Assembly: GCA_948144175.1 (NCBI GenBank)
Contig: CANXME010002087.1
Span: 744,001 to 808,000 of the forward strand
From: Closterium sp. NIES-65
Lineage: Eukaryota; Streptophyta; Zygnematophyceae; Desmidiales; Closteriaceae
Direction: 5' to 3'
Length of the DNA stretch: 64,000 bases
Shown: positions 1 to 64,000 of the stretch, in pieces
Position numbering within the stretch: position 1 is the stretch's first letter
Layout of the letters: every line of letters begins with the position of its first letter
Made by a program: the position numbers and the translations under genes
Notes under the pieces: model-generated
Database searches by the model: none
Told to the model about the DNA's origin: nothing
What the model saw: the letters and a program-made list of their open reading frames with translations, nothing else

Positions 1-2376
1 CAGAACAGGAAAGTCCGAGCCGAAGCTCTGCCTGAGCTGGAGACGAGCTGCGCGGATCTAGTCGATCAACACCTCAGTGACATCACCCTTGCTGCACAAG
101 GGGAAGACTGTGGTGTAATGCGAGTAGTCGTCAACCAGCTGCAGGAAGTAGCGCTCGTGACCCTGTCCACGGACGCGGGCCGGGCCCCACAAGTCCATGT
201 GAAGCGTCTGCAGCGGGGCCTCTGTCGGAGGAAACTGGGAGGAGTGAGGGGCAGCACGCTGTTGCCCCTCGACACAGGGGACGCAGGTAGGGGCAGGCCC
301 CGGAGGAAGGGGAGGGAGGGACCGGGGAAGACCAGAGACAAGGACACGGGAGGCCATGCCTCGGAGAGGAAGCAGGGAGGGGTGACCAAGGCGGTGGTGC
401 CAAAGGAGAGTCTCGTGAGACCGGAGGCGACACGAGCAGGGGGCAGACTCAAGACCAGACCTGGACGCTGCAGCAAACACCTGACCCGACACAGTGACTG
501 GAGGTGACTGAGTGGCCAGTGTGTAGAGGCTCTACCCCGACCAACGTGTAAACGTGGCCAAGTGTCGGCCCGTCCGAGCGTCCGTGCAGTGGGTCACACG
601 CTGACTCGCAGGAGTGAACTGGTGAACCCCCGCATCCTGTAGGTCAGCACAGTCACCAAGTTCGTAGAGAACAAGGGGAGGTTAAGACTTGACAGGGGGC
701 CGCTGGACACGGGAGGACAGTGGAGAAGTGAGCAAGGACAGGACCCCCAGAGGGGTCTGCCAGAGAGACTGCAACTGGCCGACTAAGCGGCGTGAGTGTG
801 GTGCGGTCTCGAAAGAAGGAGTAAGAAGGCCCCGAGTCAAGGGTGAAGGTGTGGGAGGCCGAAGCCGACGCAGCACCTGAGAGAGCAGACTCACCAGCAC
901 CTGAGGGAGCAGACGCACCAGCACCTAGAGCAGCAGCCTCGCTAGCACCTAGAGCAGCAGCCTCACCAGTACCTAGAGCAGCAGTCTCAATGCCCGGATC
1001 GGGCTGAAAACAATGGTAACAGTCACCCTCATCACTAATAGTCACGGCATACATGCCAGCAAGAATAGCATCAAAGTCAAGGTCAAAGATAGCTACTCCC
1101 GCCCTAGACAGCTCGCCCCAGCGAGGGATCTCAGTGGCCTCAGGGAAGTGGTGACGCCAAGCGTCCGTCAGGCGGCCAAAGCAGCGCTGGGTGGAGTGCG
1201 CACCCCTGCACTGCTCACCCGCGCGGTCGCCGGTGTGTAGGACGTAGGTGCACGGACCAGTACCCCCACCCCGCTGGCGTGCAGCGTACCATTCACGGAG
1301 CTGCTGAGGGGGGGGGGATGTCACGAGTGCGCTGCTGCTGCTGCTGCTGGCGCTGACCACCACCGGAGCAGACCCTCTGCGCAGCGCCACCCCGACTAGC
1401 TCCGCCTTCTCCTCCGCCACCACCTCCGCCACCTCCGCTCCCACCGCCACCGCCGCCTCCGCCTCCGCCTCCACCGCCGCCACCGACACCTCCACCCCCG
1501 CCACCACTCCCACCACCACCACCCCCACCCCCTCCACTGCCTCCACCGCCACCTCCGCCACCCCCGCCAGCCCCCCCAGCGCCCTTGCCCCCCTTGCCCT
1601 TGCCGGTGCGGCGTCTCTCGCTCAGGGCAGACGCAGCGCCGACCCCGTAGAAACCAACGAGGTCGGCCGCAGCAGCATAGGCAACAGAGGGCAAAAGGGG
1701 GGAGGGGGAACACCCCTCAAAGACGGGGGTGCGAGGGTCACCACGAGAGGCTCCTACAGCGACTATGCTCTTCTCTGCTGCTAGGAGGGCCTTCTCGAGG
1801 AGGTCAACGGTGAGAGTGGTGGGGCAAACTGAGAGGAAGTGGTCCCTGACTACGCGGAGAGAGTCAGGGAGTCGGGTGACTATGTAGTAGAGGGTGATGT
1901 ACATGGGGGGGGGGGTTCTTGGCGCAGAAGTCAGCAGGAAGCGCAGCGCGGTAGCGAGTGTCACTAGTGCGGAGGTGCGTAATGAGGTCAGTGACTGTGG
2001 GAAAGGCAGCAAGGTCAGGGAAGAGGTACGGTAGCATGAGGCGGCTCAATGCAGTAGTGGCAGGGGAGGAGTAGCGTGCATTTACAGCGTTGTACAAGGT
2101 CTGAGCACTCTTGTACTTGCTAAAGTGCGTACGCTCAGAGGTAGGCAGGTGGCGACGCACAGCAAGACGTGCAGCAGCATCGCGAGTGGCCCACTGTGAG
2201 CAAATAGTGGCGTCAGCATCAGCAGCAGGGGCAGGAGAGGCACCAGAGGTGAGGTCAAAGAGGGAGAGACCGTCTGCCCTATCTCACTGTAGGAAAAGCT
2301 GCAGGTCATCTACCCAGACGTCAAAGTCAATGGCCCGACCCTCAGCGTCAAAAGCGAGGACACTAGGGGTAGCCAT
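1..2376 (-). pseudogene. Degenerate copia gag-protease-integrase of element A
   Basis: The start is the ATG at 2376, the conserved MATPSVLAFDAEG opening found in all sister copies. A TGA (2284-2286) interrupts gag near codon 31. An 11-C run (1905-1915) where 10 are expected shifts frame +1. A 10-C run (1308-1317) where D has 9 shifts it again. A polyglycine tract lies at about 1390-1600. The finger near 1200-1260 keeps C, C, H and C. The protease motif reads DSGPSYSFF instead of DSGASRSFF, and a 10-nt deletion near 690 destroys the following frame. Integrase HHCC (LWHHRLGHPS, CVPC) and the first catalytic Asp (MDLWGP) are visible before a TAG at 58-60. Confidence 0.9.
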
Positions 2377-2439
2377 GACAGCAGTAGACTAGTAGCGCGA
2401 ACAGTAGGGTAAGGGCTGTGCAGTGATAGAGGCGCTGCT

Positions 2440-3175
2440 CTTACCGGACAGGGCGGCTCGGGCGGCTCGGTGGCTCGGCGGCTCGGCGGTACGGCGGCTC
2501 GGCAGCAAGTGCGGCTCGGCGACTCGGCGGCTCGGGCGGCTCGGCGGTACGGCGGCTCGGCCGCAACTGCAGCTCGGCGACCCGACGGCTCGGGCGGCTC
2601 ACGTGGCGCGACGGCTTGGGCGGCTTGGATGGCTCGGGCGGCTCGGCAGCAGCTCGGCGGCGCCGGCGGCCTGGTGGTGACGACGGGGCCGCGTGGGGAC
2701 GGCGGCGGGGCCGGGTGGAGCGGCGACGGGGCCGGCAGAGGCGGCGCCGGGGCCGGGAAGGGCAGGCGATGGGGCCAGCAGAGGCGGCGCCGGGGCCGCA
2801 GGGGTAGGCGACGGGGCGAGCAGAGGCGGCGCCGGAGCCGAGAAGGGCGGCGCCGGGGCCGCAGGGGTAGGCGACGGGGCCGCTAGGGCGGCTAGGAGGG
2901 GGTCGCGGGGGCGGCTTGAAGAGGCCACGAGGGCGGCACGAAAGGGCCGCGAGGGCGGCGCGAAAGGGCCGCGAGGGCGGCGCGACGCAGCGGAGCCGAG
3001 AGGGCGGCGGATCGGGGCCTCTAGGGCGGCGCGACGCGGCTGCTAGGGCGGCGCGACGTGACGGGGCCGCGAGGGCGACGCGACGGGGCCGCAAGCGCGA
3101 CGCGACAGGGTCAAAAGTGTGGCGCGACGGGGCCGTGAGAGGGGAGCGCGACTCGGGCAGAGTCTGAGCGCGCTC
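2440..3175 (-). repeat. GC-rich minisatellite leader of element A
   Basis: This is the untranslated leader between primer site and gag. The gag-proximal part is built of GAGCCGCC-type 8-10-mers and the distal part of longer GCGGCCCC-type units. It produces long Arg/Ala/Pro-rich open frames on both strands. These are compositional shadows, not genes, because the sister copies have the same layout with different unit numbers and no conserved frame. Confidence 0.8.
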
Positions 3176-3221
3176 CGGGCAGGAAAAAAAGGTGGTGGGC
3201 CCTAGGAACAGTTCCCACAGG

Positions 3222-3364
3222 GGAACCTGCTCGATACTATGAGAAAATGAACGAGAATGAAATGACTAAGTGAAAGTTGGGTACAAGTGCAAACCCTAGA
3301 AAGCTGTACCCCATATGTGCTACCCCACTATAGCCTACAGCAGCTATGTCATATAAATCTCACA
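3222..3364 (-). repeat. 5' LTR (3240-3364) and primer site of element A
   Basis: The 125 bp LTR corresponds to the 127 bp LTR of D. Read in element orientation it carries a TTTATATGAC TATA-like block near its start and the CTATAGTGGGGTA core. Its outer end reads TCTCACA where the family has TCTGACA. The adjoining primer site (about 3222-3239) is a damaged TGGTATCGAGCAGG. Confidence 0.85.
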
Positions 3365-4104
3365 CCCCTTAATTTTATTCTCTCTTTGACGTATCGCTGA
3401 CATCTGTTGCATTGAAGCTTCTGCAAGTCCCGTGCAATAAAGAGTTGTTCTACCAAGCTGTATTACCGTATGTAAAATCCTGTTGGCATCACACTCTTCA
3501 CATTCGTACATCCCTGAGCTATAGAGAGTATAGCTCTCACCCTTCCCTCATGCCTTCCTCGTCAATCCCTAGATCTTTGACAAGCTGTCGCTCTTGTACG
3601 ATGAGCTGTCACAGGTACCTCTGTCATGATCACGTTCACGATGAGCTGTCACATGTACCTCTGTCAGGACACATCCAGAATTACCTTGTCGGCCCCAAAA
3701 CTGTCACCACCGCTTTCATGTGATTGGTCGAAAGTTTTGAGTGGGTTTTTTACGCGATTGGTTCTCGATTTTCCCACCGAACCTTCCTCTGGTGTTTTCC
3801 GAACTTAAAGTTTTTTTTGCTGACTTCGTTGTGCAATCCGGGGTGTGGCCTTTAACACACTGTCCAGCGAAATTCGCAAATGATCACAGGCCTGGTGGTA
3901 ATCGCTAGTCAGAATAGTGTTCGTTTGAAACGAGAAAATGGCAGGGCGAGAGGCCACGAATTCGCACGAAACTAGAAAACCAGAAGGAGCCGCCTCGGGA
4001 ATCCCGCACGTAGTGATGCCCTCATTTTATCCCGCTGGTTTCGTATGATGTGGCGTGCCAGCATGGCACATCGACGCTAACACCCTAGCTCGTAGTTTGC
4101 TAAG
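3365..4104. other. Non-coding spacer left of the nested block
   Basis: I see no gene here. The stretch is AT-richer than the elements. It holds a direct repeat with 40 bp period (3599-3626 and 3639-3666, CGATGAGCTGTCACA followed by GTACCTCTGTCA). It may include the far 3' part of relic F, because E inserted into F at 4105, but no F LTR or pol motif is recognisable. Confidence 0.5.
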
Positions 4105-4109
4105 GTACG

Positions 4110-4559
4110 TGTTAGAGTGAGGACCTTGGATAGGTTAGGAATGCCTTGTTGTAAGAACTCGGATCATAGTGAATGTAAATGACCAAGTTGATTAAAAACA
4201 CAGATTACACACACGATAAATAGTTCCTAACTAGCCATGTACTCTGAGGGGTACATTCCCTTATTATAACTGTCTTACAGGCATTTCTACAGTGACTCTG
4301 ACCGTTGCACTACTTTCTTATTACCGAGTCGCTGCATGTAACCTGTATATACGGTTACGCCTGTTGCCATTCCTCGATGATGAGTCAAGCGTCGGTCCAG
4401 ATGGTCAACACTCGCGACAGTTGACTTCTTGCAACTATTGACCTTCCTGCCCTTGATACGGGCTGATCCGATACTACGGTTGTTGCACTCCGACAGGGAC
4501 TGGTGCGATACTGCTGTACCCACGGGAATGCTAGGTATAATTCCCTTTATACTCCAACA
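4110..4559 (-). repeat. 3' LTR of element E
   Basis: 450 bp, TG...CA ends, matching 18648-19270. It lacks a 26-bp segment (AGAGTTTGGTAGCGG and following) present in the other LTR. The polypurine tract lies immediately inside, at 4560-4571. Confidence 0.93.
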
Positions 4560-4566
4560 ATCCCCT

Positions 4567-7500
4567 TCATTCCTGGAGGTGCGCCACGTGGCTCTTTCGA
4601 ACGACTCCGCACAGGTCCGAGCAGGACTGGAACTTCTGACGTGGCAGTTTCTTCGTGAGAAAGTCAGCTGCCATTTTGCAGTTGGACAGTAGGTGAGTTG
4701 GACCTTTCCCTTGTCGACTTCGCCCTTGACGAAGAAGTAGCGCAGGGCGATGTGTTTCGTGCGGTTGACGAAGCCTGGCTTGTTTGCGATTTTGGTCGCA
4801 CTCTGGTTGTCGCAGAGTAACTTGAATGACCCGTTCATCGCCGTCTTTGATTCCTGTAGGAGCTCCATGAGATAGAGTCCTTCGCGAACTGCTGCGCTTG
4901 CTACGATGAATTCCGCTTCTGCTGACGAGAGGGCGATGGGTTCTTGCTTGTTGGAGTTCCAGGAGATGGTTCCTGCAGGTTCGAGTTTGAAAATGAAGCC
5001 AGTGCAGGACCTTCTATTGTCTGCATCCCCATCGTGGTCAGCATCCACGTAGCCGGTGAGTTGTAGTGGAGCCGATAGGTTAGCCTTGTAGGTGAGGCCG
5101 ACGACGGGCGTGGAGATAAAGTAGTGTAAGGTGCGGCGCAAGTCTGCTAGGTTCTCCCCTTCAGGTCGGCCCAGGTACTGGGCGAGCTGGCTGGCGATGT
5201 AGGATAGGTCCGGGCGGCATGTGACGGCGACGAACAGTAGGCATCCGAGCTGCTGCTGGTAGAGACGGTGATCAGCTGTTGAGAGTGGGGTGGTATCAGG
5301 CTCATGGTTAGGCGGGGGGATGCGGAATGGGGTAGTGATGCCGACGGTAGCAATCTCGAACTTCTTAGCGAGGGTCTCGGTGTATTTTTCTGCGGAGAGG
5401 TGAATCGTATCCGCGGTCTGAGTGACGTTGAGCCCGAGGAATTGGGTGACTTTATGGTCGATGGTCACCTCGAGCTTCTCCTGGATCTTGCGTTCGAAGC
5501 GATCGAGCATGTCTGTGTCGTCTCCGGTGTAGAGAATGTCGTCGACGTAGGCGACGAGCAGGATGAAGTGGTTGCGGCATTCGAGGCGGTACATCCCCTG
5601 GTCGTGGGGAAGCTACTGGAAGCCAAGCTCGATGAGTACGCCGTGAAGATGCTGCTGCCACAGGCGTGGTGCCATTTTGATGCCGTACAGGCATTTTTTA
5701 AAGAGGCAAACATCGTCGCCGTCTTCTTCGAACGCGTGTGGCTGCTCCACGTAGATGATGGCGTCGACAATCGCGTAAAGGAACGCGTTGGAGACGTCGA
5801 TTTTGCAAAGCGGGCGCTATTTCACGGCGGCGATGCAGAGAAGAATATGCACTGAGGTATGACGACCGACAGGGGCGAACGTTTGGTTGTAGTCCACGAA
5901 TTGTGTCTGCTCGAATCCGCGAACCACCCAGCGCGCTTTGATTTTTTTGGCTGTTCCATCCGCGAGGGTCTTGATTCTGAAGACCCATTTTCCTGTAAGA
6001 TTTTTTCTCCCCTTTGCGTGGCGGCGTGGTACCAGCTTCCAGGTACCGCGGCGTTGGAGTGCAGCGAATTCTGCGGCCTTGGCGGCTCTCCACTTCTCAG
6101 CATCGGGCTCGTTGAGAGCATGGCGAACAGTGGTGGGCTCGACCACCTGCTGGTTACCCCGAACGGCGACAACGAGGCCAAGGACGCGAAGGCCCGTGAG
6201 GTTGGATTCGGCTGTGGTGGTAACTTCGACCACGTCATCGTCGTCGCCACGGATGTCGTGAAATGTGTCGCGGGAGGAGTCGCGAGTTGGATCTTCGTTC
6301 ATGGGTGAGTGCATTTCTACACTTGCATAATTGGTTGTGCCTGTACTGCATCGTGGGGATTAGTGTCTGTTGGAGAGTATGTGGGAGTGCCAAACTGCTC
6401 CGTAACGGGGACGAAAGGTGCCTCATCTGCTGCTGTGTTGTCCCTGGAAAATGTTGTTTGGTGCGTTTTGTGCACTGCGGTGCTATCGGTACAGTGGGAG
6501 AGTCTTTCGTAGAAGATGCAGTCACGTGAACGCGTGAGCTGGTGGGTGGCGAAGTCCAGGATTGTCCAGGCGTGGTATTCGGATTCGATTCCGAGGTGAA
6601 TGCCCCAGTGAGCGCGGTCTTCAAATTTTCCGGTTCGGGCAGTGTGGGGGCGGTACTATACCATACACCCGAAGACTCGCAGCATGCGTGTGTCAGGGTG
6701 TTTTCCGGTCCACTCCTTGAAGGGTGAGCTGTTGTTGGGCAGTGCCTTCGAGGAGAGCATGTTGTGCAGCCAAACTGCATGTGCCATTACGAAGGGCCAA
6801 TACTTGGTTAGCACAGCCGACTGCTTCATGAGGGCTCGCATTTTTGTCGCGAGGCTCCAATTGGTTCTCTCGGCCAATCCCTGTTGCTCGTGGGCGTAGG
6901 GCAGAGAGATTATCCTCTTGATCCCCTTTCGCTTGCATAGGGTTTTGAAGTCGTCCGACATGTACTCCAGAGCTCCGTCTGTCTGGAACGCCTTTAGTTT
7001 GTAGCCGTCACCTTGATTCTCTGCCATGGCGAGCCAGAATTCGAAGCAGTAGTAGGCGAGGTAACGGTTCTTGACGTTCATGGCCCAGACGAAGCGTGTG
7101 CCGGCGTAGATGAAGGTAAGAGTGTACTGCTCCCCTACAACCCCTTTCGCCGTGAGCACCAGGAAATCGCTGTAAACCTTCTCCAGCGGTTTGTATCGTT
7201 CGGCTCCATGAATCGTTTCGGCGAAGGGTGTGTGGCGGGGCGCGGCTGCCGGACAAACGGTGCAGTTGGGTAAGTCAGTTCATGGTTTCAGCAACTTTCC
7301 ATCGGGCAGCAATAGTGCGTCTGCCGTAAAAACATTTGCGTTGATGCAGTTGTTTAGCACTTCGATTGATGGGTGTCCCATGCGTTGATGCCAGATGTCT
7401 TCGTCGGCCGGGTATCCCTTAGTGAGCGCGTACAGCTCCTTCTCCTGTGCGAGTATCTTCTCTGCTGTTTCTTTTCTGGTTTCATCCATAGGTTCGTCGG

Positions 7501-9690
7501 GCACGGTGACTTGTACTGCCGCTGCCTGGATTGTCGCACCATGATACGTCTTGCTGGTGTCGCCAATGGTGATGGTGTCGATTGTTGTCGGCAGTTCCAG
7601 TGGCTTTTCGAGAAGCGGAGGCGAGGTTCGTGCGTGACGGTCATCGGGTTGCGTAATTGCTCCTTCCTCGAAGTCGGTATCGCCGATCGCCACTCCCCTT
7701 GTCTCGAGGCGAAGGTAATCCCTACCGTCCGTTGTGATGGGGAGCAGGTGATGTCTGTATTCCGTCAGTGATTCTTCCTCCTCTGATTTTGGTGCCTCCT
7801 CAGTGATTTCTGGTTCTTCTGTCGCTGCTTCCTCTACTGCAAATCCTCTGGCAATGTTTCCCCATCCAGGTTCGGCTGCGATGGCTTCTTTCAGCGCGGT
7901 GTTCTCCGTGACCCAACGAACGTCCACAGCGTCCCAGCCCTCGGTGGTGGTCCAACCGGTGGGACGTTCAACAGGCGGCCAGGAGGTTCGCGTAGCTGCC
8001 GTGCTTGATGGTTCAGGTGTTCCGACTGTCGTTTCTGACGTGATTTCCTCTCCTTCTTCCACTGCTTGTGGTCTTGTTTCTGGAGGGTTCGTTGTCGAAG
8101 CGACGGTTACGTCAAGAGCACGGAAGGTGCCGTCGAGGCCCGGTTGCTGATAGTCGGTTTCTTCTGGGTGGCTCCACCGTGGTGGGGATGGGTGGTCTGG
8201 TAGATCAAGGACGAGGATGTGCTCGTTTTTGCTAGAGGTTTTGGGTGACTCGAAGTCGAGCACAAATACTCCTTCCACAATTTTCGCCTTTCTGATGAAG
8301 ATGTCGTTGTATATTAAGTGCATCTCATCTTCTGTTGTTTGTAGGCCGACTCCGCACTTCATCACCTGGTGGAGGGAAGGGAGGTTGTACCGGAGTTCCG
8401 GCACGATGAGAACGTTGCTTATGTGGATGCAGTAGCAGGTATTGTGAGACTCCAGCTGGACTTGTCCACGACTTCTGGCGTAGATTGTTTGGCTGTTGGC
8501 AACAATAATCTCCACCTCATTGAAGAGTTCTTCCATGTTGAGGATGAAGACGTCTGACGACACCATGTGCTGACCGCAGCAACTGTCCAGGTACCACGTG
8601 TTGACTTCTTTCTTTGCCTTGGCGAGGCTGGCAAGTTTTGGGGTGATGTGGTGCTCCATGTCGTGATCGTTCTCGTAATCATAGTAACACCCTTCTTCAT
8701 CGTATGCTATGCGCGCAGGTGGCGATTCTTGGATCCATTGCGGCATTTCCCAGTCGCTCCATTCTTCCGACCGTCAGCTCGTCGTACACGGGGTCGTTTT
8801 CTTCCTCATCTTCGACCGATCCCTCGAGCCGATCCTGGGGCGGGTCAGCGAACATATCCTCCCAGCTGCGGAAGAAGCAGTAGTGTCGGTTGGGGCGAGG
8901 TGGTCCTCGACGCACCATGCAGGTCAAAACCTTACTTTTGCCCTTGTCGCTTGTGTTCGCAGAGACGCGTGCCAGAGCTTGAGACGTGCTGGCGATGGCT
9001 GGTGGTGACACAGTTTGGTTGCGCGCTTGAACTCCTCCTTGTTGGTGAGCAGCGGCACCCTTCTGGTTGTTGTTGTTGCTGTTCAGCTTCCAGCAGTCTT
9101 GAATCATGTGCCGAGTCTTCTTGCAGTACTTGCAGAAGAGTCTTTTCTTGTCCGGTGGCGCTTGTGCGTAGAATGCAATTTTCTCCTTCTTGTTGCCCCT
9201 TTCGTTGTACAGATCGATCTCCTTCTGTTCGGAAAGGAGCGTGGAGCAAAGAGCAGTTTCAATGAGGGTTCCTTGAGTGCGAAGGAGCGACTTGCACTGA
9301 CGCCATTCTGGGCTCAATCCAGCGAGAATGATCATGACGAACATGTCGTCAGGAAAGTTGCCGCCGCTTTTCCTGAACTGGTCTCTCAGGTTCCTGCAGC
9401 GGTTGATGTATGGTCCGGCCTTTTCGCTGGGGAACATCTTGACGTTGTTCAGCTGGTTGACCAAGCGACTAAGTGTCACTGAATCTGTTGCCATGTGGCA
9501 GGTGCGCAGGTGCTCCCAGGACTGTTGCGCGGGTGCCCACTCGTTCTTGAAGAAGCGAATGCTCAGCTGTTCTTCGGGCGACAGGTTCCGAATCAAGACG
9601 GTGAAGGCCAGGAGTGATTCGTTGTAGTATTGGCATGTTGATGCCCTTGATGTCGTAGTTCTTGAAATTAAATTATAAAGAAGCTTGTTG
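4567..9690 (-). pseudogene. Degenerate copia gag-pol of element E
   Basis: Gag (9690-8697) contains the motif QYYNESLLAFTVLIRNLSPE and a CX2CX4HX4C knuckle (CKYCKKTRHMIQDC). After a frame change, pol opens with a protease whose active site reads WYLDSCCGQHM, with Gly replaced by Cys. An unusual acidic stretch of about 270 residues follows, then the GAG-pre-integrase motif WHQRMGHPS. In-frame stops are at 7280-7282 (TGA), 6656-6658, 5817-5819 (TAG) and 5613-5615 (TAG), with a frameshift near 6300. RT keeps YVDD and RNase H keeps SSAEAEF. A final 1-nt shift precedes ADFLTK, and the natural stop is at 4567-4569. The N-terminus is lost or cut by insertion of B. Confidence 0.9.
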
Positions 9691-9691
9691 G

Positions 9692-9869
9692 TGTCAGAAT
9701 GTTATTATTGTCTAGCCTGCAGTGGGGTACTCTATAGCGAGTACAACCCCTTAGGGTTTCCTACATATATCCTCCTGCTTGCTAGTGAACCTCCTCCTTT
9801 GCTCATTTCTCTCTTGCCTAGCTAGGTAAACCCTAGCTATGGCTCCTCGTTCTACCTGTAATTTAAACA
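9692..9869 (+). repeat. 5' LTR of element B
   Basis: 178 bp, TGTCAGAATG...TTTAAACA. It has the CAGTGGGGTA core, a telo-box-like CCTTAGGGTTTCC and a CTATAG block. Its first ~80 bp resemble the outer end of the F LTR. Confidence 0.92.
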
Positions 9870-10513
9870 TGGTTTCAGAGCATTTAGGCTCCTGGCCTGT
9901 GGGCCCGCCTACTGCTTCCGCTGCTACTGTTCTGCTGGTCGCGCGACACTTTTTCATCCCGCCGCGCGCTCGTGGCGCGCGGCGGTTTTCTGCCCGCCGT
10001 GAGCGTCGCCCGCCGTGAGCGTCGCCCGTCGTGGCGCCCTCTCCCGTCACACGTCGCGGTGCCCCGGGGGGCCCCTGCGGCGCCATCTCCCGTCGCCCGT
10101 CGTGGCGTCCCGGGGGCCGCGCGTCCCCCCCATCCCATCGCCCATCGAGGCGCCCCGGGGGCCGCGCGTCCCCCCTTCCCGTCGTCTCGTCGCGACGTCA
10201 CGGGGGCCGCGCTTCCTCCCCATCCCGTCGCCCGTCGAGGCGCCCCCCACATTTCGCGTCGTCCCGTCACGGAGCCCTCCAGAGCCGCGCGCGGCCCCCG
10301 CTGCCCCGTCGCGCCGCCCTAGAAAGCCGCGCGCGACCCCCCGCTGCCCCGTCGCGGCGCCCTGAGGAGCCGCGCGCGGCCCCCCGCTGCCCCGTCGTGA
10401 CGCCCTGGGGGCTGCCCGCCGTCCCCCGTACCGTCCCCCGCGCTCCTGCCCCGTGCCACCCGTTTTAGGGTTTGGGGGTGGTGAGTGTGGGGGTGGCGGC
10501 TATGGGGGTGGTG
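9870..10513 (+). other. Primer site and GC-rich leader of element B
   Basis: The primer site TGGTTTCAGAGCA begins at 9870. The rest is C/G-rich imperfect repeats (GTCGCCCGTCGTGGCGCCC-like units, about 10000-10460). I see no conserved protein; the long Arg/Pro/Ala frames on both strands are compositional. Confidence 0.7.
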
Positions 10514-10644
10514 TGTCGAACTATATATGCTATAGTCTGTTTAGGCTGTAGTGGGGTAGTCAATATGGGGTACAACACTTTAGGGTTTCCTACTTGTACT
10601 CCTCATGCTACTCAATGCAATCATTCCTCGTTTCATTTCTCACA
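10514..10644 (+). repeat. 5' LTR of element C
   Basis: 131 bp, differing from the 3' LTR by three substitutions, a 1-nt indel and the last bases. It contains TTTAGGGTTTCC, an exact 1.5-unit plant telomere-type motif, and the core TGTAGTGGGGTAG. Confidence 0.92.
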
Positions 10645-10679
10645 TGGTTTCAGAGCAGGTTCCCTAGTGGAACACTCTA

Positions 10680-11460
10680 TAGGGCCCACCTCGATATTTT
10701 TTTTACCTGCCCGGAGCGCACTTCGCTCCTGCCCGAGTCGCGCCCCGAGTGCCCTCCTTACCGTCGCGCCGCCCTTAGCGGCCCCTCTCACAGCCCCTTG
10801 AGCCGCCTCCGCGCGTCGCCTTTGCGGCCCCTCGCGCCACCCGTCAACCCCGCGCGCCGCCCTTGCGGCCCCGCGCGCCTCTCGTCGGCCCCGCGCGCCT
10901 CCCCTGCGGCCCCGCGCGCCTTTCGTCGGCCCCGCGCGCCACCCCTGCAGCCCTGCGCGCCTCTTGTCGGCCCCGCGCGCCGCCCTTGCGGCCCCTCGCG
11001 CCTCTTGTCGACCCCACGCGCCACCCTTGCGGCCCCTTGCGCCGCTCCTCGGCCACGCCGCCGCCCTTGCGGGCCCTCGTGCCGCCCTTAGCGGCCCCTT
11101 GCGCTGCTCCTAAGCGGCCCCGACGCCGCCTCCTACGCGGCCTCGACGCCGCCTCTACCGAGCCGCCCAGCGGCAGAGCCGCCGAGCCGCCCGACAGCCG
11201 AGCTGCCCAGCAGCCGAGCCGCCGAGCCGCCGAGCCGCCCAGCAGCCGAGCCGCCTAGCCGCCGAGCCGCCCGACAGCCGAGCCGCCCAGTGGCCGAGCC
11301 ACCGAGCCGCCCAGCAGCCAAGCCGCCTAGCCACCGAGCCGCCCGACAACCGAGCCTCCCAGCAGCCGAGCCGCCGAGCCGCCCAGCAGCCGAGCCGCCT
11401 AGCCGCCGAGCCGCCCGACAGCCGAGCCGCTGAGCCGCCACCAGTCCTACCGACGCGCCC
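10680..11460 (+). repeat. Minisatellite leader of element C
   Basis: The distal half (about 10740-11110) consists of ~20 bp GCCCCGCGCGCC...TCGTCG units. The proximal half (about 11155-11440) consists of GAGCCGCC / GAGCCGCCCAGCAGCC units. Antisense frames rich in RLGGSAAG and sense frames rich in EPPSRAA arise from the repeats and are not genes. Confidence 0.82.
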
Positions 11461-11513
11461 CGACCCTACTTACTCGTACTGGTGAGCCCCCTCCTTGCTA
11501 GACCTCTGCAGTC

Positions 11514-14500
11514 ATGGCTACCCCCAGTGTTCTTACCTTTGACACTGAGGGCCAAGCTGTTGACTTTGAGGTCTGGGTCGATGACCTCCAACTGTTCCTA
11601 CAGTGCGATGGGGCAGACGGCCTCTCTTTGTTCGACCTCACCTCTGGTGCCTCCCCTGCCCCGCCTGCTACTGCTAACAGCACTGTTCGCTCATAGTGGG
11701 CGACTCGCGATGCTGCTGCCCGTCTTGCTGTGCGTCGCCACTTACCGACCACTGAGCGTGCACACTTTAGTCAGTACAAGAGTGCTCAGACCTTGTACGA
11801 CGCTGTAGTTGCACGCTACTCTTCCCCTGCCACTGCTGCACTGAGCCGCCTCATGCTACCGTACCTCTTCCCTGACCTTGCTGCCTTTCCCACTGTCGCT
11901 GACCTCATTACGCACCTCCGCACTAGTGACACTCGCTACCGCGCTGCGCTTCCTGCTAAGTTCTGCGCCAAGAACCCCCCCCCCAAGTACATCACCCTCT
12001 ACTACATAGTCACACGGCTCCCTGACTCTCTCCGCGTAGTCAGGGACCACTTCCTCTCAGTTTGCCCCACCACTCTCACCGTTGACCTCCTCGACAAGGC
12101 CCTCCTAGCAGCAGAGACGAGCATAGTCGCTGTAGGAGCCTCTCGTGGTGACCCTTGCACCCCCGTCTTTGAGGGGTGTTCCCCCTCCCCACTCTTGCCC
12201 TCTGTTGCTTCTGCTGCTGCTGCCAACCTCGTTGGTTTCTACGGGGTCGGCGCTGCGTCTGCCCCTAGCGGGAGGCGCCGCACCGGCAAGGGCAAGGGGG
12301 GCAAGGGAACTAGAGGGGCTAGCGGGGGCGGTGGAGGTGACGGTGGAGGCAGTGGAGGGAGTGGGGGTGGTGGTGGGAGTGGTGGCGGGGGTGGTGGCGG
12401 CGGCAGCAGCAGTGGAGGCGAAGGAGGCGGCGGTGGTGGCGGAGGGAGCGGAGGCGGCGGAGGTGGCAGAGGAGGCGGCGGTGGAGGAGGCGGCGGAGGC
12501 GGCGGTGGTGGAGCAGGTCCCGACTCTACGCAGAGGAGTTGGTCAGGTGGTGGTCCGCGCCAGCAGCAGCAACGCGGTCGTGAGACCCTGTCCCCTCAGC
12601 AGCTTCGTGAGTGGTACGCTGCGCGTCAGCGCGATGGGGGCACTAGTCCCTGCACTTACGTCCTCCGTACCGGCGACCGAGCTGGTGAGCAGTGCGGGGG
12701 CCCGCAGTCCACCCAGCGCTGCTTCGGCCGCCTGACGGACGCGTGGCGTCACCAGTTCCCTGAGGCGTCAGAGATCCCTCGCTGGGGAGATCTGTCTAGG
12801 GTGGGGGTTGCAATCTTTGATCTTGACTATGATGCTATCATTGCTTCCATGTATGCTGTGACTACTAGTGTTGAAGGTGACTGTTACCTGTGTGTATCGC
12901 CTGACCCGGGCATTGAGGCCACTGCTCTAGGTGCTGGTGAGGCTGCTGCTCTAGGTGCTAGTGCGTCTGCTGCACCAGGTGCTAGTGCGTCTGCAGCCCC
13001 AGGTGCTAGTGCGTCTGCTGCCCTAGGTGCTAGTGCGTCTGCTGCCCCAGGTGCTAGTGCGTCTGCTGCCTCTGGTGCTAGTGAGTCTGCTCTCTCAAGT
13101 ACTACGTCGGCTCAGGCCTTACACACCTTCACCCTTGACTCGGGTGCGTCCCGCTCCTTCTTTCGAGACCGCACCACTCTTACGCCGCTCAATCGGCCAG
13201 TTGCAGTCTCCTTGGCGGACCCCTCTGGGGGTCCTGTCCTTGCTAGCTTCTCCACTGTCTTACCATGCCCGGCAGCCCCCTCTGACACCCTATCAGGTCT
13301 CTACCTCCCCTCGTTTTCTACAAACTTGGTGAGTGGAGTGGACCTACAGGATAGGGGGGTTGACCAGTTCACTCCTTCGAGTCAGCGGGTGACCCACTGC
13401 ACGGACGCTCGGACGGGACGACACTTGGCCACGTTTACCCGTCAGCCGGGGTCGAGCCTATACACACTGACCACTAAGTCTCCTCCTGTTGCTGCATCTG
13501 GTCAAGTGACTGCGTCAAGTCAGGTGTTTGCTGCAGCGTCCAAGTCTGGTCCTGAGTCTGCTCCCTGCTCGTGTCGTCTCCTGTCCCACCGGACTCTCCT
13601 TTGGCACCACCGCCTTGGTCACCCCTCCCTGCCTCGTCTCCGAGGCATGGCCTCTCGTGTCCTTGTCTCTGGTCTCCCCCGTTCCCTTCCTCCCCTACCT
13701 CAGGGGCCTGGCCCTACCTGCGTCCCCAGCGTCGAGGGGCGACAGCGTGCCGCCCCTCACTCCTCCAAGTTTCCTCCAACAGAGGCTCCGCTGTAGACTC
13801 TCCACATGGACGTGTGGGGCCCCGCCCGCGTCCGTGGACAGGGGCACGAGCGTTACTTCCTGTTGGTGGTTGACGACTACTCGCGTTACACCACAGTCTT
13901 CCCCTTGCGCAGAAAGGGTGACGTCACTGAGGTGTTGATCGACTGGATCCGCGCAGCTCGTCTCCAGCTCAGAGAGAGTTTCGGCTCGGACTTTCCTGTT
14001 CTGCGTCTGCACTCTGACAGAGGCGGGGAATTTTCCTCTGCCCGTCTGGGAGCCTTCTGTTGTGCACAAGGCATCCGCCAGACCTTCACGCTTCCGGCCT
14101 CTCCGCAGCAAAATGGGATTGCTGAGCGCCGCATTGGCATGGTCATGGACGTCGCTCGTACGTCCATGATGCATGCGGCTGCCCCCATTTTCTGTGGCCG
14201 TTTGCGGTTCAGTATGCCGCGCATCATCTTAACCTTCAGCCCCGGGTCTCCTTGCCAGAGACCTCCCCCACCTTGCGGTGGACGGGGAAGGTTGGCGATG
14301 CGTCTGCGTTTCGGGTCTGGGGTTCTCAGGCGTTTGTCCGCGACTTGTCTGCGGACAAGCTGTCCCCCCGTGCTGTTCCCTGTGTCTTCCTTCGCTTCCC
14401 CCCTGACGCACCTGGTTGGCAGTTTTACCACCCCACCTCGCGCTATGTTCTGTCCTCCCAGGACGTCACCTTTGACGAGTCGGTACCTTACTACCGTCTC

Positions 14501-17500
14501 TTCCCCTACCGCACTGCACCCCTTCCCCCGCCCCCGCTCTTCCTTGCGCCAGGTCCTCCCCCGGTAGAACCCCTCCCCCGTGAGGGTCCTGCCCCATCAG
14601 GTGTGTCCCAGGTAGACGCAGTCGAGCCTATCGAGGAAGCTGTTGACCCTGGTGTTGTTAAAGTTGCTGAGCCTGCAGGTGCCGGGTCTGAAGGTGCTAA
14701 GTCTGGGGGTGCTGAGACTGGGGGTGCTGAGACTGGGGGTGTTGAGCCTGGGGGTGCTGAGTCTGGAGGTGCTGACCCTGGGGGTGCTGAGTCAGGGGGT
14801 GCGGAGCCTGGGGGTGTGGGGCCAGGGGGCGGTGAGTCTGCTCGTGTGGCCGCCGGCGGTGCTTCGTCGAGGCGGGAGCCACTCTCTCCACAGGAGCTGC
14901 GCGAGTGGTTTTCCCAGCGCTTGAGCCGTGCTGCTGGAGCTGGGGGTACTATTGTTGCTGCTGGTCCCGGAGGTGCTCGTACTTGCGGTACTAGAGCTGC
15001 TGGGATTGGGGGTGCTGCTGAAGCTGCTGGAGTTGGTCCTGCTGGAGGTACTAGTGGAGCTGCCTGCGGTACTGGAGCTGCCGATCCTGCTGCTGCTGGA
15101 GCTGCTAGAGCTGCTGGAGCTGGAGCTGTTGGGGGTGTTAGCGCTGGTGGTTCTGCTAGCGCTGGTGCGTCTGAGGGTGATGGAGTTGGCGCTGTTGGAG
15201 CTGGAGGTGCTGCTGGCGCTGGTGCGGCCGCTAGGGGTACTGGTGCCGTCCCTGCTGTTTCTGGAGGCGCTGCGCGGCCGCGGCCGTACTTCGTTCCGCT
15301 CCTTGAGCAGGTTCTTGGTCTTCCGCCTTCTATTGGTCCTGCTCCTCCCTTAGAGTGTCCACAGCCTGTCCAGTCACGGTCACAGTTACAGCCCGCCTCC
15401 CCCCTACCTGGTCCTTCTCCCTACACTGGTCCTACTGGAGGTCTTGCTGAGCATCGTGCGCCTGCGTCTTGTCCTGCGTCGCGTGTTCGTGCTGCTCGCA
15501 CTAGTGGTCGTGCTTCGCGTCCGCGTCCTCCTGCAGTCCCTGGCACACTCCAGATGGCACTGCGTCCTTCCACTGCTCCTCTGCGTGTCCCGTTGCCGTC
15601 TCCTCCAGAGTCCTCTCTTCCTGTCCTTGCTGACTCGGAGTCTAACTCTCTTCGTGCTGCCAGTCCTACTATCACACGTCTCCTGGCTTTTGCTGTCACT
15701 GACCCTTCCTTTGAGTCCACCGCTGCGTCTGCCTTGGTTGTTGAGCTTGTTGACTTTGCTGCTCGCTGTCGTCTAGACTACGCTGCTAGTCTTGTTGCTG
15801 AGTCTGAGTCTGTCTGTCCTCCGTCCGTCGGGGGTGAGTGTGCTCTTAGCACGGACGTCCTTGAGGACAGGCAGGAGGAGTTCCAGTGTTTTGCTGCTGC
15901 TTTGCCTCATCTCGTGTCCACGTTGATTGCCCTTGAGGGAGACCCGGATGCACCAGACATCCCGACTCCTCGATCGTACGCTGAGGCGATCGAGGGTCCC
16001 TACTCCTCTCAGTGGCAGTCACCCATGGACGCAGAGATGGCTTCCTGGATGTCCACAGGCACCTACGTCGACGAGGTTCCCCCACCTGGGGCGAACATCG
16101 TCAGTGGCATGTGGATTTTCAGGGTGAAGCGGCCGCCGGGTTCTCCGCCTGTCTTCAAGGCGCGTTACGTGGCTCGAGGCTTCAGTCAACGGCAGGGAGT
16201 TGACTACTTTCAGACCTTCTCTCCCACCCCGAAGATGACCACTCTTCGGGTGCTGCTGCACATAGCCGCTCAGCGTGACTACGAGCTTCACTCTCTTGAC
16301 TTTAGCACAGCTTTCCTGCAGGGCAGCCTGCACGAGGAGATCTGGCTGCGCCGCCCACCTGGCTTCACTAGGTCGTTTCCTCCTGGTACCCAGTGGAGCC
16401 TCCGGCGGCCAGTCTATGGTCTCCGCCAGGCACCGCGTGAGTGGCACGACACACTGAGGACTACACTTGCGGCTCTTGGGTTTGCTCCTTCTACAGCCGA
16501 CCCGTCGCTGTTTGTGCGCACCGACACCTCTTTGCCGCCGTTCTACATCCTCGTGTACGTCGACGACTTGGTCTTTGCCACTGCTGACACTGCTGGACTC
16601 GCCCACGTGAAGTTCGAGCTGCAGAAGAGACACACGTGCACAAACCTGGGTGAACTGCACAGCTACCTTGGCTTGCAGATCACCCGGGACAGAGCACAGC
16701 GCACCATTACCCTGAGTCAGTCACATATGGTGTAGCAGGTCCTTCAGCGCTTCGACTTCACGTACTCCTCGCCTCAGGCCACTCCTCTGTCTACTCGCCA
16801 CTCGCTCTCAGCTCTGCCTTCGGATGAGTCCGTAGAGCCGAGTGGCCCGTACCCAGAGCTTGTTGGCTGCCTCATGTACCTGATGACCTGCACTCGACCT
16901 GACCTTGCATACCCTCTTAGCATCTTGGCACGCTATGTTGCTCCTGGGAGACACCGACCAGAGCACATGGCTGCAGCGAAGAGGGTGTTGCGCTACTTGT
17001 GTAGTACGTCGGGCATGGGGCTAGTGCTTGGAGGGCGACGTCCAGTAGTCCTCACTAGTCACGCAGATGCTTCTTGGGCTGACGACCAGGCTATGCGGCG
17101 GTCGTCACAGGTTTACACCTTCAACCTTGGTTCCGGCTCCGTCTCCTGGCGGTCTACCCATTCGTCTTCTGTTCTCGGCTCCAGCTGTGAGGCCGAGATC
17201 TATGCAGGGGCCATGGCTGCACAGGAGCTTCGCTGGCTCACCTACCTGCTGACTGACCTTGGAGAGCAGCCTCGTTCTCCTCCAGTTCTGTACGTGGACA
17301 ACAAGGCCATGCTCGCCTTGTGTCGAGAGCACAGACTGGAGCACTGAACGAAGCACATTGCTCTTCGCTACTTCCTTGCTCGTGAGCTGCAGCAGCGGGG
17401 TCAGCTGCACCTTGCTTACGTGGCCTCTGAGACCAACACTGCTGATATCTTTACCAAGGCACTTCCGCCTTGTGATCATCAGCGCTTGTGTACTTTGCTA

Positions 17501-17539
17501 GGTCTTGTGCCTACTTGGCCTCACTTGCTCACCTCTTGA
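11514..17539 (+). pseudogene. Full-length but decayed copia gag-pol of element C
   Basis: The start is ATG 11514 (MATPSVLTFDTEG). Domains in order: gag; polyglycine (about 12310-12520); the finger with His replaced by Gln (CGGPQSTQRC); six ~8-residue GASASAAP repeats (about 12940-13080); protease FTLDSGASRSFF; integrase HHCC and core (HMDVWGP, HSDRGGEF, QNGIAERR); Gly/Ala/Glu linker (14690-15280); RT with YVDD; RNase H. Stops are TAG 11694, TAG 13794, TAG 16733 and TGA 17345. A 1-nt loss near 14190 changes frame. The natural end is TGA 17537-17539. Three of the four stops are CAG to TAG changes. Confidence 0.92.
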
Positions 17540-17772
17540 CTTTGCTTGTACTGTGATCTATATTTACCTGCACTTGCATGCATACTCTTGCTAGGTTGTG
17601 ATCACTGCCTTGCTTGTTCTTCTTGATGTATAACTCTGCTTGTGAACTGGCCTTGTGGCCTTGTGCTTGTGCTCAGATTGTGTGGTGACGTTGTGATCCA
17701 CCCTGGGCTTGCCTTGCTTCTCTTGACTGGTCTTGTGATCCCTTGTTCTCCCCCACTTTGCCTATGGGGGTG
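17540..17772 (+). promoter_or_regulatory. Conserved 3' UTR and polypurine tract of element C
   Basis: About 230 bp between the pol stop and the 3' LTR are shared with D, G, H1 and H2: GAACTGGCCTTGTGGCCTTG, GTGATCCACCC, TTGACTGGTCTTGTGA, CCCCCACTTTGCC. It ends in the purine-rich CTATGGGGGTG next to the LTR, the expected plus-strand primer. The conservation across copies whose LTRs have diverged suggests a packaging or replication role, which is inference. Confidence 0.75.
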
Positions 17773-17900
17773 TGTCGAACTATATATGCTATAGTCTGTT
17801 TAGGCTGTAGTGGGGTAGTTAATATGGGGTACAACACTTAGGGTTTCCTACTTGTACTCCTCATGCTGCTCAATGCAACCATTCCTCGTTTCATTTCTCA
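17773..17900 (+). repeat. 3' LTR of element C
   Basis: Starts TGTCGAACTATATATGC and ends TTTCTCA before TATGGCGG. It is near-identical to 10514-10644. Confidence 0.92.
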
Positions 17901-18420
17901 TATGGCGGTTGTGTGAACCGTTCCCTACTCCTCCTCCTCCTCTGTCTCCAAGTGCTGCAGCTGCTGTTGAGGGGTGGTGGGTATGTGGGAGCCGAAGGAG
18001 TGGTGCTAGGGGGGTGACGTGGGAGTGGAGCTAGGGGTTCGGCAGGGGGTGTGTGAAAGGGGTGTGGGACAGTTGGGGGAAGTCGATCGGAGGCAGCAGT
18101 CGTGTCGCCTGCAGCGCAAGTAGTCCGGAGGCTACAATCTCCGGTAGTCGCCAGTGTCCTATGGGTCAGTTGCTCCAGTCAGGAGGCTGTAATCTCCGCG
18201 GAGCCAGTTACTCCTGTAGTCCGGGCCATTGCTTCGGTAGCCACTGAACTAGCCACTCCTGTGTGTCTGCAGCTTCCACCGTCGCCTCCCATCTCCTCTC
18301 CTCTCACAGTCACTCCTCCTCACATGCCCTCTACGACTGCTCCTAGCTTTGCTTGCCCTCGTGAACCTGCTCTATGATTGCTTGCTCTGCTGATTATACC
18401 CCACTTTGACTATGGGTGTG
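17901..18420 (+). other. Right internal part of element B with polypurine tract
   Basis: 520 bp of B between the C insertion and the B 3' LTR. There is no recognisable protein. Two short imperfect repeats (GGAGGCTACAATCTCC and GGAGGCTGTAATCTCC, about 18130-18200) look like small inverted/hairpin units. The end CCCCACTTTGACTATGGGTG resembles the tract of the autonomous copia group. Confidence 0.65.
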
Positions 18421-18598
18421 TGTCAGAATGTTATTATTGTCTAGCCTGCAGTGGGGTACTCTATACCGAGTTCAACCCCTTAGGGTTTCCTATATGTATC
18501 CTCCTGCTTGCTAGTGAACCTCCTCCTTTGCTCATTTCTCTCTTGCCTAGCTAGGTAAACCCTAGCTATGGCTCCTCGTTCTGCCTGTAATTTAAACA
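18421..18598 (+). repeat. 3' LTR of element B
   Basis: 178 bp copy of 9692-9869 with five substitutions, followed by the duplication GTTGG (18599-18603). Confidence 0.93.
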
Positions 18599-18603
18599 GT
18601 TGG

Positions 18604-18647
18604 AAGCCCCTTTAGCAGTTCCTATAATCAAACTAGCTCTCATACCA
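18604..18647 (-). promoter_or_regulatory. Primer-binding site and short leader of element E
   Basis: On the minus strand, TGGTATGAGAGC directly adjoins the 5' LTR. It matches the plant initiator-Met-type copia site TGGTATCAGAGC with one change. The remaining leader is cut by insertion of B. Confidence 0.8.
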
Positions 18648-19270
18648 TGTTAGAGTGAGGACCTTGGATAGGATAGGAATGCCTTAGAAGAGTTTGGTAG
18701 CGGAAGTCTTGTTTTAAGAACTCAGATCATAGTGAATGGAAATGACCAAGTTGATTAAAAACACAGATTACACACATGATAAATAGTTCCTAACTAGCCA
18801 TGTACTCTGAGGGGTACATTCCCTTATTATAACTGTCTTACAGGCATTTCTACAGTGACTCTGACTGTTGCACTACTTTCTTGTTACCGAGTCGCTGCAT
18901 GTAACCTTTATGTACAGTTACGCCTGTTGCCATTCCTCGATGGTGAGTCAAGCGTCGGTCCAGATGGTCAACGTTCGCGACAGTTGACTTCTTGCGACTG
19001 TTGACCTTCCTGCCCTTGATACGGGCTGATCCGATACTACGGTTGTTGCATTCTGACAGGGACTGGTGCGATACTGCTGTACCTACGGAAATGTGTCAGA
19101 ATCCCAACCACTAGACCATTGGGATAAAAGAGCTTGTTTCAGTAGCGGGTTAGTGCGCCCATAACCCCCCAGGCAAACGCGCCTGTAACCCCCCCTAGGA
19201 TCGCTCGGGGATCTCACAGTGTAGCTCTACTGACAAAATGCTAGGTATAATTCCCCTCTATACTCCAACA
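18648..19270 (-). repeat. 5' LTR of element E, carrying a small insertion
   Basis: Matches the 3' LTR 4110-4559 except for the 26-bp extra segment, about 20 substitutions and a 142-bp insert at 19094-19235 with duplication AAATG. Confidence 0.92.
19094..19235. mobile_element. Short TGTCAG/CTGACA element, copy 1
   Basis: 142 bp inserted in the E LTR, with duplication AAATG at 19089-19093 and 19236-19240. The empty-site sequence is seen in the other E LTR, except for one base of AAATG (GAATG there). The ends are a perfect 6-bp inverted repeat TGTCAG...CTGACA. Bases 19099-19124 antisense-match the 5' half of eukaryotic tRNA-Glu as I remember it, including a pol III box-A-like TGGTCTAGTGG (minus strand, 19108-19118). 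There is no coding capacity. It could be a solo LTR of a tiny-LTR family, or a tRNA-related mobile repeat. Confidence 0.8.
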
Positions 19271-19275
19271 GTACG

Positions 19276-20174
19276 AAAATACTACGACCACGGTCAGGTT
19301 GGGAAATGATGACGTGGCTAGAACATAAACGGTTGTTCCTCTGCCCAATTTTTCCGTAAATATCATTCCTTCCCTAACCGAAATTAGTATACGCCGTTGA
19401 GCTGCCGCCAGGTGTCGAGTGCAGGAGCAGAGGTAGTTTTGTAGGAACGAATTCCCAGCTGCTCCGCCGGCGACATGTTGCGCAGTAAAACGCCATACGC
19501 CATCAGCAAATCCTTGTAGTATTGCGTCCTCGCGTCTATGGTGTCTTAAGTGGGTTCCTAGTAGCTCCCGTCGAAAAATAATGAAAAATCTGTGTGGTTT
19601 GCAGCAGCAGTTCCAGCTCGAAGCTCCATGTATAATAATCATGGCCGTCAAAGCAAGCACTTGTCCTTGCTCTTTTATATGCTCAGAAACCTTGACTGAG
19701 CTAAGAGAATTGCTTCATCGCTGGGACGGGGCTGTCTCTTGGCCGTTCGCGGCCGGCTGAGAGGGTATGGAAGTTGTTCCCGTATCACCATTCCGCAATG
19801 TTTGGAGCCCCTTCTCAGAATCCCAACCACTAGACCATTGGGATTAAAGGGCTTGTTAAGTAGCGGGTTAGTGCGCCCATAACCCCCCAGGCCAACGTGC
19901 CTGTAACCCTTCCCTAGGATCAATCGGGGATCTCCAGTGGACCTCTGACACCCCTTGCTCCAAGGTTGAAAGTCGCTGAATCAGTTGTGTGAGGGCGGCG
20001 GTGCCGATCGTCATCATCTCCTCGTTTGTCGCAGCCGGTTTGGACTGCGCTCCAGCGATCAGATTTGTCTGACCTCCAGATCTTTCGACCATCCTTACGC
20101 GTGAGCGTGTACCTTAGTTCGCCGAGAGTTTCGGAGGTGGCAATGCGAAGGATTCTCGAGTTGCTCTTATACCA
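19276..20174 (-). pseudogene. Relic F: degenerate copia gag N-terminus and primer site
   Basis: On the minus strand, 20092-19956 encodes MVERSGGQTNLIAGAQSKPA followed by a Leu/Gln-rich helix. This is interrupted by the small element at 19813-19950. Around 19535-19395 it encodes TQYYKDLLMAYGVLLRNMSP and on to TSAPALDTWRQL, clearly homologous to E gag (QYYNESLLAFTVLIRNLSPE). Stops and shifts lie between these pieces. The primer site (minus TGGTATAAGAGC) is at 20163-20174. The rest of F lies beyond the E insertion and is not recognised. Confidence 0.78.
19813..19950. mobile_element. Short TGTCAG/CTGACA element, copy 2
   Basis: 138 bp copy of 19094-19235 in the same orientation. Its own duplication CCCCT is at 19808-19812 and 19951-19955. 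The left end is mutated (TCTCAG) and the right end reads TCTGACA. The tRNA-Glu-like segment and box-A-like block (19827-19837, minus) are preserved. It interrupts the F gag relic. Confidence 0.8.
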
Positions 20175-20564
20175 TGTTGCGATCTGAAGATTGATCCTAG
20201 GATCTCCTCATGAAGGTTCACAAGAAATGTGTGGAGCTAAATACACTCAAAACTAAGGTAGCTATAAAAGCAAATTCAAAAGCCCTTGACCTCAGATCAG
20301 AGTGAATGTAAAAGACTCATATGATTAAAACATGTAGATACAATCGTATAAATAAGAGTACAGGGGAATACGAAACGACCTAAACTAGCTATGTACACTG
20401 AGGGGTATATTTCCTTATTACAGCGAAATTCAACCGTGCGACTCCAGACGGTTACGAACTGTCAGAAACAAGAAGTGTGCAAAAGAAGAATGACGAAAGA
20501 GAGGTTTCACTAGCAGCAGTTGGGAAACATATAGCAAACCCTAACTGGGTTGTACTCGCTATAG

Positions 20565-20691
20565 TGTCAGATTTATATGACATAGCTACTGTAGGCTATA
20601 GTGGGGTAGCACATATGGGGTACAGCTTTCTAAGGTTTGTACTTGTACCCAACTTTCCCTTAGTCATTCCATTCTCGTTTCAGTGTTCTCA
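20565..20691 (+). repeat. 5' LTR of element D
   Basis: 127 bp, TGTCAGATTTATATGAC...TTCTCA, with the CTATAGTGGGGTAG core and a telo-box-like TTTCTAAGGTTTG. Confidence 0.94.
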
Positions 20692-21568
20692 TGGTATCGA
20701 GCAGGTTCCCTCGTGGGAACTGTTCCTAGGGCCCACCGTTTTTTTTTTCCTGCCCGGAGCGCACTCACCCCCTGCCCGAGTCGCGCTCCCCTCTCTCTCG
20801 GCCCCTAGCGGCCCTGTCGCGCCGCCCTTACGGCCCCGCCGCGTCGCGCCGCCCTTGCGGCCCTGTCGCGCCGCGTTCGCGACCCCCCTCGCGTCGCGTC
20901 GCCTTCGCGGCCCCGTCGCGCCGCCTTCGCGGCCTCATCGCGCCGCCCTCGCGGCCCCTTTCGCGCCGCCCTCGCGGCCCCTTCGCGCCGCCCTCCCTGC
21001 CCCTTCGCACTGCCCTCGCGACCTCTTCGAGCCGCCCTCGCGGCTACGTCGCCCCACCCTCGCGGCCCTGGCGCCGCTCTTACCGGCCCAGGTGCCGCCC
21101 CTACCGGCCCCGTCGCCCTACCCTAGCGTCCCCGCGGCCCCACCCTCGCGGCGCCGGCCGCCACCCTTCGTGGCCCCGCCGCCGCCCTTAGCGGCCTCGT
21201 CGCCGCCCCAGACGGCCCTCCCGCCGTCCCTTCAGCGGCTCTCCCGCCCTTCACGGCCCCACCGTCACCACCGAGCCGCCGTTGCCGCTGTGCCGCCGAG
21301 CCGCCGTTGCCGTTGTGCTGCCGAGCCGCCACTGCTGCCGAACCGCCCGAGCCACCCGAGCCGCCCGAGCCACCCGAGCCGCCCGAGCCACCGAGCCGCC
21401 GCTGCTGCTGAGCCACCCGAGCTGCCCAAGCCGCCGAGCCGCCAAGCTGCAGTTGCTGCCGAGCCGCCGAGCCGCCGAGCCGCCCGAGCAGCCCTGTCCT
21501 GTAAGAGCGGCACCTCTACAACTGCGCTGCCCTTAGCCTACTGCTCGCGCTGCTAGTCTACTGCTGTC
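20692..21568 (+). repeat. Primer site and minisatellite leader of element D
   Basis: The primer site is at 20692-20710. From about 20810 to 21240 there are GCGGCCCC-rich ~20 bp units. From about 21270 to 21490 there are GAGCCGCC / GAGCCACCC units. The Arg/Pro/Ala-rich open frame through it is not supported by other copies. Confidence 0.8.
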
Positions 21569-24500
21569 ATGGCGACCCCCAGTGTCCTCGCTTTTGACGC
21601 TGAGGGTCGGGCCATTGAATATGACGTCTGGGTAGATCACCTCCAGCTTTAACTACAGTGCGATAGGGCAGACGGTCTCTCCCTCTTTGACCTCACTTCT
21701 GGTGCCTCTCGTGCCCCTGCTGCTGATGCTGACGCCACTGTTCGCTCACAGTGCGCCACACGCGATGCTGCTGCACGTCTTGCTGTGCGTCGCCACTTGC
21801 CTACCTCTGAGCGTGCGCACTTTAGCCAGTACAAGAGTGCTAAGACCTTGTACGACGCTGTAGTTGCACGCTACTCTTCCCCTGCCACTGCTGCACTTAG
21901 CCGCCTCATCCTGCCGTACCTCTTCCCTGACCTCGCAGCTTTTCCCACAGTCGCTGACCTCATTACGCACCTTTGCACTAGTGACATTCGCTACCGCGCT
22001 GCCCTTCCCGCTGATTTCTGTGCCAAGAACCCCCCCTCTATGTACATCACCCTCTACTACATAGTTACCCGCCTCCCTGACACCCTTCGCCCGGTCAGGG
22101 ACCACTTTCTCTCTGTTTGCCCCACCACCCTCACCGTTGACCTCCTCGAGGAGCGCCTCCTAGCAGCAAAGAAGAGCATAGTCGCTGTACGAGCCTCTCG
22201 TGGTGACCCTCGCGCCCCTGTCTTTGAGGGGTGCTCCCTCTCTCCTCTCTTGCCCTCTGTTGCCTCTGCTGCTGCGGGCGACCTCGTTGGTCTTGAGTCA
22301 GTCGGTGCGGCGTCTACCCCTAGCGGGATACGCCGCCCAGGCAAGGGCAAGGGGGGCAGGGGCGCTGGAGGAGCTAGCGGGGGCGGTGGAGGTGGCGGTG
22401 GAGGTGGCGGAGGGGGTGGGGGTGGCGTTGGGGGTGGTGGCGGAGGTGGAGGCGTCGGTGGCGGCAATGGAGGCGGAAGCGGCGGCGGCGGTGGCGGTGG
22501 GAGCGAAGGTGGCGAAGGTGGCGGCAGTGGAGGAGGTGGCGGTGGAGGAGGTGGAGCTGGTCGGGGTGGCACTGCGCAGAGGGTCGGCTCCGGTGGTGGT
22601 CCGCGCCAACAGCAGCAGCAGCAGCGCGCTCGTGAGATCCCCCCCCCTCAGCAGCTTCGTGAGTGGTACGCTGCACGCAAGCGGGGTGGGGGTACTGGTC
22701 CGTGCACCTACGTCCTACGCACCGGCGACCGCGCGGGTGAGCAGTGCGGGGGTGCGCACTCCACCCAGCGCTACTTTGGCCGCCTGACGGACGCTCGGCG
22801 TCACCAATTCCCTGAGGCCGCTGAGATCCCTCGCTGGGGCGAGCTGTCTAAGGCGGGAGTAGCTATCTTCGACCTTGACTTTGATGCTATCCTTGTTGCC
22901 ATGTATGCTGTGTCTATTAGTGATGAGGGTGACTGTTACCATTGTTTTCAGCCCGATCCGGGCATTGAGACTGCTGCTCTAGGTACTGGTGAGGCTGCTG
23001 CTCTAGGTGCTAGCGAGGCTGCTGCTCTAGGTGCTGGTGCGTCTGCTCCCTCAGGTGCTGGTGAGTCTGCTCTCTCAGGTGCTGCGTCGGCTTCGGCCTC
23101 CCACACCTTCACCCTTGACTCGGGGCCTTCTTACTCCTTCTTTCGAGACCGCACCACACTCACGCCGCTTAGTCGGCCAGTTGCAGTCTCTCTGGCAGAC
23201 CCCTCTGGGGGTCCTGTCCTTGCTCACTTCTCCACTGTCCTCCCGTGTCCAGCGGCCCCCTGTCAAGTCTTTACCTCCCCTTGTTCTCTACGAACTTGGT
23301 GACTGGTGCTGACCTACAGGATGCGGGGGTTCACCAGTTCACTCCTGCGAGCCAGCGGGTGACCCACTGCACAGACGCTCGGACGGGCCGACCCTTGGCC
23401 ATGTTTACACGTCGGCCGGGGTCGAGCCTTTATGCACTGACCACTGCATCTCCTCCAATCACTGCGTCTGGTCAGGTAGCTGCGTCGGGTCAAGTGTTTG
23501 CTGCAGCGTCCAGGTCTGGTCCTGAGTCTGCCCCCTGCTCGTGTCGCCTCCTGTCTCACGAGACTCTCCTCTGGCACCACCGCCTTGGTCACCCCTCCCT
23601 GCTTCGTCTCCGAGGCATGGCCTCCTGTGTCCTTATCTCTGGTCTTCCCCAGTCCCTCCCTCCCCTTCCTCCGGGGCCTGCCCATACCTGCGTCCCCTGT
23701 GTCGAGGGGCGGCAGCGTGCTGCCCCTCACTCCTCCCTGTTTCCTCCGACAGAGGCCCCACTGCAGACGCTTCACATGGACGTGTGGGGCCCGGCCCGCG
23801 TCCGTGGACAGGGTCACGAGCGTTACTTCCTGCTGGTGGTTGACGACTACTCGCGTTACACCTCAGTCTTCCCCTTGCGCAGCAAGGGTGCTGTCTCTGA
23901 GGTGTTGATCGACTGGATCCGCGCAGCTCGTCTCCAACTCAGGCAGAGCTTCGGCTCGGACTTTCCTGTTCTGCGTCTGCACTCTGACAGAGGCGGAGAG
24001 TTCTCCTCTGGCCTTCTGCGAGCCTACTGTCGTGCACGAGGAATCTGCCAGACCTTCACGCTTCCGGACTCTCCACAGCAAAATGGGATTGCTGAGCGCC
24101 GCATTGGCATGGTCATGGACGTCGCCCTTACGTCCATGATGCATGCGGCTGCCCCCCATTTTCTATGGCCGTTTGCGGTTCGGTACGCGGTGCATCAGAT
24201 CAACCTTCAGCCCAGGGTCTCCATGTCGGAGACCTCCCCAGCTTTGCAATGGACGGGGAAGGTTGGCGATGCGTCTGCGTTCCGTGTCTGGGGATCTCGG
24301 GCGTTTGTCCGCGACTTGTCTGCGGACAAGCTATCCCCTCGTGCTGCTCCCTGCGTCTTCCTTGGCTTCCCCCCTGACGCGCCAAGGTGGCAGTTCTACC
24401 ACCCCACCTCTCGCCGTGTTATGTCCTCCCAGGACGTCACGTTTAACGAGTCGGTCCCCTACTACCGTCTCTTCCCCTACCACACTCCGTCCCTCCCCCC

Positions 24501-27168
24501 GCCACCGCTCTTCCTTGTGCCAGGTCCCCCCCTGGTAGACCCCCTTCCCCCTCAGGGTCCAGCCCCTTCGGGTGTGTCCCAGGTAGACGCAGTTGAGTCT
24601 GCTGAGGTAGCTGGTGACTCTGGTGCTGCTGAGGGTGCTGAGCCTGAGGGTGCTGACTCTGGGGGTGCTGAGCGTGTGGGTGCTACGCGTGGGAGTGCTG
24701 AGCCTGAAGGTGCTACGACTGGGGGTGTTGAGCCTGGGGGTGCTGAGTCTGGGGGTGCTGAGCCTGGGGGTGCTACGCCTGGGGGTGCTGAGCCTGGGGG
24801 TGCTACGCCTGGGGGTGCTACGACTGGAGGTGCTGAGCCTGGGGGTGCGGAGCCTGAGGGAGCTGGGCCTGCTCGTGTGGCGTCTGGTGCGGCCGTACTT
24901 CGTTCCGCTCCTTGAGCAGGTTCTTGGTCTCCCGCATCCTACTGTTCCTCCTCCTCCCTTCGAGTGTCCACAGCCTGTCCCGTCACAGTTACAGTTACAG
25001 CCGGCCTCCCCACTGCCTGCTGCTTCTCCCTACACTGGTCCTACTGGAGGTCTTACTGAGCGTCGTGAGCCTGTGTCTCGCCCTGCGTCGCCCATCCGTC
25101 CTGGTCTCACTAGTGGTCGTGGTTCGCGTCAGCGTCCTCCTCCTGTCCCTGGCACGCACCGGATGTCTCTGCGTCCGTCCACTGCTCCTCTGCGTGCCCC
25201 TTTGCTCCTCCTGAATCCTCCTCTGACTTCTCCTCCTGAGTCCTCTCTTCCTGCTCTTCCTGACTCGGAGTCGGACTCTCTTTGTGCTGCTAGTCCTAAT
25301 GTCACACGTCTCCTTGCTACTGTTGTCACTGACTCTTCTTTGAGTCCACTGCTGCGTCTGCCCTAGTTGTTGAGCTCGTCGACTTTGCTGCTCGCAATCG
25401 TCTAGACTACGCTGCTAGTCTTGTTGCTGAGCCTGAGTCTGTCTGTCCTCTGTCCGTCGGGGGTGAGTGTGCCCTTGGCACGGACGTTCTTGAGGACAAG
25501 CAGGAGGAGTTTCAGTGCTTGGCCGCTGCTTCACCTCATCTCGTGTCCGTACTGCTTACCCCTGAGGGAGACCCGGATGCACTTGACATCCCGACTCCGC
25601 GCTCTTATGCGAAGGCGATAGAGGGTCCCTACTCCTCTTAGTGGCAGGTTGCTATGGACGCAGAGATGGCTTCCTGGAAGTCCACAGGCACCTACGTTGA
25701 CGAGGTTCCCCCGCCTGGGGCGAACATCGTCAGTGGCATGTCGATTTTCAGGGTGAAGCGGTCGTCGGGTTCTCCGCGTGTCATCAAGGCGCGTTACGTG
25801 GCTCGTGGCTTCAGTCAGCGGCAGGGAGTTGACTACTTTCAGACCTTCTCTCCCACCCCGAAGATGACCACTCTTCGGGTACTGCTGCACATAGCTGCTC
25901 ACCGTGACTACGAGCTGCACTCTCTTGACTTCAGCACTGCTTTCTTGCAGGGCAGCCTGCACGAGGAGATGTGGCTGCGTCGCCCACCTGGCTTCACTGG
26001 GACTTTTTCTCCTGGCACCCAGTGGAGCCTCCGGCGGCCAGTCTACGGTCTCCGCAAGGCATCGCAAGAGTGGCACGACACACTGAGGACTACACTTGCG
26101 GCTCTTGGGTTTGCTCCCTCTACTGCCGACCCGTCGCTGTTTCTGCGCACCGACACCTCTTTGCCGCCGTTCTACATCCTCGTGTACGTCGACGACTTGG
26201 TCTTTGCCACAGCTGACACTACCAGACTCGCCCACGTGAAGTCCGAGCTGCAGAAGAGACACACGTGCACAGACCTGGGTGAACTGCGCAACTACCTTGG
26301 CTTGCAGATCACCCGGGACAGAGCACGCCACACCATTACCCTGACTCAGTCACACATGGTGCAGTAGGTCCTTCAGCGCTTCGGCTTCACGTACTCCTCG
26401 CCTCAGGCCACTCCTCTGCCTAGTCGCCACTCGCTCTCAGCTCTGCCTTCGGATGAGTCCGTAGAGTCGAGTGGCATGTATCCAGAGCTTGTTGGCTGCC
26501 TCATGTACCTGATGACCTGCACACGACCTGACCTTGCATACCCTCTTAGCATTCTCGCACGCTATGTTGCTCCTGGGAGACACAGACCGGAGCACATGGC
26601 TGCAGCGAAGAGGGTGTTGCGCTACTTGTGCAGTACGTCCGGCATGGGGCTTGTGCTTGGAGGGCAGAGTCCAGTGGTCCTCACTGGGCACCCAGACGCT
26701 TCTTGGGCTGACGACCAGGCTACGCAGCGGTCGTCACAGGGTTACACCTTCAGCCTTGGCTCCGGCTCTATTTCGTGGCGGGCTACCCGCTCGTCTTCTG
26801 TTCTCGGCTCTAGTTGTGAGGCTGAGATCTGCGCAGGGGGTCTGGCTGCACAGGGGCTTTGCTGGCTCACCTACCTGCTGACTGACCTCGGAGAGCCGCC
26901 TCGTTCTCCTCCAGTGCTGTACGTAGACAACAAGGCCATGCTGGCCTTGTGTCGGGAGCAGAGATTGGAGCACAGAATGAAGCACATTGCTCTTCGCTAC
27001 TTCCTTGCTCGTGAGCTACAGCAGCGTGGTCAGCTGCGCCTTGCGTACGTGGCCTCTGAGGCCAACACTGCTGATATCTTCACCAAGGCGCTTGCGCCTT
27101 GTGATCATCAGCGCTTCTGTACTCAGCTGGGTCTTGTGCGTGCCTTGCCTCACTTGGTCACCCCTTGA
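21569..27168 (+). pseudogene. Decayed copia gag-pol of element D
   Basis: The start is ATG 21569. TAA at 21650 (codon 28) ends gag immediately. The open gag stretch 21785-23302 has polyglycine (22375-22565), the finger with its last Cys changed to Tyr, and the protease variant DSGPSYSFF. A 10-nt deletion near 23256 shifts frame. Integrase (23300-24250) keeps HHCC, MDVWGP, HSDRGGEF and QNGIAERR. The linker has at least 12 GAEPG/GATPG pentapeptides and then a deletion of about 400 bp near 24885. A 1-nt loss lies near 25342, and TAG codons are at 25639 and 26365. RT retains YVDD. RNase H ends at TGA 27166-27168. Confidence 0.92.
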
Positions 27169-27373
27169 CCTTGTTTGTATTGTTATCGATATATATACAC
27201 CTGCTCTTGCTTGTCTAGCCTTATACATATGTAATCCTGCATGTGAACTGGCCTTGTGGCCTTGAACTTGTGCTCGGAATGTGTGATGACTTTGCGATCC
27301 ACCCTGAGCTTGCTTCGCTTTGCTTGACTGGTCTTGTGACCCCTTGTTCTCCCCCACTTTGCCTATGGGGGTG
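27169..27373 (+). promoter_or_regulatory. Conserved 3' UTR and polypurine tract of element D
   Basis: Same block as in C, G, H1 and H2 (GAACTGGCCTTGTGGCCTTG, ATCCACCCTGAGCTTGCTT). It ends CCTATGGGGGTG against the 3' LTR. Confidence 0.75.
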
Positions 27374-27500
27374 TGTCAGATTTATATGACATAACTACTG
27401 TAGGCTATAGTGGGGTAGCACATATGGGGTACAGCTTTCTAGGGTTTGTACTTGTACCCAACTTTCCCTTAGTCATTCCATTCTCGTTTCAGTTTTCTCA
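27374..27500 (+). repeat. 3' LTR of element D
   Basis: 127 bp, three differences from 20565-20691, followed by TATAG. Confidence 0.94.
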
Positions 27501-27538
27501 TATAGAGCACCCCACTATAGGCTAGATAATAACATTCA

Positions 27539-28119
27539 TACACGGATTGTTCCGACAGAATCCTCGGCGCTGCTGCTCTATGCTGTTTGCCCTCACGGTC
27601 CATATGCTTCGTATCCGTGCCAGGGCTGACGTTTCAAATTTAGGTATCTGAGTTAAACCAAAAAAACGTTGTTTTTTTACCCTGGAAGCACATTTTCCAG
27701 AAAAAGAGCACCCTTATTGCTCAGGGTTGAGAAGTAGTGAACTCCGAATGTTCAGGGTCGAGAATTGAAAATCAGGGTCGTAGTAACGCGCTCTTTCTTT
27801 ACCGTAGAAAGAAGTCAGTCTCTGCATAATCGCAACATCTGCTCAAAATCTGATAGTCTACGGGGATTTCAGGCACAATCTGCCTTGACCTAGCGAATCG
27901 AATATGTGTCAGAGCATAACTATTTTGACCAATAACAGCAAACCAGATTTGACATTACAGATTCGCCTGATCTCGATGGTGGGTGTATGGGAACGAAATT
28001 TCGACGAAACTTCGTCCCGATAAAGCGAAAGGGCAGGGGTGGGGTGGGGGGGGGGGGGGGGGGGGGGGGTACGAACGTGGGGGGTACTGCGATCAATCCG
28101 AATGCGGGGTTATCAGGAG
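27539..28119. other. AT-rich spacer with TCAGGGT words and a 24-base G run
   Basis: I see no gene here. The words TCAGGGT / ATCAGGGTCG recur (about 27720-27780). An uninterrupted 24-G tract lies at 28046-28069, preceded by GGGGTGGGGT. The outer end of relic F is at 27538. Confidence 0.55.
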
Positions 28120-28124
28120 GAAAT

Positions 28125-28253
28125 TGTGAAACAAGGAAAACAGGAATGGAATGACTAAGGAAAGATTGGGTACAAATACAACCCTAGAAACCCTGTACCC
28201 CATATGTGCTACCCCACTATAGTCTACAGCAACTATGTCATATAAATCTGACA
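28125..28253 (-). repeat. 3' LTR of element G
   Basis: 129 bp, TGTGAAACAAGG...AATCTGACA. The polypurine tract CACCCCCATAGG (plus strand) lies just inside at 28254. Confidence 0.94.
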
Positions 28254-28459
28254 CACCCCCATAGGCAAAGTGGGGGAGAACAAGGGGTCACAAGACCAGT
28301 CAAGCAAAGCAAAGCAAGCTCAGGGTGGATCACAAAGTCACCACACAGTCCGAGCACAAGAGTAGGGCCAGAGGCCAGTTCACATGCAGGAGTACAGACA
28401 TATATATAAAACTAGACAAGCAAGAGCAGGCATATATATATGTCACAGTACAAGTGAAG
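28254..28459 (-). promoter_or_regulatory. Conserved 3' UTR of element G
   Basis: Minus-strand equivalent of the shared block in C, D, H1 and H2, containing CAAGGCCACAAGGCCAGTTC-type sequence on the plus strand. Degenerate TATATATA stretches lie near the pol stop. Confidence 0.7.
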
Positions 28460-31400
28460 TCAAGAGGAGAGCAAGTGAGGCAAGACAGGCACAAGACCCA
28501 GCTGGGTGCAAAAGCGCTGATGGTCACAAGGCGCGAGTGCCTTGGTGAACACATCAGCAGTGTTGGCCTCAGAGGCCACGTACGCAAGTCGCAACTGACC
28601 ACGCTGCTGCAGCTCACGAGCAAGGAAGTAGCGGAGAGCAATGTGCTTCGTTCTGTGCTCCAAGCGCTGCTCTCGACACAAGGCCAGCATGGCCTTGTTG
28701 TCTACGTACAGCACTGGAGGAGAACGAGGCGGCTCTCCAAGGTCAGTCAGCAGGTAGGTGAGCCAGCGAAGCTCCTGTGCAGCCATGGCCCCGGCGTAGA
28801 TCTCAGCCTCACAACTGGAGCCGAGAACCGAAGACGAGCGAGTAGACCGCCACGAGACAGAGCCGGAACCAAGGCTGAAGGTGTAACCCTGTGACGACCG
28901 CTGCGTAGCCTGGTCGTCAGCCCAAGAAGTGTCCGCGTGGCCGGTAAGGACCACTGGACTCCGCCCTCCAAGCACTAGCCCCATGCCCGACGTACTGCAC
29001 AGGTAGCGCAATACCCTCTTCGCTGCAGCCATGTGCTCCGGTCTGTGTCTCCCAGGAGCAACATAGCGTGCAAGAATGCTCAGAGGGTATGCAAGGTCAG
29101 GTCGTGTGCAGGTCATCAGGTACATGAGGCAGCCAACAAGCTCTGCATACGGACCACTCGACTCTACGGACTCATCCGAAGGCAGAGCTGAGAGTGAGTG
29201 GCGAGTAGGCAGAGGAGTGGCCTGAGGCGAGGAGTACGTGAAGCCGAAGCGCTGAAGGACCTGCTGCACCATGTGTGACTGAGTCAAGGTAATGGTGCGG
29301 CGTGCTCTGTCCCGAGTGATCTGCAAGCCAAGGTAGCTGCGCAGTTCACCCAGGTCTGTGCACGTGTGTCTCTTCTGCAGCTCGGACTTCACGTAGGCAA
29401 GTCCAGCAGTGTCCGCTGTGGCAAAGACCAAGTCGTCGACGTACACGAGGATGTAGAACGGCGGCAAAGAGGTGTCGGTGCGAAGAAACAGCGACGGGTC
29501 AGCAGTAGAAGGAGCAAACCCAAGAGCCGCAAGCGTAGTCCTCAGTGTGTCGTGCCACTCACGCGGTGCCTGGCGGAGACCGTAGACTGGCCGTCGGAGG
29601 CTCCACTGGGTGCCAGGAGGGAAAGTCCCAGTGAAGCCAGGTGGACGGCGAAGCCAGATCTCCTCGTGCAGGCTACCCTGCAAGAACGCAGTGCTGAAGT
29701 CGAGAGAGTGAAGCTCGTAGTCGCGCTGAGCGGCTATGTGCAGCAGAACCCGAAGAGTAGTCATCTTCGGGGTGGGAGAGAAGGTCTGAAAGTAGTCAAC
29801 TCCCTGCCGCTGACTGAAGCCACGAGCAACGTACCGTGCCTTGAAGACAGGTGGAGAGCCCGGCGGCCGCTTCACCCTGAAGATCCACATGCCACTGACG
29901 ATGTTCGCCCCAGGAGGGGGAACCGCGTCAACGTAGGTGCCTGTGGACTTCCAGGAAGCCATCTCTGCATCCATAGCTGCCTGCCACTGAGAGGAGTAGG
30001 GACCCTCTACGGCCTCCGCGTAAGAACGCGGAGTCGGGATGTCTAGTGCATCCGGGTCTCCCTCAGGGGCAAGCAGTACAGACGCGAGATGAGGTGAAGC
30101 AGCCGCTAGACACTGTAACTCCTCCTGCCTGTCCTCTAGGACGTCCGTGCCAAGAGCACACTCACCCCCGACGGACGGAGGACAGACAGACGCAGACTCA
30201 GCAACAAGACTAGCAGCGTAGTCGAGACGACAGCGAGCAGCAAAGTCGACGAGCTCAGCGACAAGGGCAGACGCAGCAGTGGACTCAAACGAGGGGTCAG
30301 TGACGACAGTAGCAAGGAGACGCGTGACAGTAGGACTGGTAGCACGAAGAGAGTCCGACTCAGGGTCGACAAGCACAGGAAGAGAGGACTCAGGAGGAGA
30401 AGGCAAAGGGGCACGCAGAGGAGCAGTGTACGGACGCAAAGACATCCGGTGCGTGCCAGGGACAGGAGGAGGACGCTGACGCGAACTGCGACCACTAGTG
30501 CGAGCAGCACGAACAGGCGACGCGGGACGAGACGCAGGCTCACGACGCTCAGCAAGACCTCCAGTAGGACCAGTGTAAGGAGAGGGAGCAGGCAGTGGAG
30601 AGGAAAGCTCCAGCAGGGACTGCGACTGGACAGGCGGTGGACCCTCTACTAGAGGAGAAAGACCAAGAACCTGCTGCAGGAGTGGAACGAAGTACGGCTG
30701 AGGCCGCGCGGCAGCTCCAGAATCAGCAGGGACAGCACCACCACCCTCAGCGACAGCACCAGCGCCACCCACACCTCCAGCGGCAGGACCAACAGCACTA
30801 GGCTCAGCACCAACGCCCTCAGCAGCTCCAGCTCCAGGAGGACCCGCAGGTCCAGCAGCTCCGGGACCGGCAGCACCCGCACCCTCGACGGTCGAAGAAG
30901 CTCCAGCTCCAGCTCCAGCAGCACCTCCAGACGCAGCAGCACGCCTCCAGCGGCGAGCGAACCACTCGCGCAGCTCCTGTGGAGAGAGGGGCTCCCGGCG
31001 AGACGCAGCAGCAGGAGAAACCCCAGGCTCAGCAGCTCCAGACGCAGCACCCCAAGGCTCAGCAGCTCCCAGCACAGCACCCCCAGGCTCAGCAGCTCCC
31101 GACCCAGCACCCCCAGACCCAGCACCTCCAGGCACAGCACCCCCCGGCTCAGCACCCCCAGGCTCCGCACCCTCCGCAGTAGCACCCTCAGGCCCAGCAC
31201 CCCCAGCAGTAGCACCCCCAGGCTCAGCACCCCCGCTCACAGCACCCCCAGAGATAGCACCCCCAGGCTCAGCACCCGCAGCAGCACCAGAGTCACCAGT
31301 AACCTCGACCGGGTCAACGGCGTCTACCTGGGACACACCTGAGGGGGCAGGAACCTGAGGGGGGAGGGGGTCTACCGGGGGGGGAACCGGCACAAGGAAG

Positions 31401-33895
31401 TCCGGGGGAGGGGGAAGGGAAGGAGTGCGGTAGGGGAAGAGACGGTAGAAGGGGACTGACTCGTCGAACGTGACGTCCTGGGAGGACAGAACACGACGAG
31501 AGGAGGGGTGGTAAAACTGCCACCCTGGGGCGTCAGTGGGGAAGCCAAGGAAGACACAGGGAGCAGCACGAGGGGACAGCTTGTCCGCAGACAAGTCGCG
31601 GACAAACGCCCGAGATCCCCAGACACGGAACACAGACGCATCGCCAACCTTCCCCGTCCACAGCAAGGCTGGGGACATCGCAGGCCGAGAGACCCGGGGG
31701 TGAAGGTTGAGCTGATGCGCCGCGTACCTCACCGCAAACGGCCACAGAAAATGGGGGGCAGCCGCATGCATCATGGACGTACGAGCGACATCCATGACCA
31801 TGCCAATGCGGCGCTCAGCAATCCCATTTTGCTGTGGTGAGTCCGGAAGCGTGAAGGTCTGGCGGATCCCCCGTGCGCGACAGTAGTCTCGCAGAAGGCG
31901 GGAAGAGAACTCTCCGCCTCTGTCCGAGTGCAGACGCAGAACAGGAAAGTCCGAGCCGAAGCTCTTCCTGAGCTGGAGACGAGCCTCGCGGATCCAGTCG
32001 ATCAGCACCTCAGTGACCTCACCCTTGCTGCGCAAGGGGAGGACTGTGGTGTAACGCGAGTAGTCGTCAACCACCAACAGGAAGTAGCGCTCGTAACCCT
32101 GCCCACGGACGGGGGCTGGGCCCCACACATCCATGTGAAGCGTCTGCAGGGGAGCCTCTGTCGGGGGGAAGTGGGAGGAGTGAGGAGTAGCCCGGAGGCG
32201 ACCCTCGACACAGGGGACACAGGAAGGTCCTGGCCCGGAGGGGAGAGGAGGGAGAGACTGGGGAAGACCAGAGACAAGGACACGGGAAGCCATGCTCCGA
32301 AGACAGAGCAAGGAGGGGTGGCCAAGACGGTGGTGCCACAGGAGAGTCTCGTGAGACAGGAGGCGACAAGAACAGGGGGCAGACTCAGGACCTGACCGGG
32401 ACGCAGCAGCAAGTACCTGACCCGACGCAGCCACCTGACCAGACGCAGGGACAGGAGGAGACTCAACGGTCAGGGTGTAGAGACTCGACCCCGGCCGACG
32501 CGAGAACGTGGCCAGGTGTCGGCCTGTGCGTGCCTCCGTGCAGTGGGTCACCCGCTGGCTCGCAGGAGTGAACTGGTGAACACCCCCATCCTGCAGGTCC
32601 GCTCCACTCACCAAGTTCGTGGAGAACGAGGGAAGGTACAGACCCGACAGGGTGCCCGAAGGGGCAGCCGGACACGGGAGGACAGTGGAGAAGTGAGACA
32701 GGACAGGACCTCCAGAGGGGTCAGCAAGGGAGACTGCAACCGGCCGGCCGAGCGGCGTAAGGGTAGTGCGGTCTCGAAAGAAGGAGCGAGAAGCTCCGGA
32801 GTCAAGTGTGAAAGTGAGGGAGGACGAGGACGACGCAGTACCTGAGAGCGCAGTCTCACCAGTACCTGAGAGCGCAGACGCACTGGCACCTAGAGCAGCA
32901 GCCTCACAAGCACCTAGCGCAGCAGTACCAATGCCCGGGTCGGGCTGGAAACAACGGTAACCCTCATTCTCCTCACTATAATCCACAACATACATAGCAG
33001 TAAGGATAGCATCAAAATCAAGATCAAAGATCGCTACACCAGCCCTGAGAAGCTCATCCCAGCGAGGGATCTCACTAGCCCCACCGAACTGCTGACGCCA
33101 GGCGTCCGTCAGGCGGCCAAAGCAGCGCTGGGTGGCGTGGGCACCCCCACACTGCTCACCCGCGCGGTCGCCGGAACGAAGAACGTAGGTGCAGGGACCA
33201 GTAACCCCACCCCTCTGACGCCCAGCGTACCACTCACGAAGCTGCTGAGGCGAAGGGATGTCCCGCGAGCGCTGCTGCTGCTGCCGGTGCGAGCGCTGGC
33301 CACCACCACCGCCGCTACGCTGCTGGGTACCACCCCGACCAGCTCCACCTCCTCCACCACTACTGCCTCCTCCGCTGCCGCCTCCACCGCCTCCACCTCC
33401 GCCGCCTCCACCTCCGCCGCTGCCTCCACCACCACCGCTGGCACCACCACCACCGTCTCCGCCGCTGCTGCCACCACCACCACCACCACCCCCGCCACTA
33501 GTCCCGCCACCACCCCCACTCCCTCCGCCGCCACCGCCGCCACCGCCACCGCCCCCTCCAGCTCCACCCGCGCCCTTGCCCCCCTTGCCCTTGCTGGAGC
33601 GACGTCTCCCACTAGGGGCAGACGCCGCGCCGACCGACTCAAGACCAAGCAGGTCGGCAGCAGCAGCAGAGGCAACAGAGGGCAGCAAGGGGGAAGGAGA
33701 GCACCCCTCAAAGATGGGGGTGCGAGGGTCACCACGAGAAGCACCTACAGCGACTATGCTCTTCTCCGCTGCAAGGAGGGCCTTCTCGAGGAGGTCGACG
33801 GTGAGGGTGGTGGGACAGACCGCGAGAAAGTGGTCCCTGACGACGCGAAGGGAGTCAGGGAGGCGCGCGACTACGTAGTAGAGAGCGATGTACAT
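28460..33895 (-). CDS. Copia gag(C-terminal part)-pol polyprotein of element G
   Basis: An open frame of 1811 residues. In order: rest of gag with KALLAAEKSIVAVGASRGDPR; polyglycine (about 105-205); SPQQLREWYAGRQ; finger CX13CX3HX4C (about 235-258, nt 33122-33193); protease TFTLDSGASRSFF (about 365); integrase zinc HHCC (LWHHRLGHPS...CVPC, about 520) and DD-E core (HMDVWGP, HSDRGGEF, QNGIAERR, about 590-710); Ala/Gly/Pro/Glu repeat linker (about 860-1060); RT starting near 1300 with LDFSTAFLQG and YVDD (about 1484); RNase H (SWADDQ, SSCEAEIYAG, YVDNKAML, about 1650-1790). It replicates the element by reverse transcription and integration. The first Met lies at the frameshift, so the true start is upstream in gag. 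Confidence 0.93.
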   Translation of the reverse strand: MYIALYYVVARLPDSLRVVRDHFLAVCPTTLTVDLLEKALLAAEKSIVAVGASRGDPRTPIFEGCSPSPLLPSVASAAAADLLGLESVGAASAPSGRRRSSKGKGGKGAGGAGGGGGGGGGGGGGSGGGGGTSGGGGGGGGGSSGGDGGGGASGGGGGSGGGGGGGGGGGGGGSGGGSSGGGGGAGRGGTQQRSGGGGGQRSHRQQQQRSRDIPSPQQLREWYAGRQRGGVTGPCTYVLRSGDRAGEQCGGAHATQRCFGRLTDAWRQQFGGASEIPRWDELLRAGVAIFDLDFDAILTAMYVVDYSEENEGYRCFQPDPGIGTAALGACEAAALGASASALSGTGETALSGTASSSSSLTFTLDSGASRSFFRDRTTLTPLGRPVAVSLADPSGGPVLSHFSTVLPCPAAPSGTLSGLYLPSFSTNLVSGADLQDGGVHQFTPASQRVTHCTEARTGRHLATFSRRPGSSLYTLTVESPPVPASGQVAASGQVLAAASRSGPESAPCSCRLLSHETLLWHHRLGHPSLLCLRSMASRVLVSGLPQSLPPLPSGPGPSCVPCVEGRLRATPHSSHFPPTEAPLQTLHMDVWGPAPVRGQGYERYFLLVVDDYSRYTTVLPLRSKGEVTEVLIDWIREARLQLRKSFGSDFPVLRLHSDRGGEFSSRLLRDYCRARGIRQTFTLPDSPQQNGIAERRIGMVMDVARTSMMHAAAPHFLWPFAVRYAAHQLNLHPRVSRPAMSPALLWTGKVGDASVFRVWGSRAFVRDLSADKLSPRAAPCVFLGFPTDAPGWQFYHPSSRRVLSSQDVTFDESVPFYRLFPYRTPSLPPPPDFLVPVPPPVDPLPPQVPAPSGVSQVDAVDPVEVTGDSGAAAGAEPGGAISGGAVSGGAEPGGATAGGAGPEGATAEGAEPGGAEPGGAVPGGAGSGGAGSGAAEPGGAVLGAAEPWGAASGAAEPGVSPAAASRREPLSPQELREWFARRWRRAAASGGAAGAGAGASSTVEGAGAAGPGAAGPAGPPGAGAAEGVGAEPSAVGPAAGGVGGAGAVAEGGGAVPADSGAAARPQPYFVPLLQQVLGLSPLVEGPPPVQSQSLLELSSPLPAPSPYTGPTGGLAERREPASRPASPVRAARTSGRSSRQRPPPVPGTHRMSLRPYTAPLRAPLPSPPESSLPVLVDPESDSLRATSPTVTRLLATVVTDPSFESTAASALVAELVDFAARCRLDYAASLVAESASVCPPSVGGECALGTDVLEDRQEELQCLAAASPHLASVLLAPEGDPDALDIPTPRSYAEAVEGPYSSQWQAAMDAEMASWKSTGTYVDAVPPPGANIVSGMWIFRVKRPPGSPPVFKARYVARGFSQRQGVDYFQTFSPTPKMTTLRVLLHIAAQRDYELHSLDFSTAFLQGSLHEEIWLRRPPGFTGTFPPGTQWSLRRPVYGLRQAPREWHDTLRTTLAALGFAPSTADPSLFLRTDTSLPPFYILVYVDDLVFATADTAGLAYVKSELQKRHTCTDLGELRSYLGLQITRDRARRTITLTQSHMVQQVLQRFGFTYSSPQATPLPTRHSLSALPSDESVESSGPYAELVGCLMYLMTCTRPDLAYPLSILARYVAPGRHRPEHMAAAKRVLRYLCSTSGMGLVLGGRSPVVLTGHADTSWADDQATQRSSQGYTFSLGSGSVSWRSTRSSSVLGSSCEAEIYAGAMAAQELRWLTYLLTDLGEPPRSPPVLYVDNKAMLALCREQRLEHRTKHIALRYFLARELQQRGQLRLAYVASEANTADVFTKALAPCDHQRFCTQLGLVPVLPHLLSS

Positions 33896-34365
33896 GGGGG
33901 GGATTTCTTAGCGCAGAACTCAGCAGGAAGGGCGGCGCGGTAGCGAGTGTCACTAGTGCGGAGGTGCGTAATGAGGTCACCGACAGTGGGAAAGGCAAAG
34001 AGGTCAGGAAAGAGGTAGGGAAGCATGAGACGGCTCAGTGCAGCAGTGGCAGGGGAGGAGTAGCGCGCAACTACAGCGTCGTACAAGGTCTGAGCACTCT
34101 TGTACTGACTAAAGTGCGCACGCTCAGAGGTAGGGAGGTGGCGACGCACAGCAAGACGTGCAGCAGCATCGCGGGTGGCCCACTTAGAGCGGACAGCGGG
34201 ATCAGCATCAGCAGCAGGAGCAGGAGAGACGCCAGAGGTGAGATCAAAGAGAGAAAGGTCGTCAGCCCTGTTGCACTGTAAGAACAGCTGCAAGTCGTCT
34301 AACCAGACCTCAAAATCAATGGCGCGACCCTCAGCGTCAAAAGCTAGGACACTAGGGGTAGCCAT
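33871..34365 (-). CDS. Gag N-terminal region of element G, separated by a 1-nt frameshift
   Basis: The start ATG 34365 (MATPSVLAFDAEGRAIDFEVW) is chosen because every sister copy begins there; upstream in-frame residues are not conserved. The ~160 residues form the capsid-like helical gag domain (DDLQLFLQC, ARLAVRRHLP, YKSAQTLYDAVVARYSS). The run encoding S-P-P has 7 C where 8 would keep frame into the pol frame at 33895. This could be a real 1-nt deletion, an assembly error in a homopolymer or, less likely, programmed slippage. Confidence 0.85.
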   Translation of the reverse strand: MATPSVLAFDAEGRAIDFEVWLDDLQLFLQCNRADDLSLFDLTSGVSPAPAADADPAVRSKWATRDAAARLAVRRHLPTSERAHFSQYKSAQTLYDAVVARYSSPATAALSRLMLPYLFPDLFAFPTVGDLITHLRTSDTRYRAALPAEFCAKKSPPCTSLSTT

Positions 34366-35417
34366 GGCGACGACAGCGACGCAGTGCAAACAGCAGGGAA
34401 AGAGCTCGCAGTGGCAGTGGGACTGTGCTCACCAGGCAGGGCAGGTCGAGTAGGTATACAGAAAGGCGGCTCAGCGACCTGGCGGCTCGGGTGCTGGGCG
34501 GCTCGGGCGCAGGGCGGCTCGGCTCCCGGGCGGCTCGGCTCCCGGGCGGCTCGGCTTCCGGGCGGCTCGGCGGTTGGGCGGCTCGGGTGCAGAGCGGCTC
34601 GGCTCCCGGGCGGCTCGGCGTCGGGCGGCTCGGCTCACGGGCGGTTCGGCTGCTGGGGCAGCTCGGCCAGGAGATCCAGGGGCGGGGCCGTCAGGTGCAG
34701 CGGCGGGTTGACCGGTGCAGTGGCGGGCCGGCAGGTGCAGCGGCGGGCCGGCAGGTGCAGCGGCGGGCCGGCAGGTGCAGTGGCGGGCCGGCAGGTGCAG
34801 GCGGCGGGCCGTAGGGTGCAGTGGCGGGCCGGCAGGTGCAGCGGCGAGGCCGTCAGAGGCGGCGGGCCGGCAGGTGCAGCGGCGAGGCCGTTAGAGGCGG
34901 CGGGCCGCTGGGTGCAGCGGCGGGCCGGCAGGTGCAGTGGCGGGCCGACAGGAGCAGCGGCGGGCCGGCAGGGGAGGCGGCGGAGCCGAGTCAGGGGAGG
35001 CGGCAGGGCCGCGTCAGGGGAGGCGGCGGAGCCGCGTCAGGGGAGGCGGCGGTGCCGCGTCAGGGGAGGCGGCGGAGCCGCGTCAGGGGAGGCGGCGGGG
35101 CCGCGTCAGGGAAGGCGGCGGGGCCGCGTCAAACAGGCGGCGGGGCCGCGTCAGGGGAGGCGGCGGAGCCGCGTCAGGGGAGGCGGCGGAGCCGCGTCAG
35201 GGGAGGCGGCGGGGCCGCGTCAGGGGAGGCGGCGGGGCCGCGTCAAACAGGCGGCGGGGCCGCGATCAGGAGAGGTGGCGGGGCCGCGTCTGAGGGACAG
35301 CGGGGCCGCGAGGGAAAAGGCGACCCGAGGGGTCGCTAAAAAAAAAGGCGCGCCTCGGGGCGCGCTTCGGTGGGCCCTAAAAAAAAACGGTCCTAAGGTA
35401 GGACCCGCTCTATACCA
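34366..35417 (-). repeat. Minisatellite leader and primer site of element G
   Basis: Three repeat domains are visible: GGGCGGCTCGG units (about 34480-34660), a 20-bp GGCGGGCCGGCAGGTGCAGT unit (about 34700-34960), and a 23-24 bp GTCAGGGGAGGCGGCGGAGC-type unit (about 34990-35260). The primer site on the minus strand reads TGGTATAGAGCGGGTCC (about 35401-35417). Long Gly/Arg/Ala frames here are repeat shadows. Confidence 0.85.
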
Positions 35418-35546
35418 TGTGAAACAAGGAAAACAGGAATGGAATGACTAAGGAAAGATTGGGTACAAATACAACCCTAGAAACCCTGTACCCCATATGT
35501 GCTACCCCACTATAGTCTACAGCAACTATGTTATATAAATCTGACA
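35418..35546 (-). repeat. 5' LTR of element G
   Basis: 129 bp, identical to 28125-28253 except one C/T near the outer end. TATA-like TTTATATAAC (minus) lies near its start. Confidence 0.94.
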
Positions 35547-35551
35547 GAAAT

Positions 35552-37127
35552 TTCCGAGAAACTTCGCCCTGATAACGTCGCATTCAGGGTTCACATGACG
35601 CGTACTCTATATTGACAGGGTCCGCGAAAACACTACACTGAGAGTGTACACAAAATTTCAGGGTCCGCTAGAGCAATACTCTGAATGGATTAGGGACCAA
35701 AATGTGAAAAACCTGATTTCTCAGGGACCACGAAGTGACAAGTCTGAAATCACCCTGAAATCAGGGTAATTACCTTGATGAAATCAGCCCTGATCCGTGC
35801 GCGACTCTTTGCGTCATTCTGTCTCTTCGTCTTCATACTAGTTGCTGTGAGACTTGATTGCTACCAGGCCCCACGTTATCAGAGTAAATTACTCTGTTTC
35901 TCTGAAAATCAGAGTTATTTTTTAAAGTAACTCAGTACCCGGTGGGTATTTTTTTTTTTACTTGAGATTTCTCTGATTCGTCAGAGTTATGCTGTATGTT
36001 ATTCTGAGGCCTCTGGGGTTTTTTTTTTTCAGGGACCGAATTTACTCAATATAGGGAATACATGCCCCCTAGCCGAAACCCACCCACCCACCCCCCTCCC
36101 CCCCCTCCCCCTCCCCACGTTTATTGGGTTTCCCCCGAATCGTTGAGATTATTCTCCTGATTTTGGTCGTGTGTTGGCGGCAATATGAGCGCTGGTTGGC
36201 TACTATAGTTTGACAACTTCTCAACCAGCACACATGCAGGGCCTTAGATTGGTTTTTGTGTACCCTGAGCACTCAGTGTCCCTAGGCGGGTAACACTGAT
36301 TTTCAGTGTCGTCTAGTGTGAAACACTGAATTTACAGGGTTGTTAGAAATAAAACGCTGATCAATCAGGGTTTCTACAACTTCAACACTGATCAGAATAG
36401 TTGCTTATACTGGTATGCTGTCATAACACAGCGAATCAGACTGCCCTCACTTTACAATTCCCAAATTTGGCCAGGATCATGTTATTTCCGTGTCTGATTG
36501 GTCAGAAATCTTGTCTGACCAATCGAATAGGACAATTGTTAAGAATTGTTTCTGATCTCTGGTTGTGTACTTGACTGATGATTCGGACTTGGTTCGGCAC
36601 AGCAGATTCGCCCTGACGGTAAATTCGACCTCGCACAGTCGTTACGCGCTTTCGCAGCACAGCAAATTCGCTCACTCACAGCAGATTTGCCCTGACACAG
36701 CAGCAGATTCGCCCCTCACACAAGAGATTCGCCCTGTCAGAGCATGTTTCGCCAGAAATCCCCTTGGTGCACGGTGCACACTGACGGCGCGCCAAAACAA
36801 GAAGTTCTCGGTTTCAGGGTAGACCCCGATACAACACCGACTCGTCAGTGTCCTCAAACACAAAACACTGGAAAATCAGAGTTCGAAATCTAAAAACACT
36901 GAAACATCAGGGTCGTTGAAAAAAAAAGGCTGATGCATCAGGGTCATGATAAAAAACGGGGTCAAACTTCAGGAATTCAGGGTAAAATTCCTGACATCTG
37001 AGGCCCTGCAGACATGTCAGCCACTCCCCTCCCATCTCCTTGAGTCAGATTATCGGTGCCAAGTTAACGGGGCAAGCACTTGGAAATGGTCGAATTTGGC
37101 TCACAACATTGGGCCAAAGAAACGGCG
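35552..37127. other. AT-rich spacer with recurrent CTGA...TCAG(G/A)G words
   Basis: There is no convincing gene. The notable content is dozens of ATCAGGGT / ATCAGAGTAA words paired with CACTGA or TTACTCTGA to form short imperfect palindromes (for example 35886-35905, 36310-36400, 36840-36970). A polypyrimidine tract of C/T lies at about 36078-36117, and T runs at 35948-35959 and 36017-36028. A run of CAGCAGATTCGCC-like repeats is at 36598-36740. Confidence 0.5.
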
Positions 37128-37132
37128 GTGTT

Positions 37133-37261
37133 TGTCAGATATATATGACATAGCTATTGTAGGCTATAGTGGGGTAGCACATATGGGGTACAGCTTTCTA
37201 GGGTTTGTATTTGTACCCAACTTTCACTTAGTCATTCCCATTTCTCGTTCAGCTTCTCTCA
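37133..37261 (+). repeat. 5' LTR of element H1
   Basis: 129 bp, TGTCAGATATATATGAC...CTTCTCTCA, with the CTATAGTGGGGTAG core and TTTCTAGGGTTTG. Confidence 0.94.
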
Positions 37262-38395
37262 TGGTATCGAGCAAGTTCCCCAGTGGGAACTGCGCCTAGG
37301 GCCCACCACTTCGACTTTTTTTTTACTGCCCGAAGCGCGCTCATCCCGAGTCGCGCCTCGGGCTGTTAACTCAATGAGCCGCCCTAGCGGCCTTCCCTCC
37401 CCTAGCGGCCATGCCGCCCTACTGTCGCGGCCCCGCCACCCCTGATTCGCGTCCTCGCCGCCCTGGTTTAGCGGCCCCGCCGCCCTACACCTAGCGGCCC
37501 AACCGCCCTGCTTTAGCAGCCCCGCCGCCCTACACCTCGCGGCCCCGCCGCCCTGCTTTAGCGGCCCCGCCGCCCTAAACCTCGCGGCCCCGCCGCCCTG
37601 CTTTCTCGGCCCCGCCGACCTTCATTTTGCGGCCCCGCCGCCCTGCTTTAGCGGCCCCGCCGCCCTTCCTTAGCGGCCCCGTCGCCCTGCTTTAGCGGCC
37701 CCGCCGCCCTGCTTCACTGGCCCCGCCGCCCTAAACTTCGCGGCCCCGCCGCCCTGCTTTACCAGCCCCGCCGCCCTACACCTCGCGGCCCCACCGCCCT
37801 TCATTTCGCGGCCCCGCCTCCCTGCTTTAGCGGCCCCGCCGCCCTACACCTCGCGGCCCCGCCGCCCTGCTTTCGCGGCCCCGCCGCCCGACTCTACCGG
37901 CCCCGCCGCCCTTCTGCTGCGGCCCCGCCGCCCTGCACCTGGGGCCCCGCCGCCCGTCTGCTGCGGCCCTGCCACTCTCCTCTCCTGCCCGCCACCCGAG
38001 CCGCCGACCGCAGCACCACCCTGCAGCGTGCACCCAAGCAGCCGACCGCCGCGCCGCCGAGTACCGGTGGAGCCGGGCCGCCCAGCTGCAGAGCCGCCCG
38101 GCCGCCCACCAGCCGGGCCGCCGTTCAGCCGAGCCGCTGTGCAGCCGAGCCGCCCAGCAGCCGAGTGCCGAGCCGCCGAGCTGCCCAGCCGCCGAGCCGC
38201 TGTGCACCCGAGCCGCCCAGCAGCCGAGCGCCGAGCCGCCGAGCCGCCCAGCCGCCGAGCCGCCCAGCCGCCGAGCCGCCCAGCAGCCGAGCCGCCCTAC
38301 TACCGAGCCGCCCGACCTGCCCTGTCCAGTGAGCGCAGCCCCACTATCACTGCGTACCCTTCCCCTACTGCTTGCACTGCTAGTCTATCGTCGTC
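37262..38395 (+). repeat. Primer site and minisatellite leader of element H1
   Basis: About 37400-37960 is an array of ~21-22 bp units (GCGGCCCCGCCGCCCTNCTTTA with an alternate ACACCTC ending). About 38050-38320 is GAGCCGCCCAGCAGCC units. No supported gene. Confidence 0.82.
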
Positions 38396-41300
38396 ATGGC
38401 TACCCCTAGTGTCCTCACTTTTGACGCTGAGGGTCGAGCCATTGACTTTGAGGTCTGGGTCGACGACCTGCAGCTGTTTTTACAGTGCGATAGGGCGGAC
38501 GGTTTTTCTCTCTTTGACCTCACCTCTGGCGCCTCTTCTGCCCCTGCTACTGACGCTGACCCCACTATTCGCTCTCAGTGGGCCACCCGCGATGCTGCTG
38601 CACGTCTTGCTGTGCGTCACCACCTGCCTACCACTGAGCGCGCGCACTTTAGTCAGTACAAGAGTGCTCAGACCTTGTACGACGCTGTAGTTGCGCGCTA
38701 CTCTTCTCCTGCCACTGCTGCACTGAGCCGCCTCATGCTACCGTACCTCTTTCCTGACCTTGCTGCCTTTCCCACAGTCGCCGACCTCATTACGCACCTC
38801 CGCACTAGTGACACTCGCTACCGCGCCGCACTTCCTGCTGAGTTCTACGCCAAGAACCCTCCCCCCATGTACATCACTCTCTATTACATAGTCACACGCC
38901 TCCGTGACTCCCTTCGCGTAGTCAGGGACCACTTTCTCTCAGTCTGTCCCACCACTCTCACTGTTGACCTCCTCGAGAAGGCCCTCCTGGCGGCGGAGAA
39001 GAGCATCGTCGCTGTAGGAGCCTCTGGGGGTAACCCTCGCACCCCCGTCTTTGAGGGATGTTCTCCTTCCCCCCTGCTGCCCTCTGTTGCCTCTGCTGCT
39101 GCTGCCGACCTGCTTGGTCTTGAGTCGGTCGGCCCGGCGTCTGCCCCTAGCGGGAGACGCCGACGTGGCAAGGGCAAGGGGGGCAAGGGCGCGGGTGGAG
39201 CTGGCGGGGGTGGTGGAGGTGGCGGTGGAGGCGGCGGAGGGAGTGGGGGTGGCGGTGGGAGTGGTGGCGAGGGTGGTGGTGGTGGTGGCGGCAGCGGAGG
39301 CGGAGGCAGTGGCGGCGGCAGCGGTGGGAGCGGAGGCAGCGGTGATGGCGGAGGTGGAGGCGGCGGTGGCGGAGGGGGTGGAGCTGGTCGGGGTGGTGCC
39401 CTGCAGCGGAGCGGCTCTGGTGGTGGTCAGCGCCAGCATCAGCAGCAGCAGTAGCAGCAGCAGCGTTCTCGGGACATCCCCCCGCCTCAGCAGCTCCGAG
39501 AGTGGTACGCGCAGCGTCAGCGTGGTGGGGGTTTTGGTCCGTGCTCCTACGTCCTTCGTTCCGGCGACCGCGCGGGTGAGCAGTGTGGGGGTGCCCACCC
39601 TACCCAGCGCTGCTTTGGCCGACTGACAGACGCTTGGCATCAGCAGTTCCCCGAGGCTAGTGAGATTCCCCGCTAGGGAGAGCTGTCTAGGGCTGGCGTA
39701 GCTATCTTTGATCTTGACTTTGATGCTATCCTTGCTGCCATGCATGCTGTGACTATTAGTGATGAGGGTGACTATTACCGGTGTTTCTCGCCCAACCCGG
39801 GCATTGAAACTGCTGCGCTAGGTGCTTGTGAGGCTGCTGCTCTAGGTGCCAGTGCGTCTACGCTCTCAGGTACTGGTGAGGCTGCGCTCTCAGGTACTGC
39901 GTCGGCTTCGGCCTCCCTCACCTTCACACTTGACTCAGGGGCTTCTCGCTCCTTCTTTCGAGACCGCACCACACTCACGCCGCTTGGTCGGCCGATTGCA
40001 GTCTCCCTGGCTGACCCCTCTGGGGGCCCTGTCCTCTCTCACTTCTCCACTGTCCTCCCGTGTCCGGCTGCCCCCTCGGGCACCCTAACTGGTCTGTACC
40101 TCCCCTCGTTCTCGACGAACTTGGTGAGTGGTGCTGACCTGCAGGATGGGGGGGTTCACCAGTTTACTCCTACGAGTCAGCGGGTGACCCATTGCTCGGA
40201 TGCCCGCACAGGCCGACACCTGGCCACGTTTTCGCGTCGGCCGGGGTCGAGTCTCTACACCCTGACCACTGAGTCTCCTCCTGTCCCTGCGTCTGGCCAG
40301 GTAGCTGCGTCGGGTCAGGTGTTTGCTGCTGCGTCCAGGTCTGGTCCTGAGTCTGACCCCTGCTCGTGTCGCCTCCTGTCTCACGAGACTCTCTTGTGGC
40401 ACCACCGTCTTGGCGACCCCTCCTTGCCTCGTCTTCGGGGCATGGCTTCCCGTGTCCTTGTCTCTGGTCTCCCCCGGTCTCTCCCTCCCCTTCCTTCGAG
40501 GCCAGGACCTTCCTGTGTCCCCTATGTCGAGGGGCAGCTTCGGGCTGCCCCTCACTCCTCCCAGTTTCCCCCGACAGAGGCTCCTCTGCAGACGCTTCAC
40601 ATGGACGTGTGGGGCCCGGCCCGCGTCCGTGGACAGGGTCACAAGCGCTACTTCCTGCTGGTGGTTGACGACTACTCGCGTTACACCACAGTCTTCCCCT
40701 TGCGCAGCAAGGGTGATGTCGCTGAGGTGTTGATCGACGTGATCCGCGCAGCTCGTCTCCAGCTCAGAGGGAGCTTCGGCTCGGACTTTCCTGTCCTGCG
40801 TCTGCACTCTGACCAAAGTGGAGAGTTCTCCTCTGGCCTTCTGCGAGCCTACTGTCGTGCACGAGGCATCCGCTTGACCTTTACGTTTCCGGACTCTCCA
40901 CAACAAAATGGGATTGCTGAGCGCCGCATTGGCATGGTCATGGACGTCACTCGTACGTCCATGATGCATGCGGCTGCCCCCCATTTTCTGTAGCCGTTTG
41001 CGGTTCGGTACGCGGCGCATCAGATCAACCTTCAGCCCAGGGTCTCCATGTCGGAGACCTCCCTAGCTCTGCTGTGGACGGGGAAGGTCGGCGATGCATC
41101 TGCGTTCCGTGTCTGGGGATCTCGGGCGTTTGTCCGCGACTTGTCTGCGGACAAGCTGTCCTCTCGTGCTGCTCCCTATGTCTTCCTAGGCTTCCCCCCT
41201 GACGCCCCAGGGTGGTAGTTCTACCACCCCTCCTCTCGTTGTGTTCTGTCCTCCCAGGACGTCACGTTCGACGAGTCAGTCCCCTTCTACCGCCTCTTCC

Positions 41301-44000
41301 CCTACCGCACTCCTTCCCTCCCCCCGCCACCGCACTTCCTTGTGCCAGGTCCCCCCCAGGTAGACCCCCTTCCCCCTCAGGGTCCTGCCCCTTCAGGTGT
41401 GTCCCAGGTAGACGCAGTCGAGCCGGTCGAGGTTGCTGGTAACTCTGGTACTGCTGCAGGTGCTGAGCCTAGGGGTGCTGACTCTGGGGGTGTTGCGCGC
41501 GCGGGCGATGAGCCTGGGGGTGCTGAGCCTGGGGGTACTGTGACTGGGGGTGCTGAGCCTGGGGGTGCTGAGCCTGGGAGTGCTGAGTCTGGGGTGCTAA
41601 GCCTGGGGGTGCTGCGACTGGGGGTGCTGAGCCTGGGGGTGCTACGTCAGGAGCTGCTGAGCCAGGGGGTGATGTTGAGCCTGGAGTTGCGGAGCCTGTA
41701 GCCACTGGACCTCCCCTTCTGGAGTCTGGCGGTGCGGGGCCTGGAGGCTCTCCGGCTGCTTCGTCTCGGCGGGAGCCACTCTTTCCACAGGAGCTGCGCG
41801 AGTGGTTTGCTCGCTGCTGGAGGCGTACTGCTGGAGCTGAAGCTTCTTCGGCCGCTGAGGGTACTTGTGCCGCTTGTCGCTAGGCTCCTGGGCCTTCGGG
41901 TCCACCTGGCGCTGGAGCTAGTGAGGGTGTTGGTGCTAAGACTGCTGCTGTCCTTCCTGGCCGTGGTCCTGCTGCAGGTGCTGCTGGTGCTGCTGGAGGT
42001 CCTGCAGCTGGAGGTGCTGCTGGCGCTGGTGCTGCCGCTGAGGGTGCTGGTGCTGTCCCTGCTGTGTCTGGAGTTGCCGCGCGGCCTCGGCCGTACTTCG
42101 TTCCGCTCCTGCAGCAGGTTCTTGGTCTTTCTCCTCCTGTAGAGTGTCCACCGCTTGTCTAGTCACAGTCACAGTTAGAGCCCGCCTCCCCACTTCCTGC
42201 TCCCTCTCCTTACACTGGTCCTACTGGAGGTCTTGCTGAGCGTCGTGAGCCTGCGTCTCGTCCCGCGTCGCCTGTTCGTGCTGCTCGCGCTAGTAGTCAC
42301 GGTTCGCGTCAGCGTCCTCCTCCTGTCCCTGGCACGCACCGGATGTCTCTACGTACGTCCGCTGCTCCTCTGCGTGCCCCTTTGCCTTCTCCTCCTGAGT
42401 CCTCTCTTCCTGCAGTTGCCGACCCAGAGTCGGACTCTCTCCGTACTGCCAGTCCTAATATCACGCGTCTCCTTGCTACTGTCATCACTGACCCCTCTTT
42501 TGAGTCCACTGCTGCGTCTGCGCTTGTTGCTGAGCTCGTCGACTTTGCTACTCGCTGTCGTCTACACTACGCTGCCAGTCTTGTTGCTGAGTCCACGTCT
42601 GTCTGTCCTCCGTCCGTCGGGGGTGAGTGTGCTCTTGGCACGGACGTCCTTGAGGACAGGCAGGAGGAGTTCCAGTGTCTGGCTGCTGCTTCACCTCATC
42701 TCGCGTCCGTACTACTTGCCCCTGAAGGAGACCCGGATGCACTAGACATCCCGACTCCGCGCTCTTACGCGGAGGCCGTAGAGGGTCCCTCTTCCTCTCA
42801 GTGGCAGGCAGCTATGGATGCAGAGATGGCTTCCTGGAAGTCCACAGGCACCTACGTTGACGCGGTTCCCCCTCCTGGGGCGAACATCGTCAGTGGCATG
42901 TGGATCTTCAGGGTGAAGCGGCCGCCGGGCTCTCCACCTGTCTTCAAGGCGCGGTCAAGGCTCGTGGCTTTAGTCAGCGGCAGGGAGTTGACTACTTTCA
43001 GACCTTCTCTCCCACCCCGAAGATGACCACTCTTCGGGTGCTGCTGCACATAGCCGGTCAGCGCGACTACGAGCTCCACTCTCTTGACTTCAGCACTGCT
43101 TTCTTGCAGGGTAGCCTGCACGAGGAGATATGGGTGCGTCGTCCACCTGGCTTCACTGGGACTTTCCCTCCTGGCACCCAGTGGAGCCTCCGACGGCCAG
43201 TCTACGGTCTCCGCCAGGCACCGCGTTAGTGGCACGACACACTGAGGACTACGCTTGCGGCTCTTGGGTCAGCTCCGCCTTCGGATGAGTCCGCAGAGTC
43301 GAGTGGCCCGTACCCAGAGCTTGTCGGCTGCCTCATGTACCTGATGACCTGCACACGACCTGACCTTGCATACCCTCTTAGCATTCTTGCACGCTATGTT
43401 GCTCTTGGGAGACACCGACCAGAGCACATGGCTGCAGCGAAGAGGGTGTTGCGCTACTTGTGCAGTACGTCGGGCATAGGGCTAATGCTTGGAGGGCGGA
43501 ATCCAGTGGTCCTCACTGGGCACGCGGACGCTTCTTGGGCTGACGACCAGGCTACTCAGCGGTCGTCACAGGGTTACACCTTCAGTCTTGGTTCCGGCTC
43601 TGTTTCGTGGCGGGCTACTCGCTCGTCTTCTGTTCTCGGCTCTAGTTGTGAGGCTGAGATCTACGCCGGGGCCATGGCTGCTCAGGAGCTTCACTGGCTC
43701 ACCTACCTGCTGACTGACCTTGGAGAGCCGCCTCGTTCTCCTCCAGTGCTGTACGTAGACAACAAGGCCATGCTGGCCTTGTGTCGAGAGCAGCGTCTGG
43801 AGCACAGAACGAAGCACATTGCTCTCCGCTACTTTCTTGCTCGTGAGCTGCAGCAGCGTGGTCAGTTGCGACTTGCGTACGTGGCCTCTGAGGCCAACAC
43901 TGCTGATGTTTTCACCAAGGCACTTCCGCCTTGTGATCATCAGCGCTTCTGCACTCAACTGGGACTTGTACTTGTCTTACCTCACTTGCTCACCTCTTGA
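38396..44000 (+). pseudogene. Decayed copia gag-pol of element H1, RT active site deleted
   Basis: The start is ATG 38396. Stops: TAG 39452 in the Gln run, TAG 39674, TAG 40991, TAG 41216, TAG 42160 and TAG 43227. A 1-nt loss lies near 41592 in the linker. An RT lesion near 42952 (CGGTCAAGGCTC for CGGTACGTGGCTC) shifts frame. At 43270 the sequence jumps in frame from LAALG to the SAPPSDES segment, omitting 109 codons that hold YVDD in the other copies. Protease is intact as LDSGASRSFF. One integrase catalytic motif reads HSDQSGEF. RNase H is open (43335-44000). Confidence 0.92.
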
Positions 44001-44212
44001 TCTTACTTGTACTCTTGCATATATATATACCTGCTCTTGCTTGTTTAGTGTTATATATATATGTGCACTCCTGCATGTGAACTGGCCTTGTGGCCTTGAC
44101 CTTGTGCTCGGACTGTGTGGTGACTTTGTGATCCACCCTGAGCTTGCTTTGCTTTGCTTTGCTTGACTGGTCTTGTGACCCCTTGTTCTCCCCCACTTTG
44201 CCTATGGGGGTG
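44001..44212 (+). promoter_or_regulatory. Conserved 3' UTR and polypurine tract of element H1
   Basis: Shared block with TATATATATA stretches, GAACTGGCCTTGTGGCCTTG and a terminal CCTATGGGGGTG. Confidence 0.75.
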
Positions 44213-44341
44213 TGTCAGATATATATGACATAGCTATTGTAGGCTATAGTGGGGTAGCACATATGGGGTACAGCTTTCTAGGGTTTGTATTTGTACCCAA
44301 CTTTCACTTAGTCATTCCCATTTCTCGTTCAACTTCTCTCA
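44213..44341 (+). repeat. 3' LTR of element H1
   Basis: 129 bp, one difference from 37133-37261 (TTCAACTTC for TTCAGCTTC), followed by GTGTT. Confidence 0.94.
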
Positions 44342-44346
44342 GTGTT

Positions 44347-44777
44347 CGCCGTTTGAAGTGGTCGAATTTGCGGCGACGGCACGTATCGTAGGAGTGACCA
44401 CACCTCACTTGGAAACAGCACACTGAGGGGGGGAAACGTGGGCGACGCGGAAATGAAACATAGTGCAAGTATAGAAGGCGTAACAAAAACTTATTAAGGT
44501 CGTACACCAAACTTAACCAACATCAGAGTAAAGAAAAAAATTACTCTGACGTGCCTGGGTTTTTTTTTTTTGAAAGTATAGAGTTACTCTGACAAATCAG
44601 AGTAAGGCGCATGAACAACCCTAGATTTCAGAGTTGGGAAAAAAACTACTCTGGAAATCAGAGTACCTAGAATCCAAAAGTAGGCCCTGATTGCTCTTGT
44701 CAGGACTGCACCATGATTTTTCATGTTTTGCTATTTGTAATAAGGATAAAGTGCCTTGAGAACAGTTGATACAATGT
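44347..44777. other. AT-rich spacer with ATCAGAGTAA palindromes
   Basis: No gene. Between 44520 and 44670, ATCAGAGTAA / TTACTCTGA words occur at least six times in both orientations around T and A runs. They match words at 35870-35990. Confidence 0.55.
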
Positions 44778-47700
44778 TCACGTAAAGGACACGGAAGTTA
44801 TATGTTCTTGAAGCTCCCCGTAAGGCGATGCCATTGATGGCATTAATGGAGAACTGATAAGGGAGCTCCACTGTTCAAATTTCAGCGACAATATCCATGG
44901 CGGATGCATGGAGGCGGAGAGCGACGAGGTGTCAGAGGGCGGGGTGGGCGACGAGCGGCCGGACACCGACCCGTACTCCGTCTTCCACTCGGCCAGCGAC
45001 AGCTCCTCGTAGAACACCACATCCGACGTGGTGACCACCCGGTCGGCGTCGACGTCGAGGAGCTCCCAGCCCTTGCTCGCCGCCGACACGCCAAGGTGCA
45101 GGCCCCACCTGGCCTTCGGCTGCAGCTTCCCACCACGCTGCTGCTCGGTGACTAAGAACTGCGCCATGCAGCCCCACACCCGTGCCAGCGACAAGTCGGG
45201 CTTCTTCCCGGTCAGCAGTTGGTACGGCGTCGTCCCCGGCGGCAGCGCCGACCTCTCAAGGCAGTTGCGGACCCAGACGGCCTGCCGCAGAGCGAGGTGC
45301 CACCAGTGGTGCTGCACGCCCATGTGCAGCAGCATTGTCCGCACCGACTCCACCACCGTCCTCATCTCCCGCTCCGCCATGCCGTTCTGCTGCGGGGTGT
45401 ATGGGCAGGTCAGGTCGTGGACGATCCCCTTGCCGTTCACGAAGTCGGTGAACTGCTTCCCGAGGAACTCCCCTCCCCGGTCAGAGCGCAGCGTTAACAC
45501 CGACCTCTTCGTCTGCCGCTCAGCCACTGCCAGCCACTGCACGAACGCCGGCAACGCATCTGACTTCTTTGTGACCGGCTTCACCCACACGTAGCGGGTC
45601 TTGCGGTCCTTCAGCAACAAGAAGTACAGGCTGCCATCCTTGGCAGCCACGCGGAATGGCCCGCACAGGTCGATGTGCACGACGGCCAGCACATCGTCGG
45701 CGTCGGAGCCTTGGTCGGGGAAGGTGTGCCGCGCCAGCTTCCCGCCGACGCACGAGACACACGGAGAGTCGGCGCCCGTCGCCGACTTGGGGTCCAGCCC
45801 AATGGCGACCTCGTTCTTCGCCGAGCTCCGTATGGTGTCCATGCCGACATGTGCAAGCCGGGCATGCATACGGTCCGGCGTCGACTTCCTCTTCGAGACG
45901 ATCGCCCGCAGAGCCACAACCTCCGTCGTGGGCGACGTCGACCTCGTTGAGCAGGGACGCAGGTCGGTGCAGAGGACACGCCCGGAGTACGTCGCCCGAC
46001 CGAGCACCTCTCCCGTTGCCGAGACGAGCACCATCCCGTCGCCGTCCTCTTGCAGCTTCACGCCGTGCTCCTTAAGCTGGCCGGACGACAGCAAGTTCGC
46101 CCGCACACCCGGGACGTACAACACGTCGGGGATGAGCACCTGCTTCCCGGCCTCCCCTTGCAGGGCGACGGTGCCGCTGCCCTGAACGTCCTGCAGCGCC
46201 CCATTGAAGCCGCGCACGTGCTTGATGGAGCCACTCGGCTGCAGGTCAACGAAGGCTTCCTTCGTTCCCATCAGGTGGTGGGAGCAACCGCTGTCGAGCA
46301 GGACCACCGCCGGGTTCGCCTGCACAGCCGCCGCCACCGCCTGGAAGTCCTCTCCGGCCTCCGGCGCCAGAGAGATGGTCGGCTCCACGACGCCGACCAG
46401 CGAGCACGACGCCATTTTGTCGTCTCGCCCCTTGCCGCCTGCAACGGAGTCGGCGTCCTTCGCCGAAGTCGATGCCTTGGTCGACTGTTTCTCCTTGCGC
46501 GGATGATTTCCTCCACGACGAGGACGACGGCTGCCAGACCTCCCGCGGCCGCCCTTGTCGTCGTCGTCGGAGTCACTGCGGTCGGGACAATCGAAGGAGA
46601 GGTGATCGGGGCTGTGGCAGATCCAGCACTCCCGACGTCGACCTCCTCCTCCTCGACCGCCGTCCTTGGTCGACTTCTTCTCGACCTCCTTGGTCGACTT
46701 CCAGCCACCGCTCCCGCCGCCACCAGACTGTCCGCGCTGTCCTGGTCGGCCTCCATGTTTCGCAGGGGCGACGAAGTTGGCCTGCGCCAAGAGCTCCTGC
46801 GATCGCTCAGCCTCCTGCATCGCCTCGTCCTGCAGGATGTATGAGGTCAGGTTGTCCTCGTTGAGCATCGCCCTTGTGCTCGGCGCCATAGACAGCCGCT
46901 TCAGCAGGTTGTAGCTGCTAGAGAGACCCTGCATGACATGGGTGATGTACGACGCCGTGGAGTACTGCGCGCCGGCCATCCTGATGGTGGCGAGAATTCG
47001 CCTGGCTCGGTTGCAGTAGTCGGTCGCACTCTCCTCGTCGCCCATACGCAGGTGTGTCAGCTGTCCCTCCAGCTGGGCGATGAACAGGTCGTCGGTGACC
47101 TGGTACGTCGACTCAATGAAGTGCCACGCCCGGTGGCCAGCGTCGAGGTACTCCCGGCACCACTTCAAGGCGATCTGCACGCCCGGCGAGCAGCACCGCG
47201 AGATGACCGTGAAGGTCAACAGCTGCACGGCGCGAAACTCCGCACGCAGGTCGGGGTGGTGCTCACTCGGCGTCGCCACGGTCCCTCGGGCGAAGCCGAT
47301 CAGCCCGGCCATCTCTAGCTGGGGCTCGATGGCTTCCTTCCAGGTGAGAATGTCGGGTCGACCGACCAGCGGAGGGGTGACCGAGATCCTGTCCGGCGTA
47401 AACTTGAAGTAGCCGTAGCTCGGTGCAATCCCACCTGCCGTCACCTGGGACGCCGTCATCGGCGACAGCCCACTTCGACGCCCACCGCCGTCACCATGTG
47501 AGGAGCCTGCAGCCACCGACGACTGCATCCCTCTCGCCTGAACGCCGCCGGCTTCACCGGCGTGTATCACACCTCGTTGCCTCGACGTGCCTCCCACACT
47601 GCTGCCGACCTGACCTCCACCGGCGTTGACGCCCACATCGACGCCGCCGTCGTTGTTCACCGGTCGAGGAGAGGCAGGTCGAAAAGGGGGATGCTCCGCC

Positions 47701-47834
47701 GCCCACACGGAGCGGAGTCCGGCCTCGACGACTGCCCAGGGTATCGCCCCATACTCCTGGGCCTCATGGCGTCTCCTCGCATCCTCCAACCGTCCCTCCA
47801 GAGTGTCCATCACCTCGGCGTCGCCTACGCGCAC
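44778..47834 (-). CDS. Copia J gag-protease-integrase polyprotein, no RT/RNase H
   Basis: An uninterrupted frame of 1018 residues. The gag domain (about 130-380) includes LTWKEAIEPQLEMAGL and FIAQLEGQLTHLRMGDEESA. There is a CX2CX4HX4C zinc knuckle (CWICHSPDHLSFDC, about 400), an acidic/basic Ser-Asp linker and protease VVLLDSGCSHHL (about 511). Integrase zinc is MHARLAHVGM...CVSC. The DD-E core comprises HIDLCGPF (about 720), RSDRGGEF and QNGMAERE (about 820), followed by the usual RVWGCMAQF domain. The frame leaves homology near residue 975 (about 44900), and no RT follows. The lineage differs from the polyglycine copia group. It is probably a truncated insertion; a retained host-coding frame is a weaker alternative. 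Confidence 0.88.
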   Translation of the reverse strand: MRVGDAEVMDTLEGRLEDARRRHEAQEYGAIPWAVVEAGLRSVWAAEHPPFRPASPRPVNNDGGVDVGVNAGGGQVGSSVGGTSRQRGVIHAGEAGGVQARGMQSSVAAGSSHGDGGGRRSGLSPMTASQVTAGGIAPSYGYFKFTPDRISVTPPLVGRPDILTWKEAIEPQLEMAGLIGFARGTVATPSEHHPDLRAEFRAVQLLTFTVISRCCSPGVQIALKWCREYLDAGHRAWHFIESTYQVTDDLFIAQLEGQLTHLRMGDEESATDYCNRARRILATIRMAGAQYSTASYITHVMQGLSSSYNLLKRLSMAPSTRAMLNEDNLTSYILQDEAMQEAERSQELLAQANFVAPAKHGGRPGQRGQSGGGGSGGWKSTKEVEKKSTKDGGRGGGGRRRECWICHSPDHLSFDCPDRSDSDDDDKGGRGRSGSRRPRRGGNHPRKEKQSTKASTSAKDADSVAGGKGRDDKMASCSLVGVVEPTISLAPEAGEDFQAVAAAVQANPAVVLLDSGCSHHLMGTKEAFVDLQPSGSIKHVRGFNGALQDVQGSGTVALQGEAGKQVLIPDVLYVPGVRANLLSSGQLKEHGVKLQEDGDGMVLVSATGEVLGRATYSGRVLCTDLRPCSTRSTSPTTEVVALRAIVSKRKSTPDRMHARLAHVGMDTIRSSAKNEVAIGLDPKSATGADSPCVSCVGGKLARHTFPDQGSDADDVLAVVHIDLCGPFRVAAKDGSLYFLLLKDRKTRYVWVKPVTKKSDALPAFVQWLAVAERQTKRSVLTLRSDRGGEFLGKQFTDFVNGKGIVHDLTCPYTPQQNGMAEREMRTVVESVRTMLLHMGVQHHWWHLALRQAVWVRNCLERSALPPGTTPYQLLTGKKPDLSLARVWGCMAQFLVTEQQRGGKLQPKARWGLHLGVSAASKGWELLDVDADRVVTTSDVVFYEELSLAEWKTEYGSVSGRSSPTPPSDTSSLSASMHPPWILSLKFEQWSSLISSPLMPSMASPYGELQEHITSVSFT

Positions 47835-47904
47835 GCTAGTGACTTCACGGCTGCCGGTCTACGAACACGATCGGTATGTGCTAAGTCGGCTAGACTGAAC
47901 TACG

Positions 47905-47936
47905 TCGCGTGTTCGTTCCACGCTCACCGCACCATG
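47905..47936 (-). promoter_or_regulatory. Possible primer-binding site of element J with tRNA T-arm match
   Basis: The plus strand reads GCGTG-TTCGTTC-CACGC (T-stem and 7-nt T-loop), then 7 acceptor bases TCACCGC, a discriminator A and CCA. This is the layout of a tRNA 3' end, about 100 nt upstream of the J start. The minus strand would thus be a primer site (TGGTGCGGTGAGCG...). The tRNA identity is not recognised, and no full tRNA gene is present. Confidence 0.45.
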
Positions 47937-48150
47937 AGAAGATAACTACTACAACGGGAGCTTAGAGTACTGGCTAGGCACGTGTGCTCGTGTGATGTCT
48001 GCGTTCGTTGGTCCTTAGACGTTTTCCTAGTGCTCACACTGGTTGCTAGTTCACGGGGCAATTTGGCAAGAGTTTCACTAGAGAAAGTTGTCAATAATGG
48101 TACAATGAAGTTGGCAATGCAAGACTACATCAGAGCTAGCATTCAGGTTG
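47937..48150 (-). repeat. Putative 5' LTR remnant of element J
   Basis: Sequence starting TGAGAAGATAAC directly next to the putative primer site. The far end is not defined because the GTCGAC-rich array begins around 48145. No second LTR copy is in the window. Confidence 0.3.
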
Positions 48151-49110
48151 GTCGACTGCCAGCACAGCATGGTCGACCGCGTTCCAGCACGACTTGGTCG
48201 ACCACGCTACAGCAGTGCAAAGTCGACAGCTTGCCAACGCTGCAGGTTGACGGTGTGCCAGCATTGCTCACGCAGGACAGCAGTGCACCCGCTTTGCAGG
48301 TGCGCGCAGATGATTGGGATGCAAAGTCTCGTCACCTGCACAGCGCACACACCACGTCAACCTCGGGCTAGCGACTGCCTCTGATCCGCCACGACGACCT
48401 CGGGATACCACCATGGAGGTCGGTCTCGCCAACTTCGCCTGGGTGACCGTCGCACTCCTTCGCAGAAACTCGTCACCCAGGTATCCTGGTCGACCGGGCA
48501 ACTATGTCGACCAGCTGCTCCTGTATGTGCTCGTCGACCTCCCAAGTCGACAACCACACCAGGTCGACCTCACCAGGTCGACCACTCCTCCGGTCGACCA
48601 GATCCAGGTGGACGTCACTCCTGGTCGACCAGTGCAGTTGTCAGCTACCCAAGTCGGCGTCACCAGGTCGACGCCCCTTCTACGTCGGCGCCGACTTCCA
48701 GACTGACCTCTTGAAGTTGGCGACCTCCCAAGTCGGCGACCTTGCAAGTCGGCGCCGACTTGCAAAGTCGGTGACCTTGCAAGTCGGTGACCTTGCAAGT
48801 CGGTGACCTTGCAAGTCGGTGACCTTGCAAGTCGGTGACCTTGCAAGTCGGTGACCTTGCAAGTCGGTGACCTTGCAAGTCGGCGCCGATTTCCAGGTCG
48901 ACGTGCCACATCGCCGACCACCAGTTGAAGTCGGCCGCTGGCTTCCCAAGTCGGCGGTATTGCAGTGGCGCCGTGCAAGTCGACCAACCCCGTCGACCAG
49001 CTCGTCCAAGTCGGCGTCGCCCACTGCTGCAAGTCGGCTGTACCTTCCGTACACCCCACCACGAAGTCGGCTCCGCCCAAGCGTGGACGGGGCCAACACA
49101 CAACTCCCGT
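48145..49110. repeat. GTCGAC/AAGTCGGC-rich satellite-like array
   Basis: Nearly 1 kb in which GTCGACC, AAGTCGGCG and AGGTCGACC words recur every ~10-20 bp, giving a diverged short-period array. It joins J to the truncated end of gypsy I. Long antisense frames (KVTDLQGHRLARSPTC repeats) are shadows that read through from the gypsy pol. Confidence 0.75.
48765..48876 (+). repeat. Seven perfect 16-bp tandem repeats
   Basis: The unit AAGTCGGTGACCTTGC is repeated seven times without a mismatch, flanked by degenerate units with GGCGCCGAC on both sides. It sits at the centre of the GTCGAC-rich array. Perfect identity implies recent expansion. Confidence 0.95.
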
Positions 49111-52070
49111 TGACAGGTGCGCGGTGACAGGTGTTATCATATGGCTAATTCGAAATGGCCTGCAGTATCGAGGGCGGAGTTTGGGGGTGATGGGCAGGCA
49201 GAGGTTTTGAGTGTCGAGTAAAACGAGGTCGTCGGGCTGGTAAGTGACAAGTCTGCGGTGGCGGTCAGCGTTGCGTTTAGCGATGATGTTTGATTTATTG
49301 ATTGCTTCTGCTGCCCTGGTTCGTGCTGCTTGCAAAATCTCAGTGAACTGTTGTGCGCGTGGAACGGGGTTGTCGGGATTCGGGGTCATGGGTACTGTTG
49401 GGTCTTGTCCGTAATTCAGGTAAAATGGTAAATGTTGGGTCGTGGCGGATGGGGCGTTGTTGTATGCGAATTCGATGAGTGGCAGTTGCTGTTCCCACGT
49501 GTTTGGATCATCACACGTGGCCCTAATGAGCTGTTCCATGGTCTGGTTTGTCCGTTCGATCTGTCCGTCGGTTTCGGGGTGATACGATGAACTGAACTGT
49601 AGGCGCGTGCCGAACTGCTGCCACAGATTCCGCCAGAAGCTGCTAGTAAACTTCGTGTCTCTGTCGCTGATGATTGATGCTGGTATCCCGTGTAGTCGAA
49701 CGACGGTAGAGATGAAGAGGCGGGCTGTTTCTTCGGCTGTGATTGATTTCTTGCAGGCTGCGAAGTGTGCCATTTTCGTCAGTCGATCGACAACGACCAG
49801 GATTGCGTCATTCCCTCTCGCCCCGGCCGGTAACCCCGTGACGAAGTCCATCGTCACTTGCTGCCAAGCACGCTCTGGAGGTGGGATTGGTTGCAACTGT
49901 CCCGCCGGCCGCTTCTGGGTTGACTTCATGATCTGGCAAGTGGGACACGATGCCACGTGTCGTTGCACGTCGGTCAACATTTCGGGCCAGTAATAGTACC
50001 GCTGCAGCTGCTGCCGTGTTTTCTCGACTCCGAAATGTCCCGAGGTAACTCCGTCGTGTGCCTCCTGTAACAGTAATTCCCGTTGTAGTGTGTACCCTGG
50101 TACCCAGATGCGTTCGGTCCCAGCTTTTGCGTAATAGACTCCCTTGGCTGCTGCGAATTGCTGCAAGTTTCCTCCTATGAAGAATGGATCTGTTTGATAT
50201 CCGTGGGTAAATAGTCCTGTCAGTAGCGGGCTGATCTGGGCGAGTAGTATCGCATGGATCTGGGTAGTGGGGCGGGTCAGTGCGTCGGCGATATTCGAGG
50301 CTCCTTTTTTATAGGTGACCGTATAATGGAAATTTGACTCGAGGAAATCGAGCCACCGAATCTGTCGTGGGTTGAGGTGGGGCTGTGCACGGAGGTACTG
50401 TAGGGATCGATGGTCTGTCCGTACTGTTATGTCTGCGCCGGTCAAGTAGCAGCGCCACACCTTGAATGCATGCACGATCGCGAGCATTTCGCGGTCGTGT
50501 ATCGGGTAATTTTGTTCAGGCGGATGCAGTTTTCGTGATTCGTAGGCGATGGGCTGGAGGCCGTTGCCGAAGTCTTGTAACAGTACGGCTCCAATGGCGA
50601 TGTCGCTTGCGTCTGTAACAACTTCGAAGGGGCGATGTGGGTCAGCGATGCGTAGGACGGGTGGTGAACAGAGAACATGTTTCAGGGCAGAGAAGGCAGC
50701 ATGCTCTTTCTCCCCCCATGTAAAAGCGACCCCCTTGCGTAGTAAATCTGTTAGCGGGGCTGTTAATCGTGCCATGTCGGGGACGAACCGACGAACGTAA
50801 TTAACGAACCCTAAAAAACTCTGCACCTCCGTGATGTTCGTCGAGGGATGCCACGCTTTTACGGTATCCATCTTCTTGGGGTTGATTTCAACCCCAGCTT
50901 CCGAAATAACGTGCACTAAAAATTCTAGCCTATCCCAAAAAAACTCGCACTTGGAGCCCTTGGTGAGTAACCGATGTTCCTCTAAAATTTTAAACACTGC
51001 TTCGAGATCGACTAAGTGTTGCTGCTGGTCGCGACTGTAAACGAGGATGTCGTCGAGGTAAACTATCACGCATTTATCTAAAAGTGGCCTAAACGCCTCG
51101 TTCATGGTCATCTGAAATGTTGCGGGCGCATTGGTCAGCCCGAAAGGCATCACCGTGTACTCGAATGACCCGTACCTAGTCCTAAATGCTGTCTTGGCGC
51201 AGTCCGATGGTTCGACCCGAATTTGATGGTAACCCCCCATAAGTCTATTTTCGAAAATACCCATGCTGTTCGCAGCTGGTCGATCAATTCGTCGGCGCGG
51301 GGGATGGGGTATCGTGATTTGACTATTACTCTGTTGAGCGCTCGGTAATCAATGCACATGCGAAATCCTCCGTCTTTTTTCGGTGTGAACAGTATCGGTG
51401 CGGCGAACGGTAACGAGCTCGATCGGATAAACTGCTTCTCTAACAAATAATCTAACTGCTTCCTTAGTTCGTCGAGCTCGGGCTGTGTCAGTCTGAACTG
51501 GCGCTGTACAGTTGGCTGTGCCCCCGGTTCTAACTCGATCCTATGGTCATGCGCCCGCTGAGGTGGCAGTCCTTGCGGTAAATCGTCTGGAAAAATCCCC
51601 GGGTACCGTTTCAACAGATCCTCTGCCAACAGTTTCTGAAAATCGCTCGGCTGCTCCTCTTCTCCTACTAGTGCTATATCCACTGCGTACACATCAGCTC
51701 TCGCGGCAACAACCCGTTTCATCGTGATGGCGTTGACGTGGACCGTTGAAGACTCGGGTGACCGCCAAGGAGGTAGTTCGACCCAGTTACCACTACTTCG
51801 CACAGTGCAGCTACCCGTCGTCCAGTCAATTCGCGGGTTATACCGTCGCAGCCAATCACGTCCCAATAAAATGTCGTGCCCATCCCGTGTCGTGGCGAGC
51901 ATTTCCTGTGTAAACCTGAAGTTCCCTCCGCAGCGGATTTTTACTCGCTCCACCTTTTCCCGTATGGCCAGTGGCGTGCTGTCGACTAAGCGTGCGTCTA
52001 TCTCAGGTAAGCAGCGGTTAAGTGTTAACTGCAGTTTCCGTGCGGTCGCGGTATTAACTAAACTGTGATT
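49110..52070 (-). pseudogene. Gypsy protease(C-terminal)-RT-RNase H-integrase
   Basis: The segment resumes immediately after the H2 insertion within the retropepsin ([21 protein letters not shown]). RT has [25 protein letters not shown] and the active site VIVYLDDILVYSR. A 1-nt deletion near 51255, between SKIDL and GGYHQIRV, splits the frame. RNase H: FEVVTDASDIAIGAVL, HDREMLAIV and RTDHRSLQYL. Integrase zinc: GHFGVEKT...CPTCQ. Core: TMDFVTGLP, SDRDTKFTS, HPETDGQIERTNQ. No chromodomain is visible before truncation. Confidence 0.9.
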
Positions 52071-52191
52071 TGTCAAATTATAATATTGTGCAGGCTATAG
52101 TGGGGTAGCCTATATGGGGTCCACATTTCTAGGGTTGCATATTTGTATCACTTCCATTCCTTAGTCATTCATTCTCGTTCTCATTTTCTAA
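52071..52191 (+). repeat. 5' LTR of element H2
   Basis: 121 bp, TGTCAAATTATAATATTG..., with CTATAGTGGGGTAG and TTTCTAGGGTTG. The last bases CTAA are mutated from CTCA. Confidence 0.92.
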
Positions 52192-53310
52192 TGGTATCGA
52201 GCAGGTTCCCCTAGGGAACTGTGCCTAGGGCCCACCAAAGTTCGAATTTTTTTTTCCTGCCCGAAGCGCGCTCCGCCCGAGTCGCGCTCTCACCTCGTCG
52301 AGCCGCCCTAGCGGCCCCTATGCCCTAGCGCCCCTCCCTACCTTAGCGGCCCCGTCGCCCGTTCGTGCGGCCCCGCCACCTACTAGCGTGGCCCCGCCAC
52401 CCGCATTCGCGGCCCCGCCGCCCTACGTCGCGACCCCGCCGCCCTAACTGCGGCCTCGCCGCCCTACTCCTGCAGCCCCGCCGCCCTACTTCGCGGCCCC
52501 GCCGCTCTACGTCGCGGCCCCGCCGCCCTGTTCAGCGGCCCCGCCGCCCCTCTTCGCGGCCCCGCAGCCCCACTTCGCGGCCCCGCCGCCCTGCTTCAGC
52601 GGCCGCGCCGCCCGTCTGCTGCGGCCCCGCCGCCCCACTTCGCGGCCCCGCCGCCCTTCTTCAGCGGCCCCGCTGCCCGTCTGCTGCGGCCCCGCCGCCC
52701 CACTTCGCGGCCCCGCCGCCCCACTTTGCGGCCCCGCCGCCCTACTTCAACGGGCCCCGCCGCCCTACTTCAGCGGCCCCGCCGCCCTACGTCTGCGGCC
52801 CCGCCGCCCGTCTGCTGCGGCCCCGCCGCCCTACACCTGCGGCCTCGCCGCCCTACTTCAAGGGCCCCGCCGCCCTACTTCAAGGGCCCCGTCGCCCTAC
52901 TTCACCGGCCCCGCCGCCCTACGTCAACGGGTCCCGCCGCCCGTCTGCTGCGGCCCCGCCGCTCTCCCCTCCTACAGCAACGCGCCCGAGCCGCAGACCG
53001 CCGCGCCGCCCTGTACCAGAGGAGCCGAGCCGCCCTGCCCCCGAGCCGCCCGGCCCCCCCACCAGCCGAGCCGCCGTGCAGCCGAGCCGCCCAGCCGCCG
53101 AGCCGCCGAGCCGCGGAGCCGCCCAGCAGCCGAGCCGCCCCGCAGCCGAGCCGCTGAGCCGCCCAGCAGCTGAGCCGCCCAGCCGCCGAGCCGCCCAGCC
53201 GCCGAGCCGCCCTACAGTTGAGCCGTCCGAGCAGCCCTGTCCGGTGAGCACAGCCTCTCTCTCACTGCGTGCCCTTCCCCTACTGCTTGCACTGCTAGTC
53301 TACCGTCGTC
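52192..53310 (+). repeat. Primer site and minisatellite leader of element H2
   Basis: About 52340-52970 is an array of GCGGCCCCGCCGCCCTACTT-like 18-22 bp units. About 53030-53220 is GAGCCGCCC units. The 319-residue Arg/Pro frame through it is a repeat shadow. Confidence 0.82.
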
Positions 53311-54345
53311 ATGGCTACCCCTAGTGTCCTCGCTTTTGACGCTGAGGGTCGAGCCATTGACTTTGAGGTCTGGGTCGACGACCTGCAGCTGTTCTTACAG
53401 TGCGATAGGGCGGACGGTCTTTCTCTCTTTCACCTCACCTCTGGCGCCTCTCCTGCCCCTGCTGCTGATGCTGATCCCACTGTTCGCTCTCAGTGGGCCA
53501 CCCGCGATGCTGCTGCACGTCTTGCTGTGCGTCGCCACCTGCCTACCACTGAGCGCGCGCACTTTAGTCTGTACAAGAGTGCTCAGACCTTGTACGACGC
53601 TGTAGTTGCGCGCTACTCTTCCCCTGCCACTGCTGCACTGAGCCGCCTCATGCTACCGTACCTCTTCCTTGACCTTGCTGCATTTCCTACAGTTCATGAC
53701 CTCATTACGCACCTCCGCACTAGTGACACTCGCTACCGCGCCGCGCTGCCTGCTGAGTTCTACGCCAAGAACCCCCCCCCCATGTACATCACTCTCTATT
53801 ACATAGTCACCCGCCTCCCTGACTCCCTTCGCGTAGTCAGGGACCACCTTCTCTCAGTCTGTCCCACCAATCTCACTGTTGACCTCCTAGAGAAGGCCCT
53901 CCTAGCTGCGGAGAAGAGCATAGTCGCTGTAGGAGCCTCTTGTGGTGACCCTCGCACCCCCATCTTTGAGGGGTGTTCCCCTTCCCCCCTGTTGCCCTCT
54001 GTCGCCTCTGTTGCTGCGGCCGACCTACTTGGTCTTGAGTCGGTCGGTGTGGCGTCTGCCCCTAGCGGGAGACGCCGCTCTGGCAAGGGCAAGGGAGGCA
54101 AGGGCGCGGGTGGATCTAGCGGGGGTGGTGGAGGTGGCGGTGGAGGCGGCGGAGAGAGTGGGGGTGGCGGTGGGAGTGGTGCCGGGGGTGGAGGTGGCTG
54201 TGGCAGCGGCGGAGGCGGAGGCAGCGGTGGCGGTAGCGGTGGGAGCGGAGGCGGCGGTGGCGGCGGAGGTGGAGGCGGCGGTGGTGGAGGAGGTGGAGCT
54301 GGTCGAGGTGGTACTTTTCAGCAGAGCGGCTCCTGGGGTGGTCAG

Positions 54346-54377
<32 letters not shown>

Positions 54378-57300
54378 TTCTCGGGACATCCCCCCTCCTC
54401 AGCAGCTCCGTGAGTGGTACACGCAGCGTCAGCGTGGTGGGGGTTTTGGCCCGTGCACCTACGTCCTCCACTCCGGCGACCGCACGGGTGAGCAGTGTGG
54501 GGGTGCTCACCCCACCCAGCGCTGCTTTGGCCGCCTGACGGACGCTTGGCGTCAGCAGTTCCCCGAGGCTAGTGAGATCCCCCGCTGGGGAGAGCTGTCT
54601 AGGGCAGGTGTAGCTATCTATGATCTTGACTTTGATGCTATCCTTGCTGCCATGTATGCTGTGACTATTAGTGATGAGGGTGACTGTTACCGGTGTTTCC
54701 CGCCCAACCCAGGCATTGGTACTGCTGCGCTAGGTGCTTGTGAGGCTGCTGCTCTAGGTGCCAGCGCGTTTGCGCCCTCAGGTACTGGTGAGGCTGCGCT
54801 CTCAGGTACTGCATCGGCTTCAGCCTCCCTCACCTTCACACTTGACTCGGGGGCTTCTCGCTCCTTCTTTCGAGACCGCACCACACTCACGCCGCTTGGT
54901 CGGCCGGTTGCAGTCTCCCTGGCAGATCCCTCTGGGGGTCCTGTCCTCTCTCACTTCTCTACTGTCCTCCCATGTCCGACTGCCCCCTCTGGCACCTTGT
55001 CTGGTCTTTGCCTCCCCTCGTTCTCGACGAACTTGGTGAGTGGTGCTGACCTGCAGGATACGGGGGTTCATCAGTTCACTCCTGCGAGTCAACGGGTGAC
55101 CCACTACGTGGACGCTCGGATAGGCCGACACCTGGCCACGTTTACTTGTCGGCCGGGGTCGAGCCCGTACACACTGACCACTGAGTCTCCTCCAGTCACT
55201 GCGTCTGGTCAGGTAGCTGCGTCGGGTCAGGTGTTTGCTGCTGCGTCCAGGTCTGGTCCTGAGTCTGCCCCCTGCTCGTGTCGCCTCCTGTCTCACGAGA
55301 CTCTCCTCTGGCACCACCGTCTTGGTCACCCCTCCCTGCCTCGTGTCTGAGGCATGGCTTCCCGTGTCCTTGTCTCTGGTCTTCCCCGGTCCCTCCCTCC
55401 CCTTCCTCCGGGGCCTGGTCCTTCCTGTGTCCCCTGTGTCGAGGGGCGGCTCCGAGTTGCCCCTCACTCCTCTCAGTTTCCCCCGACAGAGGCCCCGCTG
55501 CAGGCGCTTCACATGGACGTGTGGGGCCCGGCCCGCGTCCGTGGACCGGGTCACGAGCGCTACTTCCTGCTGGTGGTTGACGACTACTCGCGTTACACCA
55601 CAGTCTTCCCCTTGCGCAGCAAGGGTGATGTCGCTGAGGTGTTGATCGACTGGATCCGCGCAGCTCGTCTCCACCTCAGGAGGAGCTTCGGCTCGGACTT
55701 TCCTGTTCTGCGTCTGCACTCTGACCAAGGCGGAGAGTTCTCCTCTGGCCTTCTACGAGCCTACTGTCGTGCGCGAGGCATCCGCCAGACCTTCACGCTT
55801 CCGGACTCTCCACAGCAAAATGGGATTGCTGAGCGCCGCATTGGCATGGTCATGGACGTCGCTCGTACGTCTATGATGCATGCGGCTGCCCCCCATTTTC
55901 TGTGGCCGTTTGCGGTTCGGTACGTGGCGCTTCAGATCAACCTTCACCCCAGGGTCTCCAGACCGGAGACCTCCCCAGCCTTGCTGTGGACGGGGAAGGT
56001 CGGCAATGCGTCTGCGTTCCGTGTCTGGGGATCTTGGGCGTTTGTACGCGACCTGTCTGCGGACAAGCTGTCCCCTCGTGCTGCTCCCTGTGTCTTCCTT
56101 AGCTTCCCCCCTGACGCCCCTGGGTGGCAGTTCTACCACCCCACCTCTCGTCGTGTTCTGTCCTCCCAGGACGTCACGTTCGACGAGTCAGTACCCTACT
56201 ACCGCCTCTTCCCCTACCGCACTCCTTCCCTCCCCCCGCCACCGCAGTTCCTTGTGCCAGGTCCCCCCCCGGTAGACCCCCTCCCCCCTCAGGGTCCTGC
56301 CCCTTCAGGTGTGTCCCAGGTAGATGTAGTTGATCCAGTCAAAGTTGCTGGTGACTCAGGTACTGCTGCGGGTTCTGAGCCTTGGGGTGCTGACTCTAGG
56401 GGTGCTGCGCGTGTGGGTGCTGAGCCTGGAGGTGCTGCGTCTGGGGATGCTGCGACTGGGGGTTCTGAGCCTGGGGGTGCTGGGCCAGGGGGTGCTACGA
56501 CTTGGGGTGCTGAGCCTTGGGGTGCTACGACTGGGGGTGCTGAGCCTGGGGGTCCTTCGCCTGGGGGTGCTGCGTCAGGAGCTGCTGAGCCTGGGGGTGC
56601 TGAGTCTGGAGCTACTGAGCCTGGGGGTGCGGAGCCCGCGGCCGCTGGACCTGCTCGTGTGGCGTCTGGCGGTGCTGGGCCTGCTGGTTCTCCGGGTGCT
56701 TTGTCTCGGCGGGAGCCACTCTCTCCACAGGAGCTGCGCGAGTGGTTTGCCCGGCGCTGGAGGCGTACTACTGGAGCTGGTGCTTCTTCGGATGCTGAGG
56801 GTGCTGGTGCCGCCGGTCTCGGAGGTGCTAGTCCTACGAGTGCTACTTGAATCGGAGCTGCTGAGGGTGTTGGCGCTGAGGCTACTTCTGTCAGTCCTGG
56901 CGGCGGTCCTCCTGCGGGTGCTACTGGTACTGGAGCTGGAGGTGCTGTTGACGCTGGTGCTGCCGCTGGGGGTGCTGGTGCTGTCCCTGCTGTGTCTGGA
57001 GTCGCCGCGCGACCTCGGCCGTACTTTGTTCCGCTCCTTCAGCAGGTTCTTGGTCTTCCTCCTCCCTTAGAGTGTCCACCGCCTGTCCAGTCGCAGTCAC
57101 AGTTACCGCCGGCCTCCCCGCTGCCCTCTCCTTCTACGTACACTGGTCCTACTGGAGGTCTTGCTGAGCGTCGTGAGCCTGCGTCTCGTCCTGCGTCGCC
57201 TGTTCGTGCAGCTCGCACTAGTGGTCGCAGTTCGCGTTAGCGTCCTCCTCCTGTCCCTAGCACGCACCGGATGTCTCTGCGTCCGTCCACTGCTCCTCTG

Positions 57301-59255
57301 CGTGCCCCTTTTCCCTCTCCTCTTGAGTCCTCTCTTCCTGTGCTTGTTGACCCTGAGTCGGACTCTCTTCGTGCTGCCAGTCCTACTGTCACGCGTCTCC
57401 TTGCTACTGTCGTCACTACCCCCTCCTTTGAGTCCACTGCTGCGTCTGCTCTTGTTGCTGAGCTCGTCGACTTTGCTGCTCGTTGTCGTCTAGACTACGC
57501 TGCTAGTCTTGTTGCTGAGTCTGCGTCTGTCTGTCCTCCGTCCGTCGGGGGTGAGTGTGCTCTTGGCACGGACGTCCTTGAGGACAGGCAAGAGGAGTTC
57601 CAGTGTCTGGCTGCTGCTTCACCTCATCTCGCGTCCGTACTGCTTACCCCTGAGGGAGACCCGGATGCACTAGACATCCCGACTCCGCGCTCTTACGCGG
57701 AGGCCGTAGAGGATCCCTACTCCTCTCAGTGGCAGGCAGCTATGGATGCAGAGATGGCTTCCTGGAAGTCCACAGGCACCTACGTTGACGCGGTTCCCCC
57801 TCCTGGGGCGAACATCGTCAGTGGCATGTGGATCTTCAGGGTGAAGCGGCCGCCGGGCTCTCCACCTGTCTTCAAAGCGCGGTACGTGGCTCGTGGCTTC
57901 AGTCAGCGGCAGGGAGTTGACTACTTTCAGACCTTCTCTCCGACCCCAAAGATGACCACTCTTCGGGTGCTGCTACACGTAGCCGCTCAGCGTGACTACG
58001 AGCTTCACTCCCTTAACTTCAGCACTGCTTTCCTGCAGGGTAGCCTGCACGAGGAGATCTGGTTGCGCCGTCCACCTGGCTTCACTGGGACTTTCCCTCC
58101 TGGCACCCAGTGGAGCCTCCGACGGCCAGTCTACGGTCTCCGCCAGGCACCGCGCAAGTGGCACGACACACTGAGGACTACACTTGCGGCTCTTGGGTTT
58201 GCTCTTTCTACTGCTGACCCGTCGCTGTTTCTAGCACCGACACCTCTTTGCCGCCGTTCTACATCCTCGTGTACGTCGAAGACTTGGTCTTTACCACAGC
58301 TGACACTGCTGGACTCGCCCACGTGAAGTCCGAGCTGCAGAAGAGACACACGTGCACAGACCTGGGTGAACTGCGCAGCTACCTTGGCTTGCAGATCACC
58401 CGGGAGAGAGCACGCCGCACCATTACCCTGACTCAGTCACACATGGTGCAGCAGGTCCTTCAGCGCTTCGGCTTCACGTACTCCTCGCCTCAGGCCACTC
58501 CTCTGCCTACTCGCCACTCGCTCTCAGCTCTGCCTTCCGATGAGTCCGTAGAGTCGAGTGGCCCGTACCCAGAGCTTGTTGGCTGCCTCATGTACCTGAT
58601 GACCTGCACACGACCTGACCTTGCATACCCTCTTAGCATTCTTGTACGCTATTTTGCTCCTCGGAGACACAGACCAGAGCACATGGCTGCAGCGAAGAGG
58701 GTGTTGCGCTACTTGTGCAGTACGTCGGGCATGGGGCTAGTGCTTGGAGGGCGGAGTCTAGAGGTCCTCACTGGGAACGCGGATGCTTCTTGGGCAGACG
58801 ACCAGGCTACGCAGTGGTCGTCACAGGGTTACACCTTCAGCCTTGGTTCCGGCTCTGTTTCGTGGCGGGCTACTCGCTCGTCTTTTGTTCTCGGCTCCAG
58901 TTGTGAGGCTGAGATCTACGCCGGGGCCATGGCTGCACAGGAGCTTCGCTGGCTTACCTACCTGCTGACTGACCTCGGAGAGCCGCCTCGTTCTCCTCCG
59001 GTGCTGTACGTAGACAACAAGGCCATGCTAGCCTTGTGTCGGGAGCAGCGCCTGGAGCACAGAACGAAGCACATTGCTCTCCGCTACTTTCTTGGTCGTG
59101 AGTTGCAGCAGCGTGGTCAGTTGCGACTTGCGTACGTGGCCTCTAAGGCCAACACTGCTGATGTTTTCACCAAGGCACTTCCGCCTTGTGATCATCAGCG
59201 CTTCTGCACTCAGCTGGGTCTTGTGCCTGTCTTGCCTCACTTGCTCACCCCTTGA
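53311..59255 (+). pseudogene. Decayed copia gag-pol of element H2 with mutated RT active site
   Basis: From ATG 53311 the frame is open for 679 codons: gag, polyglycine 54115-54300, Gln run, finger CX13CX3HX4C at 54454-54525, and protease LDSGASRSFF. TGA 55348 (CGA to TGA) falls in the HHCC region. Integrase follows in the same frame (MDVWGP, HSDQGGEF, QNGIAERR), then the linker, TGA 56848 and TAG 57238. RT motif A reads SLNFSTAFLQG, with the catalytic Asp changed to Asn at 58015. A small deletion at about 58232 shifts frame. The catalytic box is YVED (58272-58283). RNase H is intact to TGA 59253. Confidence 0.93.
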
Positions 59256-59463
59256 CCTTGCTTGTACTCTTACATATATTTATACACCTGCTCTTGCTTG
59301 TTTAGCCTTATATATATATGTGTACTCCTGCATGTGAACTGGCCTTGTGGCCTTTACCTTGTGCTCGGACTGTGTGGTGACGTTGTGATCCACCCTGAGC
59401 TTTGTTTGCTTTGCTTGACTGGCTTGTGACCCCTTGTTCTCCCCCACTTTGCCTATGGGGGTG
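59256..59463 (+). promoter_or_regulatory. Conserved 3' UTR and polypurine tract of element H2
   Basis: Shared block ending CCCCCACTTTGCCTATGGGGGTG against the 3' LTR, with TATATATATATG near the pol stop. Confidence 0.75.
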
Positions 59464-59584
59464 TGTCAAATTATAATATTGTGTAGGCTATAGTGGGGTA
59501 GCCTATATGGGGTACACATTTTTAGGGTTGCATATTTGTATCACTTCCATTCCTTAGTCATTCATTTTCGTTCTCATTTTCTCA
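59464..59584 (+). repeat. 3' LTR of element H2
   Basis: 121 bp, five differences from 52071-52191. Confidence 0.92.
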
Positions 59585-59799
59585 TGACTTGCTCCTCCGT
59601 CAATAAAAATCTTCACTGCTGCTCCCTGTATCTTCCCGTAGATCAGTACTGGGCAATCCGTCGGTGTACCCTCCTTATTCATCCAAGCCCGATCGATGGC
59701 GTGAATCGGTACTGTGACTCGGTGAGGGTCGGTACGGTTGGGCGAGTAGGCAGTCTTGTCAGTAGTTGGCCCAACTTCTACTGACTGCTGGCGTTTCCC
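59585..59799 (-). pseudogene. Gypsy pol N-terminus: start of protease, cut by H2
   Basis: This frame overlaps the end of gag and is entered by -1 frameshifting at 59799-59793. It encodes GKRQQSVEVGPTTDK and then the retropepsin motif VKIFIDGGASH, ending where H2 is inserted. The remainder continues at 52070. Confidence 0.85.
59758..59799 (-). promoter_or_regulatory. -1 ribosomal frameshift signal at gypsy gag/pol junction
   Basis: The minus strand has the slippery heptamer G-GGA-AAC (59799-59793), correctly phased with the gag frame. A 7-nt spacer (59792-59786) follows. Then comes a perfect 8-bp stem GTCAGTAG/CTACTGAC (59785-59778 with 59765-59758) around a 12-nt apical part that can extend the helix. 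The gag stop TAG (59780-59778) lies in the 5' arm. Slipping -1 enters the pol frame exactly. Confidence 0.85.
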
Positions 59800-60956
59800 T
59801 GCCTCTGAGACTGTCTCCCCTGCTCTGCTCCGCGGCGCCTCAGCTCCTCTGGGCATTCGCTATTGCGATGGCCCGGCCTGTTGCAAGCAAAGCAGCGCCC
59901 CTTGAACGGTGCGGCAGCTGCATTCGTTGCGACGGCGTGTACAGTGGCGTGTTCGGTCGGTCCCCAAGGGCGATGTCCGTAGTAGGACCCCGGTCTCAGT
60001 TGGCGTAGAATGTCGATTTTCTCGGCGAGCGCGAGAATCTCGTTGAAGTTAGAGAGTCCGCGCAGCATGATTTCGTGCGAGGTATCCGGCTTCAGCCCTC
60101 CGATGTAACGGTCCACCCGCTCCGCTTCGTGCATGTAGCCGACCTGTTCGCAAAGTGCGAGAAAACCGCTTGTATAATCTTGAACCGACCCGAGCTGGCG
60201 CCAAGTGCGCAATCTCTGACGCGCCGAAATCGAAGCCGCGATCGGCTCGAAGCGCGCCCGTAGTCCTGCGCACCACGCATCCCACGTGCTGTATTGGGCG
60301 GTCTCGCAGAACGAACTCCAGGTGACAGCTGGACCCGTGGGCCCTTCCTCGTGCGACGGTGGCTCGTAGGCGCGTGGCGATGTCACGATGACTCGCCACC
60401 AGTCCATGGCGGGGCCCCTTAGCAGCGAAACTGCATACCGGATCTTCGCGGCGTCCGACTCGACGTAGTTTGCGTCGAAGAAGACGTTCATCGTGAAGAC
60501 CCACGATTGAACCGTCGGACCTCCGCGTTGGCTTGGGTCGAAGCAGGGCGGGCGTTGCGGCTTGAGCGGCATTGGTGCCATAATGGCCTGTTCGCCACTT
60601 GTTGCCGCAAATTCCACGTGCCGACGGGCTACCTGGGGCTCCCGCGGGCTTGGTGTGATCTTGCCTCCCCCCATGCCAGGCATCGGCTGGGCGGCGCCAT
60701 CACTGGCTGCGCCTGAGCGTTGTACCATGCTGTCGTGTTGTGTTGGTGTGCCGGACGAGATGATGATCGGCTCGTCCGATTGTGCAGATGCATTTGTCGG
60801 TGCATGTGGTGTCGCCGAAATGTTCACCGTGGATTGTTAACGGGCAGAGTCACGTTCCGCCGTGAGCGTCGCGATTTCGAGCGCCGAATCTTCTAGTTGA
60901 CGCACGAGACGATCAAGCTGCTCCTGCGTCAACGTGGCGAGCGTGAAATCGGCCAT
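59778..60956 (-). pseudogene. Gypsy gag of element I, one internal stop
   Basis: The start is ATG 60956 (MADFTLATLTQEQLDRLVRQLEDSALEIATLTAERDSAR), a short coiled-coil-like N-terminus. TAA (60839-60837) is followed in the same frame by the remaining ~350 residues. Capsid region: VQSWVFTMNVFFDANYV, AWCAGLRARFEP, WRQLGSVQDYTSGFLALCEQVG, YIGGLKP. It ends with a zinc knuckle CX2CX4HX4C (CFACNRPGHRNSEC). The stop TAG is at 59780-59778, inside the frameshift stem. Confidence 0.88.
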
Positions 60957-61124
60957 GGCGGGGGTGTCGGGCAAGCTCAGCGAGAGCCTCGGTCGTGGCC
61001 GTGCGTGCTTACGAGAGAGCACTATGAGCGGCGGTGCTGTATCGCTGAGAGACGTCTACCCCCCCCAAAAAAATGAGATAGTGGGGAAGCGAAAGTGTGG
61101 ATGCGGTCCGAGATGAGATCGTAG

Positions 61125-61137
61125 GCTCTGAATACCA
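61125..61137 (-). promoter_or_regulatory. Primer-binding site of gypsy element I
   Basis: The minus strand TGGTATTCAGAGC is an initiator-Met-type site with one extra base, two bases from the LTR end. Confidence 0.75.
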
Positions 61138-61139
61138 AG

Positions 61140-61480
61140 TGTTATGGGTGCAATTGAGTGGACGAACGAGAATTGCACTATCGAGGCAAGAATACAATGA
61201 GCGAAGGCATGAGCGAAGAATATATAGCGAAACTACAGTGGTAACGGTAATGGACTGTGGTTGTCGTGCGACAAGCCTGGGACTGAGGTTGGGAAAGTGT
61301 CGAAGCGGAGGCCCGGAGCGCGGGTTACCAGCCGAGCCGTGAGGTCGGGGTGCGATGTGCGAAGATGGCGGGATGATTGTCGATGCGAGGATCGCGAGTG
61401 GTAACGGTGCTGACTGAGGTGCTACAGTGAGGTACGCGTTGAGCAGGGATGCGAAGTAAGGAAAAGGGATTTTCCTTACA
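61140..61480 (-). repeat. 5' LTR of gypsy element I
   Basis: About 341 bp with TG...CA ends (plus-strand TGTTATGGGTGC to TTTCCTTACA). TATA-like CTATATATTC on the minus strand lies at about 61219-61229. The boundary at 61480 is inferred because no second LTR is available for comparison. Confidence 0.65.
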
Positions 61481-62255
61481 CGCACCCGTAACTGAGTTGG
61501 ATAATGAGTTGGTCTAATGGGTCTTAGCGACTACAGTCGATGCTCACCTTATCCAGTGTCCAAAGGTCATCCCGATAAAAAAAACAGTCACTCGCGAACT
61601 TTTTTGCCCGTGAGTGACTGAATCGAGCATTGGGGTAGAGTCACCAAGTTGCAGAAGATCGACGTCAACAGTTCAGAAACAACAGAGGTTGCCCGTCGCA
61701 TACGTCATCTTAGCAGGGTTGACCGAGTTACAGCGACTTTTACTAGGTCCCACTTTTACTTTTCAGTCCCATTTTTGTCCGTGGCGACGTGGCGAAGATC
61801 GACGAAATACCCGCTGCCCATTTCAGTCCATTGCCGCCCGCCTACCTGGTATTCTTGAAATGAGCAACGACTGTAGTCCATCATCGGGGAGGATCTGTTT
61901 GGCAGCAATGTAGCTGCGAATGATGTGGCGCGACCTTGTTTGAAGGGGAGCAAGCGCTTGCACCAATGAAATTCACTTTTCCCAAACAGTAAGTGGTTTG
62001 CTATTGGCGCTTTTCAGGTGTTGCGGATCTTTCTTGTTTGTGCAGTGTTCCCCCGGGGCTAACCGCCAACTGGGTACATCCTCCCCTCAACCAAGTCATC
62101 GCTGACCCGCCAATTGTGGTGCTGGTTGCTCGTCGTTTTACTGAAAGACCCCACCGCTCCTGGGGGAACTCTCAACTCGTCGTTTTAGGTTACTTCTCAC
62201 TTCTCTTTCAGCTAGCCTCCATTTCGACCGCAGTGGCGTATAGTAACTTTCCACG
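61481..62255. other. Intergenic region upstream of host gene
   Basis: No supported gene. It contains a hairpin at 61585-61620. The last ~200 bases before the ATG at 62256 are pyrimidine-rich (CTTCTCACTTCTCTTTCAG near 62190-62212, a possible splice acceptor or initiator region) and probably hold the promoter or 5' UTR of the downstream gene. Confidence 0.5.
61585..61620 (+). other. Inverted repeat CAGTCACTC...GAGTGACTG
   Basis: A perfect 9-bp stem, extendable to 12 bp with one G-U pair, enclosing AACTTTTTTGCC. Its function is unknown; the T-rich loop is unlike a standard terminator. Confidence 0.6.
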
Positions 62256-62359
62256 ATGTTTGTGGGGAGCCCTGGAAGTAACGGCAGCGGCCACTCCATC
62301 CGCCTGGGGACCAACGAGGATACGTCGCAGCACATGCCTGTGCTCTTCCCCACCTATGC

Positions 62360-62396
<37 letters not shown>

Positions 62397-62860
62397 TCGC
62401 AGCCGCAAGAGCGTGTAGTACCTGACGCGCGACGGGGAGCGCCGCAACCGGCGGCGCCGATGCGGCCGGCGGCGCAGGTGAAGATGAGGCTGGGCACCAA
62501 CGAGGACTTATCGCAGTACATGCCGCCCATCCACCGCGCCTCCGCCGGTCCCGCTGCGCCTCAAGCCAGCCCTTTCGGCGCGGCGGACGTGGCGTCCATG
62601 CTGGGGGCGCGCGTCGACGCCATGACGGTGTCGCCGGGGGGGCCGCCCAGGCGGACCAGCTTCGAGGCCAGCCCCAATGCGAGCCGCGACGCGTTGGCGG
62701 CGGTGGAGCGCTCGCAGTCGCACGACAGTCGCGGAATCGCGGCCGGCCCGCGCGGCAGCGCGCCAATGGCGGGTGGCAGCCCGCGGAAGGACGGGTTGGC
62801 GCCTGGGATGGCGGGTTCCCCATCGTACGGCGCGCGGCCCTTCCCCGAAAGAGGCGTCGG
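62256..62860 (+). CDS. Host gene, first exon: low-complexity N-terminal region
   Basis: From ATG 62256 the frame encodes MFVGSPGSNGSGHS and so on, with a Gln run of 12 (CAG/CAA, about 62360-62395). Two copies of a motif, RLGTNEDTSQHMP and RLGTNEDLSQYMP, lie about 55 residues apart. A Pro/Ala/Ser/Arg-rich stretch follows (PGGPPRRTSFEASPNASRD). No known domain is recognised. The 3' boundary is uncertain: a GT donor near 62853-62862 is assumed because the frame then runs into repeats. It is probably the N-terminus of the kinase gene whose next exon begins near 63262. Confidence 0.55.
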
Positions 62861-63041
62861 GGTGCGCTTGCCCACCCTCCACCGCCTCCATCCCCTCTCC
62901 CCCTTAATCGCTCCGTTTCTTACGCTGGCTTGCTCCCCCCCCCCCCTTGTCTCCTCTTCTTCTCTCTTCAGTGTGCTCTTCTCTCGTCGTCCCTCCCCCG
63001 ACCCTTCCTTCTCGAGCAGTTCCCTGCGTGCTCTGCGCGCT

Positions 63042-63137
63042 GCCGTGTTGGTCCGCGCGCACTGCTGCGCACTGCCGTGTTAGTCTGCGCGCACTGCTGC
63101 GCTCTGCCGTGTTAGTCCGCGCGCAGTGCTGCGCTCT
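63042..63137 (+). repeat. Three tandem 32-bp repeats in presumed intron
   Basis: Units begin GCCGTGTT(G/A)GTC(C/T)GCGCGCA and end CTGCTGCGC(A/T)CT. Three copies with few differences sit between the two host exons. Confidence 0.9.
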
Positions 63138-63261
63138 GTGCGCGACCTTAACCGCGCGCTCTCCCACGTCGTGCTGCAGCGCATCCCCCAATGCTGCCCC
63201 CTCTCCACCCGCTCCCGCCCTCTCCTTCCACCTCCAGTTTCCATCCGCCGCCGGCTCTCAG

Positions 63262-63681
63262 GGCATGCGCGCCGCGCCGTACGCGGCGCGTTCCGCTCAG
63301 ACCAGCAGCCCGCCAGGCGCACACGTGGCCGCGGCGAGGGGGTCGGGCGGGGGAATGGGGTCGGGCGGGGGGACGGGGTGGGGCGCGGGGAGGCAGCAGC
63401 AGGCGCCGATGCCGCTACCGGGGCGGCAGGCGTCGGGGGGGGCGGGGGGCGCGTCGTGGGACAACATGGGCGTCAACATGAGCATGGGGTCGAACGCGGG
63501 CCTCAGTTCCTCGTGGAGCGACTTCGACACGCGCTCCATCGGCAGCGCGGGGGGCAGCAGCGCGCGCCTCACGGAGGGCGGGGGGGGCGCGGAGTGCCGG
63601 CAGTTCACGTTGGCGCAGCTGGCGGCCGCCACTGACAACTTCAGCGACGCCAACCTGCTGGGCCGCGGCGCCTTCGGCATG
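63262..63681 (+). CDS. Host gene exon: juxtamembrane region and start of receptor-like/Pelle kinase
   Basis: Gly/Ser/Met-rich sequence (GSGGGMGSGGGTGWGAG, WDNMGVNMSMGSN, SSSWSDFDTRSIGSAGGSSARL) leads into RQFTLAQLAAATDNFSDANLLGRGAFGMV. This is the typical plant receptor-like kinase entry (FxxxxLxxATxNFS) followed by the glycine-rich loop GRGAFGMV. Frame continuity and a strong pyrimidine tract before the AG at 63260-63261 support this acceptor; an AG at 63299-63300 is an alternative. The exon likely ends at GT 63679-63680 after the loop, where repeats begin. The rest of the kinase is outside the window. No transmembrane segment is visible. Confidence 0.75.
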
Positions 63682-63689
63682 GTCAGCCC

Positions 63690-63870
63690 GCACTGCCCCT
63701 CAACGCCGCCTCCCCCCCCGCATTGCCGCCTCCCCCCCCGCATTGCCCCTCAACGCCGCCCCCCCCCCCCGCAATGCCACCTCCCCCCCCCGCATTGCCG
63801 CCTCCCCCCCCCCCCGCATTGCCACCTTCCCCCCCGCATTGCCCCTCAACGCCGCCTCCCCTCCCCCTTC
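63690..63870 (+). repeat. C-rich repeat (CCCCCCGCATTGCC units) in presumed intron
   Basis: Imperfect ~20-25 bp units of CCGCCTCCCCCCCCGCATTG and CCCCTCAACGCCGCC follow the kinase exon. Reading on in frame gives only Pro/His-rich sequence, which supports an intron here. Confidence 0.75.
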
Positions 63871-64000
63871 CAACCTTTTCTCCTATCATCCCGTTTCGTC
63901 CCTACCCCCTTCTTCCCCCTTCCTCCTCTCCTTCCCCCTGCCCTGCCCGCCCTTCCCCGCCGGCCTCTGTGTGGGATGGCAAGAGGCGAGCTGAGAGAGT

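Follow-up and report, generated by a model that had tools for sequence, protein, structure and literature searches.

A canonical module for -1 programmed ribosomal frameshifting very probably marks the gag/pol junction of a clade of Ty3/gypsy elements in Closterium sp. NIES-65. As judged by sequence comparison, the module is present family-wide and clade-wide together with a conserved pseudoknot, and the copy in the window (the whole stretch of 64 kb that was analysed, with a G+C content of 60%) is a fossil that has kept it. What we infer from this is the slippage of ribosomes itself and its rate, as well as the role of the Gag to Gag-Pol ratio as a selected trait.

The element lies on the minus strand of the window, where gag is followed by pol in the -1 frame. 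The open gag frame (59778..60836, -) encodes a capsid domain (Pfam Retrotrans_gag, 9e-11) and a CCHC zinc knuckle, the zf-CCHC match of which is below the curated cut-off of Pfam. The -1 frame opens at 59859 and runs on into the protease, and the reading frames assign the stretch from there to a copia insertion (59585..59859, -) to the start of pol. The remaining pol, with the end of the protease, reverse transcriptase (RT), RNase H, and integrase, follows past the insertion (48502..52065, -) and has one frame break in RT. Pfam identified RT, RNase H, and the H2C2 and core integrase domains, and the top PDB match for the pol part is Ty3 Gag-Pol (7q5b). The order of gag capsid and zinc knuckle, protease, RT, RNase H, and integrase is that of Ty3/gypsy elements. 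The inserted Ty1/copia element including its LTRs (52071..59584, +) is flanked by a 5-bp target duplication, TGATT/TGACT, with four of five bases alike. It falls into the gypsy protease codons for DGGASH|S, and the protease reads on in one frame across the empty site; a comparison over 123 nt puts the divergence of the two copia LTRs at about 4%. In addition, a nonsense codon interrupts gag at 60839-60837 (-). Its nonsense codon, its broken RT frame, and the nested copia element mark the gypsy copy in the window as dead. The gag frame is open from stop to stop for 404-425 codons in six of seven other 4.1-kb loci (L002-L008), versus 352 codons in the window, and thus the stop in the window gag is not general. 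For this copy no gypsy LTR pair was found, since the region 60950-62100 has no second copy in the window; likewise, a 3' LTR was not found within the window, and a Pfam chromodomain was not found in the window copy, whose integrase frame enters repeats. These are tandem repeats at 48500-49150 (-), into which the gypsy frame passes after the integrase, with a unit like 'DLQGHRLARSPTCKVT'. A sequence-only reading had ascribed a frameshift signal to this element; its heptamer and stem turned out to be kept across families, but the window copy itself is dead. Therefore, decay had to be excluded, and the frameshift claim belongs to the families and not to the window locus.

Copia elements are abundant. 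A second, different copia-type element (44778-47858, -) has an open frame of 1026 aa with integrase, Pol_BBD, and copia gag. One copia family occurs in the window in four or more direct copies and also in inverted ones, e.g., at 14575-14946, 24531-24992, and 56268-56639, which are about 87-94% identical in the stretches shown and carry a 15-nt tandem array of varying length. The motif 'LAAATDNFSDANLLGRGAFG' near 63,650 has a look that we take to be plant-like and receptor-kinase-like; the receptor-kinase-like neighbouring ORFs had no Pfam match at E 0.001. In our judgement the genome size, the G+C content of the window, the many copia elements, and this receptor-kinase-like fragment point to a streptophyte alga as the likely host. 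Just past the window (L151, 550-2460) lies a long tandem array reading PSLAPPPPAKLGSP, followed at 2790-5000 by a 737-aa open frame that presumably resembles a hAT transposase. The 5 kb past the window, which were read for a host gene, thus contained tandem repeats and this long ORF instead, its hAT-likeness being our assumption.

Near its end, the gag frame on the minus strand reads ...CAG GGA AAC GCC AGC AGT CAG TAG. The slippery heptamer G GGA AAC (59793..59799, -) is in phase with gag and is followed by the 7-nt spacer GCCAGCA (59786..59792, -) and by stem 1, which has the 5' arm GUCAGUAG (DNA GTCAGTAG; 59778..59785, -) and the 3' arm CUACUGAC (DNA CTACTGAC; 59758..59765, -). The gag stop UAG (59778..59780, -) forms the final three bases of the 5' arm, 19 nt from the first base of the heptamer. 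All this had been noticed in the sequence-only reading, i.e., the heptamer in gag phase, the 7-nt spacer, the perfect 8-bp stem containing the stop, and a -1 slip that leads into the protease frame, and it was borne out down to the peptide GKRQQSVEVGP, which the -1 frame indeed encodes. The reading had gone no further than this stem-loop, and in this respect it was incomplete: the 8-bp stem is present, but the structure is a pseudoknot, the second stem of which had been overlooked. The 12-nt loop of stem 1 contains GUUGGGC (59769..59775, -), which has a perfect 7-bp pairing with GCCCAAC further downstream (59737..59743, -), and the predicted fold is thus an H-type pseudoknot that ends at 59737, and not a plain hairpin that ends at 59758. 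In this layout, stem 1 has 8 bp, loop 1 has 2 nt, stem 2 has 7 bp, 3 nt lie between the stems, and a loop of 14 nt (59744..59757, -) crosses stem 1; from the heptamer to the end of stem 2 the signal comprises 63 nt.

Several controls address how easily such an arrangement arises by chance. GGGAAAC is the sole canonical in-frame heptamer in the 353 codons of gag, and it sits in the 82-nt overlap of gag and pol; when the codons were permuted, the probability that the last 27 of gag hold such a heptamer was about 0.02. The pseudoknot that follows it ranks best among those of all 224 canonical heptamers on both strands of the window, and an equally good one was found in 0 of 1,500 and 1 of 124,191 dinucleotide shuffles in two runs. 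A laxer control, which accepted any window position irrespective of a heptamer, found equally good pseudoknots at 16 of 3,196 and 60 of 15,978 positions, counts that may include the real pseudoknot. The rates in this control were higher in G+C-rich stretches, and 5 of 3,375 positions were found in the same G+C bin. Taken together, the junction exhibits the features of a canonical -1 signal, namely, an X XXY YYZ heptamer in the 0 frame, a stimulator at a distance of 7 nt, and an overlapping -1 ORF with a conserved protein. A search of the Rfam frameshift families gave no match at the gathering score, and three sub-threshold matches were to unrelated families (E up to 10).

A sample of the same family (family A) consisted of the best 40 of 3,318 candidates in the genome (874 Mb, 2,400 contigs); these best-scored copies are the most similar ones, 96-100% identical, and include the window copy. 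In the sequence-only reading it had been suggested that the frame relationship, heptamer, and stem be compared between copies. GGGAAAC is present in all 40 copies, gag and pol are never in one frame, and from the zinc knuckle through to where the pseudoknot ends all 40 are free of indels. The 5' and 3' arms are unchanged in 39/40 and 40/40 copies for stem 1, and in 38/40 and 38/40 copies for stem 2. The position of the gag stop is the same in 38 of 40 copies, and two have an earlier stop. Within the family, heptamer and stem are kept as the comparison had asked; the four changes in the arms of stem 2 occur in four separate copies and are uncompensated. Variable sites are fewer in the core (5/37) than in the flanks (65/197; Fisher p 0.011, 40 copies). 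The crossing loop is the most variable part by substitution rate, with 7 of its 14 sites variable among the 40 copies, and much of this is due to the window copy's own differences. Many gypsy copies are dead. One copy has a deletion downstream of the signal (L040) and another one in gag (L018), and the alignments of three copies (L016, L019, L022) stop about 80 nt early, past the signal. Read in the -1 frame, the sequence of copy L005 that begins at the heptamer encodes an aspartyl protease (PF13975, 1.2e-9).

Comparison of more distant elements was based on 90 gag loci out of 150 scored PF03732 matches, which in turn came from 4,921 candidates; 30 loci came from the search, and 60 were picked to cover the length and score classes of the listing. 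An open-frame gag with a zinc knuckle was found in 67 of the 90 loci. A canonical heptamer lies exactly 19 nt before the gag stop in 52 of these 67 loci, and in 54 of the 90 overall (50 GGGAAAC and 4 AAAAAAC); elsewhere in frame, the 13,364 codons of the 67 loci contain a further 15 canonical heptamers. AAAAAAC replaces GGGAAAC at the identical position in one family (L096, L099, L100, L101, L130), which is a natural swap of the slippery site; the stop of this family is mostly UAA, and L099 has an earlier UAG. Fifteen of the 67 loci lack a heptamer at 19 nt, and in ten of them gag is truncated, shifted, or stopped early: five have the heptamer at another distance through early stops or shifted frames (L061, L093, L099, L102, L118), and five have truncated or shifted gag ends (L060, L082, L083, L088, L110). 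Five loci have an intact gag end without a canonical heptamer (L070, L108, L111, L121, L129); they may be dead or may use a weaker site. The longest open frame after the stop is the -1 frame in 49 of the 54 loci with the heptamer at 19 nt, and another frame in five. In one locus from each of the families A-F the -1 frame encodes an aspartyl protease; that of family C also holds the start of RT, and the RT match of family D is below the curated cut-off. The identities between families A-F are 31-49% for the C-terminal part of gag (closest pairs 74-76%) and 27-47% for the start of pol (closest pairs 65-90%), and families B-F share the heptamer position and the stem register with the window family. 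A seventh family, G (L131), shares both as judged by 141-nt stretches; the pattern by which it was found already contains some bases of the stem 1 5' arm. Genome-wide, the pattern GGGAAAC N8 YCAGTAR has 2,332 matches, taken by pattern alone, versus 8 for the reversed control. Searches of viral contigs, genome contigs (gag only), and plasmids for relatives of the element led nowhere.

The pairing of the stems can be followed across the families. If the heptamer starts at position 0, stem 1 has the register i+j=55 in every family, ungapped, whereas stem 2 has 86 in families A, F, and G, 81 in B, and 82 in C, D, and E, a difference that lies in the crossing loop. A set of 61 distinct sequences from 106 places was selected for its heptamer, its stop distance, and an upstream gag motif, irrespective of the stems, so that it covers loci with the heptamer; in this set 702 of 732 cells (95.9%) were standard pairs, versus 33.6-46.3% in slid registers; the 12 pairs of this test were selected after seeing which hold. 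In the seven family representatives 11 core pairs, i.e., pairs 14-18 and 21 of stem 1 and 26-30 of stem 2, are formed in 77 of 77 cells, and thus in 7/7 representatives. For family C the strict finder reports no pseudoknot, and its pairs were counted in the common register. Between families, five of the 11 core pairs have changed on both sides, namely, pairs 14 (G-C/A-U), 15 (U-A/C-G), and 21 (G-C/A-U) in stem 1, and pairs 26 (U-A/C-G/G-C) and 30 (C-G/U-A) in stem 2. The number of both-sided changes as such does not single out the true register, which has 6, since slid registers have 1-7. Swapping of the 3' arms among six families gave an equally good result in 20 of 720 permutations, which is only a modest test, because the stem cores are similar between families. 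The identity among the representatives is 0.88 for the heptamer and 0.79-0.85 for the stem arms, and 0.31 for the spacer and 0.25-0.33 for the loops; the spacer is thus free to vary in sequence, and it has 5-7 nt in the other families. Among 20 stretches with unusual letters the strict finder detected a pseudoknot in 14 and none in six, and 4 of the 14 (L136, L139, L142, L144) use another register for stem 2.

It could be argued that frameshifting is real, but that the stimulator is a plain hairpin or an alternative nested fold, a view that we regard as improbable. The minimum free energy (MFE) structure of the window copy is indeed a nested fold, GCAGUC/GACUGC around an inner hairpin, and another nested MFE structure is common to 28 of the 40 family copies. 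The 8-bp hairpin alone has -10.3 kcal/mol, compared to a nested optimum of -13.9 kcal/mol over stretches of 56-70 nt, and the free energy of a 111-nt fold is not unusual (z -0.46, plain MFE). The pseudoknot was estimated at -18.15 kcal/mol, and the nested MFE over the 71 nt after the heptamer ranges from -14.8 to -20.2 kcal/mol in the 40 copies; the energies are rough and come from a basic stacking model that charges a set penalty for a pseudoknot. The nested MFE is thus close to the rough pseudoknot estimate, and therefore energy alone is not decisive. The pattern of conservation argues for the pseudoknot: pairs 26-30 of stem 2 are kept in 7/7 family representatives, with exchanges at 26 and 30, while the surrounding sequence is free. 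In contrast, the nested fold of the window is not shared by most copies, and 9 of the 40 depart from it in the sequence of the outer helix (with a 3' slice off by one base). The nested folds may compete with the pseudoknot and could belong to its dynamics.

Other routes to Pol appear highly improbable, namely, internal initiation, termination-reinitiation, or a spliced RNA, with the structure serving another step, e.g., RNA packaging. The window copy does have an AUG in the pol frame at 59856, within the overlap of gag and pol, and EVADE and BARE1 make a short gag RNA by splicing (PMC12786077). However, internal initiation or splicing would leave unexplained the fixed distance of 19 nt between heptamer and stop, the swap of GGGAAAC for another slippery heptamer, and the spacing of 5-7 nt to a conserved pseudoknot. 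There is next to no chance that the arrangement stems from decay, in which a 1-nt indel would have split an originally single gag-pol frame and left heptamer and stem as coincidences, because, in spite of the gag nonsense codon, the RT frame break, and the nested copia element of the window copy, all 40 family copies share the offset without an indel in the region, and families that are mostly 27-49% identical in protein share offset, heptamer position, and stems. Two further candidates were rejected for the window copy. UAG readthrough would continue the gag frame for only 32 codons to the next stop, with the protease in another frame, and the +1 frame closes six codons past the gag stop.

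For -1 frameshifting, the mechanism would be as follows. Elongating ribosomes would meet an H-type pseudoknot 5-7 nt past GGGAAAC, or past AAAAAAC in one family, and in a minority of passages the tRNAs in the P- and A-sites would re-pair one base back, so that the slipped ribosome would enter the -1 frame and produce Gag-Pol. Unslipped ribosomes would reach the stop codon inside stem 1, 19 nt from where the heptamer begins, and yield Gag. The predicted outcome is little enzyme protein beside much capsid protein from one messenger. A doubtful extension of this mechanism is that the gag stop is itself part of the machine, and that the ratio of Gag to Gag-Pol would be set by termination clearance and ribosome traffic, which would represent a built-in rate sensor throughout the clade. 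The idea comes from the location of the stop, exactly 19 nt after the heptamer in 52/67 loci and in the upper part of stem 1. Stem 1 and the 5' arm of stem 2 would remain under a ribosome that terminates there, and the pseudoknot could therefore refold only after its release.

In general, -1 frameshifting depends on a heptamer and on a stimulator, in most cases a pseudoknot, with a spacer between them that typically has 6-9 nt (PMC3835772). The nearest counterparts are the gag-pro signals of betaretroviruses, which likewise combine GGGAAAC, a 7-nt spacer, and an H-type pseudoknot. Table 1 of that paper lists JSRV, MPMV, SRV-1, SRV-2, SMRV, and HERV-K10 with GGGAAAC, a spacer of 7, S1 of 6, S2 of 6-7, L1 of 1, L2 of 9-14, and L3 of 0 (PMC3835772). 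The signal of the window family differs in its dimensions, with 8 bp in stem 1, 7 bp in stem 2, 2 nt in loop 1, a crossing loop of 14 nt, and 3 nt between the stems, where the listed viruses have 0. Further differences are the protein kinship, which is with Ty3/gypsy elements, and the number of shifts: the element would need one shift from gag to protease and RT, whereas the listed viruses are said to use two shifts for pro and pol (PMC3835772). By analogy, the signal is probably one that works like the betaretroviral gag-pro pseudoknots without being one of them.

With plant Ty3/gypsy elements, both chromoviruses and non-chromoviruses, the element shares the domain order gag-PR-RT-RH-INT. Plant Ty3/gypsy groups have mostly one ORF and two in some (PMC6317226), and several Selaginella elements have a single ORF (PMC3350952). 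A survey of 2003, as reported in PMC5009743, found pol at -1 in 28 of 51 animal elements, whereas among plant elements just two kinds had separate frames, both with pol at +1; by this account, a -1 gag/pol shift had not been known from any plant element up to 2003 (PMC5009743). The LTR retrotransposons of animals and the gypsy-derived gene PEG10 are alike in having a -1 pol, many with classical heptamers, and PEG10 has a pseudoknot as stimulator, but their hosts are animals (PMC5009743). In a review of 2025, ribosomal frameshifting is given as one strategy of two "for plants, animals, and yeast", and the plant examples in the portion at hand are for splicing only (PMC12786077). Searches of open-access literature turned up no account of a plant or algal gypsy element with a -1 signal that includes a pseudoknot. 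The signal is known in kind and unusual in place, and the place of the module in the plant lineage rests on the host. Between them, the families offer natural variants of both stems and heptamer, among them the swap of GGGAAAC for AAAAAAC, on which the evolution of frameshift signals can be studied. A -1 signal linked to a pseudoknot across families would show that a retrovirus-style recoding cassette persists in gypsy elements outside animals.
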